Assembly: GCA_947626395.1 (NCBI GenBank)
Contig: CANQRU010000021.1
Coordinates: 1 to 55,719 of the forward strand
Direction of reading: 5' to 3'
Origin: an uncultured Lachnospiraceae bacterium
Lineage (GTDB): Bacteria; Bacillota; Clostridia; Lachnospirales; Lachnospiraceae
Length of the DNA stretch: 55,719 nt
Within the stretch, counting starts at the first letter, position 1, and every line of letters begins with the position of its first letter. This document shows positions 1-55,719 of the stretch, piece by piece. The translations under genes and the position numbers were made by a program. The notes under the pieces are model-generated. The model searched no databases and was not told where the DNA came from. It was given only the letters and a program-made list of their open reading frames with translations.

Positions 1-1
1 G

Positions 2-109
2 GACAATATCTACTTTTCAAGGTTCATCCGACCGATGGATCTGGTCGGCAGGCTCAAGATTCCGAGAGCCTATTTTAAATTATATCCTTTAGGTTTATAT
101 TTTAAATAA
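2..109 (+). CDS. possible C-terminal end of an upstream gene (partial)
   Basis: An open frame enters from the left edge and stops at TAA 107-109, giving about 35 residues with a protein-like mix (it contains RPMDLVGRLKIPRAYF). It is followed directly by an AT-rich stretch and a good promoter, as expected for the end of a gene. The fragment is too short to assign to a family, and it could be chance. Confidence 0.3.
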   Translation, partial: DNIYFSRFIRPMDLVGRLKIPRAYFKLYPLGLYFK

Positions 110-124
110 ATTAAAAAAGATATA

Positions 125-153
125 TTGCTTTTTAAAGGATAGTAATGTATAAT
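125..153 (+). promoter_or_regulatory. sigma-A promoter
   Basis: TTGCTT at 125-130 and a perfect TATAAT at 148-153 are separated by 17 bp in AT-rich DNA. The expected start point near 160 lies downstream of the TTG codon at 153, which argues against that codon as the start of the next gene and favours TTG 225. Confidence 0.7.
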
Positions 154-224
154 TGGAAATCATAGAGAAGGATAATCTGCCGTCAGGAAAGGAGTTCACG
201 GCAGTTCAAAGGAGGTGGCTGGCA

Positions 225-686
225 TTGCCTCAGAAAGACGATCACGTGTTTCTTCTGCGCGCCGCCGTCAGGGAGGACGGATGTATCACAGGAACGGTCC
301 GCAGGTTCGGTCTTAAAACGGAAGACATGTCTTTCGCGGGTCTGGATTCGGTGTTTCTGACGATGAATGACTGGATGGACAGCGAGGACCCGCCGGAGAT
401 CAGTGCCGGTCTGCGGTCGTTTAAGGACGGACGGCGTGCGGTGGCTGCATTGCGGGTATGGCAGAGCCGGACGGACATCGCGGGACGCCCCGGGCAGGCC
501 CGGAGAGGCGCTGCCCGCCGGAAGGAGGCATTCCTGGTGCGGATCATTTACCGCCAGCATACCAGCTGGCAGGGAGAGGTTTGCTGGAAGAGTCAGAGAC
601 TGTATTTCCGAAGTACGCTGGAACTGATGGCGCTGATGCATTCGGCGCTGGCGCCGGGGGGATATGAGAAAGAAGCTGCAATATGA
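225..686 (+). CDS. small protein of unknown function
   Basis: This encodes a 153-residue cytoplasmic-looking protein without a signal peptide or membrane segment. I place the start at TTG 225 because AAAGGAGG (208-215) sits at the right distance and the promoter -10 box overlaps the earlier TTG at 153. The C-terminal third (FLVRIIYRQHTSWQGEV, then RLYFRSTLELMALMHSAL) resembles a short conserved pattern I associate with small clostridial proteins of unknown role, but I cannot name a family. The stop overlaps an in-frame ATG at 683 of the following surface-protein frame, so the two genes are probably co-transcribed. A role connected to expression or handling of the surface protein is only a guess. 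Confidence 0.6.
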   Translation: MPQKDDHVFLLRAAVREDGCITGTVRRFGLKTEDMSFAGLDSVFLTMNDWMDSEDPPEISAGLRSFKDGRRAVAALRVWQSRTDIAGRPGQARRGAARRKEAFLVRIIYRQHTSWQGEVCWKSQRLYFRSTLELMALMHSALAPGGYEKEAAI

Positions 687-748
687 GTACGAACAGCAGA
701 ATGGAATCGTGTGCGATTGGAAGAAATAAAAGAAGGAGAGAGGATATT

Positions 749-3700
749 ATGAAAGAGAGGATGAATCAGTCAGGAACGTCAAGACGGACAGCCCGTGTCC
801 TGGCCGGTCTGCTGGCGTTGATAATGGTAATTACGAGTGTCGCGGCGAATGCGCTGCCGGTAAGAGCCGCGGATGGTTTTGTGGGATTTAAGAAGGATGG
901 AGACAGTTTTGTCCCTATCACGGAAGAATACGGAGAACCAGAGGATACGGAAGCTGTCACGGAAGAATACGAAGAACCAGATAATACGGAAGAAATGGCA
1001 TATGATTATCTGGTGAGCGCATATCTGGATGATGAGACTGGAGAATTTATTCCCTGGATATATGGAATATCTGAGAACCCGGATCTGCAGGGAGCGTCCG
1101 AGACGTTGGGACAGGCGCTGCTCAGCACGGATAAGTACCGGGATCTGTATGGAGAACTGGATCCGGAACTGCCCGGTACCTGGAGCGGAGAGAATAAGGA
1201 CGTGCTTGAAGTGTATCCGAACGGCTCTGCACTGGTGGCAGGCGAAGGATATACGGAAGTGATATTCACTTACGCCGGTGACAGAAAGGATGAAGAGAAT
1301 AACGACCTGAAGGAAGATGTCACGTCTGACGATATTCCGAGAAGCACGGACAGTAACGCGTCTTCGTTCTGGCCGGAAGGAGATGTTTCCAGCGATACGC
1401 CTATAAGTACGGATAACAATGCTTCCCCGGACAGTACGGAAACAATGCTCAGGGCGGGGACGCAGTTGAGATGGATGGTAAAGGTCGCGGTTGTCAATCC
1501 GAGACCTCTCGCTCTGGAGGGGGAGATTCTTACGGCACAGGATCTGCAGGACGCCATCGACAAAGCGGAGGCGGGGGCTGTTATAGAATTGACGCACGAT
1601 ATTGTTATGACGGGCGTGAACAGGACGAATGGGGACGGCACAAATGGAACAAAAGACAGTATATTGATTAAGAAACCGATCACGCTGACTTCCGCAGATC
1701 CGGCTAATCCGGTGACCATAAAGAGAGGATGGACAGACGAAGCAGCTGGGAAGTTTTATTCCAAATATCTGCTGGAGGTGAGCGCAGTAAAGGATAGTGA
1801 CAGTATCGGCAGTCTGACGCTTGAGAATATCATTCTGGATGGCGGAAGCGAAGAAGGAATGTCTGGCGCTTCCATCAAAGGGGGAGATACAGAGAAGATG
1901 TCCCTGATCGGAGTCGGGACAAATTCCAAGTCCGGCAACAAGGTGAACAATTATAAGACAGTATTAACGATAGGAAACGGTACGGTTCTTCGAAATAATA
2001 ATAAGCTGAATCAGCTTTTTGCCCCTTTAAAAACAGCCGGCGGGGCGGTTTATTCGTGCGGCCATATTATCATGAATGGCGGACTGATTACAAATTGCAC
2101 AGCCGCTTTTGGAGGCGGCGTGTATATTGAATACAAACCAGGAAGAAGTCAGGAAACTCCAACTTTTGAGATGAATGGAGGAGAGATAAAGGGAAATATA
2201 GCGGGACCTTATAATCAACATATTGGAGGCAAAATTACATATTCGTACGACCAAAGCGGAGGCGGCGGGGTACTTGTGTATGGAGCGGGGGAAATGACGC
2301 TGAAAGGTGGAGTCATCTCGGGCAACGAGGCCGCGTATGGCGGCGGGATCGCCCTGAACGGTCCGTCCGCGAATGGCGCAGGCTATGATCCGCCGGATGA
2401 TCTTACGGAGCAGCTGATCATGGAAGGAGGTACGATCGGCGGAGATTCGCCGGAAGAAGGGAACACAGCCCGAATTAACGGAGGCGGTATCTATATTCAT
2501 ACGAAGAGCGCGGCCCGAATCACAGGAGGTGTTATCAGCTATAACGAAGCTGGAACGGAATATGCGATTGCAACAGACCACCGCCCGGGGAATACTTTTG
2601 GGAAAAAACTGACAAACGGTTATTACGGCGGGGGCGGTATCTATGTCAATGGGCTGGTGCAGAATTCCCTGAAGGTTGGATATCTGAAGGTTTACAATGT
2701 GGAAATCAGTGACAATACGGCGCAGTTCCAGGGGGGCGGCATCGCCGGATGTCCGGCTTCCAATGTTATGGTCAGTCTGACAAGCGGCGGAGTAATCTAT
2801 GACAATACGGGCGGATCCGGTCCAAACGGTGATGCGGATTACAGCGGACAGGAAATATTTATTACAAATAGCAGAAGCTACAGCGACAACGGCGATACCA
2901 AGGAGAGATATCCGAAGGTGAATATCTCTCCGAGTATGCTTGGCGGCGGTTCATATGACTGGAAGGATTCGGAAGGAAATCCAATTGATGAAAGTCTTCT
3001 TAAAGATGAAGAAGAGGGTCTGCGTGAAGAAGTGGCAATCTATTCGGGTGTAACCGCAGAGGACGAAACTGTAAAAACGGCGGTTGGTATGGCGACTACC
3101 CACATTACCCATAATATTTCTCACGCGGCCGGAGGCGGCATCGGCACCAATGGAGATTTGCAGATAGGTTCTTTCAAACCTGGCGAGGAATATATTACGC
3201 TGTATGTCAAAAAAGTATGGGTAAACGATTTCCCGGAGAACCGGCCCAAGGAGCTGACATTCAGACTGTACCGGGATGAAGAAACAGAACCGGTTGAAAA
3301 AGTAACGGTTCCGATCGAGAAACTGTCGAGAGACAGCTATACGCCGCTGTTTACAGTGAAAAAGTATAGGATATATGAAGAAGGTAAGACGTATACATAC
3401 AGGATAGAGGAGGATCCTGTAGATGGGTATGAGAGCCTTATAACAACGTACGGCGACAACACCAAATGGGAAATCACCAACACCGCGCCGGTCAGTCTGA
3501 AGCTGGAGAAGAAAGTGAAGGGCGAGGTTCCGGCGGATGCGGAATTTTCCTTTGATATCAGCCTCAGGCAGGCGGACGGTACGCTCTTTGAAAAGGTGGA
3601 TATACGCAGATATGATGGAGCGACAGAGACGAAAACTTTTACAGACGGGAAGATCACTGTGACATTGAAGGCGGATGAGTCGCTGCAGCTGATGGATCTT

Positions 3701-4885
3701 CCGAAAGGAACGCAGTACGTGATCACAGAAACTTCAACCGGGGCGGCTGCGAAGGTCACAGTTGATAAGCAAATCTACGGTACGGCAAATGGAGTAGGCC
3801 ATAGCAGTGAAATTTCCGAAGGAACGGAAGTACAGGGAACTATGGAGGATATCCGTCAGGCGGTCGTCTATACAAATGCCTGGTACAAATATATGCCGGT
3901 GCAAAAGGTATGGCGGGACTGGGACGGCTCCGAGATAACGTCAGAACTGCCTGAATCCATTACCGTGAAACTGCTGCAGAATGGCGACGAGTACAGAACC
4001 GGTAAGCTGACTTCACAGTCAGGATGGAAATATACATTTGAAGATCTGGACATTAAGGATCCGGAAGGCAATGATTATGTATATTCTGTAAAGGAAGAAG
4101 GTATAGAGGGCTGGAAGAGCGTTACGGAAGGAAATGCCGATAAAGGCTATACGATTACAAACACGCGTATTCCGCCGGATACCAGCCGGTCTGTGATCAA
4201 AGTCTGGGATGATGACGGGGACAGCGACGGCCTGCGTCCGGAGAGCGTCATGGTTCAGCTGAAAGCGGATGGAGAACCTTATGGAGAGCCGGTTGAACTG
4301 AATAAGGACAATGATTGGGGTTCTATCTGGACAGAACTGCCGTCAGTTCACGAAGATGGAACCTGGATTCGTTATTCGCTTGAGGAACTGACGTCCGTGG
4401 ATGGGTACACTTCCGAAGTCACATATAGTGAAGATATCCGTACTTACACGGTGACGAATACGCATGTACCGGAACCGACCGAATCAGAGCCGGATGAATC
4501 AAAGCCGGATGAATCAGAATCATCTGAACCGGCGCCAACGGAACCTGCTCCGACGGAGCCGATACAGCCGACGCAGCCGGGATCGATACAGCCGACGGAA
4601 CCGGCACGGCCGTCAGAACCGGCTCCAACACAGCCCGTCGAGCCGACACCGACGCAGCCGGCAGGCCCGGGGACAGTCGACATCGTGGATGAGGGCGTAC
4701 CGCTGAACCCGATGTCAGTTCTGACAGAAATCGAGGACGAAGACGTGCCATTGGCTTTCCTGGCTCCTCTGACGGGCGATGACAGGCCCGTGGGGGCGGC
4801 GGCCCTGTTTGGACTGATCGCGCTTGGAATGATGGGAGCGTTTGGAATACTGGCTTCGAAGAAGGACGAAGAAGACGCTTCTTAA
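749..4885 (+). CDS. large cell-wall-anchored beta-helix / Cna-B surface protein
   Basis: This is a 1378-residue exported surface protein. ATG 749 is chosen over ATG 683 because AAGGAGAGAGG precedes it and it begins a classic signal peptide (basic MKERMNQSGTSRR, then a hydrophobic core, cleavage after VRA). An acidic segment and an Ig-like stretch are followed (about 1960-2870) by Gly-rich repeats such as GGAVYSCGHIIMNGG and GGGIYIHT, typical of a right-handed parallel beta-helix. Three Cna-B-like modules then run from about 3200 to 4470; each carries KVW near its start and ends in NT. A Pro/Thr/Glu stalk covers about 4465-4675. The C-terminus has APLTGD, a hydrophobic helix and a short charged tail, which is a sorting-signal arrangement, although the motif starts with A rather than L of LPXTG. 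The likely role is adhesion or host-surface contact; the ligand cannot be read. Confidence 0.85.
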   Translation: MKERMNQSGTSRRTARVLAGLLALIMVITSVAANALPVRAADGFVGFKKDGDSFVPITEEYGEPEDTEAVTEEYEEPDNTEEMAYDYLVSAYLDDETGEFIPWIYGISENPDLQGASETLGQALLSTDKYRDLYGELDPELPGTWSGENKDVLEVYPNGSALVAGEGYTEVIFTYAGDRKDEENNDLKEDVTSDDIPRSTDSNASSFWPEGDVSSDTPISTDNNASPDSTETMLRAGTQLRWMVKVAVVNPRPLALEGEILTAQDLQDAIDKAEAGAVIELTHDIVMTGVNRTNGDGTNGTKDSILIKKPITLTSADPANPVTIKRGWTDEAAGKFYSKYLLEVSAVKDSDSIGSLTLENIILDGGSEEGMSGASIKGGDTEKMSLIGVGTNSKSGNKVNNYKTVLTIGNGTVLRNNNKLNQLFAPLKTAGGAVYSCGHIIMNGGLITNCTAAFGGGVYIEYKPGRSQETPTFEMNGGEIKGNIAGPYNQHIGGKITYSYDQSGGGGVLVYGAGEMTLKGGVISGNEAAYGGGIALNGPSANGAGYDPPDDLTEQLIMEGGTIGGDSPEEGNTARINGGGIYIHTKSAARITGGVISYNEAGTEYAIATDHRPGNTFGKKLTNGYYGGGGIYVNGLVQNSLKVGYLKVYNVEISDNTAQFQGGGIAGCPASNVMVSLTSGGVIYDNTGGSGPNGDADYSGQEIFITNSRSYSDNGDTKERYPKVNISPSMLGGGSYDWKDSEGNPIDESLLKDEEEGLREEVAIYSGVTAEDETVKTAVGMATTHITHNISHAAGGGIGTNGDLQIGSFKPGEEYITLYVKKVWVNDFPENRPKELTFRLYRDEETEPVEKVTVPIEKLSRDSYTPLFTVKKYRIYEEGKTYTYRIEEDPVDGYESLITTYGDNTKWEITNTAPVSLKLEKKVKGEVPADAEFSFDISLRQADGTLFEKVDIRRYDGATETKTFTDGKITVTLKADESLQLMDLPKGTQYVITETSTGAAAKVTVDKQIYGTANGVGHSSEISEGTEVQGTMEDIRQAVVYTNAWYKYMPVQKVWRDWDGSEITSELPESITVKLLQNGDEYRTGKLTSQSGWKYTFEDLDIKDPEGNDYVYSVKEEGIEGWKSVTEGNADKGYTITNTRIPPDTSRSVIKVWDDDGDSDGLRPESVMVQLKADGEPYGEPVELNKDNDWGSIWTELPSVHEDGTWIRYSLEELTSVDGYTSEVTYSEDIRTYTVTNTHVPEPTESEPDESKPDESESSEPAPTEPAPTEPIQPTQPGSIQPTEPARPSEPAPTQPVEPTPTQPAGPGTVDIVDEGVPLNPMSVLTEIEDEDVPLAFLAPLTGDDRPVGAAALFGLIALGMMGAFGILASKKDEEDAS

Positions 4886-4919
4886 GCATAACGAATAGAC
4901 GGCACATAATATAACAAGG

Positions 4920-4957
4920 AAGAAGCCTGGAGAGAAGTTTTTCGCCAGGCTTCTTTT
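4920..4957 (+). terminator. intrinsic terminator after the surface protein
   Basis: A 9-bp perfect stem, GAAGCCTGG (4922-4930) with CCAGGCTTC (4945-4953), is followed by TTTTG. Confidence 0.8.
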
Positions 4958-5034
4958 GCGTCTATTGTCTATGTGAAGGCAGAGCCAGTGACGTCCGGCC
5001 GGTATTTCCGTGTAAATAGAGCGCCGGTGACGCT
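4957..5034 (-). repeat. 39-bp palindromic repeat, two tandem units (copy A)
   Basis: Read on the minus strand, two 39-bp units (5034-4996 and 4995-4957) begin AGCGTCACCGGCGCTCT and GACGTCACTGGCTCTGC. The first carries GAGCGTC-ACC-GGCGCTC, which folds to a 7-bp hairpin with one G-U pair. The same unit recurs at 35968, at 37302-37379 and, in coding sequence, at 23108-23185. Confidence 0.7.
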
Positions 5035-5108
5035 CTGTCCGCACTTATTGGGAATGGGTAAGGGATATCATAGTTTGACCTGCATAGAAATGTATAAAAA
5101 TCGAAAAA

Positions 5109-5143
5109 ACAGGTTCCGAAGAACCTGTAATCCGTGGTATAAT
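5109..5143 (+). promoter_or_regulatory. promoter with overlapping perfect palindrome
   Basis: ACAGGTTCCGAAGAACCTGT (5109-5128) is a perfect 20-bp palindrome. TATAAT follows at 5138-5143, and the palindrome covers the place where the -35 box would lie (weak TTCCGA at 5114-5119). This is the layout of a repressor operator or a dimeric activator site for the gene at 5208. The arms are GTTC...GAAC, the opposite order to a Firmicute LexA box. Confidence 0.5.
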
Positions 5144-5207
5144 TAGATATATCCGATAACCCCAAGAAACAGATTGAAACTATAGCATTAGGAAAGGAAT
5201 ATTCACA

Positions 5208-6686
5208 ATGGATCGATCCGTAGAATATTACCGGGAACTTGTCCGCTCTCTTGCGGCATTGCCCGCTGAGGTGGAATGGGCGGAATTTAAGGTGAATAAT
5301 CAGGATCCGGAGAGGATTGCAAAGTATATTTCTGCAATGAGCAATGAAGCGACACTCTGTGACCGGGCATATGGATATATAGTATGGGGAATAACAGACG
5401 ACGCACATGAAATAGTTGGAACAGAGTTTGAATACAGAAAAGCCAAAAAGGGAAACATGGAGCTTGAATTATGGCTTAACAGGCAGGTTAATCCGAAGAT
5501 AGGATTCAAATTTCATGACGTCCCTTTTGAGAACCCTGAAGGCGAGCCTATTCATGTGACATTGATAGAGATTCCGTGCGCGGAAGGCGAGCCAACAAAA
5601 TATGAAAGTGTTGGGTATGTAAGGGTTGGAAGTAACCTGCAGCCTTTGGCGGAATATTTGGAAAAGGAAGCTGAGCTTTGGCGTAAATTTGACAAGACGC
5701 CGTATGAAAAACGTATGTCATATTCTGAAGCAATCGACGATGATGTTGTAACCCTACTGGACTATCCGGGTTATTACAGGACGATAGGTGCTCCGATTCC
5801 GGCAAATAGAGACAAGGTTCTTAAGGATTTGGGGGATGAGAAGTTTATTCATAAGAATGAAGGCGGCACATGGGATATTTCAAATTATGGAGCATTGATG
5901 ATTGCCTCTGACCTTAAAGCTTTCGATAATCTTGCGAAGAAAAGTGTACGTGTGATCAGGTATCCTGGCAGGTCAAGAATGGACGGTATTGGGGAAAAGA
6001 CATTCTATAAAGGATATGCCATCTCATTTGAAGAAATCGTCCAATATATTCTGACGGTGATTCAGCAGGAAGAAATCATTGAGAACGGAATCAGAAGGCA
6101 AAAATATCGTTTTCCGGAGATGGCGATCAGGGAATTACTTGCAAATGTTATGGTGCATCAATCGTTAGAGCAAAGAGGGACGAGTCCGATGGTAGAAATT
6201 TTTTCTGATAGGATTGAATTCTCTAACGCTGGTGCGCCACTCGTGTCGATAGAGCGTATTGTCGATACTGTTCCTTTATCGAGAAATGAGAACATGGCTG
6301 GATTCATGCATAGATGTGGCATTTGTGAGGAGCGTGGAAGTGGATTTGATAAGGTGATAGCAGCAACGCGAGCGGAATCTCTTATTGCGCCAAAAGTTGA
6401 GAATCAGAATAATCAATTTACAAAGGTTACATTATATTCAAAGATTGATTTTGATATGACGACGAAAGAAGATCGTGTGCGTACATGTTATATGATTGCT
6501 TGTCTTGCGTTTGTCACATCTGATGTGGTTACGAATTCTGATATTCGAAATGCGTTTGGATTAGATGAAAAAGAAAAAGTTAAGGCATCCAGGATTATTC
6601 GGGACACGTTGGAAGCGAAGCTCATAAAGCCGGTGGACCCGTCAACGGCTCCGCGGTATATGAAATATGTGCCGTATTGGGCATGA
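5208..6686 (+). CDS. AlbA_2 (Schlafen-like) / HATPase_c_4 regulator-like protein
   Basis: This 492-residue protein resembles COG2865 proteins often annotated as putative transcriptional regulators. The N-terminal part (about residues 15-150) has the AlbA_2 signature: VEWAEFKVNNQDPERIAKYI, then an aromatic IVWGITD strand and YVRVGSNLQPL. The middle (about 295-370) carries the HATPase_c_4-like block FPEMAIRELLANVMVHQS, EIFSDRIEFSNAGAPL and ERGSGFDKVI. A winged-helix-like C-terminus follows (TSDVVTNSDIRNAFGL). Length is normal for the family. AGGAAAGGAAT precedes ATG 5208. In other bacteria such proteins occur alone or beside restriction and defence genes; no such partner is present here. It may regulate its own promoter, which carries a palindrome. 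Confidence 0.8.
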   Translation: MDRSVEYYRELVRSLAALPAEVEWAEFKVNNQDPERIAKYISAMSNEATLCDRAYGYIVWGITDDAHEIVGTEFEYRKAKKGNMELELWLNRQVNPKIGFKFHDVPFENPEGEPIHVTLIEIPCAEGEPTKYESVGYVRVGSNLQPLAEYLEKEAELWRKFDKTPYEKRMSYSEAIDDDVVTLLDYPGYYRTIGAPIPANRDKVLKDLGDEKFIHKNEGGTWDISNYGALMIASDLKAFDNLAKKSVRVIRYPGRSRMDGIGEKTFYKGYAISFEEIVQYILTVIQQEEIIENGIRRQKYRFPEMAIRELLANVMVHQSLEQRGTSPMVEIFSDRIEFSNAGAPLVSIERIVDTVPLSRNENMAGFMHRCGICEERGSGFDKVIAATRAESLIAPKVENQNNQFTKVTLYSKIDFDMTTKEDRVRTCYMIACLAFVTSDVVTNSDIRNAFGLDEKEKVKASRIIRDTLEAKLIKPVDPSTAPRYMKYVPYWA

Positions 6687-6700
6687 GAAAATGACTGATT

Positions 6701-6829
6701 TTAAGTTTCCGTAAGTTTCATCAGGCTCTGAATTGCTTATGGACATGATCCTTTAATGCATGTAGGAATGGCTTAAAATAAGCAAAAAATGAAAAAGACA
6801 GTTTTGAAGTTAAGTTTCTTTAAGTTTCA
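6701..6829 (+). repeat. pair of 20-bp direct repeats made of TAAGTTTC half-units
   Basis: TTAAGTTTCCGTAAGTTTCA (6701-6720) and TTAAGTTTCTTTAAGTTTCA (6810-6829) match at 18 of 20 positions. Each is itself a doublet of TAAGTTTC spaced 10 bp start to start, giving four half-sites on one DNA face. They lie in the otherwise featureless stretch between the AlbA_2 gene and the T-box promoter. Confidence 0.55.
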
Positions 6830-6952
6830 GGACTGCTTTTGAAATACTTTATGAGATCTGCGAATAATGTTATAGAACGAATCCAGCGCTTTGCCTATGC
6901 TGTTCCGTTTGGCAGAATGACTTAGCGGGAAGATTTTGGCGAAAAAAGCATA

Positions 6953-6981
6953 TTGACATCCGAAGTCTTTAGCGCTATAAT
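6953..6981 (+). promoter_or_regulatory. consensus promoter of the T-box / trpXYZ unit
   Basis: Perfect TTGACA (6953-6958) and TATAAT (6976-6981) boxes are 17 bp apart, just upstream of the T-box leader. Confidence 0.85.
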
Positions 6982-6992
6982 ACACTAAACCG

Positions 6993-7330
6993 TTGAGGAA
7001 GAGTAAGTAGGGCCTGTCCCTTTTCACACAGAGAGCCGCGGACGGTGGAAACGCGGCGGAGAATACAGGGCTGAATGGACTTCTGAGGGCGAACGGAAAC
7101 GGCAGCAGCTGCGGAAACGGCGGAGCGCGGGTGAGGACACAGCGTCAGGCCGGGCACAAAGCGCGGCGTCAGCCAGCCGGAGTATGGGAGACAGAGCATG
7201 ACTCTCTGTAAAAAAGGTCTGCATATGAATGTATGCGCAGAGAGGGCGCGCTTGCGCGCGTCAAGCCGGGTGGCACCGCAGGAACAACAATTCCTGTCCC
7301 AGCAGACAAATTGCTGAGACAGGTTTTTTT
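6993..7330 (+). promoter_or_regulatory. tryptophan T-box riboswitch
   Basis: The leader has the landmarks of a T-box RNA. Stem I contains AGAGAGCCG and the distal elements, with the specifier loop in the context GAA-UGG-AC; UGG at 7076-7078 is the Trp codon. The T-box sequence CCGGGTGGCACCGCAGG spans 7266-7282, including the UGGNACCGC core that pairs with the tRNA acceptor end. A terminator follows: CCTGTCCCAGCA (7293-7304) pairs with TGCTGAGACAGG (7311-7322), then eight Ts. Uncharged tRNA-Trp is expected to stabilise the antiterminator and switch the transporter on under Trp starvation. Confidence 0.92.
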
Positions 7331-7430
7331 ATGCCGGTACGCGGGAATAAATAAGGCGAAAGCGGAGTATCCTGCATCCGGCGGGAATCGGGTTCCCGGC
7401 AAAATCCAATCAATGAGGGAGAGAAAGATC

Positions 7431-8468
7431 ATGAAGAAAACAAGAAGAGCATTAGCTGCAATTATGACGGCGGCCATGGCGCTCAGCCTGGCTGCGTGTT
7501 CCGGAAAGACGGAGGCCGGCAAGACCTACAAGGTAGGCATCTGCAATTACGTAGACGACGCTTCCCTGAATCAGATCGTGGACAACATCCAGACCCGGCT
7601 GGCGGAGATCGGCGCGGAGAAGGGCGTCACCTTCGACGTTTCCTATGACAACTGCAACGCCGACGCCAACGTGATGAGCCAGATCGTGTCCAATTTCATC
7701 GCCGACGAGGTGGATTTGATGGTGGGCGTGGCTACGCCGGTGGCGATGAACATGCAGTCGGCGACCGAAGAGAATCAGATCCCGGTGGTATTCGCCGCAG
7801 TGTCCGATCCGCTTTCTGTCGGTCTGGTCGAGTCCCTGGAGGCTCCCGGCAGCAACATCACCGGTACTTCTGATTTCCTGGACACCAACGCGGTCATGAA
7901 CCTGATCTTCGCGCTTGATCCAGAGGCAGATAAGATCGGCCTGCTTTACGATATCGGCCAGGATTCCTCCACGACGCCGATCGCGGCGGCCAAGGAATAT
8001 CTGGACGCTAAGGGCGTCGAGTATGTGGAGCGCACCGGGACCACGGTCGACGAGGTGACGCTGGCGGCCCAGGCGCTGATCGCCGACGGCGTGGACGCGA
8101 TCTTCACGCCCAGCGACAATACGATCATGACGGCGGAGCTTTCCATCTACGAGATGCTGGAGGAGGCGAAGATCCCGCACTACACCGGCGCGGACTCCTT
8201 CGCGTTAAACGGCGCGTTTCTGGGCTACGGCGTAGACTACGCGAACCTGGGCGTGGAGACGGCCAATATGATCGCGGATATCCTGGTGGACGGCGCGGAT
8301 CCGGCAGCGACGCCTGTCAAGACCTTTGACAATGGCACCGCTACGATCAACACGGAAGTCTGCGACGCGCTGGGATATGATTTTAACGAGCTGTCCGAGA
8401 CATTTGCCCCTTACTGCACGGAGGTGAAGGGCATCGTAACGGCGGAGAGCTTCGACGATCTGGATTGA
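7431..8468 (+). CDS. trpX: tryptophan ABC importer, substrate-binding lipoprotein
   Basis: This 345-residue protein belongs to the ABC_sub_bind type. ATG 7431 follows GAGGGAGAGAAAG and starts a lipoprotein signal peptide (MKKTRR, hydrophobic core, lipobox LAAC); the open frame extends further upstream but lies within the T-box leader. The mature part has the two-lobe pattern of the family, for example DLMVGVATPVAMNMQSAT, IPVVFAAVSDP and GVDYANLGVETANM. The tryptophan assignment comes from the UGG-specific T-box directly upstream and the trpXYZ gene order, not from the binding pocket. It would capture substrate outside the membrane for the permease and ATPase that follow. Confidence 0.85.
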   Translation: MKKTRRALAAIMTAAMALSLAACSGKTEAGKTYKVGICNYVDDASLNQIVDNIQTRLAEIGAEKGVTFDVSYDNCNADANVMSQIVSNFIADEVDLMVGVATPVAMNMQSATEENQIPVVFAAVSDPLSVGLVESLEAPGSNITGTSDFLDTNAVMNLIFALDPEADKIGLLYDIGQDSSTTPIAAAKEYLDAKGVEYVERTGTTVDEVTLAAQALIADGVDAIFTPSDNTIMTAELSIYEMLEEAKIPHYTGADSFALNGAFLGYGVDYANLGVETANMIADILVDGADPAATPVKTFDNGTATINTEVCDALGYDFNELSETFAPYCTEVKGIVTAESFDDLD

Positions 8469-8485
8469 TTTTAAGGAGAATCCCC

Positions 8486-9424
8486 ATGTCATTTTCCTCA
8501 ATTTTAAGCCTCGGCCAGACGGCCCTGGAGCTGGGACTGATCAGTTCCCTTACGGTGCTGGCCCTGTTTTTAAGCTACTCCATGTTAAATGTCTGCGATC
8601 TGTCCACCGACGGCTGCTTCACACTGGGAGCCACTGTCGGCGCGGTGGTCGCGATCGCCGGTCATCCGTATCTGGCGATCCCCTGCGCGATGATCGCGGG
8701 CGTGACGTCCGGCTTTGTGACGGCCCTGCTGCAGACGAAGATGGGCATCGACAGCCTCCTGGCGGGCATTATCGTGAATACGGCCCTGTATTCCGTGAAT
8801 ATCGCCGTCATGGGCAATTCGTCGCTGCTTAACATGAATAAGACCGATACGGTGTTTACGAAAATGAAGGACCTTCTGGATTCCACGTTTTTAGCCGGTC
8901 AGTACCGGGTGATCGTGGCAATGATCGCGGTGGCGGCTGTGATCCTTTTCCTGTCGCTCTTTCTGCGCACCAGGCTGGGCCTGGCGATCCGGGCCACCGG
9001 CAACAATCCGGATATGGTCCGTTCGTCGTCCATCAATCCGGTGTTCACGACGATCGTCGGCCTGTGCATTTCCAATTCCTTCACGGCACTGTCCGGCTGC
9101 CTTCTGGCTCAGTCCCAGAGGTCGGTGAACATCGATATCGGATCCGGCATGGTGACGATCGCTTTGGCGTCCCTGCTGATCGGCAACGCGTTTCTCGGAA
9201 AGGGAAGGATCCCGGTCCGCGCTGTCGGCGCGGTGCTGGGCGCGTTTCTGTTCCGCGTCGTCTATACGATCGCGCTGCGCTTCAATATGCCGGCGTTCAT
9301 GCTGAAGTTCGTGTCCTCGGTGATCGTCATCATCGCGATCTCGGGACCGTATCTGAAGAGCCAGATTCCGCTGCTTAGGCGGCGCGCGGAGAACCGGAGC
9401 GGGAGGAGGGAAGAGCATGCTTAG
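8486..9424 (+). CDS. trpY: tryptophan ABC importer, permease
   Basis: This 312-residue multi-spanning protein has about eight or nine hydrophobic segments. ATG 8486 is preceded by TTAAGGAGAA, so I prefer it to the slightly longer open frame from 8465. It belongs to the branched-chain/ribose-type permease superfamily used by ABC_sub_bind systems (YSMLNVCDLSTDGCFTLGA near the start; FLRTRLGLAIRATGNNPDMVRSSSI as the cytoplasmic coupling loop). It is 17 bp downstream of trpX and overlaps trpZ by 8 bp, so one transcript and coupled translation are expected. Confidence 0.85.
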   Translation: MSFSSILSLGQTALELGLISSLTVLALFLSYSMLNVCDLSTDGCFTLGATVGAVVAIAGHPYLAIPCAMIAGVTSGFVTALLQTKMGIDSLLAGIIVNTALYSVNIAVMGNSSLLNMNKTDTVFTKMKDLLDSTFLAGQYRVIVAMIAVAAVILFLSLFLRTRLGLAIRATGNNPDMVRSSSINPVFTTIVGLCISNSFTALSGCLLAQSQRSVNIDIGSGMVTIALASLLIGNAFLGKGRIPVRAVGAVLGAFLFRVVYTIALRFNMPAFMLKFVSSVIVIIAISGPYLKSQIPLLRRRAENRSGRREEHA

Positions 9425-10205
9425 GATCTCACACATTTCCAAGACCTTCAATCCCGGAACGGTGAACGCCAAGCTGGCGATCGACGATCTGTCGATCCAT
9501 GTGGGGAAAGGCGATTTCATCACGATCATCGGCGCCAACGGGGCCGGGAAGTCCACGCTTTTCGGGGCGATCAGCGGCAGCTTTATTACCGACAGCGGCC
9601 GGATCGAGCTGGACGGAAAGGACATCACGCTGGAGCCGGAATTCAAGCGGGCCCGCAGTATCGGGCGGCTGTTCCAGGATCCCATGCGGGGCAGCGCGCC
9701 GGGCATGAGCATTGAGGAGAATCTGGCGCTGGCGGCCGGCCACGGCGGCTGGCTTTCCAGCGTGTCGAGGGCGGATAAGAAGATGTTCCGCGAGCGGCTG
9801 TCCCTTCTGAACATGGGACTGGAGGACCGGATGCAGCAGCCGGTGGGGCTTCTTTCCGGCGGGCAGCGGCAGGCCCTGACGCTTATGATGGCCACCATCA
9901 ACCCGCCAAAGCTTCTGCTTCTGGACGAGCACACGGCGGCCCTGGATCCGGCCACGGCGGAAAAGGTGCTGGAGCTGACCACGCAGATCGTGGACGGCGG
10001 GAAACTGACCTGCATGATGGTCACACACAACATGCAGACGGCCCTGGAACTGGGGAACCGGACGATCATGATGGATCACGGTAAGATCATTTTCGACGTT
10101 TCGGGAGAGGAGAGGGAGCGGCTTACGGTCGCCGACCTGCTGGAGCAGTTTAAGACCGCCTCCGGCAGGGCGCTTGACAACGACCGGATGCTGCTGACAA
10201 GATAA
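9417..10205 (+). CDS. trpZ: tryptophan ABC importer, ATP-binding protein
   Basis: This 262-residue ABC ATPase has a Walker A motif GANGAGKST at residues 39-47, the signature LSGGQRQAL, a Walker B/D-loop LLLLDEHTAALDP and the switch histidine in MVTHNMQTA. It powers TrpY. The start ATG lies inside the last codons of trpY. A long GC-rich hairpin follows the stop, ending the operon. The substrate is inferred from the T-box. Confidence 0.88.
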   Translation: MLRISHISKTFNPGTVNAKLAIDDLSIHVGKGDFITIIGANGAGKSTLFGAISGSFITDSGRIELDGKDITLEPEFKRARSIGRLFQDPMRGSAPGMSIEENLALAAGHGGWLSSVSRADKKMFRERLSLLNMGLEDRMQQPVGLLSGGQRQALTLMMATINPPKLLLLDEHTAALDPATAEKVLELTTQIVDGGKLTCMMVTHNMQTALELGNRTIMMDHGKIIFDVSGEERERLTVADLLEQFKTASGRALDNDRMLLTR

Positions 10206-10217
10206 GTGGAAAAAGAT

Positions 10218-10265
10218 GGGGCCGCTGCGGAACCGATGATTACTCACTGATTCCGCAGCGGCCCC
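10218..10265. terminator. bidirectional terminator between convergent operons
   Basis: A perfect 15-bp stem, GGGGCCGCTGCGGAA (10218-10232) with TTCCGCAGCGGCCCC (10251-10265). On the minus strand it is followed by ATCTTTTT, so it fits best as the terminator of the leftward gene at 10292, but it can also stop trpXYZ transcripts. Confidence 0.75.
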
Positions 10266-10291
10266 AATATGTTAAGCACACATTCCATTAT

Positions 10292-12139
10292 TCAGTTTTC
10301 CGCGTCTTCATTCTTCAGATATTTCAGCGCCAGCTCGCAGGCCTTCAGCTTCCCGTCCTTCAGATATTCCCGGAGTTCATTTTCCGTCTCACTAAAGATC
10401 CTTACCAGCTGCGGAGAGAAACGGGTCCCGGATCTCTCCTTTATTTTTTCGAGAGCCGCTTCCATCGTCAGCGGTTTCTTCGTGTAATCGATCGTATTGT
10501 CCAGCATCCGGACGAAATAGGCGGCGATTCCCACGATGTCCACCATGACCTGATCGTCATGTTCGCGGGGATCATATTCCTGGGGGTATCCGCCCAGCAT
10601 GTCGTAGTAAAAATGATGTCCCTCCGCGGAGGAGGCGAACCGTCTGGTGGATTCGCAGGATTTCAGGATCTTAGCGCCGATCTTCACATGATACTGGAAC
10701 AGCTCCTGTTCCTCCTTGAACCAGTGCCGGCCTGCCATGGACGTCATCCGCATGAAATTCAGCTGTCCGATGTTGTGGAACATTCCGCAGTCATACGCCA
10801 GCTGCGCCAGTTCCTTCCGGGCCGCCCGGACGTCGTCCGCATCCTGGCATCCGCAGACGCCAACCAGAAGCTCCGGTCTGTCCTCGATGACCCGCGTCAG
10901 AAGGATTCTGGCGGTGCAGGCGGTCATCTGAAGATAGATGAAGGCTTCCGGCGTGCGGCAGACCACCAGCTGCAGCAGGTAATCCCGCTGCTGGATCCCG
11001 TCCGGATACTCGATGAAGGAAATAAAGGTAGTCATCAGGTTCCGGACAAAGAAGAAGGTCATCTTATCCGGCGTGACGCCCTGTACGTAGCGGAGCAGCA
11101 TCCGGTACATATGGCCGATCACTTCCTTCTTGGCCGTCCTGTAATGGTCTTCGCGTTGCACATAGCTTGCGTAGAGGGCCGGGAGAAAGAAATTGCAGTA
11201 AACGCCTTCATCGCTGTAGTCCGACGGATCTCTGCCCATATACAGTTCCTCCAGCCGTGTGAGAAGCTGCTTAAGCGTCAGGACGCCGCAATGATACTGC
11301 GCGGTGTAATAGGTCGCGTGCCACCGGGTGGAAACAGGCTGTCCCCTGCGGCGGCTGGCTTCCAGATTGTGCTCCCACACGTATTCCGCGGATTCCATGA
11401 CCTCCCGGATCGTCGACGCGGGGACCAGCCCCCTGCGCAGGTAGTTTAAGGCAGTGGTACGTTCCTGATGGCTTTTGTAGATATAGGTATCCCAGGGCAG
11501 GGAAGGGGTCTTCTGCCGGTATGCAGGGTCATTTAAGATCTGCAGGGAGCGGCGGATGACTTCCAGTTTCTTTTCGCCGTCCTTCTGCGTCTCCGCGTGA
11601 TATCCCAGCGCCAGGTTGCCCATCGAGCGGTGGATATAGCCGCGGATCTCGGGATCCTCGATCTTGTCATAGACTTTGATGTAGGACGCCGCTTCGCCGA
11701 ACAGCATCAGCATTTTCCAGGAGTAACGGTACGGATCCGTGGTGTTGATCAGCGAATCCAGATAGAAGAGGTCCATGGCCGTATTGTAAAGCTCACGGAT
11801 CAGCATATCGCGGAGCGTATGATGTCTGGCATAGCCGATCAGCGCGTTATGGATATGATAAGCCAGCATCACGTCGCGGTTGCCCGGTACCAGAGCGGCG
11901 GCGAATTCGTCCAGGTCCCGGATATCGTCATCGGAAGCCGTGATGATATCGTCGAGAAGCGGAAACAGGTCCTTTCGCAGGAGAGAGGTATTCTCTTCCA
12001 CCAGAGCGCCGATCCGGTCGTGCTTTTCCTGCCGCACGCGCAGAAACTCCGCCGCGTCCAGCATAAGATCCCCGGACGTAGCGCTGAGCAAAGTTACCTG
12101 TTCCAGGTTTTTCAGGTATTGCTGCTGGTATTCCCTCAT
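10292..12139 (-). CDS. degenerate HD-GYP-like output protein coupled to hybrid kinase
   Basis: This 615-residue soluble protein has no membrane segments. Its long N-terminal part is helix-rich and unrecognised (it could be a TPR-like or sensor scaffold). The C-terminal part looks like an HD-GYP phosphodiesterase domain: MFHNIGQLNF sits where HDIGK is expected, then HHFYYDMLGGYP where HHE..DGSGYP is expected, then VDIVGIAAYFVRMLD. The metal-ligand Asp of the HD pair reads as Asn, so c-di-GMP hydrolysis is doubtful and a binding or scaffold role is possible. Its ATG overlaps the stop of the kinase gene (ATGA at 12136-12139), so the two proteins are made together and probably act in one pathway. 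Confidence 0.65.
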   Translation of the reverse strand: MREYQQQYLKNLEQVTLLSATSGDLMLDAAEFLRVRQEKHDRIGALVEENTSLLRKDLFPLLDDIITASDDDIRDLDEFAAALVPGNRDVMLAYHIHNALIGYARHHTLRDMLIRELYNTAMDLFYLDSLINTTDPYRYSWKMLMLFGEAASYIKVYDKIEDPEIRGYIHRSMGNLALGYHAETQKDGEKKLEVIRRSLQILNDPAYRQKTPSLPWDTYIYKSHQERTTALNYLRRGLVPASTIREVMESAEYVWEHNLEASRRRGQPVSTRWHATYYTAQYHCGVLTLKQLLTRLEELYMGRDPSDYSDEGVYCNFFLPALYASYVQREDHYRTAKKEVIGHMYRMLLRYVQGVTPDKMTFFFVRNLMTTFISFIEYPDGIQQRDYLLQLVVCRTPEAFIYLQMTACTARILLTRVIEDRPELLVGVCGCQDADDVRAARKELAQLAYDCGMFHNIGQLNFMRMTSMAGRHWFKEEQELFQYHVKIGAKILKSCESTRRFASSAEGHHFYYDMLGGYPQEYDPREHDDQVMVDIVGIAAYFVRMLDNTIDYTKKPLTMEAALEKIKERSGTRFSPQLVRIFSETENELREYLKDGKLKACELALKYLKNEDAEN

Positions 12140-14085
12140 CGGTCGCCCCTCCCCAGGAAGAAGTCCAGGGTAGAATAGACCTGGTTTAAGTCAAGCGGCT
12201 TGGCGATGTGGGCGTTCATACCGGCGTCCAGGGAATTACGGACGTCTTCCACGAAAGCGTTGGCCGTCATGGCCACAATGGGAATGTCCTGGGCGTCCGC
12301 GCAGTCCAGCGCCCGGATCGCCCGGGTGGCCTCCAGTCCGTTCATCACCGGCATCTGGATATCCATCAGGATCATATCGTAGTAATCCGGCGAGGTTGCG
12401 GCAAAGCGGTCCACGGCCTCCCTGCCGTTCTCAACGGTCTCGATCTGCAGGTTCGCCATGCCGAGAAGTTCGATCGCGATCTCCCGGTTGATCTCGTTAT
12501 CTTCCGCGAGCAGAATGCGTTTGCCGTGGAAATTCCACCGCTGGCCTTCGCCGGCCTCCCGGGCGGCCTGCTTCGCCTCGGCGGTGAATGCGTAGAGTCC
12601 CGCCGAAAGCCTTGTCCTGAATAACGGCAGCGGGATAAAGGCGTCCACGCCGGCCCGCGTATAAACATATTCCACCTGGCTCCAGTCGTTCTCGGACAGG
12701 AGCAGGATCGGGAAATCCGCGCCCATACGCTGGCGCACCTGCGGAAGGAAGAGAAGCATTTCCACGCCCTTCACCTTCTCCACGGTCAGCAGCGCAAAAT
12801 ACTCCCCGTCGGAAAATGCCATATCATTAAGCAGTTCCACGGCGCTTTCCGCGTCCGCGGCCACATCGGCGGCGATACCGAGACGGTCGAGCATGGAACA
12901 GATGAGCTGCGTCTGCCTGGGATCGTCGTCGAAGAGCAACAGACGCTTACCGGTCAGCGCCTGCCGGTGGCGTTCCTCCAGATCGGGGCTTGCGGTAAAC
13001 GGGATCTCCACCGTGAAGCAGCTGCCCTCATGGAGCTGGCTTTCCACGGTGATCGTGCCGCCCATCAGCTCCACCAGATTCTTGGTGATGGCCATACCGA
13101 GGCCGGTCCCCTGGATCTTGCTGGTGGTGGACTTCTCCTCCCGCTCGAAGGCTGTAAAGATCCGCTGCAGGAATTCCTCGCTCATGCCGATGCCGTTATC
13201 CCTGACGCGCAGGTTCATCATCACGCGGTTCGGCTCGCCGGCCGGAACGACGCTTAAGATCATACCGACCTCGCCGCCTTCCGGCGTGAATTTGACCGCA
13301 TTGGAAAGAAGATTGATGAAGATCTGCCGCAGCCGCACGCTGTCCCCGCGCAGCCGTTCCTCGGCCATCTGCTCCAGCCTAAGGGAGAAATGCAGCCCTT
13401 TCGCGTCGGCCTGGGGACGGATCACGGTCAGAACCTCATGGAGCAGATCCGCAAGATCCACGTCCTCTTCCTGCAGAAGGATCCGCCCGCTCTCGATGCG
13501 GGACATATCCAGGACTTCATTCAAAAGCGACATCATATGGCCGGAGGCCACTTTGATCTTATTCAGGCATTCCTTAACGCGGGCGGGGATGTCTTCCTGC
13601 ATCAGGGCGATGTCCGTCATGCCGATGATCGCGCCCATAGGGGTGCGGATATCGTGGGACATCTCCGACAGGAAGCTGGTCTTGGCCTCGTTGGCCATGA
13701 CCGCCTCGTTGAGAATGCGTTGGTTTTCATTGTAATAACCGGTTACTTCGTGGAGCATGCAGACCCGGCAGCCGTCCCACGAAAACGGCACCAGCGAATA
13801 GGCCCCGCCGGACAGCAGGCAGAAGAAAGGAAGTTCCCCCTCGGCCGGACACGGGCCGTCCCCCAGAAGCCTTGTCCGGATCTCCTCCGGGATGCAGTCC
13901 ATGAGGCAGCCGCCGGAAACGTCGCAGAGCGCGGTGGCCGCGCTGTTTTCATAGACCGGCCGGTACCCGTCCCCCGTGTGTTCCAGCACGATCACCGGCA
14001 GTTCGACGGCTCCCCATGCGGTTGAATAGTTTTCCAGCTTTTTCATATACTCTGTAATCTCCTTGCAGTTTGAAAACTTTGGCAA
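12136..14085 (-). CDS. soluble hybrid sensor histidine kinase with two receiver domains
   Basis: This 649-residue protein has no transmembrane helix. Residues 1-125 form a small sensor-like region. The HisKA box is EMSHDIRTPMGAIIG with phospho-acceptor His144. The HATPase domain has an N box (IFINLLSNAVKFTP), G1 (VRDNGIGMS) and G2 (GTGLGMAI). Two receivers follow. In the first (about 390-500) the acidic pair is present (LLLFDDD), but the expected phospho-Asp strand reads ALLTVEKVKG, so it is probably pseudo. The second (about 520-645) is complete: ILLAEDN, MILMDIQMP and a Lys in HIAKPLD. It lacks a DNA-binding output, so the coupled HD-GYP-like protein is the obvious partner. A promoter is visible at 14111-14139. 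Confidence 0.88.
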   Translation of the reverse strand: MPKFSNCKEITEYMKKLENYSTAWGAVELPVIVLEHTGDGYRPVYENSAATALCDVSGGCLMDCIPEEIRTRLLGDGPCPAEGELPFFCLLSGGAYSLVPFSWDGCRVCMLHEVTGYYNENQRILNEAVMANEAKTSFLSEMSHDIRTPMGAIIGMTDIALMQEDIPARVKECLNKIKVASGHMMSLLNEVLDMSRIESGRILLQEEDVDLADLLHEVLTVIRPQADAKGLHFSLRLEQMAEERLRGDSVRLRQIFINLLSNAVKFTPEGGEVGMILSVVPAGEPNRVMMNLRVRDNGIGMSEEFLQRIFTAFEREEKSTTSKIQGTGLGMAITKNLVELMGGTITVESQLHEGSCFTVEIPFTASPDLEERHRQALTGKRLLLFDDDPRQTQLICSMLDRLGIAADVAADAESAVELLNDMAFSDGEYFALLTVEKVKGVEMLLFLPQVRQRMGADFPILLLSENDWSQVEYVYTRAGVDAFIPLPLFRTRLSAGLYAFTAEAKQAAREAGEGQRWNFHGKRILLAEDNEINREIAIELLGMANLQIETVENGREAVDRFAATSPDYYDMILMDIQMPVMNGLEATRAIRALDCADAQDIPIVAMTANAFVEDVRNSLDAGMNAHIAKPLDLNQVYSTLDFFLGRGDR

Positions 14086-14110
14086 AAGAGTAAATATTTA
14101 TACAATTATC

Positions 14111-14139
14111 ATTATATACCTAAAACTGTTGTTTGGCAA
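14111..14139 (-). promoter_or_regulatory. promoter of the hybrid-kinase operon
   Basis: On the minus strand TTGCCA (14139-14134) and TATAAT (14116-14111) are separated by exactly 17 bp. Confidence 0.7.
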
Positions 14140-14163
14140 TAAAAACAAATCTGTCTGTTTTTG

Positions 14164-14192
14164 TTGCGGAAAGGCAGTATTTGATGTAAGAT
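14164..14192 (+). promoter_or_regulatory. promoter of the binding-protein / MscS operon
   Basis: TTGCGG (14164-14169), a 17-bp spacer and TAAGAT (14187-14192). It lies back to back with the kinase promoter, about 24 bp apart, so shared control is possible. Confidence 0.5.
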
Positions 14193-14228
14193 GAAACTGG
14201 AAATATGTATATACAAAAGGTGAAGGTT

Positions 14229-15026
14229 ATGAAAACTGTGAAAAAATGGATGACGTTTGCGCTGGCGGCTGCGGCCGTCTTAAGCCTGACGGCCTGCAGC
14301 GAGCAGCGGACCGGGACGATCCGGGTAGGCGTCAAGTCGGATGTGGCGAATTTCGGACTTTATGATGAGGAGTCGGGACGGTATTCCGGCATGGAGATTG
14401 ATCTGGCGCAGCAGATCTGCGAGGATCTGGGCTACAGCAAGGTTGATTATGTGACTGTCACCAGCGCCGACCGCGAAGAGACGCTGGACGCTGGGAAGGT
14501 GGATATGATCATCGCCACATTTACGATCACGGATGAGCGGCGGGAGAAGTACCACATTTCTCCGGTCTACTATACGGACAGCATGGCCGTCATGGTGGAG
14601 GATTCCAGCCTGATCGGGGATATGGCCGGACTTAAGGACTGCAGGATCGGCGTCATGAAGGGAACCAGCCACGCCGGGCTGTTCGCGCAGTATCTGGCGG
14701 AGCAGGGGATCATTCCCGCGTTTGACGGCGACAGCTTTGAGGCGGCGTCCTTTGACGGCGGCGTGACGTTCGTGGAATATGATTCCTACAAGGAGGCGTC
14801 CGACGCCCTGGAATACGGCGACGTGGACGCGTTTACCGCCGACTGGTCGATCTTAAGCGGCTTCCGCGGCGAGGGAAGGACGATCCTTGCCGAGACGTTT
14901 TCCTCACAGGAGTATGGTGTTTTCATGCAAAAGAATTCTCCGCTTGCGGAAAAGGTGGACGCGGTGGTCGAAAACCGCCTGGCTGACGGTACCATCGACA
15001 GCCTGAAGACGAAATGGGGGAATTGA
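14229..15026 (+). CDS. family 3 solute-binding lipoprotein (amino-acid type)
   Basis: This 265-residue lipoprotein starts at ATG 14229, after AAAGGTGAAGG; it has a basic N-terminus, a hydrophobic core and the lipobox LTAC. The mature part follows the SBP_bac_3 pattern: IRVGVKSDVANFGLYD, YSGMEIDLAQQICEDLG, KVDMIIATFTITDERR, the hinge IGVMKGTSH, DAFTADWSIL and a C-terminal SLKTKW. Members bind polar amino acids or similar ligands. No permease or ATPase is linked. Instead the gene ends 2 bp before a sensor-domain MscS protein, and the divergent genes encode a histidine kinase pathway. This suggests ligand sensing rather than uptake (inference). Confidence 0.85.
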   Translation: MKTVKKWMTFALAAAAVLSLTACSEQRTGTIRVGVKSDVANFGLYDEESGRYSGMEIDLAQQICEDLGYSKVDYVTVTSADREETLDAGKVDMIIATFTITDERREKYHISPVYYTDSMAVMVEDSSLIGDMAGLKDCRIGVMKGTSHAGLFAQYLAEQGIIPAFDGDSFEAASFDGGVTFVEYDSYKEASDALEYGDVDAFTADWSILSGFRGEGRTILAETFSSQEYGVFMQKNSPLAEKVDAVVENRLADGTIDSLKTKWGN

Positions 15027-15028
15027 TC

Positions 15029-18000
15029 ATGAGCAGAACGAAGAAGAAAGCCGCGGTCCATCAGATGGACGCTTCCGAGAACCGCTATGTAAATATACGC
15101 ACGATCCTCGCGTTCCTTCTTTCCCTGGCTGTGGTCGCCGGCGTGATCGCCGTGATTGCCGCGGCGCGTTTTAAGCTGTCCCGGGAGCAGATCTTTGCCA
15201 CCAACCGTACGAGGATCGGAACGGTGATCAAGGGTCTGGAATCCGGCGTTATGGAGAATGACGAGCTGTACGACGAGTATGACCAGCTCTATATCGCCAA
15301 GCTCAGGAACACGTGGTATTATTACGACAATCTCTGGAGCGTTTCCTTTAACGACGGATTTGTTCAGGACGCCGCGGAATACGCCGGGGTGGAAGCGGCG
15401 GCGGTCATCGACAGCGACGGGGAGACTTACGCCGCCTATAACTGCGATTATGATTTTACCAGGAAACGTTTCCGGATGCTTCGGGAGCAGCTGACTGACG
15501 ACGGCACGTCGGAGCCGTTCAGCGTCCGTTATGAAGACGGAGTGAAGCGTTTCTACGGGATCAGACTGCGCTCCGGACGGATTCTGGTCTTTGTCGTGGA
15601 CTGGACCGATACGCAGAAGAGCATTGAGACCATGACCTCCTGGGAAGCGGTGCTCCGCGGCATGATCAGCGTGGACACAGTCTCCATCGCCGTATCGCTG
15701 CAGGACTATTCCTTCCTGTATAACCCGATCGATAACCTGACCGGCCGGGACGCTCTCCAGAACGGCGTGCCGATCGAAGCGCTGGGCGAGAACTACGAGG
15801 GCCTGCTTACCTTCGGCGGGGACGAGTGGTGCGCCGTGGGGAAACGGTGGAACGACGCTGTTGTGTTTGTTCTTACGAAGACGACTACGGATCTGGCCAA
15901 CGATCTGGTGCTGATCGTTTTCATCGCGATCATATTTATCATTTTCACGATTCTGGTCAGCGTTTACGCGACGATCATTAACCGGGACAATATCCGGATC
16001 GGCCGGATGCCCCGTTATATCGCTTTGCTTAAGGGAAAGTTTTTCTTTAACATTACGGTCGCGGAGAAACTGCTGCCCATCGCGGTGCTTGGGATCGTGG
16101 CTGTTGCGGGGCTGACTTATTACCTTCAGTCGGTGAACGCCCTGTCTTCCGTGGCCTACGAGTCCAATAAGGCGATCGATGAGATCAGCAACAAGCTCGA
16201 CAACAATACCCGCGACGCCGAGGCGCTGAATGCGGAGTACAAGGCGCTGTTTCTGAACAAATGCGAGCTGCTGACGACGATGCTGGAGGAGAATCCGCAG
16301 TATATTTTCGATTATGACCCGGAGGGGGAGAACGTGCATAAACATCCGGTGGAGAAGGATGATTACGGGCAGATCACCGGGGGTCTGGACAGTTACGGCA
16401 ACCCGGTCTATTCCGTCAGCGAGCATCCGTTCCTTCAGCACCTGGCGCAGATCAACGCCGCCGAGAAGATCATGATCTTCGACGAGAGCGGGAGAGCCAT
16501 CGCCACGAATGACGATCTGTGGTATTTTACCATAACGGATGATGAGGAGCATCAGTCCTATCCGTTCTGGGAGATCCTGGCGGATCACATGGATTTCTAC
16601 GCCCAGGATCTGGGGCTGGATGATATGGGCGAGTATTCCCAGTATGTTGGCAGAGTGTTCTATTATTACACGGTGCAGAATCCGGACGGGAGTACTGGCT
16701 ACGTATCCAGAAGCGCTTACCAGAAGCAGCGGAACGGAGAGAGCAGCGGAAGCCTGATCGAGAGGCATCGGGGGCTTCTGCAGATCAGCATCGCGCCGGA
16801 ACGTCTGCAGACCGTGAAGGAGACTGCCACCCTGACTTATGTGGCGGATCATACCACGATCCACGGCACCGGCTTTACGGTGATCTGCGACGCGGACGAG
16901 AATTATACCTGCGTTTATTCGCCGAAGCCCGCGGATATCGGCCGTTCGGCTCTGGCCATGGGCTGCAGTGCGGGCGCGTTCAACCCTTCCGGGGAGATGT
17001 ACAATGGGCTCGAGACGGTGAATGGGGAAAAGTATTTCCAGACGTTTAAGATGGTGGATAATCTGTATATCGGCACGGCGGTGCCGCTGACGACGGTGTT
17101 CGCCACGAGGGACGACATCGCACTGACCGCGTTCTTCGCGGCGCTGACCGGACTTCTGATCCTCTGCGTCTACGCCTGCAGCTTCGGCGCGCAGGAGGAG
17201 AAGATGTACCTCGATAATGTGGATGAAGCCGTCCGGCGGGCCCGCAACGATCAGGACACCATCACGGTGACCATGCCGTCCGGCAAGACCCGCAAGGTAC
17301 GTCCGGCCGCGGCCAGATGGGACGCGGAGTACATTCCGTGGGAGGAGAAGACGCCGGAGCAGAAATTCTCGGCGGTCGTCAGCGCGGTCTTCCATGTGTT
17401 CGCGGTCTTCCTGTTCGTCTGCATCCTGATATCCCGCAGGGGGATCTTTAAGATCGACGCGATCAACTATGTATATGAGGGCGTGTGGACGAAGGGATTT
17501 AATATTTTCGCGATGACCAACTGCGCGATCACGCTGATCACGATCCTGGTCGTGGCCAATGTGCTGGAGATCATGATCAACCAGATATCGGTCAACATCG
17601 GGAGCCGGGCGGAAACCCTGGGGCATCTGTTCGCTTCCGTGATCCGATATGGCACCGCGCTGTTTTCCCTGTTCTACTCCCTGTACCTGTGTGGACTGGA
17701 TACCGGTAGCCTTTTGGCGTCCGCCGGGATCCTCTCACTGATCATAGGTCTCGGAGCCCAGAGCATGATCCAGGATATCCTGGCCGGCGTGTTCATCGTC
17801 TTCGAGGGAGAGTTCCGCGTCGGCGATATCGTGACGGTCGGGGATTTCCGCGGCAATGTACTCGATATCGGACTGCGGACCACCAAGATCCAGGATACCT
17901 CCAAGAATATCAAGGTGTTCAATAACTCGAACCTGTCGGGTATCATCAATATGACGAAAGAAGCGTCCTACGCAGCCGTCGATGTGGGGATCGAGTACGG

Positions 18001-18370
18001 CGCGGATCTGGAGCGGGTGGAAGCGGTTCTGGCGAAGGAACTGCCCAAAGTGCGGCGCAGGCTGCCGGCCATCATGGACGGGCCGTTCTATAAGGGCGTG
18101 TCGGCCCTGGGCGACAGCAGTGTGGTGATTAAGATCATCGCCCTTTGCAAGGAGCAGGATCGGATCCAGCTGAGCCGCGACCTGAACCGGGAGATTTTCC
18201 TGATCTTTAAGAGGAACGATATCAATATCCCGTTCCCGCAGGTTACGCTCAGCTACCTGCAGGAGAGTGATCCTGATCCGCGTGAGAAAGCGGAGAGACC
18301 GGAGGAGAAGGAGAGAAATGAAGGCGGATCGTCGGATAAGGAGCAGAAAACGGAACAGGCGAAGGAATAA
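15029..18370 (+). CDS. giant MscS-family channel with two extracytoplasmic sensor-like domains
   Basis: This protein has 1113 residues, against about 290 for simple MscS. I choose ATG 15029, since GGGGGAAT precedes it, over ATG 15014 inside the previous gene. One TM helix lies near residues 25-48, followed by a roughly 230-residue outside domain. Next come DLVLIVFIAIIFIIFTILV and a further helix (LLPIAVLGIVAVAGLTYYL), then a second outside domain of about 330 residues with Cache-like features (IMIFDESGRAIATNDD). Another helix precedes a cytoplasmic loop, and then four helices end in the MscS pore region LLASAGILSLIIGLGAQSM. The MscS beta domain follows (VGDIVTVGDFRGNVLDIG, VFNNSNLSGIINMT) with its C-terminal alpha/beta part. 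The architecture implies a channel gated or tuned by an extracellular ligand, perhaps via the binding lipoprotein encoded 2 bp upstream. Confidence 0.88.
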   Translation: MSRTKKKAAVHQMDASENRYVNIRTILAFLLSLAVVAGVIAVIAAARFKLSREQIFATNRTRIGTVIKGLESGVMENDELYDEYDQLYIAKLRNTWYYYDNLWSVSFNDGFVQDAAEYAGVEAAAVIDSDGETYAAYNCDYDFTRKRFRMLREQLTDDGTSEPFSVRYEDGVKRFYGIRLRSGRILVFVVDWTDTQKSIETMTSWEAVLRGMISVDTVSIAVSLQDYSFLYNPIDNLTGRDALQNGVPIEALGENYEGLLTFGGDEWCAVGKRWNDAVVFVLTKTTTDLANDLVLIVFIAIIFIIFTILVSVYATIINRDNIRIGRMPRYIALLKGKFFFNITVAEKLLPIAVLGIVAVAGLTYYLQSVNALSSVAYESNKAIDEISNKLDNNTRDAEALNAEYKALFLNKCELLTTMLEENPQYIFDYDPEGENVHKHPVEKDDYGQITGGLDSYGNPVYSVSEHPFLQHLAQINAAEKIMIFDESGRAIATNDDLWYFTITDDEEHQSYPFWEILADHMDFYAQDLGLDDMGEYSQYVGRVFYYYTVQNPDGSTGYVSRSAYQKQRNGESSGSLIERHRGLLQISIAPERLQTVKETATLTYVADHTTIHGTGFTVICDADENYTCVYSPKPADIGRSALAMGCSAGAFNPSGEMYNGLETVNGEKYFQTFKMVDNLYIGTAVPLTTVFATRDDIALTAFFAALTGLLILCVYACSFGAQEEKMYLDNVDEAVRRARNDQDTITVTMPSGKTRKVRPAAARWDAEYIPWEEKTPEQKFSAVVSAVFHVFAVFLFVCILISRRGIFKIDAINYVYEGVWTKGFNIFAMTNCAITLITILVVANVLEIMINQISVNIGSRAETLGHLFASVIRYGTALFSLFYSLYLCGLDTGSLLASAGILSLIIGLGAQSMIQDILAGVFIVFEGEFRVGDIVTVGDFRGNVLDIGLRTTKIQDTSKNIKVFNNSNLSGIINMTKEASYAAVDVGIEYGADLERVEAVLAKELPKVRRRLPAIMDGPFYKGVSALGDSSVVIKIIALCKEQDRIQLSRDLNREIFLIFKRNDINIPFPQVTLSYLQESDPDPREKAERPEEKERNEGGSSDKEQKTEQAKE

Positions 18371-18677
18371 AGGGATCGGCGGTCTGCTGTGCGCCGTTAT
18401 CGTTTCTGCGGGCTTGTGCTTGGCCGCGCCGCCGGTGACGGCGGCGGGAGCGGAGGCGGGGCCGGCGGAAGCGCAGGAAGAGACAGCCGGGCAGCAGAAC
18501 GGTTCCGGCGCGGGCGCGACAGCCACAGGCACAGTGATCCTGCTGGGCGCGGGCGCTTATACGGCTGTGCGGAAGCAGTGGAACGAGAAGAAGAATGCGA
18601 AACCGAAGGAATATGTGTATTTCGAGAACCATACGAAGAACGGGACCCTTCGGGATGAAGAAAAGTATATAGACTGA
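18318..18677 (+). CDS. small secreted or membrane protein downstream of MscS gene
   Basis: This 119-residue protein of unknown function starts at ATG 18318, preceded by GGAGGAGAAGGAGAG, and overlaps the 3' end of the MscS gene by 53 bp in another frame. The N-terminus is extremely basic (MKADRRIRSRKRNRRR), followed by a signal-peptide-like helix (IGGLLCAVIVSAGLCLAAPP), an Ala/Gly/Glu-rich linker, a second hydrophobic stretch (TGTVILLGAGAYTAV) and a charged tail. It may be a small accessory subunit of the channel; only position supports this. Confidence 0.6.
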   Translation: MKADRRIRSRKRNRRRNKGIGGLLCAVIVSAGLCLAAPPVTAAGAEAGPAEAQEETAGQQNGSGAGATATGTVILLGAGAYTAVRKQWNEKKNAKPKEYVYFENHTKNGTLRDEEKYID

Positions 18678-18691
18678 GTGCAGGCCGTACT

Positions 18692-20323
18692 TTACAGGGG
18701 GAAGCTGACAGAGAAGCAGCTTCCTCCTGTTTCTGTGCCGGCGACGGAAATAGTTCCGCCGTGGAGACCGGCCAGTTCCTTTGCGATGCTTAAGCCCAGA
18801 CCGAAATGGGACTTGTCGCTGCGGGCGGAGTCGGCTCGGTAGAAACGGTCGAAGATGTAAGGCCTGACGTCTTCCGGAATACCGGGGCCCTGGTCGATGA
18901 CATGCAGGGTGAGGCAGCCGGCAGTCTTCCGGCGGCCTGATAAGCGGGTATCTGTCTCCGCGCGGAGCTGAATGGTTCCGCCGGCCGGAGTGTACGTCAT
19001 CGCGTTATCCAGGAGGATCGCCAGAATCTGGCGGATGCGCTCCGCGTCGGCGCGCAGTCCCGGAAGCGTGTTTTCCGGCAGCGCAAGCCGCAGATCGATC
19101 TCTTTCTGCCGGCAGAGCGGAAGATAAGCGTCGTAGATGTCGATCAGGAGCGTGTCCATGTCCACGTCGGACAGCTGCAGCTTCCAGGTTCTGGCGTCGG
19201 CGGACGCCAGAAGGAGCATATCGTCGATGAGCCGCGCCATGCGGGCGCATTCGCTGTCGAAGGCGGAGAGAAGATCCGCGGCTTGTCTGCCCGCAGATTT
19301 CCGGGCAGAATCAAAGTCGTGGGGAATTGGTATATCAGGATTTGGTGAAACAAAGTCTGGCATGTCAGGATTCGGAAGATCGGATGCCGGCATACCGGAA
19401 CCCGGCAGGCCAGAGTCCGGCAGATCGGAATCCGGCAAGCCGGAATTTGCCGGCTCGGACATTCTGAGATCATTGCTGTACGAAAATCCGGCCGTGTCGG
19501 CGATTAGCTCCCGCAGCGCCGCGATCCCCGACCGCAGTACCGCCAGCGGCGAGCGCAGTTCGTGGGAGGCGGCTGCGATAAACTCCGCCTGCTTTCGCTG
19601 GCTTTCTTCCACCGGCTTTAAGGACCAGCCGACGAAATACCAGCTGATCGCGGACAGACCAGCGACGCCCAGAAGTTCCAGCACGGCAAGCCATATAAGC
19701 GTCGACCGGAGCGCGTCCGTCACAGGCGGCACATAGGCGATCAGGCACAGGGCGCGGACGGATCTGCCGAAGGCGGAGACAAGCACCCGGGCACAGTAGT
19801 CTTCACCGGCTTCCCCCTGGAATGTGAAAATGGAACTGACCACGGACGAGGCCGAGATAGGCCGCACCGTGGTAAATACGCCCTCCGCTTCGGCCAGCGC
19901 TTTCACATGCGCGATCAGATCCGCCCGCGGCGTCTGAGGCTGCCAGAAGCCGTTATAAAGGAGGGCGTTGCCATTTTCCTCGATATGAACGACGACCCTG
20001 CGGTCGGCTTCCGTCTGCGCCAGGAATCCCTGGGAGATCGTTGTATCGGACTGCAGCCTAAACTGCAGCGAATTCCACAGATCATAGAAATCTTCCATCT
20101 GCCCCTGTTTTGTCTCCCGAACGCGCATGATAAGAAACGCCGCCATGACCAGCGTCAGGATCAGGGAGGTCGTGACTGTGTAAAGAAGCGTCAGCCGGCG
20201 GCGGAGCACGGTCATGGAGCGCGCTGCAGAGCGGCCGTCAGCGCTGCCTGCGGTTTGGGGATTGACGGAAATATGTGTTTTTGAAGAGTCCGGTTTTAAA
20301 CTGCCGGAGAAAGGCATTTTCAT
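18692..20323 (-). CDS. membrane sensor histidine kinase of a two-component system
   Basis: From ATG 20323 this is a 543-residue kinase. TM1 is at about residues 42-66 and TM2 at about 208-230, bracketing a roughly 140-residue extracytoplasmic sensor. HisKA is AASHELRSPLAVLRSGIAAL with the phospho-His at about 254. The HATPase domain has ILAILLDNAMTYTP, VIDQGPGIP and FGLGLSIAKELAGLHGG. The frame stays open upstream into the regulator gene, but that extension (Gly/Pro-rich, antisense-like) is not credible; ATG 20323 is the first ATG after the regulator stop, although its ribosome site is weak. An unusual Pro/Ser/Asp repeat (about residues 294-336) is inserted between the two DHp helices. Confidence 0.8.
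   Translation of the reverse strand: MKMPFSGSLKPDSSKTHISVNPQTAGSADGRSAARSMTVLRRRLTLLYTVTTSLILTLVMAAFLIMRVRETKQGQMEDFYDLWNSLQFRLQSDTTISQGFLAQTEADRRVVVHIEENGNALLYNGFWQPQTPRADLIAHVKALAEAEGVFTTVRPISASSVVSSIFTFQGEAGEDYCARVLVSAFGRSVRALCLIAYVPPVTDALRSTLIWLAVLELLGVAGLSAISWYFVGWSLKPVEESQRKQAEFIAAASHELRSPLAVLRSGIAALRELIADTAGFSYSNDLRMSEPANSGLPDSDLPDSGLPGSGMPASDLPNPDMPDFVSPNPDIPIPHDFDSARKSAGRQAADLLSAFDSECARMARLIDDMLLLASADARTWKLQLSDVDMDTLLIDIYDAYLPLCRQKEIDLRLALPENTLPGLRADAERIRQILAILLDNAMTYTPAGGTIQLRAETDTRLSGRRKTAGCLTLHVIDQGPGIPEDVRPYIFDRFYRADSARSDKSHFGLGLSIAKELAGLHGGTISVAGTETGGSCFSVSFPL
18696..18729 (+). terminator. hairpin at the convergent gene ends
   Basis: CAGGGGGAAGCTG pairs with CAGCTTCCTCCTG (18717-18729) with one asymmetric base, followed by TTTCTG. 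It would end the rightward MscS operon, although it overlaps the last codons of the leftward kinase gene. Confidence 0.5.
19316..19444 (-). repeat. 15-bp imperfect tandem repeats inside the kinase DHp loop
   Basis: About eight diverged 15-bp units encode pentapeptide-like steps: GLPDS, DLPDS, GLPGS, GMPAS, DLPNP, DMPDF, then VSPNPDIPIP. They sit between DHp helix 1 (with the His) and helix 2 of the kinase, where the usual loop has only about ten residues. Confidence 0.75.
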
Positions 20324-20466
20324 AAGGGGCCCCAGTGACGTAAACTTTCCTGAGAATAAAAGGTTACAGGTTACAATGGCGAACAGGATACTGCCTGGAT
20401 TCGCGTGAGTGGGAATCAGCCATTCCGGCAGGCCGGCGCTTACGGCGTGCCGAACGCAGACTGCGG

Positions 20467-21153
20467 TCAGCTGCGTTCCTCCGCCGCTTCCAGCAGGTAC
20501 CCGACCCCATGCACCGTCGTCAGCTTCGCCGGAGCGTTTACCGCGGCCAGCCGCCGCCGGAGAAAGTAAATGTAATTGTCCAGATTCCCATCCTCCACTT
20601 CGGCCGAAGCGCCCCAGACATAGGAGAGGATCCGCGCCCGCATGAGCGTCTGTCCCGGGTGCTTCAGGAAACATTCCAGAAGCGCCGACTCCCGCTTGGA
20701 CAGGTTCACGCTCCGTTCTCCGCAGGACAGGATCCGCTGTTCCGGTTCCAGGCAGATCCCGTAAGCCGCCAGGCGGCTCAGATCCTGCAGCCGTCCCGGC
20801 CTGCGGGTGATGGCCCGGATCCGCGCCATCAGTTCCTCTACCGCGAACGGCTTCACCAGATAATCGTCCGCGCCCGCGTCCAGGCCGTCGATCCGCTCGC
20901 CCAGCTCGTCCAGGGCCGTCGCAAGGATCACCGGCGTCTGCACGCCCTGCCGGCGCAGACTCGTAAGCACCGTCAGTCCGTCCATCTTTGGCAGCATCCG
21001 GTCCAGCACGATCACGTCATACGCTGCGTTCTTCGCGTAGAACAGGCCGTTGTCGCCGCTGTGGCAGCATTCCGTCTCATACCCTGCCGCGTCAAGCGCC
21101 AGTCTGATGTTTTTGCAGAGGTCTTTATCATCTTCGATCAATAGAATTCGCAT
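20467..21153 (-). CDS. OmpR/PhoB-family response regulator
   Basis: This 228-residue protein has a receiver domain with LLIEDDKDL, phospho-Asp51 in VIVLDRMLP, Thr in ILATALDE and Lys in YLVKPFAVEEL. A winged-helix effector domain follows (VNLSKRESALLECFLKHPGQTLMR; EDGNLDNYIYFLRRRL; LTTVHGVGYLLE). It is the partner of the kinase gene 143 bp downstream. The leader contains a perfect palindrome around a TATAAT box (21248-21273) and GC-rich inverted repeats, so autoregulation is plausible. Targets may include the surface-glycosylation genes transcribed from upstream in the same direction, but nothing proves that. Confidence 0.9.
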   Translation of the reverse strand: MRILLIEDDKDLCKNIRLALDAAGYETECCHSGDNGLFYAKNAAYDVIVLDRMLPKMDGLTVLTSLRRQGVQTPVILATALDELGERIDGLDAGADDYLVKPFAVEELMARIRAITRRPGRLQDLSRLAAYGICLEPEQRILSCGERSVNLSKRESALLECFLKHPGQTLMRARILSYVWGASAEVEDGNLDNYIYFLRRRLAAVNAPAKLTTVHGVGYLLEAAEERS

Positions 21154-21247
21154 ACCATATCTCCGTTTTTAGGACATGCTCCCTCCGGGGGATGCGCCCG
21201 GTTCGGTTCGGTGTTTGCCCTCCCTTCGGTCGGGCGCGAACCGGCGC

Positions 21248-21273
21248 GGTATAATCTCTAACGAGATTATACC
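21248..21273. promoter_or_regulatory. perfect inverted repeat containing -10-like boxes
   Basis: GGTATAATCTC (21248-21258) and GAGATTATACC (21263-21273) form an 11-bp perfect inverted repeat with a 4-bp loop TAAC. Each strand reads TATAAT. It lies about 95 bp upstream of the response regulator start, so it may be its promoter/operator; no good -35 box is visible. Confidence 0.45.
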
Positions 21274-21325
21274 ATGTATATCTCTAAAAAATCTTTAAGA
21301 ATGCTTACAAAACAGAAAATACGGT

Positions 21326-23212
21326 TCATTCTTTTTGTAACGACGGCTGCAGGGTAAAGGTCAGAACGAGCGGCAGGGCAAAGAAGACCGCGATGAAATA
21401 GCGCAGCAGGACCAGCGGGACGAAAGCCGAGGCGATCATATATCCGAGCAGAATCAGAACCGGCACATACAGATGGCGGCATCTGCGGTACATGACGTAA
21501 AAAGCGCAGTTTAGCAGGATCCAGAACTGGAACCCGATTGAAAACAGCATGGACAGAAGCGGGATCCGTTCAAAGGACAGAAACAGACCGATCTTCTGGT
21601 AAAAGCGGTTGACGCCCGGCAGCAGATTGCGAAAGACGCCGGGCTCCTCGATACTGTCCGAATAGAAATAATAGCATTTTTCAAAAGGAAGGTAATCGGG
21701 CGTCCCAGATTCGATATATCCGTCGATCACGGCGGCGGGAAACCACATTTGCCGTGTATTAGCCAGAATGGCGTCCAGATAGCATTTTTTGTGTTTGAGC
21801 CCGACCTTTGCCCAGAATCGGAGAAATGCCGGCAGGTCCCTCTCGACGAAAAGGCGGCTTTTGGTGGAATCGGCGTTCTCCGCCACATAGAAGGTATCGG
21901 TTCCGCCGAAATACCGGATGTATTCGGCGATCTCATCCGCTGTCCACAGTTCCGGCTCCAGCTGCCAGGCCCTGGCCAGCGTCTGCGAAAATACCGACAT
22001 GGAGGATCCGGCGTCGGCTGGAACCATTGGCTGGCAGAAGCGTGTAAAAATCATGCTGAGCAGCAGATATCCGGCGATGGCGCTTGCCGCGAAGACGCTG
22101 CCGGCGCGGAAGTATTTCTTCCGGTATTTCAGCCAGATCAGGATACTGATGCCGAAAACGGCGATATACATGAAGGTTCCCGCGTTATTGTTCCGGGCAA
22201 GCAGTGCCAGAATAAAAACCATTCCCAGCAAAAACGGTTTCCGGACGGAAGTCATGAAATGTTCCGGTTCGCTGGACATCAGGTAGAACAGGAATACCGC
22301 ATAGACCAGCAGCAGGCTGAACAGGATGTCCCTGACGGTCTGGGTAACTACCATGGGAATGACAGGAAAAAGCGCGTAGTACAGGAAAAAGATCCCGATC
22401 AGCTTCCGGTGGACGCCCTGTTTCAGCAGTTTGCAGAGTATATGTGTAAATATAGCGGCGGCAAGCGCCATCTGTCCGATCGTATAGACGGCGATACCGG
22501 TATTATAGGTTCCCGTTAAGCGCTTCAGGGCAGGCAGGAGGGCGGTGATGATCACCGTGTGAAGCATCGGAAAGTTCCCGTTGAATCCATTTTCGATCTG
22601 GCTCAGTTCAGCCGATGCGTCGTAATGGAAGCCGCCGGGAAAGGTGGCAAGGTAACACGGCGTCCAGAACAGCACAAAGACGGCCGCCATAAGAACGGGA
22701 TGGGAGGCCAGAAATGTAAGGACGCTCCTGGAATGGTCCGCCGTGGGCGCGGCGGCCGCCGTGTCCGCATGCAGACGTTCCTCCAGGCGCATAAGCCAGG
22801 TCCATAACACGCATAACAGTGCGGAAAAGACCCATGCATAGAAAAAGACAGCCAGGTACATGGGAAGGCTTTTGTAGGGGACGCGGCCGTCTGTCTCAAG
22901 ATAATAGCCGCAGGCAGTCATGAGCGAAAACAGCAGACCGGGAATGCAGGTATAACGGCGCATACGCCTGTCGCAGCCGAGCGTGCCGCGATAGCGGAAC
23001 AGAAGCGCCAGCGCAAGGAACAGAAAGACAGGGAATATGCTGTTGGAAAAACCCACACCGCGGTCTGCGGTCCACACGGGAAAGAGCAGGGTGCAGACGG
23101 CGGCGGCCAGCGGCCATCTCCATGCGTGCAGGGCGCCGGCGACGCGCTGTGCGTATTTGGATGTAAGCAGAGCTCCGGTGACGTCCTGCGTGTACTTTTT
23201 TAAAAGGCTCAT
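21326..23212 (-). CDS. DUF6020-like polytopic membrane protein (glycosyltransferase-C-like)
   Basis: This 628-residue protein has a dozen or more membrane helices. The pattern (a soluble N-terminal tip, LATFPGGFHYDASAELSQIENG in the first large outside loop, paired helices, and a large outside loop before the last helices) matches what I know as DUF6020, a group resembling polyprenyl-phosphate-sugar-dependent glycosyltransferases. ATG 23212 follows AAGGAGCC. It starts 13 bp after the GT2-GtrA gene, which could supply the lipid-linked sugar. Residues 10-35 (DVTGALLTSKYAQ then RVAGALHAWRWPL) are two in-frame units of the 39-bp repeat also found in intergenic DNA here. Confidence 0.7.
   Translation of the reverse strand: MSLLKKYTQDVTGALLTSKYAQRVAGALHAWRWPLAAAVCTLLFPVWTADRGVGFSNSIFPVFLFLALALLFRYRGTLGCDRRMRRYTCIPGLLFSLMTACGYYLETDGRVPYKSLPMYLAVFFYAWVFSALLCVLWTWLMRLEERLHADTAAAAPTADHSRSVLTFLASHPVLMAAVFVLFWTPCYLATFPGGFHYDASAELSQIENGFNGNFPMLHTVIITALLPALKRLTGTYNTGIAVYTIGQMALAAAIFTHILCKLLKQGVHRKLIGIFFLYYALFPVIPMVVTQTVRDILFSLLLVYAVFLFYLMSSEPEHFMTSVRKPFLLGMVFILALLARNNNAGTFMYIAVFGISILIWLKYRKKYFRAGSVFAASAIAGYLLLSMIFTRFCQPMVPADAGSSMSVFSQTLARAWQLEPELWTADEIAEYIRYFGGTDTFYVAENADSTKSRLFVERDLPAFLRFWAKVGLKHKKCYLDAILANTRQMWFPAAVIDGYIESGTPDYLPFEKCYYFYSDSIEEPGVFRNLLPGVNRFYQKIGLFLSFERIPLLSMLFSIGFQFWILLNCAFYVMYRRCRHLYVPVLILLGYMIASAFVPLVLLRYFIAVFFALPLVLTFTLQPSLQKE
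23108..23185 (-). repeat. 39-bp repeat, two tandem units inside a coding region (copy D)
   Basis: Two units (23185-23147 and 23146-23108, minus strand) read GACGTCACCGGAGCTCTGCT and CGCGTCGCCGGCGCCCTGCA and so on, with the same 39-bp period as the intergenic copies at 4957-5034 and 37302-37379. They encode residues 10-35 of the DUF6020-like protein in frame. Confidence 0.7.
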
Positions 23213-23225
23213 ACGGGGCGGCTCC

Positions 23226-24287
23226 TTAGTAAATATATTTTTTCTGGATCCGGTAACTTAGGAAGAACAGGACCGTGTCGACGGGGATTTTAACCAGCAG
23301 TTCCGGCTCCGCGTGGGTGGCGTACAGCGCCGCGGTAGTCAGCGCCGCGCTTAAGGCCATCTGGAAAATGGCAAGCGCCGCATACTGGAGGGCGGACCGG
23401 GAATGTTTCTTTCTGCTGACAAACACAAGCTTATAATTGATCAGATAATTGCAGGCGGCGGAAATGATCCTGGCCATAACGGCTGCTGCGGCCGCGTAAC
23501 CGAATCCGCGGGCGGTTCTTTTCAGAACCATACAGAAGGTCTGGAACAGCGCCAGATCGATGAGGCTGGAGGACAGGCTTGAAAGAATAAATCTTCCGAA
23601 AGCCGGGGTGAAAGACATGTATACTTTCAGCGAATCCGTGACCGGCCTGAAATGGGTCGCGTGATGCTCCTTTGAGTCATAGACGGTTTCGATCGGTATT
23701 TCCATGAAGGGGATCCGTCTGCTGACCGCGTCGATCAGCATCTGTGTTTCGAATTCGAACCGCTCTCCCGGCAGCGTAAGCAGTTCCTTCATATAAGAAG
23801 CTGGAATTCCGCGCAGTCCGGTCTGCGTATCGGACACATCCGTCCGGTACAGGATACGGAAAACCGTCCGTGTCAGCTGATTGCCGAAACGGCTTTTGGC
23901 CGGAACTGTGTCCGCGGAAAAGTCCCGCACGCCCAGAACGAGGGCTTGCGGATCGCGGATCATGGCGTTCCGGCATGCCTTTATGGCTTCCGGCGTATGC
24001 TGTCCGTCCGCGTCCGCAGTAATGCACCCGGCCGGATCCAGATGTTTAAGACAGTAGGAAAAACCGGTTTTCAGCGCGCGTCCCTTGCCGGAGTTGGAAG
24101 GATGGTGAAGAACAACGGCGTGGCAGCGGCTCTCACATGCCTGAAAAACAGGCTGGTAATCCGCGCCGCTTCCGTCGTCGACGATCACGATCGGCGTAAG
24201 GTCTGTCTGCGTCAGTTTCTCCACCAGCTGCAGCAGCCGCTGGTCCGGTTCATAGGCCGGAATGATAATGGGGATATTGTTTTCCAT
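23226..24287 (-). CDS. polyprenol-phosphate glycosyltransferase fused to GtrA domain
   Basis: This 353-residue protein has two parts. Residues 1-220 are a DPMS-like family 2 glycosyltransferase: IPIIIPAYEPDQ, IVIVDDGSG, GKGRALKTGF, ADADGQHTPE and SDTQTGLRGIP. Residues about 235-353 form a GtrA-like four-helix membrane domain ending in an R.QKKYIY tail. It is expected to make and flip an undecaprenyl-phosphate sugar for a membrane glycosyltransferase, which fits the DUF6020 gene 13 bp downstream. The fusion of GT2 with GtrA is common in Firmicutes. A strong promoter lies at 24338-24367. Confidence 0.85.
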   Translation of the reverse strand: MENNIPIIIPAYEPDQRLLQLVEKLTQTDLTPIVIVDDGSGADYQPVFQACESRCHAVVLHHPSNSGKGRALKTGFSYCLKHLDPAGCITADADGQHTPEAIKACRNAMIRDPQALVLGVRDFSADTVPAKSRFGNQLTRTVFRILYRTDVSDTQTGLRGIPASYMKELLTLPGERFEFETQMLIDAVSRRIPFMEIPIETVYDSKEHHATHFRPVTDSLKVYMSFTPAFGRFILSSLSSSLIDLALFQTFCMVLKRTARGFGYAAAAAVMARIISAACNYLINYKLVFVSRKKHSRSALQYAALAIFQMALSAALTTAALYATHAEPELLVKIPVDTVLFFLSYRIQKKYIY

Positions 24288-24337
24288 AGCTGTATGTCAG
24301 AAAATGTCCTCTGTATTGCGGTATTTTTGCTGCATTC

Positions 24338-24367
24338 ATTGTATCGCTTTCATACAGAGGCTGTCAA
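24338..24367 (-). promoter_or_regulatory. promoter of the GT2-GtrA / DUF6020 operon
   Basis: Minus strand TTGACA (24367-24362), an 18-bp spacer and TACAAT (24343-24338), about 50 bp before ATG 24287. Confidence 0.75.
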
Positions 24368-24406
24368 GAGATGTTTCTGCGCGGCACCTGATGACTGATT
24401 ATCGCC

Positions 24407-24739
24407 TTATTTTAGTATCAGGTTCTTCTGAACAAATGGGAACCGTTCGATTAGCTGGTCGTCCTGTTCCATCATACTTAAAATACGGCTTGCCGCTCCG
24501 GAAGGATGATTGGTATTGGCTTCCCATGCCTCAACGGTTTTGGGCGATACACCCATATATTCTGCAAACATGCGCTGAGACAGGCCGGTTTTCTCTCGGA
24601 TATTACGAACTTCTGTGCCATTGTATTTTTTTACAGGGATAACCATTAAAGTGCGGCGATTCGTAATGACACGTTCCTGTCTGGCATCAGCCAGTGCCTC
24701 GTTAAGTCCGCCCATGATGTCTTCGAATAACTTGCTCAT
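24407..24739 (-). CDS. higA: HigA-type antitoxin (XRE family)
   Basis: This 110-residue DNA-binding antitoxin has an XRE-type helix-turn-helix in its second half: EVRNIREKTGLSQRMFAEYMGVSPKTVEAWE, with the recognition helix around SPKTVEAWE. The N-terminal part (residues 1-40) is the likely toxin contact. It overlaps the toxin gene by 4 bp (ATGA), in toxin-first order as in HigBA modules. It is expected to repress the operon through the palindrome in the promoter spacer. The subfamily (HigA versus other RelB-like XRE antitoxins) is not certain. Confidence 0.82.
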   Translation of the reverse strand: MSKLFEDIMGGLNEALADARQERVITNRRTLMVIPVKKYNGTEVRNIREKTGLSQRMFAEYMGVSPKTVEAWEANTNHPSGAASRILSMMEQDDQLIERFPFVQKNLILK

Positions 24740-25086
24740 AATTGACTCCTTTCATTTAATTCCTGCTTGAGCAGGATAATCATCTTTTTAATTGCATTGC
24801 GCTCCTGCATAGACAAGTCTGTCTGTTCATTCTTAGCGTAGGCAGTGATCAGATAGACAGTTTCATTCATAACAAAATCAACATAGCAAACTCTGGCTCC
24901 GCCTCTTTTTCCTCGATTGTCCAACGAAAATCTCATCTTACGAAGTCCACCGGTACCAGGAACAAGATCGCCAATTTCCGGATTAAAAAGTAATATCGAT
25001 TCAAGCTTTCGCAGTGCGTCATCTCCCAGCCCCAGTTCTGCCCATCGGTGGGTAAATGTAGGTGTTTCTATAAAAGTTCGCTTCAT
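24736..25086 (-). CDS. higB: RelE/HigB-type toxin
   Basis: This 116-residue protein of the RelE/ParE superfamily resembles the HigB group often paired with XRE antitoxins: a basic N-terminus, PGTGGLRKMRFSLDNRGKRGGARVCYVDF as the central beta strands, then VYLITAYAKNEQTDLSMQERNAIKKMI. The family cleaves mRNA on the ribosome. GGGAGGAG precedes ATG 25086 at proper spacing. The promoter is consensus with an operator-like palindrome in its spacer. Confidence 0.82.
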   Translation of the reverse strand: MKRTFIETPTFTHRWAELGLGDDALRKLESILLFNPEIGDLVPGTGGLRKMRFSLDNRGKRGGARVCYVDFVMNETVYLITAYAKNEQTDLSMQERNAIKKMIILLKQELNERSQL

Positions 25087-25108
25087 TAATATGCTCCTCC
25101 CGATGATA

Positions 25109-25137
25109 ATTATACCCTATTCAATAGGGTGTGTCAA
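25109..25137 (-). promoter_or_regulatory. toxin-antitoxin promoter with operator inside the spacer
   Basis: Minus strand TTGACA (25137-25132), a 17-bp spacer and TATAAT (25114-25109) form a full-consensus promoter. The inverted repeat ACCCTAT-TCA-ATAGGGT (25114-25130) fills nearly the whole spacer, so a bound antitoxin would block RNA polymerase directly. Confidence 0.85.
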
Positions 25138-25237
25138 TATGACGTTACTTTTTGCAAAATAAAATATTTTTCCAGTATTTTTAGAGAAGCCCCTGTTAGA
25201 ATCGGTATACAGAAAGCAAAAAGGAGGACGAAGATCT

Positions 25238-27655
25238 ATGCGCAAATATCACCGAATACTATCCGTACTTCTCACCGCCGCGCTCACTGCCGGGCTTTTA
25301 GCCGGCTGCGGAGGCGGAGCGGGAACAGGTCAATACACGAAAGCAGGAGAAGAAAATGCCGACGCGTCCGGCGGCGGTTCCCAGTCCGGCGGCGGGTCAG
25401 CCGGGGAAGGACAAAATGGCAGCGGTTCGGCCGGAAGCGGCCAGACCGGCGACAGCGGCGGCTCATCCGCATCCGGACTCTTCGGAGGTTCCGGTCAGGC
25501 GTCCGCCGTGGACGGCGAGATCCCGCTGGGCCGCTATGTGGAGGAAGAATTCACCCTCCCCGACAGCGTCAGCCAATATACTTACACCACGCTCTTAAAA
25601 GGCGAGGGCGGCCGCCTCGAACTCTATATGTGCGATTACGATTCCCACGAATCCGTCCGTTATCTCTACGACGGCGAATCCTGGAAACTGGATCAGGACT
25701 GGATGAAATGGTACCGGGACAAGGTGGCCTCCGGGGAGATCTGTGCCGAGCCCTATAAGATCACCTATGGCCTCGACGGCAAATACTATTTTACCGCCGT
25801 GTCTGATGAAGAATACGTGTGCCACCTGTACCAGACAGACAGCAGCGGCGTGACGGAGCTGCTTTCTGACGCGTTCCTCCCGCCGGCCGGCAAGGAGTAC
25901 GGTCTGATCCCCGGTCAGATCGACGTGGCCGCAGACGGCAGGATCCTGCTTCACGATATGGATTACGTCTACTGCTACCGCCCCGACGGCGCGATGCTTT
26001 TCAGCATGGCGCGTTTCCCGGCCGTCTCGGATACCAGCGTCGGTTACATAGACGGCAATGAATTCCTGACCGTCACGGAAGACGGAGTCACCCGATACGA
26101 CTTAAGCGACGGCAGGAAGATCGAGGACATCCCCTTCGACGACAGCATCGGGATCACCGAGTACGGCGAGGGCAATTATCTGTTCGGAGACGGCGAGGGC
26201 GGCGTCTATCTGGCAAGCGAGAAGGGGCTGTTCCATGTCAATAAAGGCGGAACATTATGGGAGCAGGTGATGGACGGAAGATTAAACTCTCTGGGCCGTC
26301 AGAGCCGGTACTTAAGCGCCTTCTGCGCCGGAGCCGATAATGATTTCTACGGCTGCTACACGAATGGAGGACTTGCCGGATTCGTGGTCTGCCATTATAC
26401 CTACGACCCGGAGATGCCAAGCGTCCCGCGCTACACGCTCACGGTCTACAGTTTAACCGACAACGCCACGGTCCGCCAGGCCGCCTCCGTCTTCCAGGAG
26501 GAGAACCCGGACGTATTCGTGGACGTGCGCTGCGCGACGGAGACGGACACCAATGTTTCCACGATCTCGGACGACACGATCCGCGCGCTGAACACGGAGA
26601 TCTTAAACGGCAAAGGCGCCGACGTATTTGTCCTGGACGGCCTGCCCGCCGATTCCTATAAGGCGAAGGGCGTGCTGATGGATATGCGGGAGCTGTTCGA
26701 TCAGATCCAGCAGGAGACGCCGCTTCTTGCGCAGGTGACGGAAAGCTATACCGAGGCGGACGGAGCCATTTATCAGATGCCGGCCCGGATCCAGGTACCC
26801 TTCGCCCTGGGAAATGCGGACGCGGTGGAGGCGTGGAAGACCCTGGAGGGCATCCGCGATTATCGGGGAGACAAACCGCTTCAGTGGACGGATACCTATG
26901 AATCGATCCTGCGGGAGCTGGCGGTGCTGCATTATCCGGAACTGTTCGGCGCGGACGGCTTAAGTCTCGACCACGGGACGCTGATCACGTATCTGGAGGC
27001 GGCGAAGGCTCTGGCGGAAGCCAGCGGGTCCAAAGAAACCTTTACCGAGCAGGAACAGGAAGACCACCATGCGAGCAACCGTGTGATGCCTCTGGGTATC
27101 AAGGGCAATGCCATCTTCTTCGACGCGGGTCTGGCAGCCAGCGGCATTGAGAAGATGGAAAATATTTCCGATTTCGGCTATCCGGTGACCTTTATGACGA
27201 ATCATCCGGACGCCGTCGCGGATCTGGTGAACGGGATCTATTTCCCGAGCGGGCTCATCGGAATCAACCAGGCGACCGCCAATCCGGATCTGGCGAAGGC
27301 TTTCGTGAAATGTATCTTCTCTGTGGATGTGCAGAAGGAGAACCTCTACGACGGCTTCCCGGTCAGCGCCGCGGGGCTGGACGCCATGTTCGCGGTGGAA
27401 GGAAATGGGATCTCCTTCGGTATGGGCTTCAGTAACTGGGACTATAATGCCAGCGCTGTGTATCCGAATGCGGAGATGCGTGCAAAGTTGCGGGAACTGG
27501 TCGAAGGCGTCCGCCAGCCGGTGAACGTGAACCAGACGCTTCTGGGAATGGTTGTGAGCGGTTCGATGGACTGCCTTGGCGGCAAGATCTCCGTCGAACA
27601 GGCGGCGTCCGCCGTGGAGCAGCAGGTGATGCTGTATCAGGCGGAGAGAGAATAA
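25238..27655 (+). CDS. carbohydrate-type ABC binding lipoprotein with N-terminal propeller-like domain
   Basis: This 805-residue lipoprotein has a signal peptide and lipobox LLAGC after AAGGAGG; a Gly/Ser-rich linker (residues about 27-90) follows. Residues about 90-395 show repeated beta-strand patterns typical of a propeller (GRILLHDMDYVYCYRPDGAMLFS; GNEFLTVTEDGVTRYDLSDGRKI; GGVYLASEKGLFHVNKGGTLWEQV). From about 400 on it is a family 1 solute-binding protein: YTLTVYSLTDNATVRQAASVFQEENPDVFVDV, GKGADVFVLDGLPADSY, GIYFPSGLIGINQATANPDLAKAFVKCIFS. A plain family member has about 420 residues, so the propeller is an added module. Two permease genes follow; the sugar or peptide ligand is unknown. 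Confidence 0.82.
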   Translation: MRKYHRILSVLLTAALTAGLLAGCGGGAGTGQYTKAGEENADASGGGSQSGGGSAGEGQNGSGSAGSGQTGDSGGSSASGLFGGSGQASAVDGEIPLGRYVEEEFTLPDSVSQYTYTTLLKGEGGRLELYMCDYDSHESVRYLYDGESWKLDQDWMKWYRDKVASGEICAEPYKITYGLDGKYYFTAVSDEEYVCHLYQTDSSGVTELLSDAFLPPAGKEYGLIPGQIDVAADGRILLHDMDYVYCYRPDGAMLFSMARFPAVSDTSVGYIDGNEFLTVTEDGVTRYDLSDGRKIEDIPFDDSIGITEYGEGNYLFGDGEGGVYLASEKGLFHVNKGGTLWEQVMDGRLNSLGRQSRYLSAFCAGADNDFYGCYTNGGLAGFVVCHYTYDPEMPSVPRYTLTVYSLTDNATVRQAASVFQEENPDVFVDVRCATETDTNVSTISDDTIRALNTEILNGKGADVFVLDGLPADSYKAKGVLMDMRELFDQIQQETPLLAQVTESYTEADGAIYQMPARIQVPFALGNADAVEAWKTLEGIRDYRGDKPLQWTDTYESILRELAVLHYPELFGADGLSLDHGTLITYLEAAKALAEASGSKETFTEQEQEDHHASNRVMPLGIKGNAIFFDAGLAASGIEKMENISDFGYPVTFMTNHPDAVADLVNGIYFPSGLIGINQATANPDLAKAFVKCIFSVDVQKENLYDGFPVSAAGLDAMFAVEGNGISFGMGFSNWDYNASAVYPNAEMRAKLRELVEGVRQPVNVNQTLLGMVVSGSMDCLGGKISVEQAASAVEQQVMLYQAERE

Positions 27656-27826
27656 AGAAGCAGAGCTGATTGGAAAACAATAAAAAAAATAGAACTAAAA
27701 AGAAGAGAAATTGGCAGGATAGAAAACGGTAGGATAGAAAACGGTATTCAGCCGGCTTCGTAGTATACAGGATGTACTGTTTAGCGGATACAGGGCTTCG
27801 TGAAGATGAGGAAGGGGGCGGTTCCG

Positions 27827-29017
27827 GTGAGTGAAATAAACGATAGAGAACAGACAGAAGAGGAACCGCTCCGAAGGAGAAAACGGACAGGATACGCCGG
27901 CTGGCGGCGCGGAAATCGGGGGCGACGGACGGGAGTTAGAAGTCGGCGCGGCAGAAACCGGCGAAGGCGGCAAAAGCGTGGTATCCGCCGCCGCCAGGCG
28001 CGGGCGGCCTGGTTCTTCCTGGCGCCCAGCCTGGCGGGAGTGATCGTATTTACGGCGGTTCCATTCGTTGACGTGGTCCGGCGCTCTTTCCTGGACGCCA
28101 TGGGGCGGACGCGAGTGGGACTGGCAAACTATGCGGCGGTCTGCGGGAATACCGCTTTTCGTCTGGCAGCGTCGAATACCGTGCGGTTCTTGGCGGTCTG
28201 CCTGCCGCTTCTGATGCTTACGTCCTTCGCGCTGGCGCTTCTGGTGTTTCGGCGGGACGGCAAGGGGAATCTGTATAAGACTACGCTGGTACTTCCTATG
28301 GTCATCCCGGTGGCCGCCATGGTGCTGGTCTGGAAGATCGTTTTCTGCCAGGACGGATTGTTGAATGAATTGTTGAATTGGTTGGCTGGCGCGGCCGGAA
28401 ATCCGGGCGTTACGGGCGTGGGGGAGGCCGCCATGGCAGGCATTGCGGAAACTGCGGGCGGTACTGTCATGCCGGGTATCACAGAAGCTGCGGGCGGGGC
28501 CGCTGCGACGGTTGTGGGAGTTGGAGAGGAGATCGCGGTCGGCGCCGCGCAGGTTACAAGGCTCTGGGACAATGACTGGGTAAACAGCAGCGCGGCCTTT
28601 CCGATCCTGATCATAACCTATATCTGGAAGAACGCAGGTTACGACCTGCTGTTGTGGCTGGCCGGGCTGGCGTCCATTTCCGAAAGCCTCTATGATGCGG
28701 CCCGAGTGGACGGCGCGGGGGCATGGGCGCGGCTCCGATACATCACGCTGCCGGGGCTTTCCGGAACCTTCGGTCTGGTGCTGATCCTGTCGGTGGTCAA
28801 CTCCTTCCGCGTCTACCGGGAGGCGTATCTGCTGGCCGGTTCCTACCCGGACATGAGCATTTACATGATCCCCCACCTGTTCAGTCACTGGTTCCTGACG
28901 TTGGATGTGCAGAATATGTGTACCGGTTCCATGCTGCTGGTGGCGGCGGCTCTGGCGATCGCGGCGGCCGCGGGACTGGCGCGGGTTGTATTTCGCAGGC
29001 TGGGAAAGAGTGGATAA
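27827..29017 (+). CDS. ABC importer permease 1 (MalF-like) with unusual inserts
   Basis: This 396-residue permease starts best at GTG 27827, preceded by GGAAGGGGG; an earlier GTG and ATG (27800, 27806) lack such a site. The N-terminus is a strongly Arg-rich cytoplasmic tail (residues about 16-58). About six membrane helices follow, with the EAA-type coupling loop SLYDAARVDGAGAWARLRYITLP. A roughly 55-residue Gly/Ala-rich insert (about 28390-28555; GVGEAAMAGIAETAGG, GVGEEIAVGAAQ) lies in an outside loop between helices and is not typical for the family. It pairs with permease 2 at 29275. No ATPase is encoded nearby, so a shared MsmK-like ATPase is assumed. Confidence 0.78.
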   Translation: MSEINDREQTEEEPLRRRKRTGYAGWRRGNRGRRTGVRSRRGRNRRRRQKRGIRRRQARAAWFFLAPSLAGVIVFTAVPFVDVVRRSFLDAMGRTRVGLANYAAVCGNTAFRLAASNTVRFLAVCLPLLMLTSFALALLVFRRDGKGNLYKTTLVLPMVIPVAAMVLVWKIVFCQDGLLNELLNWLAGAAGNPGVTGVGEAAMAGIAETAGGTVMPGITEAAGGAAATVVGVGEEIAVGAAQVTRLWDNDWVNSSAAFPILIITYIWKNAGYDLLLWLAGLASISESLYDAARVDGAGAWARLRYITLPGLSGTFGLVLILSVVNSFRVYREAYLLAGSYPDMSIYMIPHLFSHWFLTLDVQNMCTGSMLLVAAALAIAAAAGLARVVFRRLGKSG

Positions 29018-29274
29018 GGACGGACCGGCTTTGCGGCGATGTGTCCGGCGGCTGTTAGGTAGAGAGTAAGGGGATAAGAGAGGCAGTTTCCTGGGGGAGC
29101 GTAGAAGTCAGCAGCCCTCCGTTCTTAGAGAAAAAACAGCAGATAGCCAGGCAAAGAGAGAAAATGGCAGATATTCAGGCAAAGAGCGGAAGTCAGCATG
29201 CCCTTATAAAAGGCAGACAACGGCAGTGAAACTGAGAAGAGAAGAAAGATAAACAACGGAGAGGGGGCGATACC

Positions 29275-30174
29275 ATGCGTGACTTAGGCAGAAAGATCTC
29301 AATTACAGCGAAAAGAAAACCGTTGCCCCGCACCGTCCGTGCCCGCCTTCGTCATATTGTCTGTGTTGCCGTTTGTCTTCTGGTCTGGCTGCCGATCATT
29401 CTTATGCTTGCCGCGGCCTTCATGCCGGAAGATGAACTTCTCTACCGCTACACGGAACCGCTTGGAGCGGGCCGGGAGACGGTCCGTGCGGCTCTGCTTC
29501 CTTCTTATCCGTCCGTAAAACCGTTCCTGGAGCTTCTGTTCCGCTCGCCGGGCTTCTACGTCATGTTCTGGAACTCCTGCATTCAGGTCATCCCGGCTCT
29601 GGCGGGGCAGTTCCTTGTGGGGGCTCCGGCGGCCTGGGCGTTCGCACGGTTTTCATTTGCAGGAAAGAAGCCGCTGTTCTTTCTGTATGTGCTTTTGATG
29701 GTGCTTCCGTTCCAGGTGACCCAGGTGTCCAATTATCTGGTGCTGGACCGGCTGCATTTTCTGAATACCCATCTGGCGCTGATCCTGCCGGCTGTCTGGG
29801 CCGCGTTTCCGGTCTTCATCATGACGAAGTCCTTCGAGACCATCCCGGAGGCGCTTCTGGAGGCGGCCTATCTGGACGGGGCCGGGGAACTGCGGGCGTT
29901 TCTCCACGTGGGACTGCCAAGCGGCTATCCGGGCATCGTGACGGCGCTTTTGCTGGGTTTTATCGACAACTGGAACGCCCTGGAGCAGCCGGTTGCATTT
30001 CTTAAGGAAATGTCCCTGTGGCCGCTGTCGCTGTACCTGCCGAATATCGCCCAGGAGAAGGCGGCGGTGGCGTTCGCGGCCGGTATCGTGATGATGATGC
30101 CGCCGGTGCTTCTCTACCTGAACGGTCAGAGCGAGCTGGAGCAGGGGGTCGCCGCTTCTGGGGTGAAGGAATAA
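29275..30174 (+). CDS. ABC importer permease 2 (MalG-like)
   Basis: This 299-residue permease has six helices. ATG 29275 follows GGAGAGGGGG. The coupling loop is IPEALLEAAYLDGAGELRAFLHVGLP and the PFQVTQVSNYLVLDRL segment is typical of the second subunit of carbohydrate importers. It is normal in length, unlike permease 1. The 257-bp gap before it holds only a weak direct repeat (CAGATA..CAGGCAAAGAG, two copies about 34 bp apart near 29140-29190) and no clear promoter, so the operon probably continues through. Confidence 0.85.
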   Translation: MRDLGRKISITAKRKPLPRTVRARLRHIVCVAVCLLVWLPIILMLAAAFMPEDELLYRYTEPLGAGRETVRAALLPSYPSVKPFLELLFRSPGFYVMFWNSCIQVIPALAGQFLVGAPAAWAFARFSFAGKKPLFFLYVLLMVLPFQVTQVSNYLVLDRLHFLNTHLALILPAVWAAFPVFIMTKSFETIPEALLEAAYLDGAGELRAFLHVGLPSGYPGIVTALLLGFIDNWNALEQPVAFLKEMSLWPLSLYLPNIAQEKAAVAFAAGIVMMMPPVLLYLNGQSELEQGVAASGVKE

Positions 30175-30206
30175 TAAAAATGAGGTCTCCCTGGCGGCAG
30201 GATTCC

Positions 30207-30274
30207 GCATGAGAATCGGTGGCGTAAGCGGCGGGCTGCCGCATGAGAATCGGCGACGTAAGCGGCGGGCTGCC
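30207..30274 (+). repeat. 34-bp tandem duplication
   Basis: Units 30207-30240 and 30241-30274 both run from GCATGAGAATCGG to GGCGGGCTGCC and differ at two bases. They lie in the gap between permease 2 and the adaptor gene and code for nothing convincing. Confidence 0.75.
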
Positions 30275-30360
30275 GCGGCATCAGGACACAGAGGAGAAAC
30301 AGATTTGCCGGAAGCCGCGCAGACAGCGGCCGGGCAGCAATATAACGGAGGTATGGATCA

Positions 30361-32157
30361 ATGGAACACAGGCGCAAATGGTATCGGAGGATCCTGGTCG
30401 GGTTCTTCCTCTTTATGCTTGCCGGCACGCTGATTTCGCGGATCTATGACAGTATGACGGTACCGAAGGTGCTGACCACGTATGCGAAGCGGAAAAGCGT
30501 CGAGACCATTATAAGCGGAACCGGCACCGTGAAGGAGCGGGAGACCGTGCTGTGCGATATTTTTCCGGGACTTAAGGTGGAATCGGTGTCCGTGTCTGCG
30601 GGCAGCGAGGTGAAGACCGGCGACGAACTGTTCCATTTTCAGATGGCATCGGTTCTTGAAGAAAAGGAGAGTCTGGAAGAAGAACTTCAGAGGGCGAAGC
30701 TGAACCTGCAGCGCCTCGACGTGGCTTCGGAGACATACGCTTCGGTGACGCAGACAGAACTGGCGCAGCGGGAGCTTATGCTAGCGCAGCAGGCTCTGGC
30801 GGAAGGACAGAAGGAGTACGATGAGCAGTGGGCGGAGCATTTCGTCAACAGGAAGAACCTGGACGCGGAATATGAAAGAAAAAGGACGATGAGCGACGAT
30901 GAACTTATTCTGTCCCAGGAACAGCAGATGGCCAGCGCGGAGAAAGAACTGCGCAATGCCAAATCGTCGCGGGACGGACAGATCCAGGCAAAACAGCAGG
31001 AGATCGATGAACTGAAGGCGAAGATTGAGGCGGCGAAAGGGGGAAGCACATCTGTGTCCGTAGCCAGTGGCGCAAATGCGGCTGCCGGGATGGTGGTGAC
31101 AGAGACGTCCGCCGGAAAGACAGCCGTATCAGCCGAAACTTCAGGGGCATCCGCCGGTACTGATACCGCCGCCCTGGAGAAGCAGCTGGCCACTGCCCAG
31201 AGGGAACTGGAGGACCTGAAGGGTCAATGGGAGCTTACGATCAGCGACATTCGCTATCGCTATGACATTCTCTCCATCCAGTACGACCGGCTTATGAGCG
31301 GAGAAACCACTGCTCAGGAGACGCTAAGGGATTCTTATGAAGCGGATCTTAAACAGGAGGATGCAGAGGAGAAAGCGGATCAGGACGCGCTGGAGGCGTT
31401 GGCGAAGAGCGTAGAGAATGCGCAGTGGAATCTGAACATCGCGTCCCGGCAGGATGAGCAGGCGGCGCTGAGCGCCAGTCAGCAGGCACGTCTGGCGGAG
31501 ATTGACCGGCAGCTTCAGGAGATGGAGATCCGGGACATTGAGCGTCGTCTGGCCAGGATCGGAGAGATCGTGGCCGGAGAGGGCCGGGTGTGCGCGCAGG
31601 TGGATGGAAACGTCATTCTTCAGGAAATGACCGCCGGACGGACCAGCACCGGCGAGGAGCGGCTGTCCATTGCCACAGGAAGCCGTATTTTCGAAGCGGA
31701 ATTTGACAAAGAGGGACAGGAACTGGCGACAGGAGATCTGCTGTCTGTCTCTATCCCCGGAAGCACCAGGAGTGTGGAAGCGCGGATCAGCAGCATGAAT
31801 CTGCTTGGCGAGGAGACCGGTATATTCCGGGCGGGTCTGGAGGATCTGAATCTGGCTATCGGAACGGTTACCTCCTACCAGTGCCGCCGCACCTCGGATA
31901 CCTATCAGCAGGTGATCCCCTTGTCGGCTCTGCGCCGTGACTCCGAAGGCTATTACTGTCTGGCTGTTCGCGCCCGCAGCGCGGTCATGGGGCAGGAATT
32001 CAAGGCAGAGCGGGTGGCATTGACGGTTCTGGAAATGGGCAGCACAGAGGCGGCGGTGGAAGGAGCTATTTTTGATACGGATCCGCTGATCACAGCTTCG
32101 AATCAGGTTATCATTTCCGGGGACCGGGTCAGGCCAGTGGAGGATCTGCAGGGATGA
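30361..32157 (+). CDS. HlyD-like adaptor protein with long coiled coil
   Basis: This 598-residue membrane-fusion-type protein has one N-terminal TM helix (ILVGFFLFMLAGTLIS). A lipoyl-like half follows (VSVSAGSEVKTGDELFHFQ), then a very long coiled coil (about residues 98-390) interrupted by an Ala/Ser/Thr-rich stretch around residues 225-265. The second lipoyl half comes next (GRVCAQVDGNVILQEMTAG), and beta-barrel segments (LSVSIPGSTRSVEARISSM) end the protein. Such adaptors normally serve a MacB-like exporter. ATG 30361 follows AACGGAGGT. The gene overlaps the next one by 4 bp (ATGA), so the two proteins are likely a pair. Confidence 0.8.
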   Translation: MEHRRKWYRRILVGFFLFMLAGTLISRIYDSMTVPKVLTTYAKRKSVETIISGTGTVKERETVLCDIFPGLKVESVSVSAGSEVKTGDELFHFQMASVLEEKESLEEELQRAKLNLQRLDVASETYASVTQTELAQRELMLAQQALAEGQKEYDEQWAEHFVNRKNLDAEYERKRTMSDDELILSQEQQMASAEKELRNAKSSRDGQIQAKQQEIDELKAKIEAAKGGSTSVSVASGANAAAGMVVTETSAGKTAVSAETSGASAGTDTAALEKQLATAQRELEDLKGQWELTISDIRYRYDILSIQYDRLMSGETTAQETLRDSYEADLKQEDAEEKADQDALEALAKSVENAQWNLNIASRQDEQAALSASQQARLAEIDRQLQEMEIRDIERRLARIGEIVAGEGRVCAQVDGNVILQEMTAGRTSTGEERLSIATGSRIFEAEFDKEGQELATGDLLSVSIPGSTRSVEARISSMNLLGEETGIFRAGLEDLNLAIGTVTSYQCRRTSDTYQQVIPLSALRRDSEGYYCLAVRARSAVMGQEFKAERVALTVLEMGSTEAAVEGAIFDTDPLITASNQVIISGDRVRPVEDLQG

Positions 32158-32972
32158 AGCTGGAAAATGAAATTCTGCGCCGCGTTCTGTCCCGTCTGCC
32201 GGAGACCCTTTCGGCGGTGGGTATTGTGATCCTTTTGGCGGTTGGCGTCCGCGGTTATCTGTTCGCGTCGCCATGCCGGGTCGAAACAGACTGCCGGGGT
32301 CTGGATATCAGCGTGGAACAGATGAAAGCGTGGGAAGAACAGGAGAAAGGCGGTTATAACGGGATCCTGGATATGGCCGGGTGGCGGACGGAGAAACAGC
32401 AGAATGTCACGGCGGTCAGTACCGGACGCAGTAAAGTCTCAGGGATCGTTGCCGTCTACGGCAGCGCATCGCTGGTATATCCGGCGAAGATCCTGTCCGG
32501 AGATTATTCGCTGCCGTATGCGGAAGGCTTTGGCGGCAGTGGTGCAGTGGATGACGGTATGGCAGGAAACGGTGTGGTTGGCAGCGGTACGGCAGGAAAC
32601 GGTACAGCCGGCGGCGGCGCAGCGGATGGCAGTGTGGTCGGGGACTCAAAAGAAGCGGGAGCAGCTGCGGTACTGAGAAAGGACGCCTGGGGAACCGGCG
32701 CATCTGGAGGAACACCGGCTCTCAGCTGGCGGATGCCCGCCTGCATCCTGACCGCGGAACTGTCCGACGCCCTGTTCGGCAGCACCGATACGGCGGGGGA
32801 ACTGGTCAGGATTGATGGCGAACTGCTGGCAGTGGCCGGGGTGGTCGATGAAGAAGGGGTTTTTCTGCTCCGGCGGGCAGACAGCGGCCAGATCGAGTAC
32901 GCCGCGTTCCGCATGTCCCACCGCTACCAGGCGGAGGCGAAGGCGCGGCAGCGCGTCGGCGCGAGTTATTGA
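32154..32972 (+). CDS. stand-alone MacB-like extracytoplasmic domain protein
   Basis: This 272-residue protein has one N-terminal TM helix (LSAVGIVILLAVGVRGYLF) and then an outside domain. Its C-terminal motif ILTAELSDALFGSTDTAGELVRIDGELLAVAGVVDE resembles the MacB periplasmic core pattern (an alpha/beta motif ending in a VvGVv-like strand) that normally sits inside FtsX/MacB permeases. The three later FtsX helices and any ATPase are absent. A Gly-rich low-complexity loop (about residues 123-165; GMAGNGVVGSGTAGNG) is inserted in the middle. It is translationally coupled to the HlyD-like adaptor. It could be a reduced exporter remnant or an independent partner of the adaptor. Confidence 0.6.
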   Translation: MKLENEILRRVLSRLPETLSAVGIVILLAVGVRGYLFASPCRVETDCRGLDISVEQMKAWEEQEKGGYNGILDMAGWRTEKQQNVTAVSTGRSKVSGIVAVYGSASLVYPAKILSGDYSLPYAEGFGGSGAVDDGMAGNGVVGSGTAGNGTAGGGAADGSVVGDSKEAGAAAVLRKDAWGTGASGGTPALSWRMPACILTAELSDALFGSTDTAGELVRIDGELLAVAGVVDEEGVFLLRRADSGQIEYAAFRMSHRYQAEAKARQRVGASY

Positions 32973-33004
32973 GTTAGGTTTATCCTGAAGTTATTATTGC
33001 CTGT

Positions 33005-33058
33005 TTGGGCGGCATGTTCTGTACGGTTATCGTCTGCATGAAAGGATATGCCGCCCAA
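33005..33058 (+). terminator. inverted repeat after the adaptor operon (possible terminator)
   Basis: TTGGGCGGCAT (33005-33015) and ATGCCGCCCAA (33048-33058) form a perfect 11-bp stem with a 32-nt loop. No T-run follows, so the terminator function is uncertain. Confidence 0.4.
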
Positions 33059-33176
33059 GATGTTGCCGAGAAAACGTTTCACATTTCATCAGAAAACAGT
33101 GGGAATAATTTTCAAATTGTGTTAAAATATGAGTGTTACAAGTGACTACGCTGTTTTTCTGATGGAGGGGATGAGT

Positions 33177-34211
33177 ATGACGAAACAATCACTGGAAAAA
33201 GAAATTTTCGAGCAGGGTCCGGTGCTGGACGCAAAAGGCCGCCCGATCCCCGGATTTTCCCGCAGGAGTACCCTGGTCTATAAGCGCAGCGCCATCAAGG
33301 CGCCGCCGTGGCGGATCAAGGAGTGGGATTTCTATCAGGTGACCAACGATCATCTGTGCCTGCAGATGACCATCGGCCATGCGGCCTACGCCGGCCAGGT
33401 GAGCCTGATGCTGTTTGATTTCGTGAAGGAAGAGAAATACATCGACGCCAGCCTGATCCTTCCGTTGGTGTTCGGCCGGCTCCATATGCCGGAGAACGCG
33501 GAGAAGGATAACCTGCTGGTTTATGAGAAGAACGGCGTGACGATGCGTTTTGAGACCCGGGACCAGAAGCGTGTCCTGACCTGCCGCTGGAAGAACGCCC
33601 AGGAGGGGAAGGATCTGGAGACGCGCATCCTTCTGGCGCGGAAGAATCCGGATTCCATCGTGATCAACCTGCCGTTTGACGAGTACGAACACGCATTTTA
33701 CTATAACCATAAGATCAACTGTATGATCGCGGAAGGTTATATCAAATCAGGCCGCGACGAATGGCATTTCGACAGGAGCGACTCCTTCGGAATCCTGGAC
33801 TGGGGCCGCGGCGTCTGGCCGTTCCACAACGAGTGGTACTGGAGCAACGGCGCCGGTTACCTGAACGGGGAAATGTTCGGCTTTAACCTGGGATGCGGTT
33901 TCGGCAACACGGACACCGCCAGCGAGAATATCATTTTCTATAAAGGCACGTCCCACAAGCTGGGGAAGGTGGAGTTTCATCTGGGAGAGAACTATATGGA
34001 TCCGTGGCGCCTGACGGATCTGGACGGGCGGCTGGATCTGACGCTTACGCCGGTGTACGACCGGACGACGCAGATCAAACTTCTGTGGGTGGATAACTGT
34101 ACCCATCAGATGTTCGGGACATTCGCCGGGACGGCGGTGCTGGACGACGGTACGAAGCTGGATGTGAAAAATGTGGTGTCGTTCGCGGAGCATGCGGTGA
34201 ACAACTGGTAG
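33177..34211 (+). CDS. DUF2804 family protein
   Basis: This 344-residue soluble protein matches the DUF2804 pattern as I remember it: LLDAKGRPIPGFSRR-like start, VYKRSAIKAPPWRIKEWDFYQV, GILDWGRGVWPFHNEWYWSNGAG and FGFNLGCGFGNT. It is likely all-beta, lipocalin-like; biochemical function is unknown. ATG 33177 is preferred because GGAGGGG lies 6 bp upstream; ATG 33171 would be too close to that site. It appears to be a single-gene unit. Confidence 0.8.
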   Translation: MTKQSLEKEIFEQGPVLDAKGRPIPGFSRRSTLVYKRSAIKAPPWRIKEWDFYQVTNDHLCLQMTIGHAAYAGQVSLMLFDFVKEEKYIDASLILPLVFGRLHMPENAEKDNLLVYEKNGVTMRFETRDQKRVLTCRWKNAQEGKDLETRILLARKNPDSIVINLPFDEYEHAFYYNHKINCMIAEGYIKSGRDEWHFDRSDSFGILDWGRGVWPFHNEWYWSNGAGYLNGEMFGFNLGCGFGNTDTASENIIFYKGTSHKLGKVEFHLGENYMDPWRLTDLDGRLDLTLTPVYDRTTQIKLLWVDNCTHQMFGTFAGTAVLDDGTKLDVKNVVSFAEHAVNNW

Positions 34212-34303
34212 ATGGCCGCGACGCAGGGTGACGCAGGGAGAATCTCTCGCGAAAATTTAATACGACTGAAAAAATCAAGTCGCGTAAAAATCGCATTTTC
34301 TAC

Positions 34304-34332
34304 TTGTCAATTCCTGATAAAAGCTATATGAT
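34304..34332 (+). promoter_or_regulatory. promoter of the MATE gene
   Basis: TTGTCA (34304-34309), a 17-bp spacer and TATGAT (34327-34332), about 125 bp before the start codon. Confidence 0.65.
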
Positions 34333-34377
34333 ATGTAATATGGTTCGCGTCGGCGGATATCTGCGGAAAGCGAATGA

Positions 34378-34408
34378 ACAACAGGGGGGCATAAGGCCCT
34401 TTTGTTGT
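34378..34408 (+). terminator. terminator-like hairpin in the MATE leader
   Basis: ACAACAGGG...CCC.TTTGTTGT folds around the loop GGGCATAAGG, with Ts in the descending arm, between the promoter and the MATE start. It may be an attenuator; no tRNA- or ligand-sensing element is recognisable. Confidence 0.35.
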
Positions 34409-34457
34409 GATTATGCCGCAGGATTTTTATTTCTATTTAGAAGGTGGAAGAGGATTC

Positions 34458-35837
34458 ATGTTAGCAGGTATTAAGAAATTATTCGGACAGGTAGACATGA
34501 CGGAAGGGCGCCCCTGGGAGAAGATCGTACTGTTTACGATCCCCATGCTGATCGGCAACATCGCCCAGCAGCTCTATAATACGGTAGACAGCATCGTCGT
34601 CGGGCGCTATGTAGGCGACAACGCCCTGGCGGCCGTCGGCAGCGCGAGCCCGATCTTTAACCTTCTGCTGGTTCTGTTCGTGGGTATTTCCATGGGCGCC
34701 AGCATCATGGTGTCCCAGTACTATGGCTCTAAGGATCGGGAGAATCTGTCCCGCACCATCGGAAGTTCCCTGGTGCTGACAGGCGCCGCCTGTATCCTGC
34801 TGATGCTCGTGGGTTCGGTGACGATCCGGCCGATCCTGGAGCTTCTGGATACGCCGGCCAGCATCATCGACTGGTGTACCTCCTATCTGCTGATCCTTCT
34901 GTGGGGGATCGCGGGACTGGCCTACTATAATATCCTGACCGGTATCCTGCGCGGACTGGGAGATTCGGTGTCGGCGCTGGTCTATCTGCTGATCGCGACG
35001 GTCTTAAATATCGTGCTGGACATCTGGTTCGTGGCCGGGTTCAAGCTGGGCGTCTCAGGCGTGGCCCTGGCTACGGTCATCGCCCAGATGGTGTCGGCGG
35101 TCCTGTGCGTGTTCAAGCTGCGGAGAATGACGGAATACTTTGATTTCAAGCTGAAATATTTTGCGCCCAACCGGAGCATGGCGACGGTGCTGAAGCTGGG
35201 CCTGCCTTCCGGCGTGACCCAGGCGATCTTCTCCCTGGCCATGGTCGTGGTCCAGTCCCTGACCAACAGCTTCGGGGAAATGGTCATCGCGGCCAACGTG
35301 ATCATCATGAGGGTGGACGGCTTCGCGATGATGCCGAATTTCTCCTTCGGTACGGCGATGACGACTTATTCAGGACAGAACGTGGGCGCCGGGGATTTCG
35401 ACCGTGTGAAGAAGGGTGCCAGGCAGGGAACGCTGATCGCGGCCTGTACTTCGGCGGTGGTTACGGGCGCGATCGTGCTGTTCGGACATAACCTGATGGC
35501 GATCTTTACGGAGACGGAGGCATTGGTAGACTTAAGCGCCAGGATGATGAATATTCTGGCGGTTGGATATATCGCGATGGCGGTGACCCAGAGCCTGTCG
35601 GGCGTGATGAGGGGCGCGGGAGATACGGTAACGCCTATGTGGATCTCGCTGCTGACGACGGTGGCGATCCGCGTGCCGCTGGCCTATGGGATCGCGTTCG
35701 CGACCAGGACGGCGGAGGCGCCGCAGGGGGATTACCACTGCCTGTGGATCTCGCTGCTGGTTTCGTGGGTGCTGGGTGCGCTGATCACGGCGTTCTTCTA
35801 TGCGAAGGGCGGATGGAAGAAGAAAGCGCTGCACTGA
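34458..35837 (+). CDS. MATE family efflux transporter
   Basis: This 459-residue protein has twelve helices in two related halves: PWEKIVLFTIPMLIGNIAQQLYNTVDSIVVGRYVG in the first, KLGLPSGVTQAIFSLAMVVVQ in the second. MATE exporters push drugs, dyes or metabolites out using Na+ or H+ gradients; the substrate cannot be told. ATG 34458 follows GAAGGTGGAAGAGG; the longer open frame from 34407 lies in the leader hairpin. A hairpin with six Ts follows at 35963. Confidence 0.88.
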   Translation: MLAGIKKLFGQVDMTEGRPWEKIVLFTIPMLIGNIAQQLYNTVDSIVVGRYVGDNALAAVGSASPIFNLLLVLFVGISMGASIMVSQYYGSKDRENLSRTIGSSLVLTGAACILLMLVGSVTIRPILELLDTPASIIDWCTSYLLILLWGIAGLAYYNILTGILRGLGDSVSALVYLLIATVLNIVLDIWFVAGFKLGVSGVALATVIAQMVSAVLCVFKLRRMTEYFDFKLKYFAPNRSMATVLKLGLPSGVTQAIFSLAMVVVQSLTNSFGEMVIAANVIIMRVDGFAMMPNFSFGTAMTTYSGQNVGAGDFDRVKKGARQGTLIAACTSAVVTGAIVLFGHNLMAIFTETEALVDLSARMMNILAVGYIAMAVTQSLSGVMRGAGDTVTPMWISLLTTVAIRVPLAYGIAFATRTAEAPQGDYHCLWISLLVSWVLGALITAFFYAKGGWKKKALH

Positions 35838-35962
35838 GAGACGCGCAGAGTCCGCATGAGATTCGCGGAGCAGGCCGCGCTGTTTACCCGTTGTTTGCAC
35901 TGCAGGCTCTGAAGGAAAGCTTAGAGAGAATTATGCAACACGAAATGCAGCACGGAAATGTA

Positions 35963-35989
35963 AAAAGAGCGTCGCCGGCGCTCTTTTTT
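35963..35989 (+). terminator. intrinsic terminator after the MATE gene
   Basis: AAAAGAGCG and CGCTCTTTTTT enclose TCGCCGG. The hairpin is formed by a copy of the 39-bp repeat core. Confidence 0.75.
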
Positions 35990-35998
35990 GCATACTGA
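35968..35998 (+). repeat. 39-bp repeat, single diverged unit (copy B)
   Basis: AGCGTCGCCGGCGCTCTTTT continues to GCATACTGACG, which matches the end of copy C (GGAAATACTGACGG). Just upstream, CACGGAAATG resembles the tail of a preceding unit. Here the hairpin plus T-run serves as a terminator. Confidence 0.5.
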
Positions 35999-36004
35999 CG
36001 AAAT

Positions 36005-36026
36005 AAAAAAGCCCGTGATCACGGAC
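36005..36026 (-). terminator. terminator of the tRNA-Ala gene
   Basis: On the minus strand AGTCCGTGATCACGGGCT is a near-perfect palindrome followed by TTTTTT, immediately downstream of the tRNA. Confidence 0.7.
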
Positions 36027-36035
36027 TTTTCAAAA

Positions 36036-36108
36036 TGGAGCATATGGGATTCGAACCCACGACCTTTTGAATGCCATTCAAACGCGCTCCCAACTGCGCT
36101 AATGCCCC
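36036..36108 (-). tRNA. tRNA-Ala (anticodon GGC)
   Basis: The minus strand gives a complete 73-nt cloverleaf. The acceptor strands are GGGGCAT and ATGCTCC, with the G3-U70 pair that identifies tRNA-Ala, and A73 follows. The D arm contains AGCGCAGTTGGGAGCGC. The anticodon stem TTTGA/TCAAA holds the loop ATGGCAT, so the anticodon is GGC. The T arm is GTGGGTTCGAATCCCAT. CCA is not encoded. An 8-bp hairpin (CTGCCGGG/CCCGGCAG, 36120-36138) lies in the upstream leader. Confidence 0.96.
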
Positions 36109-36229
36109 ACGCACTCTGCCTGCCGGGATGCCCGGCAGAATCGGTACTTTAAGAGAATACCACAAAAAGTGTTTTTTGTACAGTAGAAATTTTATTTTTT
36201 TCTAGTTTTTTTCTGCTTCTGAAAAAATG

Positions 36230-36258
36230 CTTGAGCGCCGCCTTAAAACGTGTATAAT
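36230..36258 (+). promoter_or_regulatory. promoter of map
   Basis: CTTGAG (36230-36235), 17 bp and a perfect TATAAT (36253-36258); AAGGAGCG at 36281 then leads to ATG 36296. Confidence 0.65.
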
Positions 36259-36295
36259 AGGGATGGTAAATATAAAGATCAAGGAGCGTCGTCTT

Positions 36296-37168
36296 ATGCA
36301 TATGATCAACCGGAATAGCCCCTGCTGGTGCGGCAGCGGGCTCAAATATAAGAAATGCCACTATGATTTCGACCAGAAGATCGCGTCCATCCAGTACCAG
36401 GGACATCTCGTGCCCGATCACGATATGATCAAGACGCCGCAGCAGATCGCGGCGATCCGTGAGAGCGCGAAGGTGAATATCGCGGTGCTGGACTATGTGG
36501 CGGAGCACATAGGACCCGGTGTTACTACGGCCGAGATCGACGACTGGGTCGCGAAGGAGACCGCCAGATACGGCGCCATTCCCGCTCCTCTGGGTTACGA
36601 GGGATTTCCGAAGAGCGTCTGCACCTCCATCAACGAGGTCGTATGCCACGGCATTCCTTCCCCGGACCGGGTGCTGAAGGACGGCGATATTATTAATGTA
36701 GACTGTTCCACGATCCTCCACGGCTATTTCTCCGACTCGTCGCGGATGTTCCTGATCGGAAATGTGTCCGAAGAGAAGAAGAAGCTGGTGGAAGTCACCC
36801 GGGAGTGCATGTATCTGGGCCTGGAGCAGGTGAAGCCCTGGGGGTTCTTAGGCGACATGGCCCAGGCCGTCAACGACCACGCCAAAGCCAACGGCTACCA
36901 GGTCGTCCGCGACATCGGCGGCCACGGCGTCGGCCTGGAATTTCATGAAGATCCCTGGGTCAGTTACGTCTCGTCGAGAGGCGAGGACATGCTGATGGTT
37001 CCCGGCATGATGTTCACCATCGAACCGATGATCAACATGGGTACCTGGGAGGTCGTCATCGACGACGAAGACGGTTGGACCGTCACCACTGCCGACAACA
37101 AGCCCTCCGCCCAGTGGGAGATCCAGGTTCTCGTAACCGAAGACGGCCACGAGGTGATCGCTTACTGA
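36296..37168 (+). CDS. map: type I methionine aminopeptidase with N-terminal SEC-C zinc motif
   Basis: This 290-residue enzyme removes the initiator Met from new proteins. Residues 7-24 form a SEC-C motif (SPCWCGSGLKYKKCH; Cys10, Cys12, Cys21, His22), which binds zinc and may dock to the ribosome. The catalytic domain has all metal ligands in context: INVDCST (Asp), YFSDSSR (Asp), IGGHGVG (His), FTIEPM (Glu) and QWEIQV (Glu), plus VCHGIP. ATG 36296 is chosen from the ribosome site; the longer frame from 36227 overlaps the promoter. It is a single-gene unit. Confidence 0.93.
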   Translation: MHMINRNSPCWCGSGLKYKKCHYDFDQKIASIQYQGHLVPDHDMIKTPQQIAAIRESAKVNIAVLDYVAEHIGPGVTTAEIDDWVAKETARYGAIPAPLGYEGFPKSVCTSINEVVCHGIPSPDRVLKDGDIINVDCSTILHGYFSDSSRMFLIGNVSEEKKKLVEVTRECMYLGLEQVKPWGFLGDMAQAVNDHAKANGYQVVRDIGGHGVGLEFHEDPWVSYVSSRGEDMLMVPGMMFTIEPMINMGTWEVVIDDEDGWTVTTADNKPSAQWEIQVLVTEDGHEVIAY

Positions 37169-37301
37169 CCGCGGCGAACGGTGCGGCGGAGATACGTAGA
37201 ACAGTGCGGCGGAGATACATAGAGGCAGGCCGCGGCGGTGCATTCGCAGCCTGCTGAGAAAGATCCGTATTTATTTATCAGAATCGTTGCGCAACACGAG
37301 G

Positions 37302-37379
37302 GGCGTCACCGGCGCCCTTCCCGCATGGAAATACAGGCAGGGCGTCACCGGCGCTCTGCTTGCATGGAAATACTGACGG
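37302..37379 (+). repeat. 39-bp palindromic repeat, two tandem units (copy C)
   Basis: Units 37302-37340 and 37341-37379 are near-identical: GGCGTCACCGGCGC, then CATGGAAATAC. In one frame they would read GVTGALPAWKYRQ then GVTGALLAWKY and a stop, similar to the coding copy in the DUF6020 gene. The core GGGCGTC-ACC-GGCGCCC folds as a hairpin. Confidence 0.75.
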
Positions 37380-37409
37380 GGATTGCCGTTTCGGGCAGTC
37401 CTCATTTTC
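37378..37409 (+). terminator. intrinsic terminator between map and the switch
   Basis: GGGGATTGCC (37378-37387) and GGCAGTCCTC (37394-37403) form a 10-bp stem with G-U pairs, followed by ATTTTCT. It would insulate the invertible region from map transcription. Confidence 0.6.
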
Positions 37410-37479
37410 TTTGTTCTGAATCGTTCCCTTCATTTTCCATAACGCATTTAAAGATCAGAAAGACATTCCGCGCCGGCAG

Positions 37480-37610
37480 GCTCCGGATTCGATGCCCTGA
37501 AGCGGGCGTCATAAAGCGGATGTCATCCGGGTTTCGGATCCGGCTTCCCTGAAGCAGGCGTTATTTGTGCTTCAGCTCCGGCGTCCCTGAAGCGGCGTCG
37601 TCCGGATTCA
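37480..37610 (+). repeat. three diverged repeats with CCCTGAAGC core, left of the switch
   Basis: CCCTGAAGC followed by GGGCGTCAT or close variants occurs near 37495, 37546 and 37586, with TCCGG motifs between. I see no gene in 37169-37629; apart from this, the 39-bp repeats and the terminator, nothing else stands out there. Confidence 0.5.
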
Positions 37611-37629
37611 TGGATCTGTATAATGAAAA

Positions 37630-37655
37630 TGTCGTAGAGCATCCCACTCTACGAC
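37630..37655. repeat. left recombination site (inverted repeat L)
   Basis: Arms TGTCGTAGAG (37630-37639) and CTCTACGACA flank a 7-bp asymmetric spacer CATCCCA. This is the build of a tyrosine recombinase core site. 24 bp (37630-37653) recur exactly, in inverted orientation and including the spacer, at 39009-39032. Confidence 0.88.
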
Positions 37656-37690
37656 AATCCCTCAAAGCTGTATTTCCTTTACCGCAATAG

Positions 37691-37719
37691 ATTTTACAAA
37701 ACAATAGGTGATTTGTCAA
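37691..37719 (-). promoter_or_regulatory. invertible outward promoter (currently leftward)
   Basis: On the minus strand TTGACA (37719-37714), a 17-bp spacer and TAAAAT (37696-37691). The start point would be near 37684, about 30 bp inside the left recombination site, so transcripts leave the segment through that site. Confidence 0.85.
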
Positions 37720-37728
37720 TACCGTTTA

Positions 37729-37770
37729 TCTGGAAACATCTTAAGATTTTGTCTGGAAACATCTTAAGAT
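37729..37770. promoter_or_regulatory. two 19-bp direct repeats with palindromic cores upstream of the invertible promoter
   Basis: TCTGGAAACATCTTAAGAT occurs at 37729-37747 and 37752-37770, spaced 23 bp. Each contains ATCTTAAGAT; the second extends to the perfect palindrome AAACATCTTAAGATGTTT. They begin 9 bp behind the -35 box of the leftward promoter and lie in the recombinase leader, so they could bind an activator, a repressor of the recombinase, or the recombinase arm-binding domain. Confidence 0.75.
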
Positions 37771-37851
37771 GTTTTATGTAAAAAAATGTCTGCCGGCAGG
37801 GCAGCGAACACACAGAAACACCATCGATTCAACGAAAAGGGGGAAGTTATA

Positions 37852-38943
37852 ATGTTGGAAAAAGGAAGGAAACTCTATCTGGAAACGGATACGCGGCGGA
37901 TGGAACAGTATGTTGTTGAGCAGGCCGCGGACGGCAGGCTCATTCTTCTGGCATGCGGGCCCGATACGCCGGAGACGCCGCCGCTGACGGCGGCCCGAAG
38001 TACCGCCACGCTGGGGGAACTGGCGGAGAAATGGCTTGAAACAGTCCGGTTCCAGGTTAAGGAATCCACTTATGTAAAATACTGGAACCTGCTGTATTCC
38101 TACATTATTCCGGAACTCGGCGGGCTGGAATGGCGCGCTCTTAACAGGGAGACGATAGAGATTTTCTGCGGCAGGATGCGCTCCGCAGGAGGACAGAGGC
38201 ATAGCGGTCTTTCCGCCAAGACCGTTACGGACATCATGTCTGTGCTGCGGCGGATCTTTTATTATGCCGTTGATCACGGAGAAGTCATGCCATTCAATAT
38301 TTCCTCTATTACCGTGAAGAAAGAGCAGAAAGAGATGAAGGTACTGACCAGAAATGAGCAGGACAGGCTGTATAAGTACCTCCGCGCGAACCGTTCGGAG
38401 CGGAACTTGGGGATCCTGATCTGCATGTTTACCGGGCTGCGGCTCGGCGAGATCTGCGCGCTTAAATGGGAGGACATTTCCTTCTCGGAACAGACGATCT
38501 TTGTGCATCGGACGATGCAGCGGATCCAGACGAAGGATGATCCGGCAAGAAAGACGAAGATCATTATTACATCTCCCAAAAGCGGCAGTTCTGTCCGCAG
38601 GATCCCGATTCCGAAAGAACTGAATAAGATCCTTTTTGCCTGCCGTGGGAACGGAAAAGGCTATATCCTGACGGGCCGGACGGACGCCTATGTGGAACCC
38701 CGGACGATGGAAAGGCATTTCGCAAAGGTTCTTGAGCAGGCAGGAATAGAGAAGGTAAATTTCCACGCGCTCCGCCATACATTCGCGACGCGGTGCGTGG
38801 AGATGGAGTTCGATGTGAAAAGTCTGAGCGAGATCCTGGGACACGCAAATGTCAATATCACGCTGAACCGCTATGTTCATCCGACGATGGAGCTGAAGAG
38901 GAAGAATATGCAGAAACTGTCCGTGCTGATGGCGATCGGATAG
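37852..38943 (+). CDS. tyrosine recombinase (site-specific DNA invertase)
   Basis: This 363-residue phage-integrase-family protein has a small N-terminal domain (residues 1-50), an SAM-like core-binding domain (about 52-150) and a catalytic domain with the full set of active residues: Arg197 in FTGLRLGE, Lys243 in SPKSGSS, His305-x-x-Arg308 in HALRHTF, His331 in ILGHANV and nucleophile Tyr341 in NRYVHPT. GGGGGAAG precedes ATG 37852; the longer frame to 37786 lacks a site. It lies within the inverted-repeat segment, next to capsule regulators, not beside phage genes. The likely role is inversion of its own segment; reported capsule and flagellar switches in gut bacteria use related enzymes. 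Confidence 0.9.
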   Translation: MLEKGRKLYLETDTRRMEQYVVEQAADGRLILLACGPDTPETPPLTAARSTATLGELAEKWLETVRFQVKESTYVKYWNLLYSYIIPELGGLEWRALNRETIEIFCGRMRSAGGQRHSGLSAKTVTDIMSVLRRIFYYAVDHGEVMPFNISSITVKKEQKEMKVLTRNEQDRLYKYLRANRSERNLGILICMFTGLRLGEICALKWEDISFSEQTIFVHRTMQRIQTKDDPARKTKIIITSPKSGSSVRRIPIPKELNKILFACRGNGKGYILTGRTDAYVEPRTMERHFAKVLEQAGIEKVNFHALRHTFATRCVEMEFDVKSLSEILGHANVNITLNRYVHPTMELKRKNMQKLSVLMAIG

Positions 38944-39008
38944 AGACGTCGGGAACGGCCGGACGGCTTTGCATACGCCGGGAGAGGCGGATTCGCCTGC
39001 GGGAAAAC

Positions 39009-39032
39009 CGTAGAGTGGGATGCTCTACGACA
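39009..39032. repeat. right recombination site (inverted repeat R)
   Basis: CGTAGAG-TGGGATG-CTCTACGACA is the exact reverse complement of 37630-37653. The inner arm is shorter (7 bp matching) than the outer (10 bp). Outside both sites ATGAAA is also partly shared. Confidence 0.88.
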
Positions 39033-39060
39033 CGTTTCATCGGCAGCAGCCGGCGCGCCC

Positions 39061-39112
39061 GGGATTACTTTAGTCGGTTATAGAGATAATTATACTTCCG
39101 GAATCCTTTTTT
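39061..39112 (+). terminator. possible leader terminator before loaP
   Basis: GGATT (39062-39066) and AATCC (39102-39106), plus CGG/CCG further in, could form a bulged hairpin followed by six Ts (39107-39112). If real, it would stop transcripts leaving the switch unless antiterminated. The stem is weak. Confidence 0.3.
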
Positions 39113-39157
39113 AGCTGTATAAATACCGTTTCCGATCACAAAACCCGGAGGGGATCC

Positions 39158-39427
39158 GTGAGCCTTGTGGAGACGTTTCCGCTGAAGGGGGTCATAACGG
39201 CCACAGCATATGCCGTCGGTATCAGAGCGCTTTGGGGCAGGTCAGAATCAGACCGGCCGCGACGCGGTGGGAAAGGCGTATCCAATTGGCAGCAGGCATC
39301 CGAGCTGACCGCAGGGTTGGAGCGGAATGGCGAAGCCTGCTCTTACTGCGGGGAGGAGAGATCCCGCGAACTAATGCGGAAAACTGACAGACAGAAAGGG
39401 GCGGCCTCAGCATGCTGTGGTACGTGA
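39158..39427 (+). CDS. doubtful small ORF in the loaP leader
   Basis: This encodes 89 residues from GTG 39158, preceded by CGGAGGGG, and overlaps the start of loaP by 16 bp in another frame. It has two Cys pairs (ACSYCGEERS and a terminal CC) but no recognisable family. It may be a leader peptide or chance; this stretch (39033-39411) otherwise has only the weak hairpin at 39061. Confidence 0.25.
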   Translation: MSLVETFPLKGVITATAYAVGIRALWGRSESDRPRRGGKGVSNWQQASELTAGLERNGEACSYCGEERSRELMRKTDRQKGAASACCGT

Positions 39428-40176
39428 TACAGACTTATACAGGAAAAGAAGAACAGCTGGTACAGATGATCCGCCGGCAGGTGCCGGAAGAATGCTATGG
39501 GGAATGCTTCGTGGCATATTACGAACAGCTCAGGGACAGGAAGCAGGAGAATCAGATCCATATCCTGCGGCTGTTCCCGGGCTATATATTTATTTCCTCG
39601 GACGATGTCGACCGTCTGTTCCAAAGCTTTAAAATGCTCCCGGCCATGACGAAGATCATGTCCAGCGGGGCATTTGCATTCACGCCCCTATATGAAGGCG
39701 AGGCGGAGTTTCTGAAGGAAATGATGGATCCCGACCATGTGGTCCGACTGACCTATGTGTCCACGGACGGCAGGGATCATATCTCCTATCTGTCCGGGCC
39801 GCTTCAGAAATGCAGAGATCAGATCCGGGCGTATCAGTTCCGCAAGCGCTGCGCCCAGGTCAGCCTGCGGATCGCCGGACAGGAGAAGATCGTCCGGATG
39901 GGAATCATTTTAAATGACGACGTCCGCCGGGAGATGGCGTACGGGAAAGTGGAAGCGCGGATCCGCACGCCGGAGAAATACACGGTCTCCGCCCCGGAAA
40001 GCCCGGCCGCCGTGTTAAGCAAGGGCGACAATGTAGCGGTGATCGACGGGGCGTTCGAGGGAAATGTGGCCGTTATCAGCCAGGTAAAAGGAAGCGCGGT
40101 GCGGATCTCCGTGCATATGTTTGACAGGGAAATATCCCTGGAGGTGCCGGCGGAGAGCGTCAGGAAGCTGGCGTAG
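39412..40176 (+). CDS. loaP: LoaP-like specialised NusG paralogue (processive antiterminator)
   Basis: This 254-residue protein has an N-terminal NGN domain (LWYVIQTYTGKEEQLVQMIRRQV; LFPGYIFISS; VVRLTYVSTDG) and a C-terminal KOW domain (about 195-250; LSKGDNVAVIDGAFEGNVAVISQ). LoaP-type NusG paralogues head long polysaccharide or antibiotic operons in Firmicutes and let RNA polymerase read through terminators. It is the first complete gene after the right recombination site, hence the first target of the invertible promoter. AAAGGGG precedes ATG 39412. The housekeeping nusG would sit next to secE/rplK, which are absent here. Confidence 0.85.
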   Translation: MLWYVIQTYTGKEEQLVQMIRRQVPEECYGECFVAYYEQLRDRKQENQIHILRLFPGYIFISSDDVDRLFQSFKMLPAMTKIMSSGAFAFTPLYEGEAEFLKEMMDPDHVVRLTYVSTDGRDHISYLSGPLQKCRDQIRAYQFRKRCAQVSLRIAGQEKIVRMGIILNDDVRREMAYGKVEARIRTPEKYTVSAPESPAAVLSKGDNVAVIDGAFEGNVAVISQVKGSAVRISVHMFDREISLEVPAESVRKLA

Positions 40177-40277
40177 ATCGGCCGGGGGCGGATCACGGGC
40201 TGTAAGTATTTGTGACGGTGCAGCGGAATTTTTCAGCAGCTGCGGAAGAAAAACTGAGTGTGCGGGAGGGATACAGC

Positions 40278-41018
40278 GTGCTCTGGTACAAATTAAAAAC
40301 CTGGTACGGCGGCGAAGAAGCGCTGGTGAAAGAGATCCGGCGCACCGTGCCGCCTTACATGTATGAAGACGTATTTGTCATTTACAACGAGCGGAACTTA
40401 AGACGTCAGCAGCGCAGCGTCATTGAGCAGGAAATCCTCTTTGACGGCTGCGTTTTCCTTACCTGCAAAGAGACGGAGCCGCTGTTTCGGCGCATGGAGA
40501 AGATACCTGCCGTCTCCCGGCTGATCGCGACCGGGTACCTGTCCATGTTTCCGCTGATGGAGAAGGACGCCCGGTTCCTGGAAGCTATTTCCGGAACCGA
40601 TCATATCGTCCGCGCGTCGTATGTGCTCCGTGAATCGGAAGACAGCAGTCTCTACCGGGTCTACGGGCCGCTGGAATATCTGGCGGACAGCATCGAGAAA
40701 ATCCGTTTCTCCAGCCGCTGCGCCAAGACCCGCAGACGTCTGTGGGGCGAGGACACGGTGATCCCGCTGGGGATCCTGGCGAAGGAGGACGCGGCGCAGC
40801 CAGTCCTGTACCATGGCAGGGAAATGATGTTGGAGCCGCCGGGCGTCTCGGATGCCGGCCATTATATGCTGCTGGAGATCGGGAAAGATGCGGAAGGGAA
40901 GAATACCTACCGCTGCCGCGAGAGCGTGACGATCTTGCCGCGAGGGGAAGCGATGTCGGCGGGAGAAACTGTGTTGGCAGGGAAAACTGCGTCTGCGGGA
41001 GAAATTGTGTCGGCGTGA
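40278..41018 (+). CDS. second NusG-like protein, NGN domain only, with truncated repeat tail
   Basis: This 246-residue protein starts at GTG 40278, after GGGAGGG; the start LWYKLKTWYGGEEALVKEIRRTVP aligns with the LoaP start, as do GCVFLTCKETEPLF and DHIVRASYVL. No KOW motif can be seen after residue 165. The C-terminus enters an 18-bp tandem repeat (MSAGET, VLAGKT, ASAGEI) and stops at TGA 41016 because one repeat is 17 bp long. In the frame one base back, the repeat goes on and the frame would end at TGA 41141-41143, overlapping the TTG start of the next gene. The complete protein would have had about 288 residues. Its role may be to antagonise or assist LoaP, like UpxZ/UpxY pairs (inference). 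Confidence 0.75.
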   Translation: MLWYKLKTWYGGEEALVKEIRRTVPPYMYEDVFVIYNERNLRRQQRSVIEQEILFDGCVFLTCKETEPLFRRMEKIPAVSRLIATGYLSMFPLMEKDARFLEAISGTDHIVRASYVLRESEDSSLYRVYGPLEYLADSIEKIRFSSRCAKTRRRLWGEDTVIPLGILAKEDAAQPVLYHGREMMLEPPGVSDAGHYMLLEIGKDAEGKNTYRCRESVTILPRGEAMSAGETVLAGKTASAGEIVSA

Positions 41019-41041
41019 AAACTGTGTCTTCGGAAGAAACT
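40953..41041 (+). repeat. 18-bp tandem repeat with one 17-bp unit
   Basis: Units 40953-40970, 40971-40988 and 40989-41006 are 18 bp, 41007-41023 is 17 bp, and 41024-41041 is 18 bp; a partial unit follows. The consensus is GTGTCGGCGGGAGAAACT. The 17-bp unit shifts the frame and creates the stop of the second NusG-like gene. Confidence 0.85.
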
Positions 41042-41139
41042 GTATCTGTGAAACCGGCACATGCCGGATCGGAGAGCACAGGCGTGAGGAGCGAAAGGCG
41101 CCGGCGGCGGTGTAAGAAATACAAAGGAGATAATCGATC

Positions 41140-42546
41140 TTGACAGATATGAAACATGATCTGGGATTACGGGCCATGAAAGCGCTGAATGTCGCGCTGA
41201 TCACGGCCTCTTTTGCTGTGTGCTGGTATCTGTACTACGCGCCCCGCACGTATTCTCCATTTTTCAATAGAGGAAACTGGGCGATCATCGCGTTGTTCGC
41301 GCTGATTTACATAACATACTGCAAAGTGTATGACGCGCTGATCATCTCAATTAACCGGGCGTCAGAGGTGATCTACAGCCAAGCTTTGGCTGCAATAATC
41401 GCGGACGCTATTTTGTATGTGGTCATTTTCCTTCTGACGAAGCATATCCCGCATCCGGCGCCGCTTTTGCTGACATTCTTGAGTCAGATCGTTCTGGCGG
41501 CGGTATGGACCGGCGCGGCGAGAGCGTGGTATTTTGCGGTCTTTCCACCGAAACGAACGGCGGTGATCTATGACAAGCGGCCCGGTCTGGAGACGGTGGT
41601 AAGCGAGTACGGGCTGCGCAGAAAATTCGATATTCTTGTGACTGTCAGTGTGAAGGAATACCTGGATCGTCCGCAGCTTCTGGACGGGATGGAGGTCGTT
41701 TTCCTGAGCGGTGTGCACAGTCATGAGCGGAATATTATTCTGAAGCGCTGTATCAGGGACGGGATCGAGATCTATGTGATACCGAGGATCGGAGACACGA
41801 TCATGAGCGGGGCGAAGCAGATGCACATGCTGCATCTGCCGATCCTGAATGTGGAATGGCAGAATCCGCCGGCCGAATATCTGATCGTAAAGAGGGCGCT
41901 GGACATCGTGATCGCGGGACTGGCGCTGATCATCACGTCGCCGTTCATGCTGGTCACTGCCATCGCTGTCAAAGCGACAGATGGAGGTCCGGTATTCTAT
42001 AAGCAGAAAAGACTGACAAGGAATGGGCAGGAATTCTACGTGATGAAGTTCCGTTCGATGCGCGTGGACGCGGAGAAGGACGGTATCGCGCGGCTGTCCG
42101 CCGGAGATAACGACGACCGGATCACGCCGGTAGGGCGCATTATCCGCAAATGCAGGATCGATGAACTGCCGCAGCTGTTCAATATACTGAAAGGCGACAT
42201 GACGATCGTGGGACCGCGTCCGGAGCGTCCGGAGATCGCGGAACAGTATATGGAGGAACTGCCGGAATTTGCGCTGCGACTGAAGGGAAAGGCCGGGCTG
42301 ACCGGTTACGCGCAGGTATATGGGAAGTACAACACGGAACCGTATGACAAGCTGCAGATGGACCTGATGTATCTGGCGCATCCGAGCATCGTGGAGGATC
42401 TGAGGATTATGTTTATGACGGTGAAGATATTGTTCATGCCGGAAAGCACGGAAGGGATCGCCGTGGGGCAGACGACGGCGACGAAGGAGCCGGAGGCAGT
42501 TGCAGATAAGGTAAACGCGGGAACCGTGGAGGGGAGCAGGATCTGA
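41140..42546 (+). CDS. initiating polyprenyl glycosylphosphotransferase (WbaP/CpsE type)
   Basis: This 468-residue enzyme loads the first sugar phosphate onto undecaprenyl phosphate to start capsule repeat synthesis. The N-terminal half has about five helices and a nucleotide-binding-like region. The C-terminal catalytic part runs from KRALDIVIAGLALIITSPFML through GGPVFYKQKRLTRNGQEFYVMKFRSMR, ITPVGRIIRKCRIDELPQLFNILKGDM and VGPRPERPE to LTGYAQVYG. TTG 41140 is chosen since AAAGGAGA is 9 bp upstream; ATG 41149 is too far. The start overlaps the ancestral stop of the previous gene, so translation was coupled. Confidence 0.9.
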   Translation: MTDMKHDLGLRAMKALNVALITASFAVCWYLYYAPRTYSPFFNRGNWAIIALFALIYITYCKVYDALIISINRASEVIYSQALAAIIADAILYVVIFLLTKHIPHPAPLLLTFLSQIVLAAVWTGAARAWYFAVFPPKRTAVIYDKRPGLETVVSEYGLRRKFDILVTVSVKEYLDRPQLLDGMEVVFLSGVHSHERNIILKRCIRDGIEIYVIPRIGDTIMSGAKQMHMLHLPILNVEWQNPPAEYLIVKRALDIVIAGLALIITSPFMLVTAIAVKATDGGPVFYKQKRLTRNGQEFYVMKFRSMRVDAEKDGIARLSAGDNDDRITPVGRIIRKCRIDELPQLFNILKGDMTIVGPRPERPEIAEQYMEELPEFALRLKGKAGLTGYAQVYGKYNTEPYDKLQMDLMYLAHPSIVEDLRIMFMTVKILFMPESTEGIAVGQTTATKEPEAVADKVNAGTVEGSRI

Positions 42547-42562
42547 TAAAGAAAAATCAGCC

Positions 42563-42591
42563 TTGCAATCAGCAATTCTGTGGCTTATAAT
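42563..42591 (+). promoter_or_regulatory. promoter of the nuclease-family gene
   Basis: TTGCAA (42563-42568), 17 bp and a perfect TATAAT (42586-42591). It gives the inserted gene its own expression inside the capsule operon. Confidence 0.75.
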
Positions 42592-42646
42592 AAATTTGTA
42601 AAACTTCCTGGGAGTCGTACTTGGAGAGGATGCGAAGGGAGGTTTT

Positions 42647-43510
42647 ATGAAAAAAACGAATTGTACAAAAGAAACGTACAGTCTGATCGTTTCCAGAGAG
42701 CAGCGACTTCAGGAAGCGCGGCAAATGAATCTTCTGAGCGATGCCTTCATGTCAGTGGTTCTGGAAGACATTCCCGCCTGTCAGCATGTCCTGCGGATAC
42801 TGATGGAGCGGCCGGGGTTGGTGGTAAAGGATGTACGGACCCAGTATAGAGTATCCAGGGTGGTTTCCCACGACGCGGTTCTCGACGTGCTGGCGGAAGA
42901 TGAGAAGGGTCGGCTCTGCAATGTAGAGATACAAAGGCCTAAGACGCTTGATCATGCCAGACGAACCCGATTTTACGCAGCCATGACAGACAGTGAGTTT
43001 CTGACCAAAGGGACTGATTATAGCGGGTTACCGGAGACGTATATTATTTATGTAAGTGAGAAAGATATTTGGCATAAAGGCTTCACAGTCTACCATGTGA
43101 GAAAAATACTGGAAGCTGTCGGTGTTGGACAGAAACGAGAGGAAAGACAGCCAGTCCGCAGAGAGTTTCCTTATGATGACGGGATTCATACGATTTATGT
43201 TAATGCGGCGGTGGACGATGGTTCTGAGATTGCGAAACTGATGCGTTATTTTAAGACAGCAGATCCAGAAGACATGAGTCAGGGTGAACTGTCCCGACGG
43301 GTTCATTTCTTGAAGAAAGAAGAAGGAGGGGAAGAAATCATGTGTGAAATTTCGGAAAAGTGGTGGAAAGAAGGAGAAGAGTCGAAGGCTCACCAGATAT
43401 CGATCAATCTGTTTCGAATGGGGATGCCTGTGGAGAAGATAGCCGAGGTGGTGCAGATAAACGTGGCTATAGTACAGCAGTGGCTCAGCGGGGCGGCAGT
43501 GCAGAAGTAA
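42647..43510 (+). CDS. PD-(D/E)XK nuclease-family (Rpn/transposase-like) protein
   Basis: This 287-residue protein matches the widespread clostridial family annotated as PD-(D/E)XK nuclease family transposase or Rpn: MNLLSDAFMSVVLEDIPACQHVLRILMERPG, VRTQYRVSRV, then the active-site strand DVLAEDEKGRLCNVEIQR (Asp, then E-x-Q), HARRTRFYAAMTD, and an alpha-helical tail ending in a resolvase-like helix-turn-helix (GMPVEKIAEVVQINVAIVQQWL). GAAGGGAGG precedes ATG 42647. It has its own promoter and terminator. It lies at the border between conserved and AT-rich variable capsule genes, suggesting past recombination there. Confidence 0.85.
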   Translation: MKKTNCTKETYSLIVSREQRLQEARQMNLLSDAFMSVVLEDIPACQHVLRILMERPGLVVKDVRTQYRVSRVVSHDAVLDVLAEDEKGRLCNVEIQRPKTLDHARRTRFYAAMTDSEFLTKGTDYSGLPETYIIYVSEKDIWHKGFTVYHVRKILEAVGVGQKREERQPVRREFPYDDGIHTIYVNAAVDDGSEIAKLMRYFKTADPEDMSQGELSRRVHFLKKEEGGEEIMCEISEKWWKEGEESKAHQISINLFRMGMPVEKIAEVVQINVAIVQQWLSGAAVQK

Positions 43511-43568
43511 GAAGTGTAAGTTTAAAAGAACTGAACGGTGAAGTACCGTTCATATATACAGAAATGGG

Positions 43569-43613
43569 AACTCCCTGGCCGGGTGATGAAAACATCCGAC
43601 TGGGGAGTTTTTG
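43569..43613 (+). terminator. intrinsic terminator after the nuclease-family gene
   Basis: AACTCCC (43569-43575) pairs with GGGAGTT (43603-43609), followed by TTTTG. A second hairpin TGAACGGT/ACCGTTCA (43532-43552) lies just upstream. LoaP-type antitermination would be needed for the capsule transcript to pass. Confidence 0.7.
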
Positions 43614-43667
43614 TATTAAGTGGAAGGATTTAGAGATTCCAAACTGACAGGAAGAGCGTATATAAGG

Positions 43668-43724
43668 ATGGGAAAAGGACTTGTAAGTATTGTAATGCCT
43701 GCGTTCAATGCGGCGGCTTCCTAA
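43668..43724 (+). pseudogene. remnant of a family 2 glycosyltransferase gene (N-terminus only)
   Basis: ATG 43668 opens MGKGLVSIVMPAFNAAAS and then TAA. VSIVMPAFNAA is the classic first strand of GT2 enzymes, which continue for some 250-300 residues; here the frame stops after 18. The following 43725-44070 holds short protein-like frames (for example NIGKQRLAREKKRTRLRLEE) but no intact gene. This looks like a recombination scar. Confidence 0.6.
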
Positions 43725-44070
43725 GACATTGTCGTTCTGAAGCCTGGCAACAAGGAGCATGTCGATGTAGACCTTAACATTGGGAAACAACGTTTAGCGA
43801 GAGAGAAGAAGCGGACGCGCCTGCGTCTCGAGGAAATAGTCCTGAAGCGGTGGGAAACAGGGTCATAGGTTTTGACAACAATAGCATTATACGAGAAATT
43901 CGGCAGGGAAAAGTGCCTATTGGAGGAGGAGCTGTAGTCTGTGTGGAGCAAAGCCAAAAATAATGATTCCCCGGTCGGGCGGCAAAACATTCGGTTGTGA
44001 GTTTTGGTACAAAATGAAGGGATTATCTTGCGATAGAAATAAAACTTATAATATGAGGAAGTTTTTGTAA

Positions 44071-44955
44071 GTGGACATGAAAAATGGGAATGGTGTATAC
44101 GGTGTCAAAAGGAGAATGAATAGTCAACAGTTACCGGATTATTCTGTCCTGATGTCGGTGTATGCCAAAGAACGACCGGAATATTTGAAAGAGGCTATTC
44201 AAAGTATATTAGATCAGACAATAATAACAAATGATTTTGTGATTGTCTGTGATGGACCGTTAACATCTGAATTGTATAATGTATTGGAAATATATTCTGT
44301 TATGGATCCAGATAGATTTCAAATATTGCGGTTAGAAAATAATCAGGGTTTGGGTAATGCTCTGAATGTAGGGATGAAGTTTTGCAAAAACGAGTTGGTG
44401 GCAAGAATGGACAGCGATGATATCTCTCTTCCCTATCGATGTGAACGCCAGCTCGAAAAATTTAAAAGCAATCCCGAGCTGAGTTTATGCAGCGGGGATA
44501 TCGCTGAGTTTGAAACTGATTCAGCCCGGCCCCAGTGTGTCCGTCATGTTCCGGAAAAACATGAGGAAATAGTGAAATATGCGAAGAGACGTAATCCGAT
44601 GAATCATATGGCAGTGATGTATAAAAAAACAGCAGTAGAAGATATCGGTGGATATATAGAAATAGAACGAAATGAAGATTATTATTTATGGGTTCGTATG
44701 TTACAAAAAGGGTATGTTTCTGCAAATATAAATGAAATACTGGTGAAGGCAAGGGTTGGCAATGGTATGTATGAGCGGCGAGGAGGATGGAAGTATTTAC
44801 GATCTATTGTTAAATTGCAAAAAGAATTCTTAAGAATGAATTTTATATCATGTCCTGAATTTGTCAGAAATTGCTTTTTAAGAATCATTGGAAGTCTGTT
44901 GCCATTATCTCTGAGAAAGTATTTATATCATAGGCGGTTACGAAGTTCCATATAG
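44071..44955 (+). CDS. family 2 glycosyltransferase
   Basis: This 294-residue GT-A enzyme adds a sugar to the lipid-linked capsule repeat at the inner membrane. Motifs are YSVLMSVYAKERPEYLKEAIQSILDQT, FVIVCDGPL, NNQGLGNALNVG, LVARMDSDDISLP (the DxD-type metal site) and NPMNHMAVMYKK with a later DYYLWVRML. GTG 44071 is preferred (AGGAAG upstream); ATG 44077 is possible. It is the first intact gene of the AT-rich block and has many rare A/T-ending codons compared with 37-42 kb. The sugar donor is unknown. Confidence 0.87.
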   Translation: MDMKNGNGVYGVKRRMNSQQLPDYSVLMSVYAKERPEYLKEAIQSILDQTIITNDFVIVCDGPLTSELYNVLEIYSVMDPDRFQILRLENNQGLGNALNVGMKFCKNELVARMDSDDISLPYRCERQLEKFKSNPELSLCSGDIAEFETDSARPQCVRHVPEKHEEIVKYAKRRNPMNHMAVMYKKTAVEDIGGYIEIERNEDYYLWVRMLQKGYVSANINEILVKARVGNGMYERRGGWKYLRSIVKLQKEFLRMNFISCPEFVRNCFLRIIGSLLPLSLRKYLYHRRLRSSI

Positions 44956-44992
44956 TTGTTTCAAAAAATGGAAGAAGTGGGTATTACATAAT

Positions 44993-46201
44993 ATGAGGAT
45001 AAATCTTATTAAACGGATTCGTATTATTTTTTGGATGTTGGCATTGTTTTCGTATTATTTTCAGTGTCCATTTACGTTTCTTTCAAAACTTATTATACCA
45101 TCGGTATTTGCATTTATATTGTTAGAGAGTTTTAATTTTCGCATTAGGCAATATAATTTTAAAGGGATCGTTTACTTTTACATATTCTTTTTAAGTACTT
45201 CGATGATTTTGTCTATACTAAAGGGGACAGATATTTCCAGAGTACTCCGTTTTTATATGATTCTTCTTGCTATACCGATTTGTTTTACTATCCGTGATAA
45301 TGATTTTATTGAAGAAGAAAAGATTTTTATTATCATGGCGATGATGAAAAGTCTTATGCTGGTGGGAGTAGCAGTAGTTTTACTTTGTACCAAAAACTAT
45401 GTTCCATTTCGTAATTGGGCAAAAACATATGGGCATGGAGATATTTATATACTTCAGGGAGTTCCCAAAGTACAAGTAAAAGGGAATGCTCTTTTGATTG
45501 TTGCTTTTATGTTAGATTATATGAAAAGAAAGAAAATAACATGGATGAATATTATCTTGTTATTAGGAATATTAGCGGCAGGAAATTTTGCTTTTATACT
45601 TGGAATAGCAGCATTTGTTTTATATCGAATGGGTACAGTATTGTTTTCGGCAAAGGGACGAAATAACTGCAAAAAGGCGGTTCTCATTTTTGGGAGTGTC
45701 TGTGGTTTAATACTTATGCTTCCATATATAAATAATCAACGGATTTTGAAAAGTGCACAGTCAAATAGGGTACGTATTGAACAAGCGAAGATTTTTTTGG
45801 ATACTAATCTGTTATTGGGAGAAGGGTTAGGAAATGTGGTGGTTTCTGATAATGAATATATAGGGGCACGCAGCGGTGGAATTTATTTTGAATTGCAGAC
45901 GTTATATATTTTTAATCAGATTGGTTTGCTGGGAATAATACCCTTTTACATTATTACTCTTTGGGCTGCTTATAAAAATGGAAAAGAGAAATTATGGATA
46001 TATTTATTGTATTTGTTCTATTCATTCTGGAATCCGTATTGTTTTGATACTACACAGATGTTGGCTATAATTGCAATATTAAACTTTAAGGAGAAGCATG
46101 GGAAGAGTAAACGCCATAGCAACAGTTTATTATCCGTCCCCCGATGTGCCTGGGCGAATGAGCAGAATTGCAGCGCAGGCAGACAGGTTATTTATATGTG
46201 A
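44993..46201 (+). CDS. Wzy-like O-antigen/capsule polymerase
   Basis: This 402-residue protein has about ten membrane helices. It has little sequence conservation beyond the hydrophobic profile, a large outside loop with WAKTYGHGDIYILQGVPKVQVKGNALL, and a second segment with LLGEGLGNVVVSDNEYIGARSGGIYFELQTLYIFNQIGLLG, which matches Wzy polymerases (RSGG..E..). It would join repeat units outside the membrane. The last 35 residues overlap the next gene by 104 bp and look unlike a polymerase end, so a small deletion may have removed the original stop. Confidence 0.72.
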   Translation: MRINLIKRIRIIFWMLALFSYYFQCPFTFLSKLIIPSVFAFILLESFNFRIRQYNFKGIVYFYIFFLSTSMILSILKGTDISRVLRFYMILLAIPICFTIRDNDFIEEEKIFIIMAMMKSLMLVGVAVVLLCTKNYVPFRNWAKTYGHGDIYILQGVPKVQVKGNALLIVAFMLDYMKRKKITWMNIILLLGILAAGNFAFILGIAAFVLYRMGTVLFSAKGRNNCKKAVLIFGSVCGLILMLPYINNQRILKSAQSNRVRIEQAKIFLDTNLLLGEGLGNVVVSDNEYIGARSGGIYFELQTLYIFNQIGLLGIIPFYIITLWAAYKNGKEKLWIYLLYLFYSFWNPYCFDTTQMLAIIAILNFKEKHGKSKRHSNSLLSVPRCAWANEQNCSAGRQVIYM

Positions 46202-46961
46202 TAATAGTGATACTAGTAATAAGGATATGTTTCAGAATATCCAAAATGCTGTCTATTTGTTCTGGGGAGAAAATAAAGGTATATCAGGCGCTTTTAATAA
46301 GGTATTAAAAGATTCATCCTTTGGTTGGAAAAATGACGATTTTATTATATTTTTTGACCAGGATTCCGATATACCGGATATGCATATCGCCCGATTAATA
46401 AATGAATATAGAAATTTATTAAGTATGGGGCAGCAAGTAGGGTGCCTTGGTCCTGTTTATTATAACCGAAGCAATGACATAACGGAAATTGCACATATGA
46501 GGAGACGTGTAAAAGATCATGATTATCGCGTGAACAGTATCATAACATCTTCGATGCTTTGTCGGTATTGTGACATAAAAAAGATAGATTTTTGGAATGA
46601 AGAGATATTCCTGGATTGGTCAGATTTTGATTTGTGCTGGCGGCTGCGTAAAATTGGGAAGTATTGTTATGTAACGGACAAAGCGGTACTCAATCATATG
46701 GTTGGTTTCGGAGAAAAGAAATTTGGTATTGTGAGATTACGGGTATGGCCCCCTGTAAGAGACTATTATCAAACTAGAGATTGTTTGAAACTGCTGACTA
46801 AAGGGTATGTTCCGTTGAAATTTAAAATTCGCACGTGCATTTCTTTGACGTTTGGAGCAGTTGCTAAAGTGATATTGCTTGATGGTCCAAAAGAACGTTT
46901 GGAATATATGAAAAAGGGTATTTGTGATTATTGCCGAAGATTAAATGGCAGAATATCATAG
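46098..46961 (+). CDS. rhamnosyltransferase-like family 2 glycosyltransferase
   Basis: This 287-residue enzyme carries VNAIATVYYPSPD, FICDNSDTS, NKGISGAFNKVL, IIFFDQDSDIPD (metal site), a cysteine-bearing middle and EEIFLDWSDFDLCWRLRKIGKYCYVTDKAVLNHMVG, all typical of the rhamnosyltransferase subgroup of GT2. TTAAGGAGAAGC precedes ATG 46098, so this start is firm despite its lying inside the preceding frame. The donor is probably a dTDP-deoxysugar, but the rml genes are not in the window. Confidence 0.85.
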   Translation: MGRVNAIATVYYPSPDVPGRMSRIAAQADRLFICDNSDTSNKDMFQNIQNAVYLFWGENKGISGAFNKVLKDSSFGWKNDDFIIFFDQDSDIPDMHIARLINEYRNLLSMGQQVGCLGPVYYNRSNDITEIAHMRRRVKDHDYRVNSIITSSMLCRYCDIKKIDFWNEEIFLDWSDFDLCWRLRKIGKYCYVTDKAVLNHMVGFGEKKFGIVRLRVWPPVRDYYQTRDCLKLLTKGYVPLKFKIRTCISLTFGAVAKVILLDGPKERLEYMKKGICDYCRRLNGRIS

Positions 46962-46976
46962 ACATTTGTTGAAAAT

Positions 46977-48938
46977 ATGAGAGGTAAAAGCAGCTTGGAT
47001 AAGGAACAGATGCTTGAGAAGTACAAAGTTATTTCTTTTGATCTTTATGATACGTTGATTAATAGAGATATAAGCAGCCCCAAAACACTCTTTTTAGTCT
47101 GCGAACGAGAATTTGTAAAACGGTACATGCAACAGGGAATTCCGGATTATGCTGCATTACGTGCGCAATGTGAGCAGACACTACGTAATCGATATAGCAG
47201 AGAGATTACTTATGACCAGATTTTTGAGGAAATGGTACAATATTCGGATCTTGAGACAGTTAATAAGTATAAGGAGATTGAAATCGCCGCAGAAATTGAT
47301 TTTTCGACAATCAACGAAATTGGAAAAGAGTTATATGAGCAGTGTATAAAACTGAAAAAAAGGATTATCATAACCACTGATATGTATCTCCCAAGGAGCA
47401 TAATTGAAACAATACTCAAAAAGAATGGATATTTGAATTATGATTCCCTTTATCTTTCATCAGAGATAGGATTAACGAAAGCGCAAGGAAGTATTTATAG
47501 ATATATTTTGAAAAAAGAGGGTATCAAGCCGGGGAAATTGCTGCATATAGGTGATAATCTGAAAAGTGATATAATAAACGCGCGTAAAGAAGGAATACAT
47601 AGTTATTATATAAGAAGACAAAACAGGAATAAAAAGAAAACGGAAGCAGGTGATTCAAAGGATGATGTGTTGGCTTCTGCTATAATTTCTGCTTTTTTTA
47701 ATAATAGAAGGAATATTTTCAGCAATAACAAATTTGCAGAGACAGGATACTGCTGTCTCGGGCCGCTGATTTATGGTTTCCTTGAATGGCTTGACAGCAA
47801 ATGTGTGGAAAATAAGATAGAATGTATTCTTTTCTTTTCCCGGGACGGATATTTAATGAAAAGAATATATGAGAAAATGGAGAGAAAGAGTACCGCAAGG
47901 TTCTCTTATTTTTTTGCGTCGAGGCGTGCGCTACAGGTAGCTGCAATCTGGACTGCGCCTTCTTATGATGCTGTTATTAATTCCATGCATTTGCCGAGAC
48001 GTGTAAAAGTAGGATGGCTTTTTAATAGCTGGGGCCTGGATATATCTTTATATCAGGAACAACTTGAGACATTGAATTTAACAGAAGAAAGTGAAGTCAG
48101 CAGAGAGGATCTTCCAGGGAATGATAAACTAAAAGCCTTATTTGATTTGTTAAAACAAGATATTATTTTGAATTCCAGAAATGAATGTCAAGCATTTCTG
48201 GATTATTTGAGAGAGGAAAATTGTCATGGGAGAACAGCTATAGTAGATATAGGCTGGTATGGCAATATGCAAAGTGCTTTCGAGAAAATAATTAACTATT
48301 CCGGCTTAGATATATCATTGCAGGGATATTACCTAGGAATAGTTCCGGATTCTGTTAATCAGCTCGAATATGATATGTATGGTTATCTTTTTCAAAAAGG
48401 GAAAAATGAGTGGTTGTTTTTGAAGGAACGATATATTAATTGTATGCTGGAATTGTTTTTAATAGCTCCGCACGGTTCCCTGAAAAGATACTATATAGAT
48501 GCAAAGGGAGATGTCGCTACAGAACAGGAGATATTTGAATATCAGGATTCACCGATATATAAAGATATAAGAGTCTTGCAAGATGCTGCTGAATTATTTG
48601 TTTTGGATTTTAGAAAAATGATGTCATATATAGAGAATAATGAACTTATGTATTCACAGAATATGATAAATAAGTTCTTATACCCAAGCCTTAAGACAGT
48701 CCGGGAATGGAAGGATCTTAAGATGTGGGATGGAGAATGGGTTAATTTAATAGAGTATAAAAATGGACTGCATCGGTTAGCATATCTGATGCATCCACAT
48801 CAGTTTATCAATGATTTTTTGCAATCATCTTGGAAGATCGGTTTCTTTAAAGGAATGTTTGGCTTGCGATTGCCATATGCGGAAATATTGATTTTGCTTA
48901 GAAAAAGGTTTTTATTGTGTATAAGAAATGAAAAGTAA
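46977..48938 (+). CDS. COG5610-type HAD protein of capsule loci
   Basis: This 653-residue protein begins with a full HAD hydrolase domain: VISFDLYDTLINR (nucleophile Asp), IITTDMYLP, LTKAQGSIYRYIL and HIGDNLKSDI. The C-terminal half has a second module starting FFSRDGYLMKRIYEKM, then AIVDIGWYGNMQ, which recurs in polysaccharide-cluster proteins classed as COG5610. The exact reaction is not known to me; a phosphatase plus a transferase-like half is possible. ATG 46977 has no clear ribosome site; TTG 46995 after GAGAGG is an alternative start. It sits between glycosyltransferase genes. Confidence 0.75.
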   Translation: MRGKSSLDKEQMLEKYKVISFDLYDTLINRDISSPKTLFLVCEREFVKRYMQQGIPDYAALRAQCEQTLRNRYSREITYDQIFEEMVQYSDLETVNKYKEIEIAAEIDFSTINEIGKELYEQCIKLKKRIIITTDMYLPRSIIETILKKNGYLNYDSLYLSSEIGLTKAQGSIYRYILKKEGIKPGKLLHIGDNLKSDIINARKEGIHSYYIRRQNRNKKKTEAGDSKDDVLASAIISAFFNNRRNIFSNNKFAETGYCCLGPLIYGFLEWLDSKCVENKIECILFFSRDGYLMKRIYEKMERKSTARFSYFFASRRALQVAAIWTAPSYDAVINSMHLPRRVKVGWLFNSWGLDISLYQEQLETLNLTEESEVSREDLPGNDKLKALFDLLKQDIILNSRNECQAFLDYLREENCHGRTAIVDIGWYGNMQSAFEKIINYSGLDISLQGYYLGIVPDSVNQLEYDMYGYLFQKGKNEWLFLKERYINCMLELFLIAPHGSLKRYYIDAKGDVATEQEIFEYQDSPIYKDIRVLQDAAELFVLDFRKMMSYIENNELMYSQNMINKFLYPSLKTVREWKDLKMWDGEWVNLIEYKNGLHRLAYLMHPHQFINDFLQSSWKIGFFKGMFGLRLPYAEILILLRKRFLLCIRNEK

Positions 48939-48940
48939 AT

Positions 48941-50773
48941 ATGAAGGGATATGTGAGAAATGAATCAATGGTTGAAACGAAAAGAAAATATGCTAAAGAT
49001 TATGATGGTTGTATGTGGGGGGTATTTTTGATTTTAAATATCCTGACTCCATATATGGCAGATGATTATAGCCTTATGTTAGCAGAAAATATAATGGATG
49101 TATTTGCTCGGGGATATTCGCATTATTTTACAACAAACGGAAGAGTTCCTGCTCACTTGTTTGCTATGTTGTTTTTGCTATATGATAAGTGGATATTTAA
49201 CATTGCGAATACTTTAATATATTTGTTTTTTACAGCGTTGATACTATATCATGCGACCAAAGGGCTTAAACTGTCTATACAGCAAAAAATAATATGCTAT
49301 TTATTAATACACCTATTGTTGTTTTTATATGTTCCGAATTGGGGGCAGGTTTTTCTGTGGTTAGATGGGGCATGTAATTATCTTTGGACTGGAACAATTA
49401 TGCTTATGTATTTGGGGCCAGTTCGCATGCTGTGTGAGGGAGAACATCCAGATTATAAAAGTTTTTTTCCATTTGGAATGTTTATAACCGGGGTAATTGC
49501 TGGTTGGTGTAATGAAAATACTTCTGGTGGAGTAATCCTTTTGTCCTGTTTTTTAATTATTTATTTAAAAAAGAAAAAAGATATTATACCAATCTGGATG
49601 TATTCCGGATTAGCTGGAACTATTATAGGTTTTGCTGTAATGATTTTAGCTCCGGGGAATGCAGTCAGAAGACGAATTGTTGGGACTGATCAAAGAGCGT
49701 GGTACAATCAACTGATTACACAGATTCGTTCATTAACAAATTGCTATTATAATAGTTTTCGTTATATGATTTATTTTTTGGTGGTAACTGTTGTATTTAT
49801 GATTGTATTGCATGTTGGGAAGAAAAAACTGGCAGTTGTCTTTGGTTTCATTATAACATCATTAGCTGTGTGCTATGCACTAGCTTTAACGCCGGTAACA
49901 GGAGGAAGAACTTTTTTTGGGTGTTCAATGTTCTTGACAATTGCACTAATCTATTCTGTTGCAACGGTGCTAGAAGGAAGACAAGATACACAATTATTAA
50001 TCTATAGTTATTTTGGTATACTATTGGTGGCTTTTGCGGTTAATTTCTGTAATGGTTTTATAGATATTGCATACTATAAAGTCCATGCGGATCGAAGAGA
50101 AAAATATGTAATAGAACAAAAGAATTCTGGCTTGACTAATTTGATAGTTAATGAATTGGCTCCTAAGCCAGAAACTAAATACAACGCAGCGTATGGATTA
50201 ACAGATCTGGTAAATGATCCAAAAAATTGGCCTTCCAATGTGTATGCGCTCCATCATGGAGTAAAAACGGTAACTGCTGTGTCGAATGATATATTTGAAA
50301 GAGTATTTCGTAACGGAGATACACAATTGACAAATTGTCGGGATATTTACGAGTATTTAGCTTTAATTGATAATCCTAAATATACAGTTATGATTGCTGT
50401 GAATGATGATTCTAGTGGAGCTGTGGATGAGCAAATAGTCGACTTAATGAGTAATCTCGGTCTACAAACAGATTTGCGTGAACATTTTCGGTGGAGTTAT
50501 ATTGCGGTAATAAGCCAAGGAGAGGTTATAAATGAACAGTATGCAAATCAGGTATTGAATTATAGTCAGAGCAGTCTCTTGGGACATTCAATAGAAATAG
50601 GCAGTAGTGGAAAAATAAATAATACAGGCAATTTTGCAAGCATAAAAATCGACGGGTATGATTATGCGAGAAATAGTATTGGTCTAAATATTGTGGTATT
50701 TGATAATTCACTGAGCCGGGTAGTAGACAGAGTAGCATTTAATACTTGGTCGGGGCTGGAGGCTGGCAGATAA
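48941..50773 (+). CDS. DUF6056-like membrane protein with C-terminal ILEI/FAM3-like domain
   Basis: This 610-residue protein has about ten helices in residues 25-400, with the DUF6056-like pattern DDYSLMLAEN near the first outside loop and CNYLWTGTIML and WCNENTSGGV later. Such proteins resemble GT-C glycosyltransferases. The tail (about residues 555-607; GNFASIKIDGYDYARNSIGLNIVVFDNSLSRVVDRVAFNTW) closely follows the ILEI/FAM3 (PANDER-like) fold signature best known from animal secreted proteins and glycan-related enzymes. It may recognise or modify the growing polysaccharide outside the membrane. It starts 2 bp after the HAD gene; the ribosome site is weak. Confidence 0.7.
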   Translation: MKGYVRNESMVETKRKYAKDYDGCMWGVFLILNILTPYMADDYSLMLAENIMDVFARGYSHYFTTNGRVPAHLFAMLFLLYDKWIFNIANTLIYLFFTALILYHATKGLKLSIQQKIICYLLIHLLLFLYVPNWGQVFLWLDGACNYLWTGTIMLMYLGPVRMLCEGEHPDYKSFFPFGMFITGVIAGWCNENTSGGVILLSCFLIIYLKKKKDIIPIWMYSGLAGTIIGFAVMILAPGNAVRRRIVGTDQRAWYNQLITQIRSLTNCYYNSFRYMIYFLVVTVVFMIVLHVGKKKLAVVFGFIITSLAVCYALALTPVTGGRTFFGCSMFLTIALIYSVATVLEGRQDTQLLIYSYFGILLVAFAVNFCNGFIDIAYYKVHADRREKYVIEQKNSGLTNLIVNELAPKPETKYNAAYGLTDLVNDPKNWPSNVYALHHGVKTVTAVSNDIFERVFRNGDTQLTNCRDIYEYLALIDNPKYTVMIAVNDDSSGAVDEQIVDLMSNLGLQTDLREHFRWSYIAVISQGEVINEQYANQVLNYSQSSLLGHSIEIGSSGKINNTGNFASIKIDGYDYARNSIGLNIVVFDNSLSRVVDRVAFNTWSGLEAGR

Positions 50774-50800
50774 TGTCAAGGACAAGAAAAGAGGATTGTT

Positions 50801-51784
50801 TTGAAAATACTTTTTATTGGAATACCATTTTATGAATATACCGTACGAATAAGAAAGGCGGTAAAAGAATACGAAAACGCAGAAGTTAATCAGTTGAGAC
50901 TACGAATTAGTACTACATCTTTTGAGGCGCTACTAGATAAAATATCTGGGGGCGGCTTAAAAAGATTAATCCCGTGGGTACAACAATGTATGTATTTTAC
51001 CATTCATAAAAGCGAGAAATATGATGTAATTTTTGTATTGACAGGAAGAGGTTTGAATGCTTCTTTATTCAAAAAGTTTATATCTAAGCAAAAGCAGGCT
51101 CAAAAGATATTATACCTATGGGATGATATCAAGCGTTTAGAGAACTATGAAGAAATAAAAAGGCTTTTTGATCGAGTAATTTCTTTTGATCGGAAAGACT
51201 GCGAAGAAGAGTCTTTGGAGTTTTTACCTCTATTTTATTTGGAGGACTATGTATATCATGACGAAGCAAAGATAAGAGAATGTTCTGTCTTAGGCGGATG
51301 GCATTCGGATCGAGTTCGCATAATTAACCAAGTATGCAAGCAATTTGATACTAGATCAAAGAAATGGTATTTGCTGCTGTCAACTACAAGAGCGCATTGG
51401 TTGAGAAAGCGATGGTTTTCACGGGATAATGAAAAAGTTCCTTCGTATGTCCGTCCTATAACATTATCGATTAAAGACAGTGCAGATATATTAAAGGGAA
51501 GTAAAGTTACGATTGATATGCCCTATCCGGGACAGCAAGGATTAAGCATCCGAACTCTGGAGGCTTTGGCAGCGAATACTAAATTAATAACAACAAATGC
51601 AGATGTTATGAATTATGATTTTTATAACGAAAAAAATATTTGTGTTATTGATAGGGTGAATCCGAGGGTAGATAATCAATTTATGGAAGAACCATATCAG
51701 AAGATTGACAATAGTATTGTTGAACAATATTCGATTGAATCTTGGGTGAAGAGGATATTTGAGCCGGTAAAGCAGCATGTGTGA
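50801..51784 (+). CDS. glycosyltransferase, GT-B-like (CgeB-like)
   Basis: This 327-residue protein has the pattern of GT4/CgeB-like capsule enzymes: ILFIGIPFYEYTVRIRKAV at the start, KILYLWDDIKRLENYEEI, FDRVISFDRKD, FLPLFYLEDYVY, and the C-terminal GQQGLSIRTLEALAANTKLITTN, where family members bind the nucleotide-sugar. TTG 50801 follows AAGAGGA. No membrane segment is present; it would work at the cytoplasmic face. The donor is unknown. Confidence 0.8.
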   Translation: MKILFIGIPFYEYTVRIRKAVKEYENAEVNQLRLRISTTSFEALLDKISGGGLKRLIPWVQQCMYFTIHKSEKYDVIFVLTGRGLNASLFKKFISKQKQAQKILYLWDDIKRLENYEEIKRLFDRVISFDRKDCEEESLEFLPLFYLEDYVYHDEAKIRECSVLGGWHSDRVRIINQVCKQFDTRSKKWYLLLSTTRAHWLRKRWFSRDNEKVPSYVRPITLSIKDSADILKGSKVTIDMPYPGQQGLSIRTLEALAANTKLITTNADVMNYDFYNEKNICVIDRVNPRVDNQFMEEPYQKIDNSIVEQYSIESWVKRIFEPVKQHV

Positions 51785-51795
51785 GGAGGATGGGA

Positions 51796-52416
51796 GTGAG
51801 ACTTGGTGCATATATTCTAGAGATTAAGAATCGGGCACTCAGATGGATAAAACGTCCATATTATGTCCTGCGTTTTGGAAAATTTGGTAAGGGTAGTGAG
51901 ATAAATAAGCCTCTTCGCCTGTATAATACACAGAATATGTACTTTGGAACTCATGTTACTGTTATGGGGAATAGTCGGATGGAATGTATAACGCATTGGG
52001 GGACGGGGGGGTATAAACCCCAATTAATAATTGGGGATAATACAACGATTGGTCAGGGCGCACATATTACTTGTGCGGGAGAATTAACTATTGGTAGAGA
52101 CTGTGCGATTCTCCCATATGTTTTGATTACTGATATAACTCATACATATGATCGACTGGATATTTCTCCATTATATTCGCCTATAAAGATTTCAAAGACG
52201 CAGATAGGGGATTCATGTATGATAGGTATGGGAGCAAGGATTATGCCTGGGGTGCAAATAGGTGATCATAGTATAGTTGGGACTAATGCAGTAGTGACCA
52301 AAGACGTCCCGCCGTATTCTGTTGTGGCGGGAATTCCGGCTAAAGTAATCAAATATTATGATGTTTCCCTTTGCAGGTGGAGAAAAATAAATATCAAGGT
52401 GAAAGAAAATGAATAA
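51796..52416 (+). CDS. hexapeptide-repeat O-acetyltransferase 1
   Basis: This 206-residue left-handed beta-helix acyltransferase (WbbJ/WcaF type) has repeats IIGDNTTIGQGAHITCAGELTIGRD, the catalytic His region ITDITHTYD, IGDSCMIGMGARIMPGVQIGDHSIVGTNAVVTKDVPPYSVVAGIPAKVIKYYD. GTG 51796 is chosen for the GAGGA site; GTG 51781, overlapping the previous stop, is an alternative. It likely acetylates a capsule sugar from acetyl-CoA. It overlaps the next, paralogous gene by 8 bp. Confidence 0.87.
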   Translation: MRLGAYILEIKNRALRWIKRPYYVLRFGKFGKGSEINKPLRLYNTQNMYFGTHVTVMGNSRMECITHWGTGGYKPQLIIGDNTTIGQGAHITCAGELTIGRDCAILPYVLITDITHTYDRLDISPLYSPIKISKTQIGDSCMIGMGARIMPGVQIGDHSIVGTNAVVTKDVPPYSVVAGIPAKVIKYYDVSLCRWRKINIKVKENE

Positions 52417-53026
52417 ATGTATTAATCTGTATGATTCTGTCGGCTGTAGGAGTGTTCCACAACTAATAGGTCATCTGAGAAAAGCAAAGTATTTACTTAG
52501 TTGGTCAATGCGCTGGATTGCGTATTATCGTAGGTTCAAATCGTTTGGCATTTCCAGTGTTATGGAAAAACCTTTGCGGATATGCGGAGGAAAGAGAATA
52601 GAAATTGGTGAGCGGTGTTCCATACTTGACGGCCTCAGAATAGAGGCCGTTATTCATTGGCAAAATCATCCGTTGAATCCATACATTCAGATAGGAAATG
52701 GTACATCGATTGAACAGGGATGTCATATCATTGCTGCAGATCATTTGGAAATTGGAACAGACTGTGTAATATCTGCGTTTGTATATATATCGGATTGTAG
52801 CCATCAATATAGACACGATAAACCGATTATGGCTCAGTCGCTTATTATAAAGCAAACTCGGATTGGAAATAATGTATTTATAGGAATTGGCTCCAGAATA
52901 ATGCCAGGTGTAACGGTGGGGGATTATGCAGTGATTGGAGCCAATGCTGTTGTAACGCATGATGTTCCTTCCTGTGCAATCGTTGCAGGGGTACCAGCCA
53001 AGGTGATTGGTTGGAATAATCAATGA
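52409..53026 (+). CDS. hexapeptide-repeat O-acetyltransferase 2
   Basis: This 205-residue paralogue of the preceding protein has the same layout: ICGGKRIEIGERCSILDG, GNGTSIEQGCHIIAADHLEIGTD, YISDCSHQYRHDKPI with the catalytic-type His, IGNNVFIGIGSRIMPGVTVGDYAVIGANAVVTHDVPSCAIVAGVPAKVIG. The two genes probably arose by duplication and may modify different positions of the repeat. AGGTGAAAG precedes ATG 52409. Confidence 0.87.
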   Translation: MNKCINLYDSVGCRSVPQLIGHLRKAKYLLSWSMRWIAYYRRFKSFGISSVMEKPLRICGGKRIEIGERCSILDGLRIEAVIHWQNHPLNPYIQIGNGTSIEQGCHIIAADHLEIGTDCVISAFVYISDCSHQYRHDKPIMAQSLIIKQTRIGNNVFIGIGSRIMPGVTVGDYAVIGANAVVTHDVPSCAIVAGVPAKVIGWNNQ

Positions 53027-53040
53027 AATGAGGAAATGGA

Positions 53041-53871
53041 ATGAGAGTAGCAGTAACTGGTGCCAATGGTTATCTGGGACAAGGTGTAGTAAAAAAACTT
53101 TTGGATGAAGGGCATGAAGTGATTGCCGTTGATTATAGTATGGATTATGTGGATTCAAGAGCGACGAAGAAAGTTGCGGATATATTTAAACATAATGATA
53201 TTTTTAATTTTTTGGAAAGACCAGATTGTGTGATACACATGGCATGGAGAAACGGGTTTGTACATAATCATCTGAGCCATTTAGAGGATCTGCCGAGCCA
53301 TTATATATTTGCGAAGCAACTGATTACAAATGGATTGAAGCAATTCGTCGGGATAGGAAGTATGCATGAAATTGGTTTTCATGAAGGAAGCATTAAGGAA
53401 GACACACCGACGAATCCATTGAGTTTATATGGAATCAGCAAAGATGCACTAAGAAGAAGCATTGAATTATTGGTTGCGGATACAGACTGCAAATTCCAGT
53501 GGCTTCGAGGCTTCTATATTGTGGGAAACAGTCAGCATGGAAGTTCAATTTTCGCTAAAATTGCTAAAGCTGCTGCTGATGGAAAAAACACTTTTCCGTT
53601 CACTACAGGAGAAAACCAATGGGATTTTATTGATTATGAAGCATTTTGTGAACAGGTAATAGCGGCCATCAGTCAGACTGAAGTATGTGGAATCATAAAT
53701 ATTTGTTCTGGACATCCTCAGAAATTGTCTGAGAGAGTTGAACGCTTTATACAAGATAACCATTATGACATTCAACTGGAATATGGAGTGTTCCCGGATA
53801 GAAAATATGATTCAAAAGCAGTGTGGGGAGATGACAGTAAGATTAAAATAATTATGAAGTACTATCAGTGA
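53041..53871 (+). CDS. NAD-dependent epimerase/dehydratase (extended SDR)
   Basis: This 276-residue Rossmann enzyme carries MRVAVTGANGYLGQGVVKKL (the GxxGxxG cofactor site at residues 7-13), an acidic residue after the second strand (VIAVDYS), VIHMAWRNG, the SMHEIG strand with the catalytic Ser and YGISKDALRR (Tyr-x-x-x-Lys). It would make or modify a nucleotide sugar for this capsule. The C-terminal substrate half is short, so the exact sugar cannot be read. AATGAGGAAATGG leads to ATG 53041. Confidence 0.85.
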   Translation: MRVAVTGANGYLGQGVVKKLLDEGHEVIAVDYSMDYVDSRATKKVADIFKHNDIFNFLERPDCVIHMAWRNGFVHNHLSHLEDLPSHYIFAKQLITNGLKQFVGIGSMHEIGFHEGSIKEDTPTNPLSLYGISKDALRRSIELLVADTDCKFQWLRGFYIVGNSQHGSSIFAKIAKAAADGKNTFPFTTGENQWDFIDYEAFCEQVIAAISQTEVCGIINICSGHPQKLSERVERFIQDNHYDIQLEYGVFPDRKYDSKAVWGDDSKIKIIMKYYQ

Positions 53872-53891
53872 ATAAGAAATAGGAGATAAAA

Positions 53892-54800
53892 ATGTTTATT
53901 GTAAAATTTTGGGGTGGGCTTGGAAATCAGATGTTCGAATATGCATTATTTAAACAGTTGGAGAAACGATTCCCTGCCAGTGTTATTAGGGCGTATATTC
54001 CATTTCGTTCCTCTAAACGATATAATTTGGCAGATTATTGTTTAGAGGATGCATTTGGTATTTATATTAAGGAATGTACATGGAAGAGCGTTGTTAAACT
54101 GTCCGATAAGTATCCCGAAGATGGCCCTTTGCGTAGCATTTTTAAACCAGTGTTCAAGTTATCTAGCGGCGTAACAGGACATAAATACTCGCATATATTT
54201 CAGGATGATTTTACATGCTTTTATCCTGAAATATATAATTTAAGTCCCTTATATAGTTATTATTTGGAAGGAGCCTGGGCGAACTATGGGTATCTTATCG
54301 GTATTGAAGATATACTGAAGAAAGCTTTCAAATTCAATGATGATCTTTCCGATAGAAACAGATATTATCAGGAAGAAATAACCAACAGTAATTCGGTAAG
54401 TATTCATGTAAGGAGAGGCGATTTTGTAAAATATGGGTATTCATTGGTGCCGGATGACTATTACTTCAAGGCAATAAAGATGATAATCGAAAGAGTAGAA
54501 AACCCGAAATTCTTTGTCTTTTCAAATGATCATGAATATTGCAAATCGCTGTTTGATAATAAGATAAAATTTGAGCTTGTAACAGGAAATACAGAGTGGA
54601 ACAGTTACAGAGACATGCAGTTAATGTCTTTGTGTAAACACAATATCATTGGAAACAGCACATTTTCATTTTGGGGAGCATATTTGAATAAGAATCCTGA
54701 CAAGTTTGTTATTTCTCCTGAGTTAGGAGTCGGAGTTACAGAACATAACATTCCATTTACGTGTCCAGAATGGATAAAAATTGATATTAAGAATGTATGA
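53892..54800 (+). CDS. alpha-1,2-fucosyltransferase (GT11)
   Basis: This 302-residue enzyme has family GT11 hallmarks: FIVKFWGGLGNQMFEYALFKQLEKRF at the start, SIHVRRGDFVKYG (the HxRRxD donor-binding motif), FVFSNDHEYC, MQLMSLCKHNIIGNSTFSFWGAYL and NKFVISP-like end. It would transfer L-fucose (from GDP-fucose) in alpha-1,2 linkage. The GDP-fucose genes are not in the window. AATAGGAGAT precedes ATG 53892. A fucosylated capsule could resemble host H-type glycans. Confidence 0.9.
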   Translation: MFIVKFWGGLGNQMFEYALFKQLEKRFPASVIRAYIPFRSSKRYNLADYCLEDAFGIYIKECTWKSVVKLSDKYPEDGPLRSIFKPVFKLSSGVTGHKYSHIFQDDFTCFYPEIYNLSPLYSYYLEGAWANYGYLIGIEDILKKAFKFNDDLSDRNRYYQEEITNSNSVSIHVRRGDFVKYGYSLVPDDYYFKAIKMIIERVENPKFFVFSNDHEYCKSLFDNKIKFELVTGNTEWNSYRDMQLMSLCKHNIIGNSTFSFWGAYLNKNPDKFVISPELGVGVTEHNIPFTCPEWIKIDIKNV

Positions 54801-54814
54801 GAAATTGAAAACAT

Positions 54815-55719
54815 ATGAATTCTGCAAAAACCCTTAAAAATAGCATAATTTCCGTCATTGGACAAATATTAACCTTGCTTTTGCGTTTTGTTAACCGCCG
54901 TGTATTCGTTATGTTCCTGGATATCGAATACCTAGGTTATCAAAGTGTATTTGGCAATGTTTTTTCTATTTTGTCCGTTGCGGAGCTTGGAATTGGGGGG
55001 ATCATCTCATTCCATTTATACCGCGAAATAGTTACGGATAATAAGCAGGAAATCGGTAAACTCATGTATCTGTACAAGTGGGTTTACCGGATTATTGCCG
55101 CTGTGGTTACCATCCTTGGACTGGCTGCATGTGTATTTGTTCCGTACATTGTCAAGGATGCGAACAGAGACATCGGCTATCTGTATGTTGTTTATTTCCT
55201 CCAGCTGGCAAGCACAGTGGCCGGCTATTTTCTTTCCTACAGACGCACGATTTACGCAGCGGATCAGAAGGAGTACAAAACGATCGAGATTGATCTGTTC
55301 ACGAATATTGTGGTTCAGATCGTGCAGCTTTCTATGCTGGCGGTATTCAGGAATTACCTGCTGTACCTTGCGGTACAGCTGTCCACATCCGTTATCGCAA
55401 ACTTTGTGATTCTATGTAAATCGAATCGGGATTACCCATATCTGAGAGAGAAATACATGGTTACAATGGAGGACATCCGCAGGAGGAACATGATCCCGGA
55501 TGTCAGGAATTTCCTGGTACACAAGATTGCTTATGCGGTTTATGGCGGAACGGATAACATTGTCATATCCGCCCTCTGCGGGATCAGGGATGTCGCGCTT
55601 TATGGGAACTATGTTCTTTTGAAGGAAGGGGTCCTTCAGGTCCTGTTTTACCGGCTTCTGAACCCTGTGCAGGCAGCGATAGGGAATATTGTTTACAGCG
55701 ACCGGAGCAGGGATGAACT
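54815..55719 (+). CDS. Wzx-like polysaccharide flippase (3' end missing)
   Basis: The first 301 residues of a MOP-superfamily exporter are visible: ISVIGQILTLLLRFVNRRVFV, GYQSVFGNVFSILSVAELGIGGII, AADQKEYKTIEIDL and KIAYAVYGGTDNIVISALCGIRDVALYGNYVLL. The frame starts at ATG 54815 and is open to the window edge. It would flip lipid-linked repeats to the outside for the Wzy-like polymerase. From about 55,080 onward the base composition returns to GC-richer DNA in the middle of this gene, so the AT-rich cassette joins conserved sequence inside the flippase. Confidence 0.88.
   Translation, partial: MNSAKTLKNSIISVIGQILTLLLRFVNRRVFVMFLDIEYLGYQSVFGNVFSILSVAELGIGGIISFHLYREIVTDNKQEIGKLMYLYKWVYRIIAAVVTILGLAACVFVPYIVKDANRDIGYLYVVYFLQLASTVAGYFLSYRRTIYAADQKEYKTIEIDLFTNIVVQIVQLSMLAVFRNYLLYLAVQLSTSVIANFVILCKSNRDYPYLREKYMVTMEDIRRRNMIPDVRNFLVHKIAYAVYGGTDNIVISALCGIRDVALYGNYVLLKEGVLQVLFYRLLNPVQAAIGNIVYSDRSRDE

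Follow-up and report, generated by a model that had tools for sequence, protein, structure and literature searches.

In Bacteroides, invertible promoters stand before the gene for UpxY, a NusG-paralogue antiterminator, and polysaccharide genes follow (PMC8748976, PMC11892184). In the hCom2 study, inverton group 139 of Clostridia was linked to tyrosine invertase group 35 (PMC11892184). RecV, a tyrosine recombinase of Clostridioides difficile, is described as a trans-acting enzyme that serves several sites and inverts small segments, among them the cwpV and flagellar switches, and recombinase genes are described as lying occasionally inside the inverting segment, as in the Hin flagellar switch of Salmonella (PMC5903667). 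In Eggerthella lenta, inversions are reported to change where capsule clusters lie with respect to loaP and a LuxR-like regulator (PMC13174815). Bacillus LoaP is reported to relieve intrinsic termination and to require a leader hairpin, the UNCG hairpin in the leader being a LoaP feature (PMC12691694). Phase variation was reviewed in 2025 (PMC11868660).

Here, we analysed a stretch of 55,719 nucleotides (the window), which is contig C21 of the 3.46-Mb draft genome of an uncultured Lachnospiraceae bacterium. An invertible segment of approximately 1.4 kb, consisting of a recombinase gene and one predicted outward promoter, lies in front of LoaP-like and surface-polysaccharide genes. We consider it highly probable that this segment is an autonomous invertible-promoter (phase-variation) cassette, inverted by the recombinase that it encodes.

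The arrangement of an invertible promoter, a NusG-like antiterminator and surface polysaccharide genes is that of the Bacteroides UpxY capsule operons (PMC8748976, PMC11892184). The window differs from them in its phylum, in the location of the recombinase inside the inverting segment and in the replacement of UpxY by LoaP-like proteins; in addition, the site together with a T-tract resembles a terminator in the OFF state here. The two designs would presumably represent convergence. The window shares with group 139 its clostridial host and a tyrosine recombinase, and one member of that group has 26-bp repeats approximately 205 bp apart, as in the short elements described below; however, the invertase there is described as nearby, and the likeness is drawn from the description, not from the repeat motif (PMC11892184). 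RecV likewise inverts small segments, whereas each full cassette here has its own recombinase and spacer in place of one enzyme serving several sites (PMC5903667). The location of the recombinase gene within the invertible segment is shared with Hin (PMC5903667). The inversions of E. lenta are megabase-scale (plus one of 32.5 kb) and use 16-bp repeats, with no recombinase gene found at the breakpoints (PMC13174815). Our literature search found no description of the present cassette; subscription journals and supplements were mostly outside its scope, so an earlier description is possible. The matches listed in a literature search by site letters were all unrelated. Invertible promoters are thus already known; what the sequences compared here support well as new is a switch that appears to encode its own recombinase, occurs in several copies with a spacer particular to each locus, and has a site that possibly also serves as a terminator.

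Recombination sites and recombinase of the window cassette

The left recombination site (37630-37656, forward strand) reads TGTCGTAGAG-CATCCCA-CTCTACGACA, with its spacer at 37640-37646, and the right site (39006-39032, reverse strand) reads AACCGTAGAG-TGGGATG-CTCTACGACA, with its spacer at 39016-39022. Both are 27-bp near-palindromes whose arms flank these spacers. The initial annotation had reported two 24-bp inverted sites with a 7-bp spacer, and this description held: 37630-37653 and 39009-39032 form a perfect 24-nt inverted match, and the 19-nt core, with up to 3 mismatches allowed, occurred exactly twice in the window, both times mismatch-free and in opposite orientations, with no match in 100 dinucleotide shuffles of the window (0/100). 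The sites of tyrosine recombinases consist of inverted arms around a spacer of 6-8 bp; in the window, inverted arms and an identical spacer were found in both sites. To the left of the cassette lies an M24-peptidase gene, convergent with the outward promoter.

A tyrosine recombinase gene lies between the sites (37852-38943, forward strand; 363 aa). Its completeness, claimed in the initial annotation, was confirmed by a match to PF00589 (Phage_integrase) at 2.4e-28. The longest ORF begins at 37786 and would encode 385 aa, but the ATG at 37852, which stands behind GGGGGAAG and at which the MLEK start is conserved, is the likely start codon. Residues R219, K265, H327, R330, H353 and Y363 (385-aa numbering) were invariant across 10 aligned sequences, and we take them to be the R-K-H-R-H-Y catalytic set of tyrosine recombinases. 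Hin is a serine recombinase, and a serine (Hin-type) recombinase domain was absent here, Pfam at E 0.001 matching only Phage_integrase and its SAM-like domain. Unlike Hin, the present system thus involves a tyrosine recombinase, multiple copies and locus-specific spacers. Among phage and plasmid sequences at E 1e-30 (8 and 12 records, respectively), all relatives were less than 60% identical.

Predicted outward promoter of the cassette

The predicted outward promoter, TTGACA-N17-TAAAAT (37691-37719, reverse strand), matches the sigma-70 consensus at 11/12 positions, with the start of transcription estimated near 37684. It sits 34 nt inside the left site and reads out through that site, in agreement with the earlier claim of a promoter pointing outward and away from the capsule genes; inverted repeats around a promoter predicted by consensus match, the mark of an inverton, are therefore present in the window cassette. 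Between the promoter and the recombinase gene, two direct repeats of 23 nt with ATCTTAAGAT palindromes were found (37725-37774), which also occur in the cassette on contig C4 of the same genome. Single promoter or terminator matches are weak evidence, because the counts observed in a scan of positions 36500-40500 were near expectation (3 promoter-like sites versus 2.5 expected, and 7 terminator-like sites versus 3.8 expected). An outward promoter of at least 11/12 was, however, kept at the same end, the recombinase-5' end, in 27 of the 28 genus cassettes, and in most of them its distance from the site is 28-36 nt. At the opposite cassette end, the promoter score never exceeded 9/12 in either the genus or the distant cassettes. 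As for a forward promoter of the recombinase itself, the best matches reached only 7-10/12 and were unconvincing.

Inversion of the cassette was predicted to bring the promoter to 38943-38971, with RNA starting near 38978 and a 5' leader of 434 nt. This computed position agrees with the expectation that a flip would place the promoter at approximately 39,000, reading right into loaP.

Cassette family in the genome and genus of the window

The genome of the window contains four cassettes between inverted sites, each with a different spacer, on contigs C21 (the window), C4, C9 and C15. The recombinase on C4 is 88% identical to that of the window, and those on C9 and C15 are 79% identical each (best segment). 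In the genus, the recombinase is encoded by 13 of 26 genomes, including that of the window, at E 1e-60 or better. An inverted site pair surrounded the recombinase at 30 of the 38 genus loci examined; at four of the eight loci lacking a pair (L090, L109, L111 and L115), a single clear site is present and the contig end truncates the locus. We carried 28 of the 30 cassettes forward, dropping L117 (pair at a contig edge) and L120 (19/23), and used 26 of these 28 pairs for site statistics, leaving out L116 and L118.

The cassette site motif was written as TTTCGTAGAGT-N5-ACTCTACGAAA. The 19-nt pattern gave 7 forward matches in the window's genome versus 0 for the backward-read control, and 33 versus 17 in the 26 genus genomes; with 3 mismatches, the control exceeded the true pattern (27 versus 15 forward). 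Single loose matches are meaningless, and a match was therefore counted only if it was one of a pair, stood next to a recombinase or lay at an orthologous locus. When up to 2 mismatches were allowed, the 27-nt site pattern was found in 11 of 397 family genomes (two of the window's genus), against 1 for the control.

The 5-bp spacer core was identical within all 26 genus pairs, and it matched between loci in 6 of 325 comparisons. Identity between loci averaged 93% for the arms and 41% for the spacers. Since pairs were chosen by overall match, the identity within pairs is partly selected, and the telling point is the position of the partner-site mismatches, which fell in outer columns only and never in columns 8-21. 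Such a pattern is consistent with an enzyme that recognises the arms and requires agreement between the two spacers. The spacer was shared in all five orthologous pairs compared and was kept in two loci without a cassette, and it differed among the loci of one genome. Sharing of a spacer within a genome was found in 0 of 58 pairs (43 loci of 14 genomes, single exact sites at contig ends included), for which permutation expects 0.83 (P 0.41); with this P value, the privacy of spacers is treated as a hypothesis.

Six short inverted pairs, 345-547 bp apart (L121, L122, L124, L125, L127 and L128), have the same sites and the promoter without a recombinase, and their genomes (G011, G015, G019 and G020) encode the recombinase elsewhere. 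Such pairs are what would be expected if flipping were carried out mainly by another recombinase acting in trans, a master invertase, in a version of the self-inverting cassette described above; the four similar recombinases of the window's genome, of which the other three are 79-88% identical to that of the window, also share one arm sequence. However, all 28 genus cassettes contain the recombinase (a selected set, since the search started with the recombinase), none of the six supposed catalytic residues varies among the 10 aligned sequences, and we regard a mainly trans-acting invertase as rather unlikely. By eye, CCGTCA/GCCGTCAG motifs recur in the interiors of the short elements and may be accessory binding sites.

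Orientation and inversion at orthologous loci

Three pairs of orthologous loci (L057/L088, L103/L104 and L097/L099) were found to hold an inverted cassette between collinear flanks, indicating that inversion of the cassette happens in nature. Both inversion junctions fall at the sites in L057/L088 and L103/L104, while in L097/L099 one junction falls at the site and the other is less sharply resolved. The recombinases of each inverted pair are sisters in the tree, with weak support for L097/L099 (85/66). Because the inverted orthologues belong to different species, flipping is seen across species and not within a strain. The opposite orientation that the initial annotation proposed to look for in related genomes was thus found for the family, in which both orientations occur at orthologous loci of different species, but not for the window's own locus, of which no inverted copy occurred among the related-genome loci compared; we infer the ON state of the window locus from its orthologues and paralogues.

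As first suggested, the window appears to have been captured in the OFF orientation, the predicted promoter pointing away from the target and toward a terminator-like T-tract. On contig C4 of the same genome, a paralogous locus whose leader and LoaP pair are homologous to those of the window has the ON orientation. In terms of assembly consensus, which underlies all orientations given here, the promoter faces the target in 4 of the 25 cassettes with an identified target and does not in 21, including the window; one of the six short elements is ON. Since the cassette contains its own likely flipping enzyme as well as a promoter, and related cassettes occur in both directions, it very probably switches the surface-sugar genes on and off.

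Single intact sites from which the cassette is absent were detected at L060:7816-7842 (G000:C3, the window's own genome) and L130:6003-6029 (G021:C54). The orthologous loci L091 (of L060) and L105 (of L130) hold the whole cassette; in the empty loci, the flanks join and one site is left. These loci may reflect deletion between direct repeats provided by the palindromic arms, erroneous excision or a state that preceded the cassette. They would also suit a small integrative element, with the recombinase as its integrase and the sites as attachment ends or as terminal repeats of a mobile cassette. The same applies to the membership of the recombinase in the Phage_integrase family and to a 13-kb region with a related cassette that is found in identical form in the records of three genera (L140, L142 and L143). 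Although the scans of genus and distant loci sought inverted pairs only, an orientation-blind pattern search for close site pairs (up to 2 kb apart on one contig) gave 10/10 inverted pairs and none direct. Moreover, the spacer belongs to the locus, being shared by the five orthologous pairs and kept in the empty loci, the placement of the promoter and the T-rich flank is conserved, and in the three orthologous pairs the inverted cassette occupies the same position. Against these observations, an integrative element appears very improbable indeed, and we prefer the phase-variation cassette.

T-tract and terminator-like hairpin at the left site

A fixed T-tract adjoins the left site (37620-37629, reverse strand; TTTTCATTAT when read leftward). 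Together, this T-tract and the site hairpin make up a terminator-like structure that faces the outward promoter in the present orientation (37656-37630, 12 pairs); the left site was scored as terminator-like and the right site was not. The predicted RNA fold for the window has an energy of -20.9 kcal/mol (z -4.0), compared with -12.3 kcal/mol (z -3.1) for L057 and a weaker -10.5 kcal/mol (z -2.3) for L104. The same hairpin is kept in the predicted ON transcript (-25.6 kcal/mol versus -21.2 kcal/mol for OFF), and any difference in termination between OFF and ON therefore rests on the T-tract alone (7 versus 4 T in 10). The hairpin and T-tract look like a terminator in the OFF state. OFF could nevertheless be leaky through recombinase read-through into loaP, because the recombinase gene is co-directional with loaP in the present orientation and the right site has no T-tract.

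Target genes were sought at 28 cassettes, 6 short elements and 2 single sites of the genus (36 loci in all) and were identified at 33 of these from protein similarity, without reference to the T content of the flanks. The flank away from the target was richer in T at 33/33 loci, the ten bases beyond the site having 5-8 T on the far side and 0-5 on the target side; as the loci are related, these are not 33 independent events. In most of these genus loci, the T run touches the site or begins no more than 2 bases away. Among the 28 genus cassettes, 24 have at least 6/10 T on exactly one side.

Target operon

The leader of the target operon (39033-39411, forward strand; 379 nt) is outside the inverting segment and holds a conserved element at 39126-39219, for which no Rfam match was found up to E 1. 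As compensatory change was found in only 1 of 15 predicted pairs, we claim this block as a conserved element and not as a conserved RNA structure.

Upstream of this block and outside the cassette, the leader also contains a conserved ATTATACTT, which could be part of a second promoter. A cassette that mainly controls the expression of its own recombinase, as a self-limiting switch, with a fixed leader promoter driving the polysaccharide operon, would account for this block, and in the ON orientation the recombinase gene does run into the T-tract. However, no good -35 was seen by eye at the right distance from ATTATACTT, the outward promoter departs little from the consensus, and the target keeps a constant side with respect to the T-rich flank at 33/33 loci, making such a self-limiting arrangement very unlikely. 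Under the preferred reading, the outward promoter would serve the operon itself.

The leader is followed by a gene for LoaP-like antiterminator 1 (39412-40176, forward strand), with an NGN domain and a KOW-like C-terminal domain, the NusG match lying above and the KOW match below the Pfam cut-off. Its best model is the NCBIfam LoaP model NF033641 (118.2 bits; cut-off 125). LoaP-like protein 2 (40278-41018, forward strand) is NGN-like, with no KOW recognised by sequence; its best model is also the NCBIfam LoaP model (61.8 bits; cut-off 125), and its predicted structure (mean pLDDT 72) gave 8f5g, a NusG-RNA complex, as the best PDB match (E 5.4e-8; TM 0.65 on target). Both ORFs were present in 20 of the 23 loci from which a LoaP1 ORF was extracted (26 loci tried). 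By analogy, LoaP may act on the window operon as it does in Bacillus. The KOW-less LoaP2 stands behind LoaP1 in the window and 19 related loci and is possibly its partner or antagonist.

An initiating sugar transferase gene comes next (41140-42546, forward strand; PF02397, with EPS_sugtrans above the cut-off). An Rpn-family PDDEXK nuclease/transposase-like gene lies amid the polysaccharide genes at 42647-43510. The further downstream genes (44071-54800, forward strand) encode GT2, rhamnosyltransferase-like and GT11 proteins, an HAD hydrolase, DUF6056, two hexapeptide-repeat transferases and an epimerase; family scans gave no match for the ORFs at 44993-46201 and 50801-51784. We assume that the genes at 44071-54800 are co-transcribed, and the product may be a capsule rather than another surface polysaccharide.

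Across the genus, the targets are either tandem LoaP-like genes before surface-polysaccharide genes or a 186-aa gene before adhesin or sugar genes. The conserved 186-aa gene directly follows the cassette in L058:10419-10979, L059:5781-6338 and L060:7213-7770 and precedes the genes of giant surface proteins, one of which has an FctA isopeptide domain and SpaA domains; in L103/L104, the gene that comes after it is sugar-transferase-like. The 186-aa protein had no match in Pfam, and its model, with a mean pLDDT of only 65.7, matched no PDB fold at E 0.001 or below.

Distant relatives

From the best 80 of 576 relatives, 65 distant loci were examined; left out were L132-L138 and L211 (which belong to the genus of the window), L141-L144 (almost identical to L140), and L171, L185 and L186. 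Of these 65 loci, drawn from the best 80 of 576, 45 have an inverted pair flanking the recombinase gene, with sites mostly of the form TTTCGYAGAGT-N5-ACTCTRCGAAA or near it. A cassette of this family also occurs in a cultured relative, Dorea sp. 5-2 (L147). We took 36 of the 45, hand-picked by site quality, into the promoter, T, LoaP and spacer counts; at L190 and L195, the script misplaced the site centre, and their spacer and T counts are unreliable. Among these 36 cassettes, again from the best 80 of 576 relatives, an outward promoter of at least 10/12 was present in 30, a one-sided T-tract in only 8 and a LoaP-like ORF in 2, one of them weak. Neither the T-tract as a general terminator nor LoaP as a universal partner is borne out by these counts. 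The comparison therefore indicates that a self-inverting promoter is a property of a broad recombinase clade, and that the T-tract and the coupling to LoaP are mainly features of the window's genus.

In records assigned to Butyricicoccus, Agathobaculum and Negativibacillus (L140, L142 and L143), an identical 13-kb region carries a related self-inverting cassette; it is either a mobile element or shared contamination. The promoter there points away from a gene that presumably encodes a macrolide-resistance methylase. In Lachnospiraceae NK4A144 (L180), a related cassette lies 430 bp from a gene that we take to encode flagellin, and flagellin may be phase-variable there.

Discussion

Comparison among loci shows paired sites, a conserved promoter, inversion at orthologous loci and a T-rich flank opposite the target. 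In the mechanism that we propose, the encoded tyrosine recombinase would act on its sites by binding both inverted copies and exchanging strands within the locus-specific spacer, turning the segment of approximately 1.4 kb that carries its own gene and the outward promoter. In the OFF state, the promoter would fire leftward into the site hairpin and the fixed T-tract, which should end the transcript and could keep OFF tight; the next gene is convergent. In the ON state, the promoter would read through the right site, which has no T-tract, into the 434-nt leader, loaP1, loaP2 and the surface-polysaccharide genes, LoaP would help the polymerase to cross the long operon, and a capsule phenotype would be expected.

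We also put forward, tentatively and with its chances close to evenly balanced, a dual role of the site. The site would serve for crossover as DNA and as a terminator hairpin as RNA, with the U-tract fixed on one flank, so that each inversion would swap both promoter direction and termination and OFF would be actively terminated. Locus-specific spacers would keep the switches independent, and the arms and recombinases would be interchangeable; within this dual-role proposal, the short recombinase-less switches could therefore be run in trans. If true, a crossover site doubling as a terminator hairpin would be a compact regulatory trick.

The site grammar of conserved arms, a locus-specific spacer and a T-rich side allows orientation to be read from genomes and metagenomes of the genus, and the ON and OFF states of surface genes can therefore be counted. 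Phase-variable capsules are best known in Bacteroides. A parallel design, consisting of an invertible promoter, a NusG-like antiterminator pair and surface polysaccharide, with the likely switch enzyme within the switch, is now indicated in Lachnospiraceae, a major gut family.
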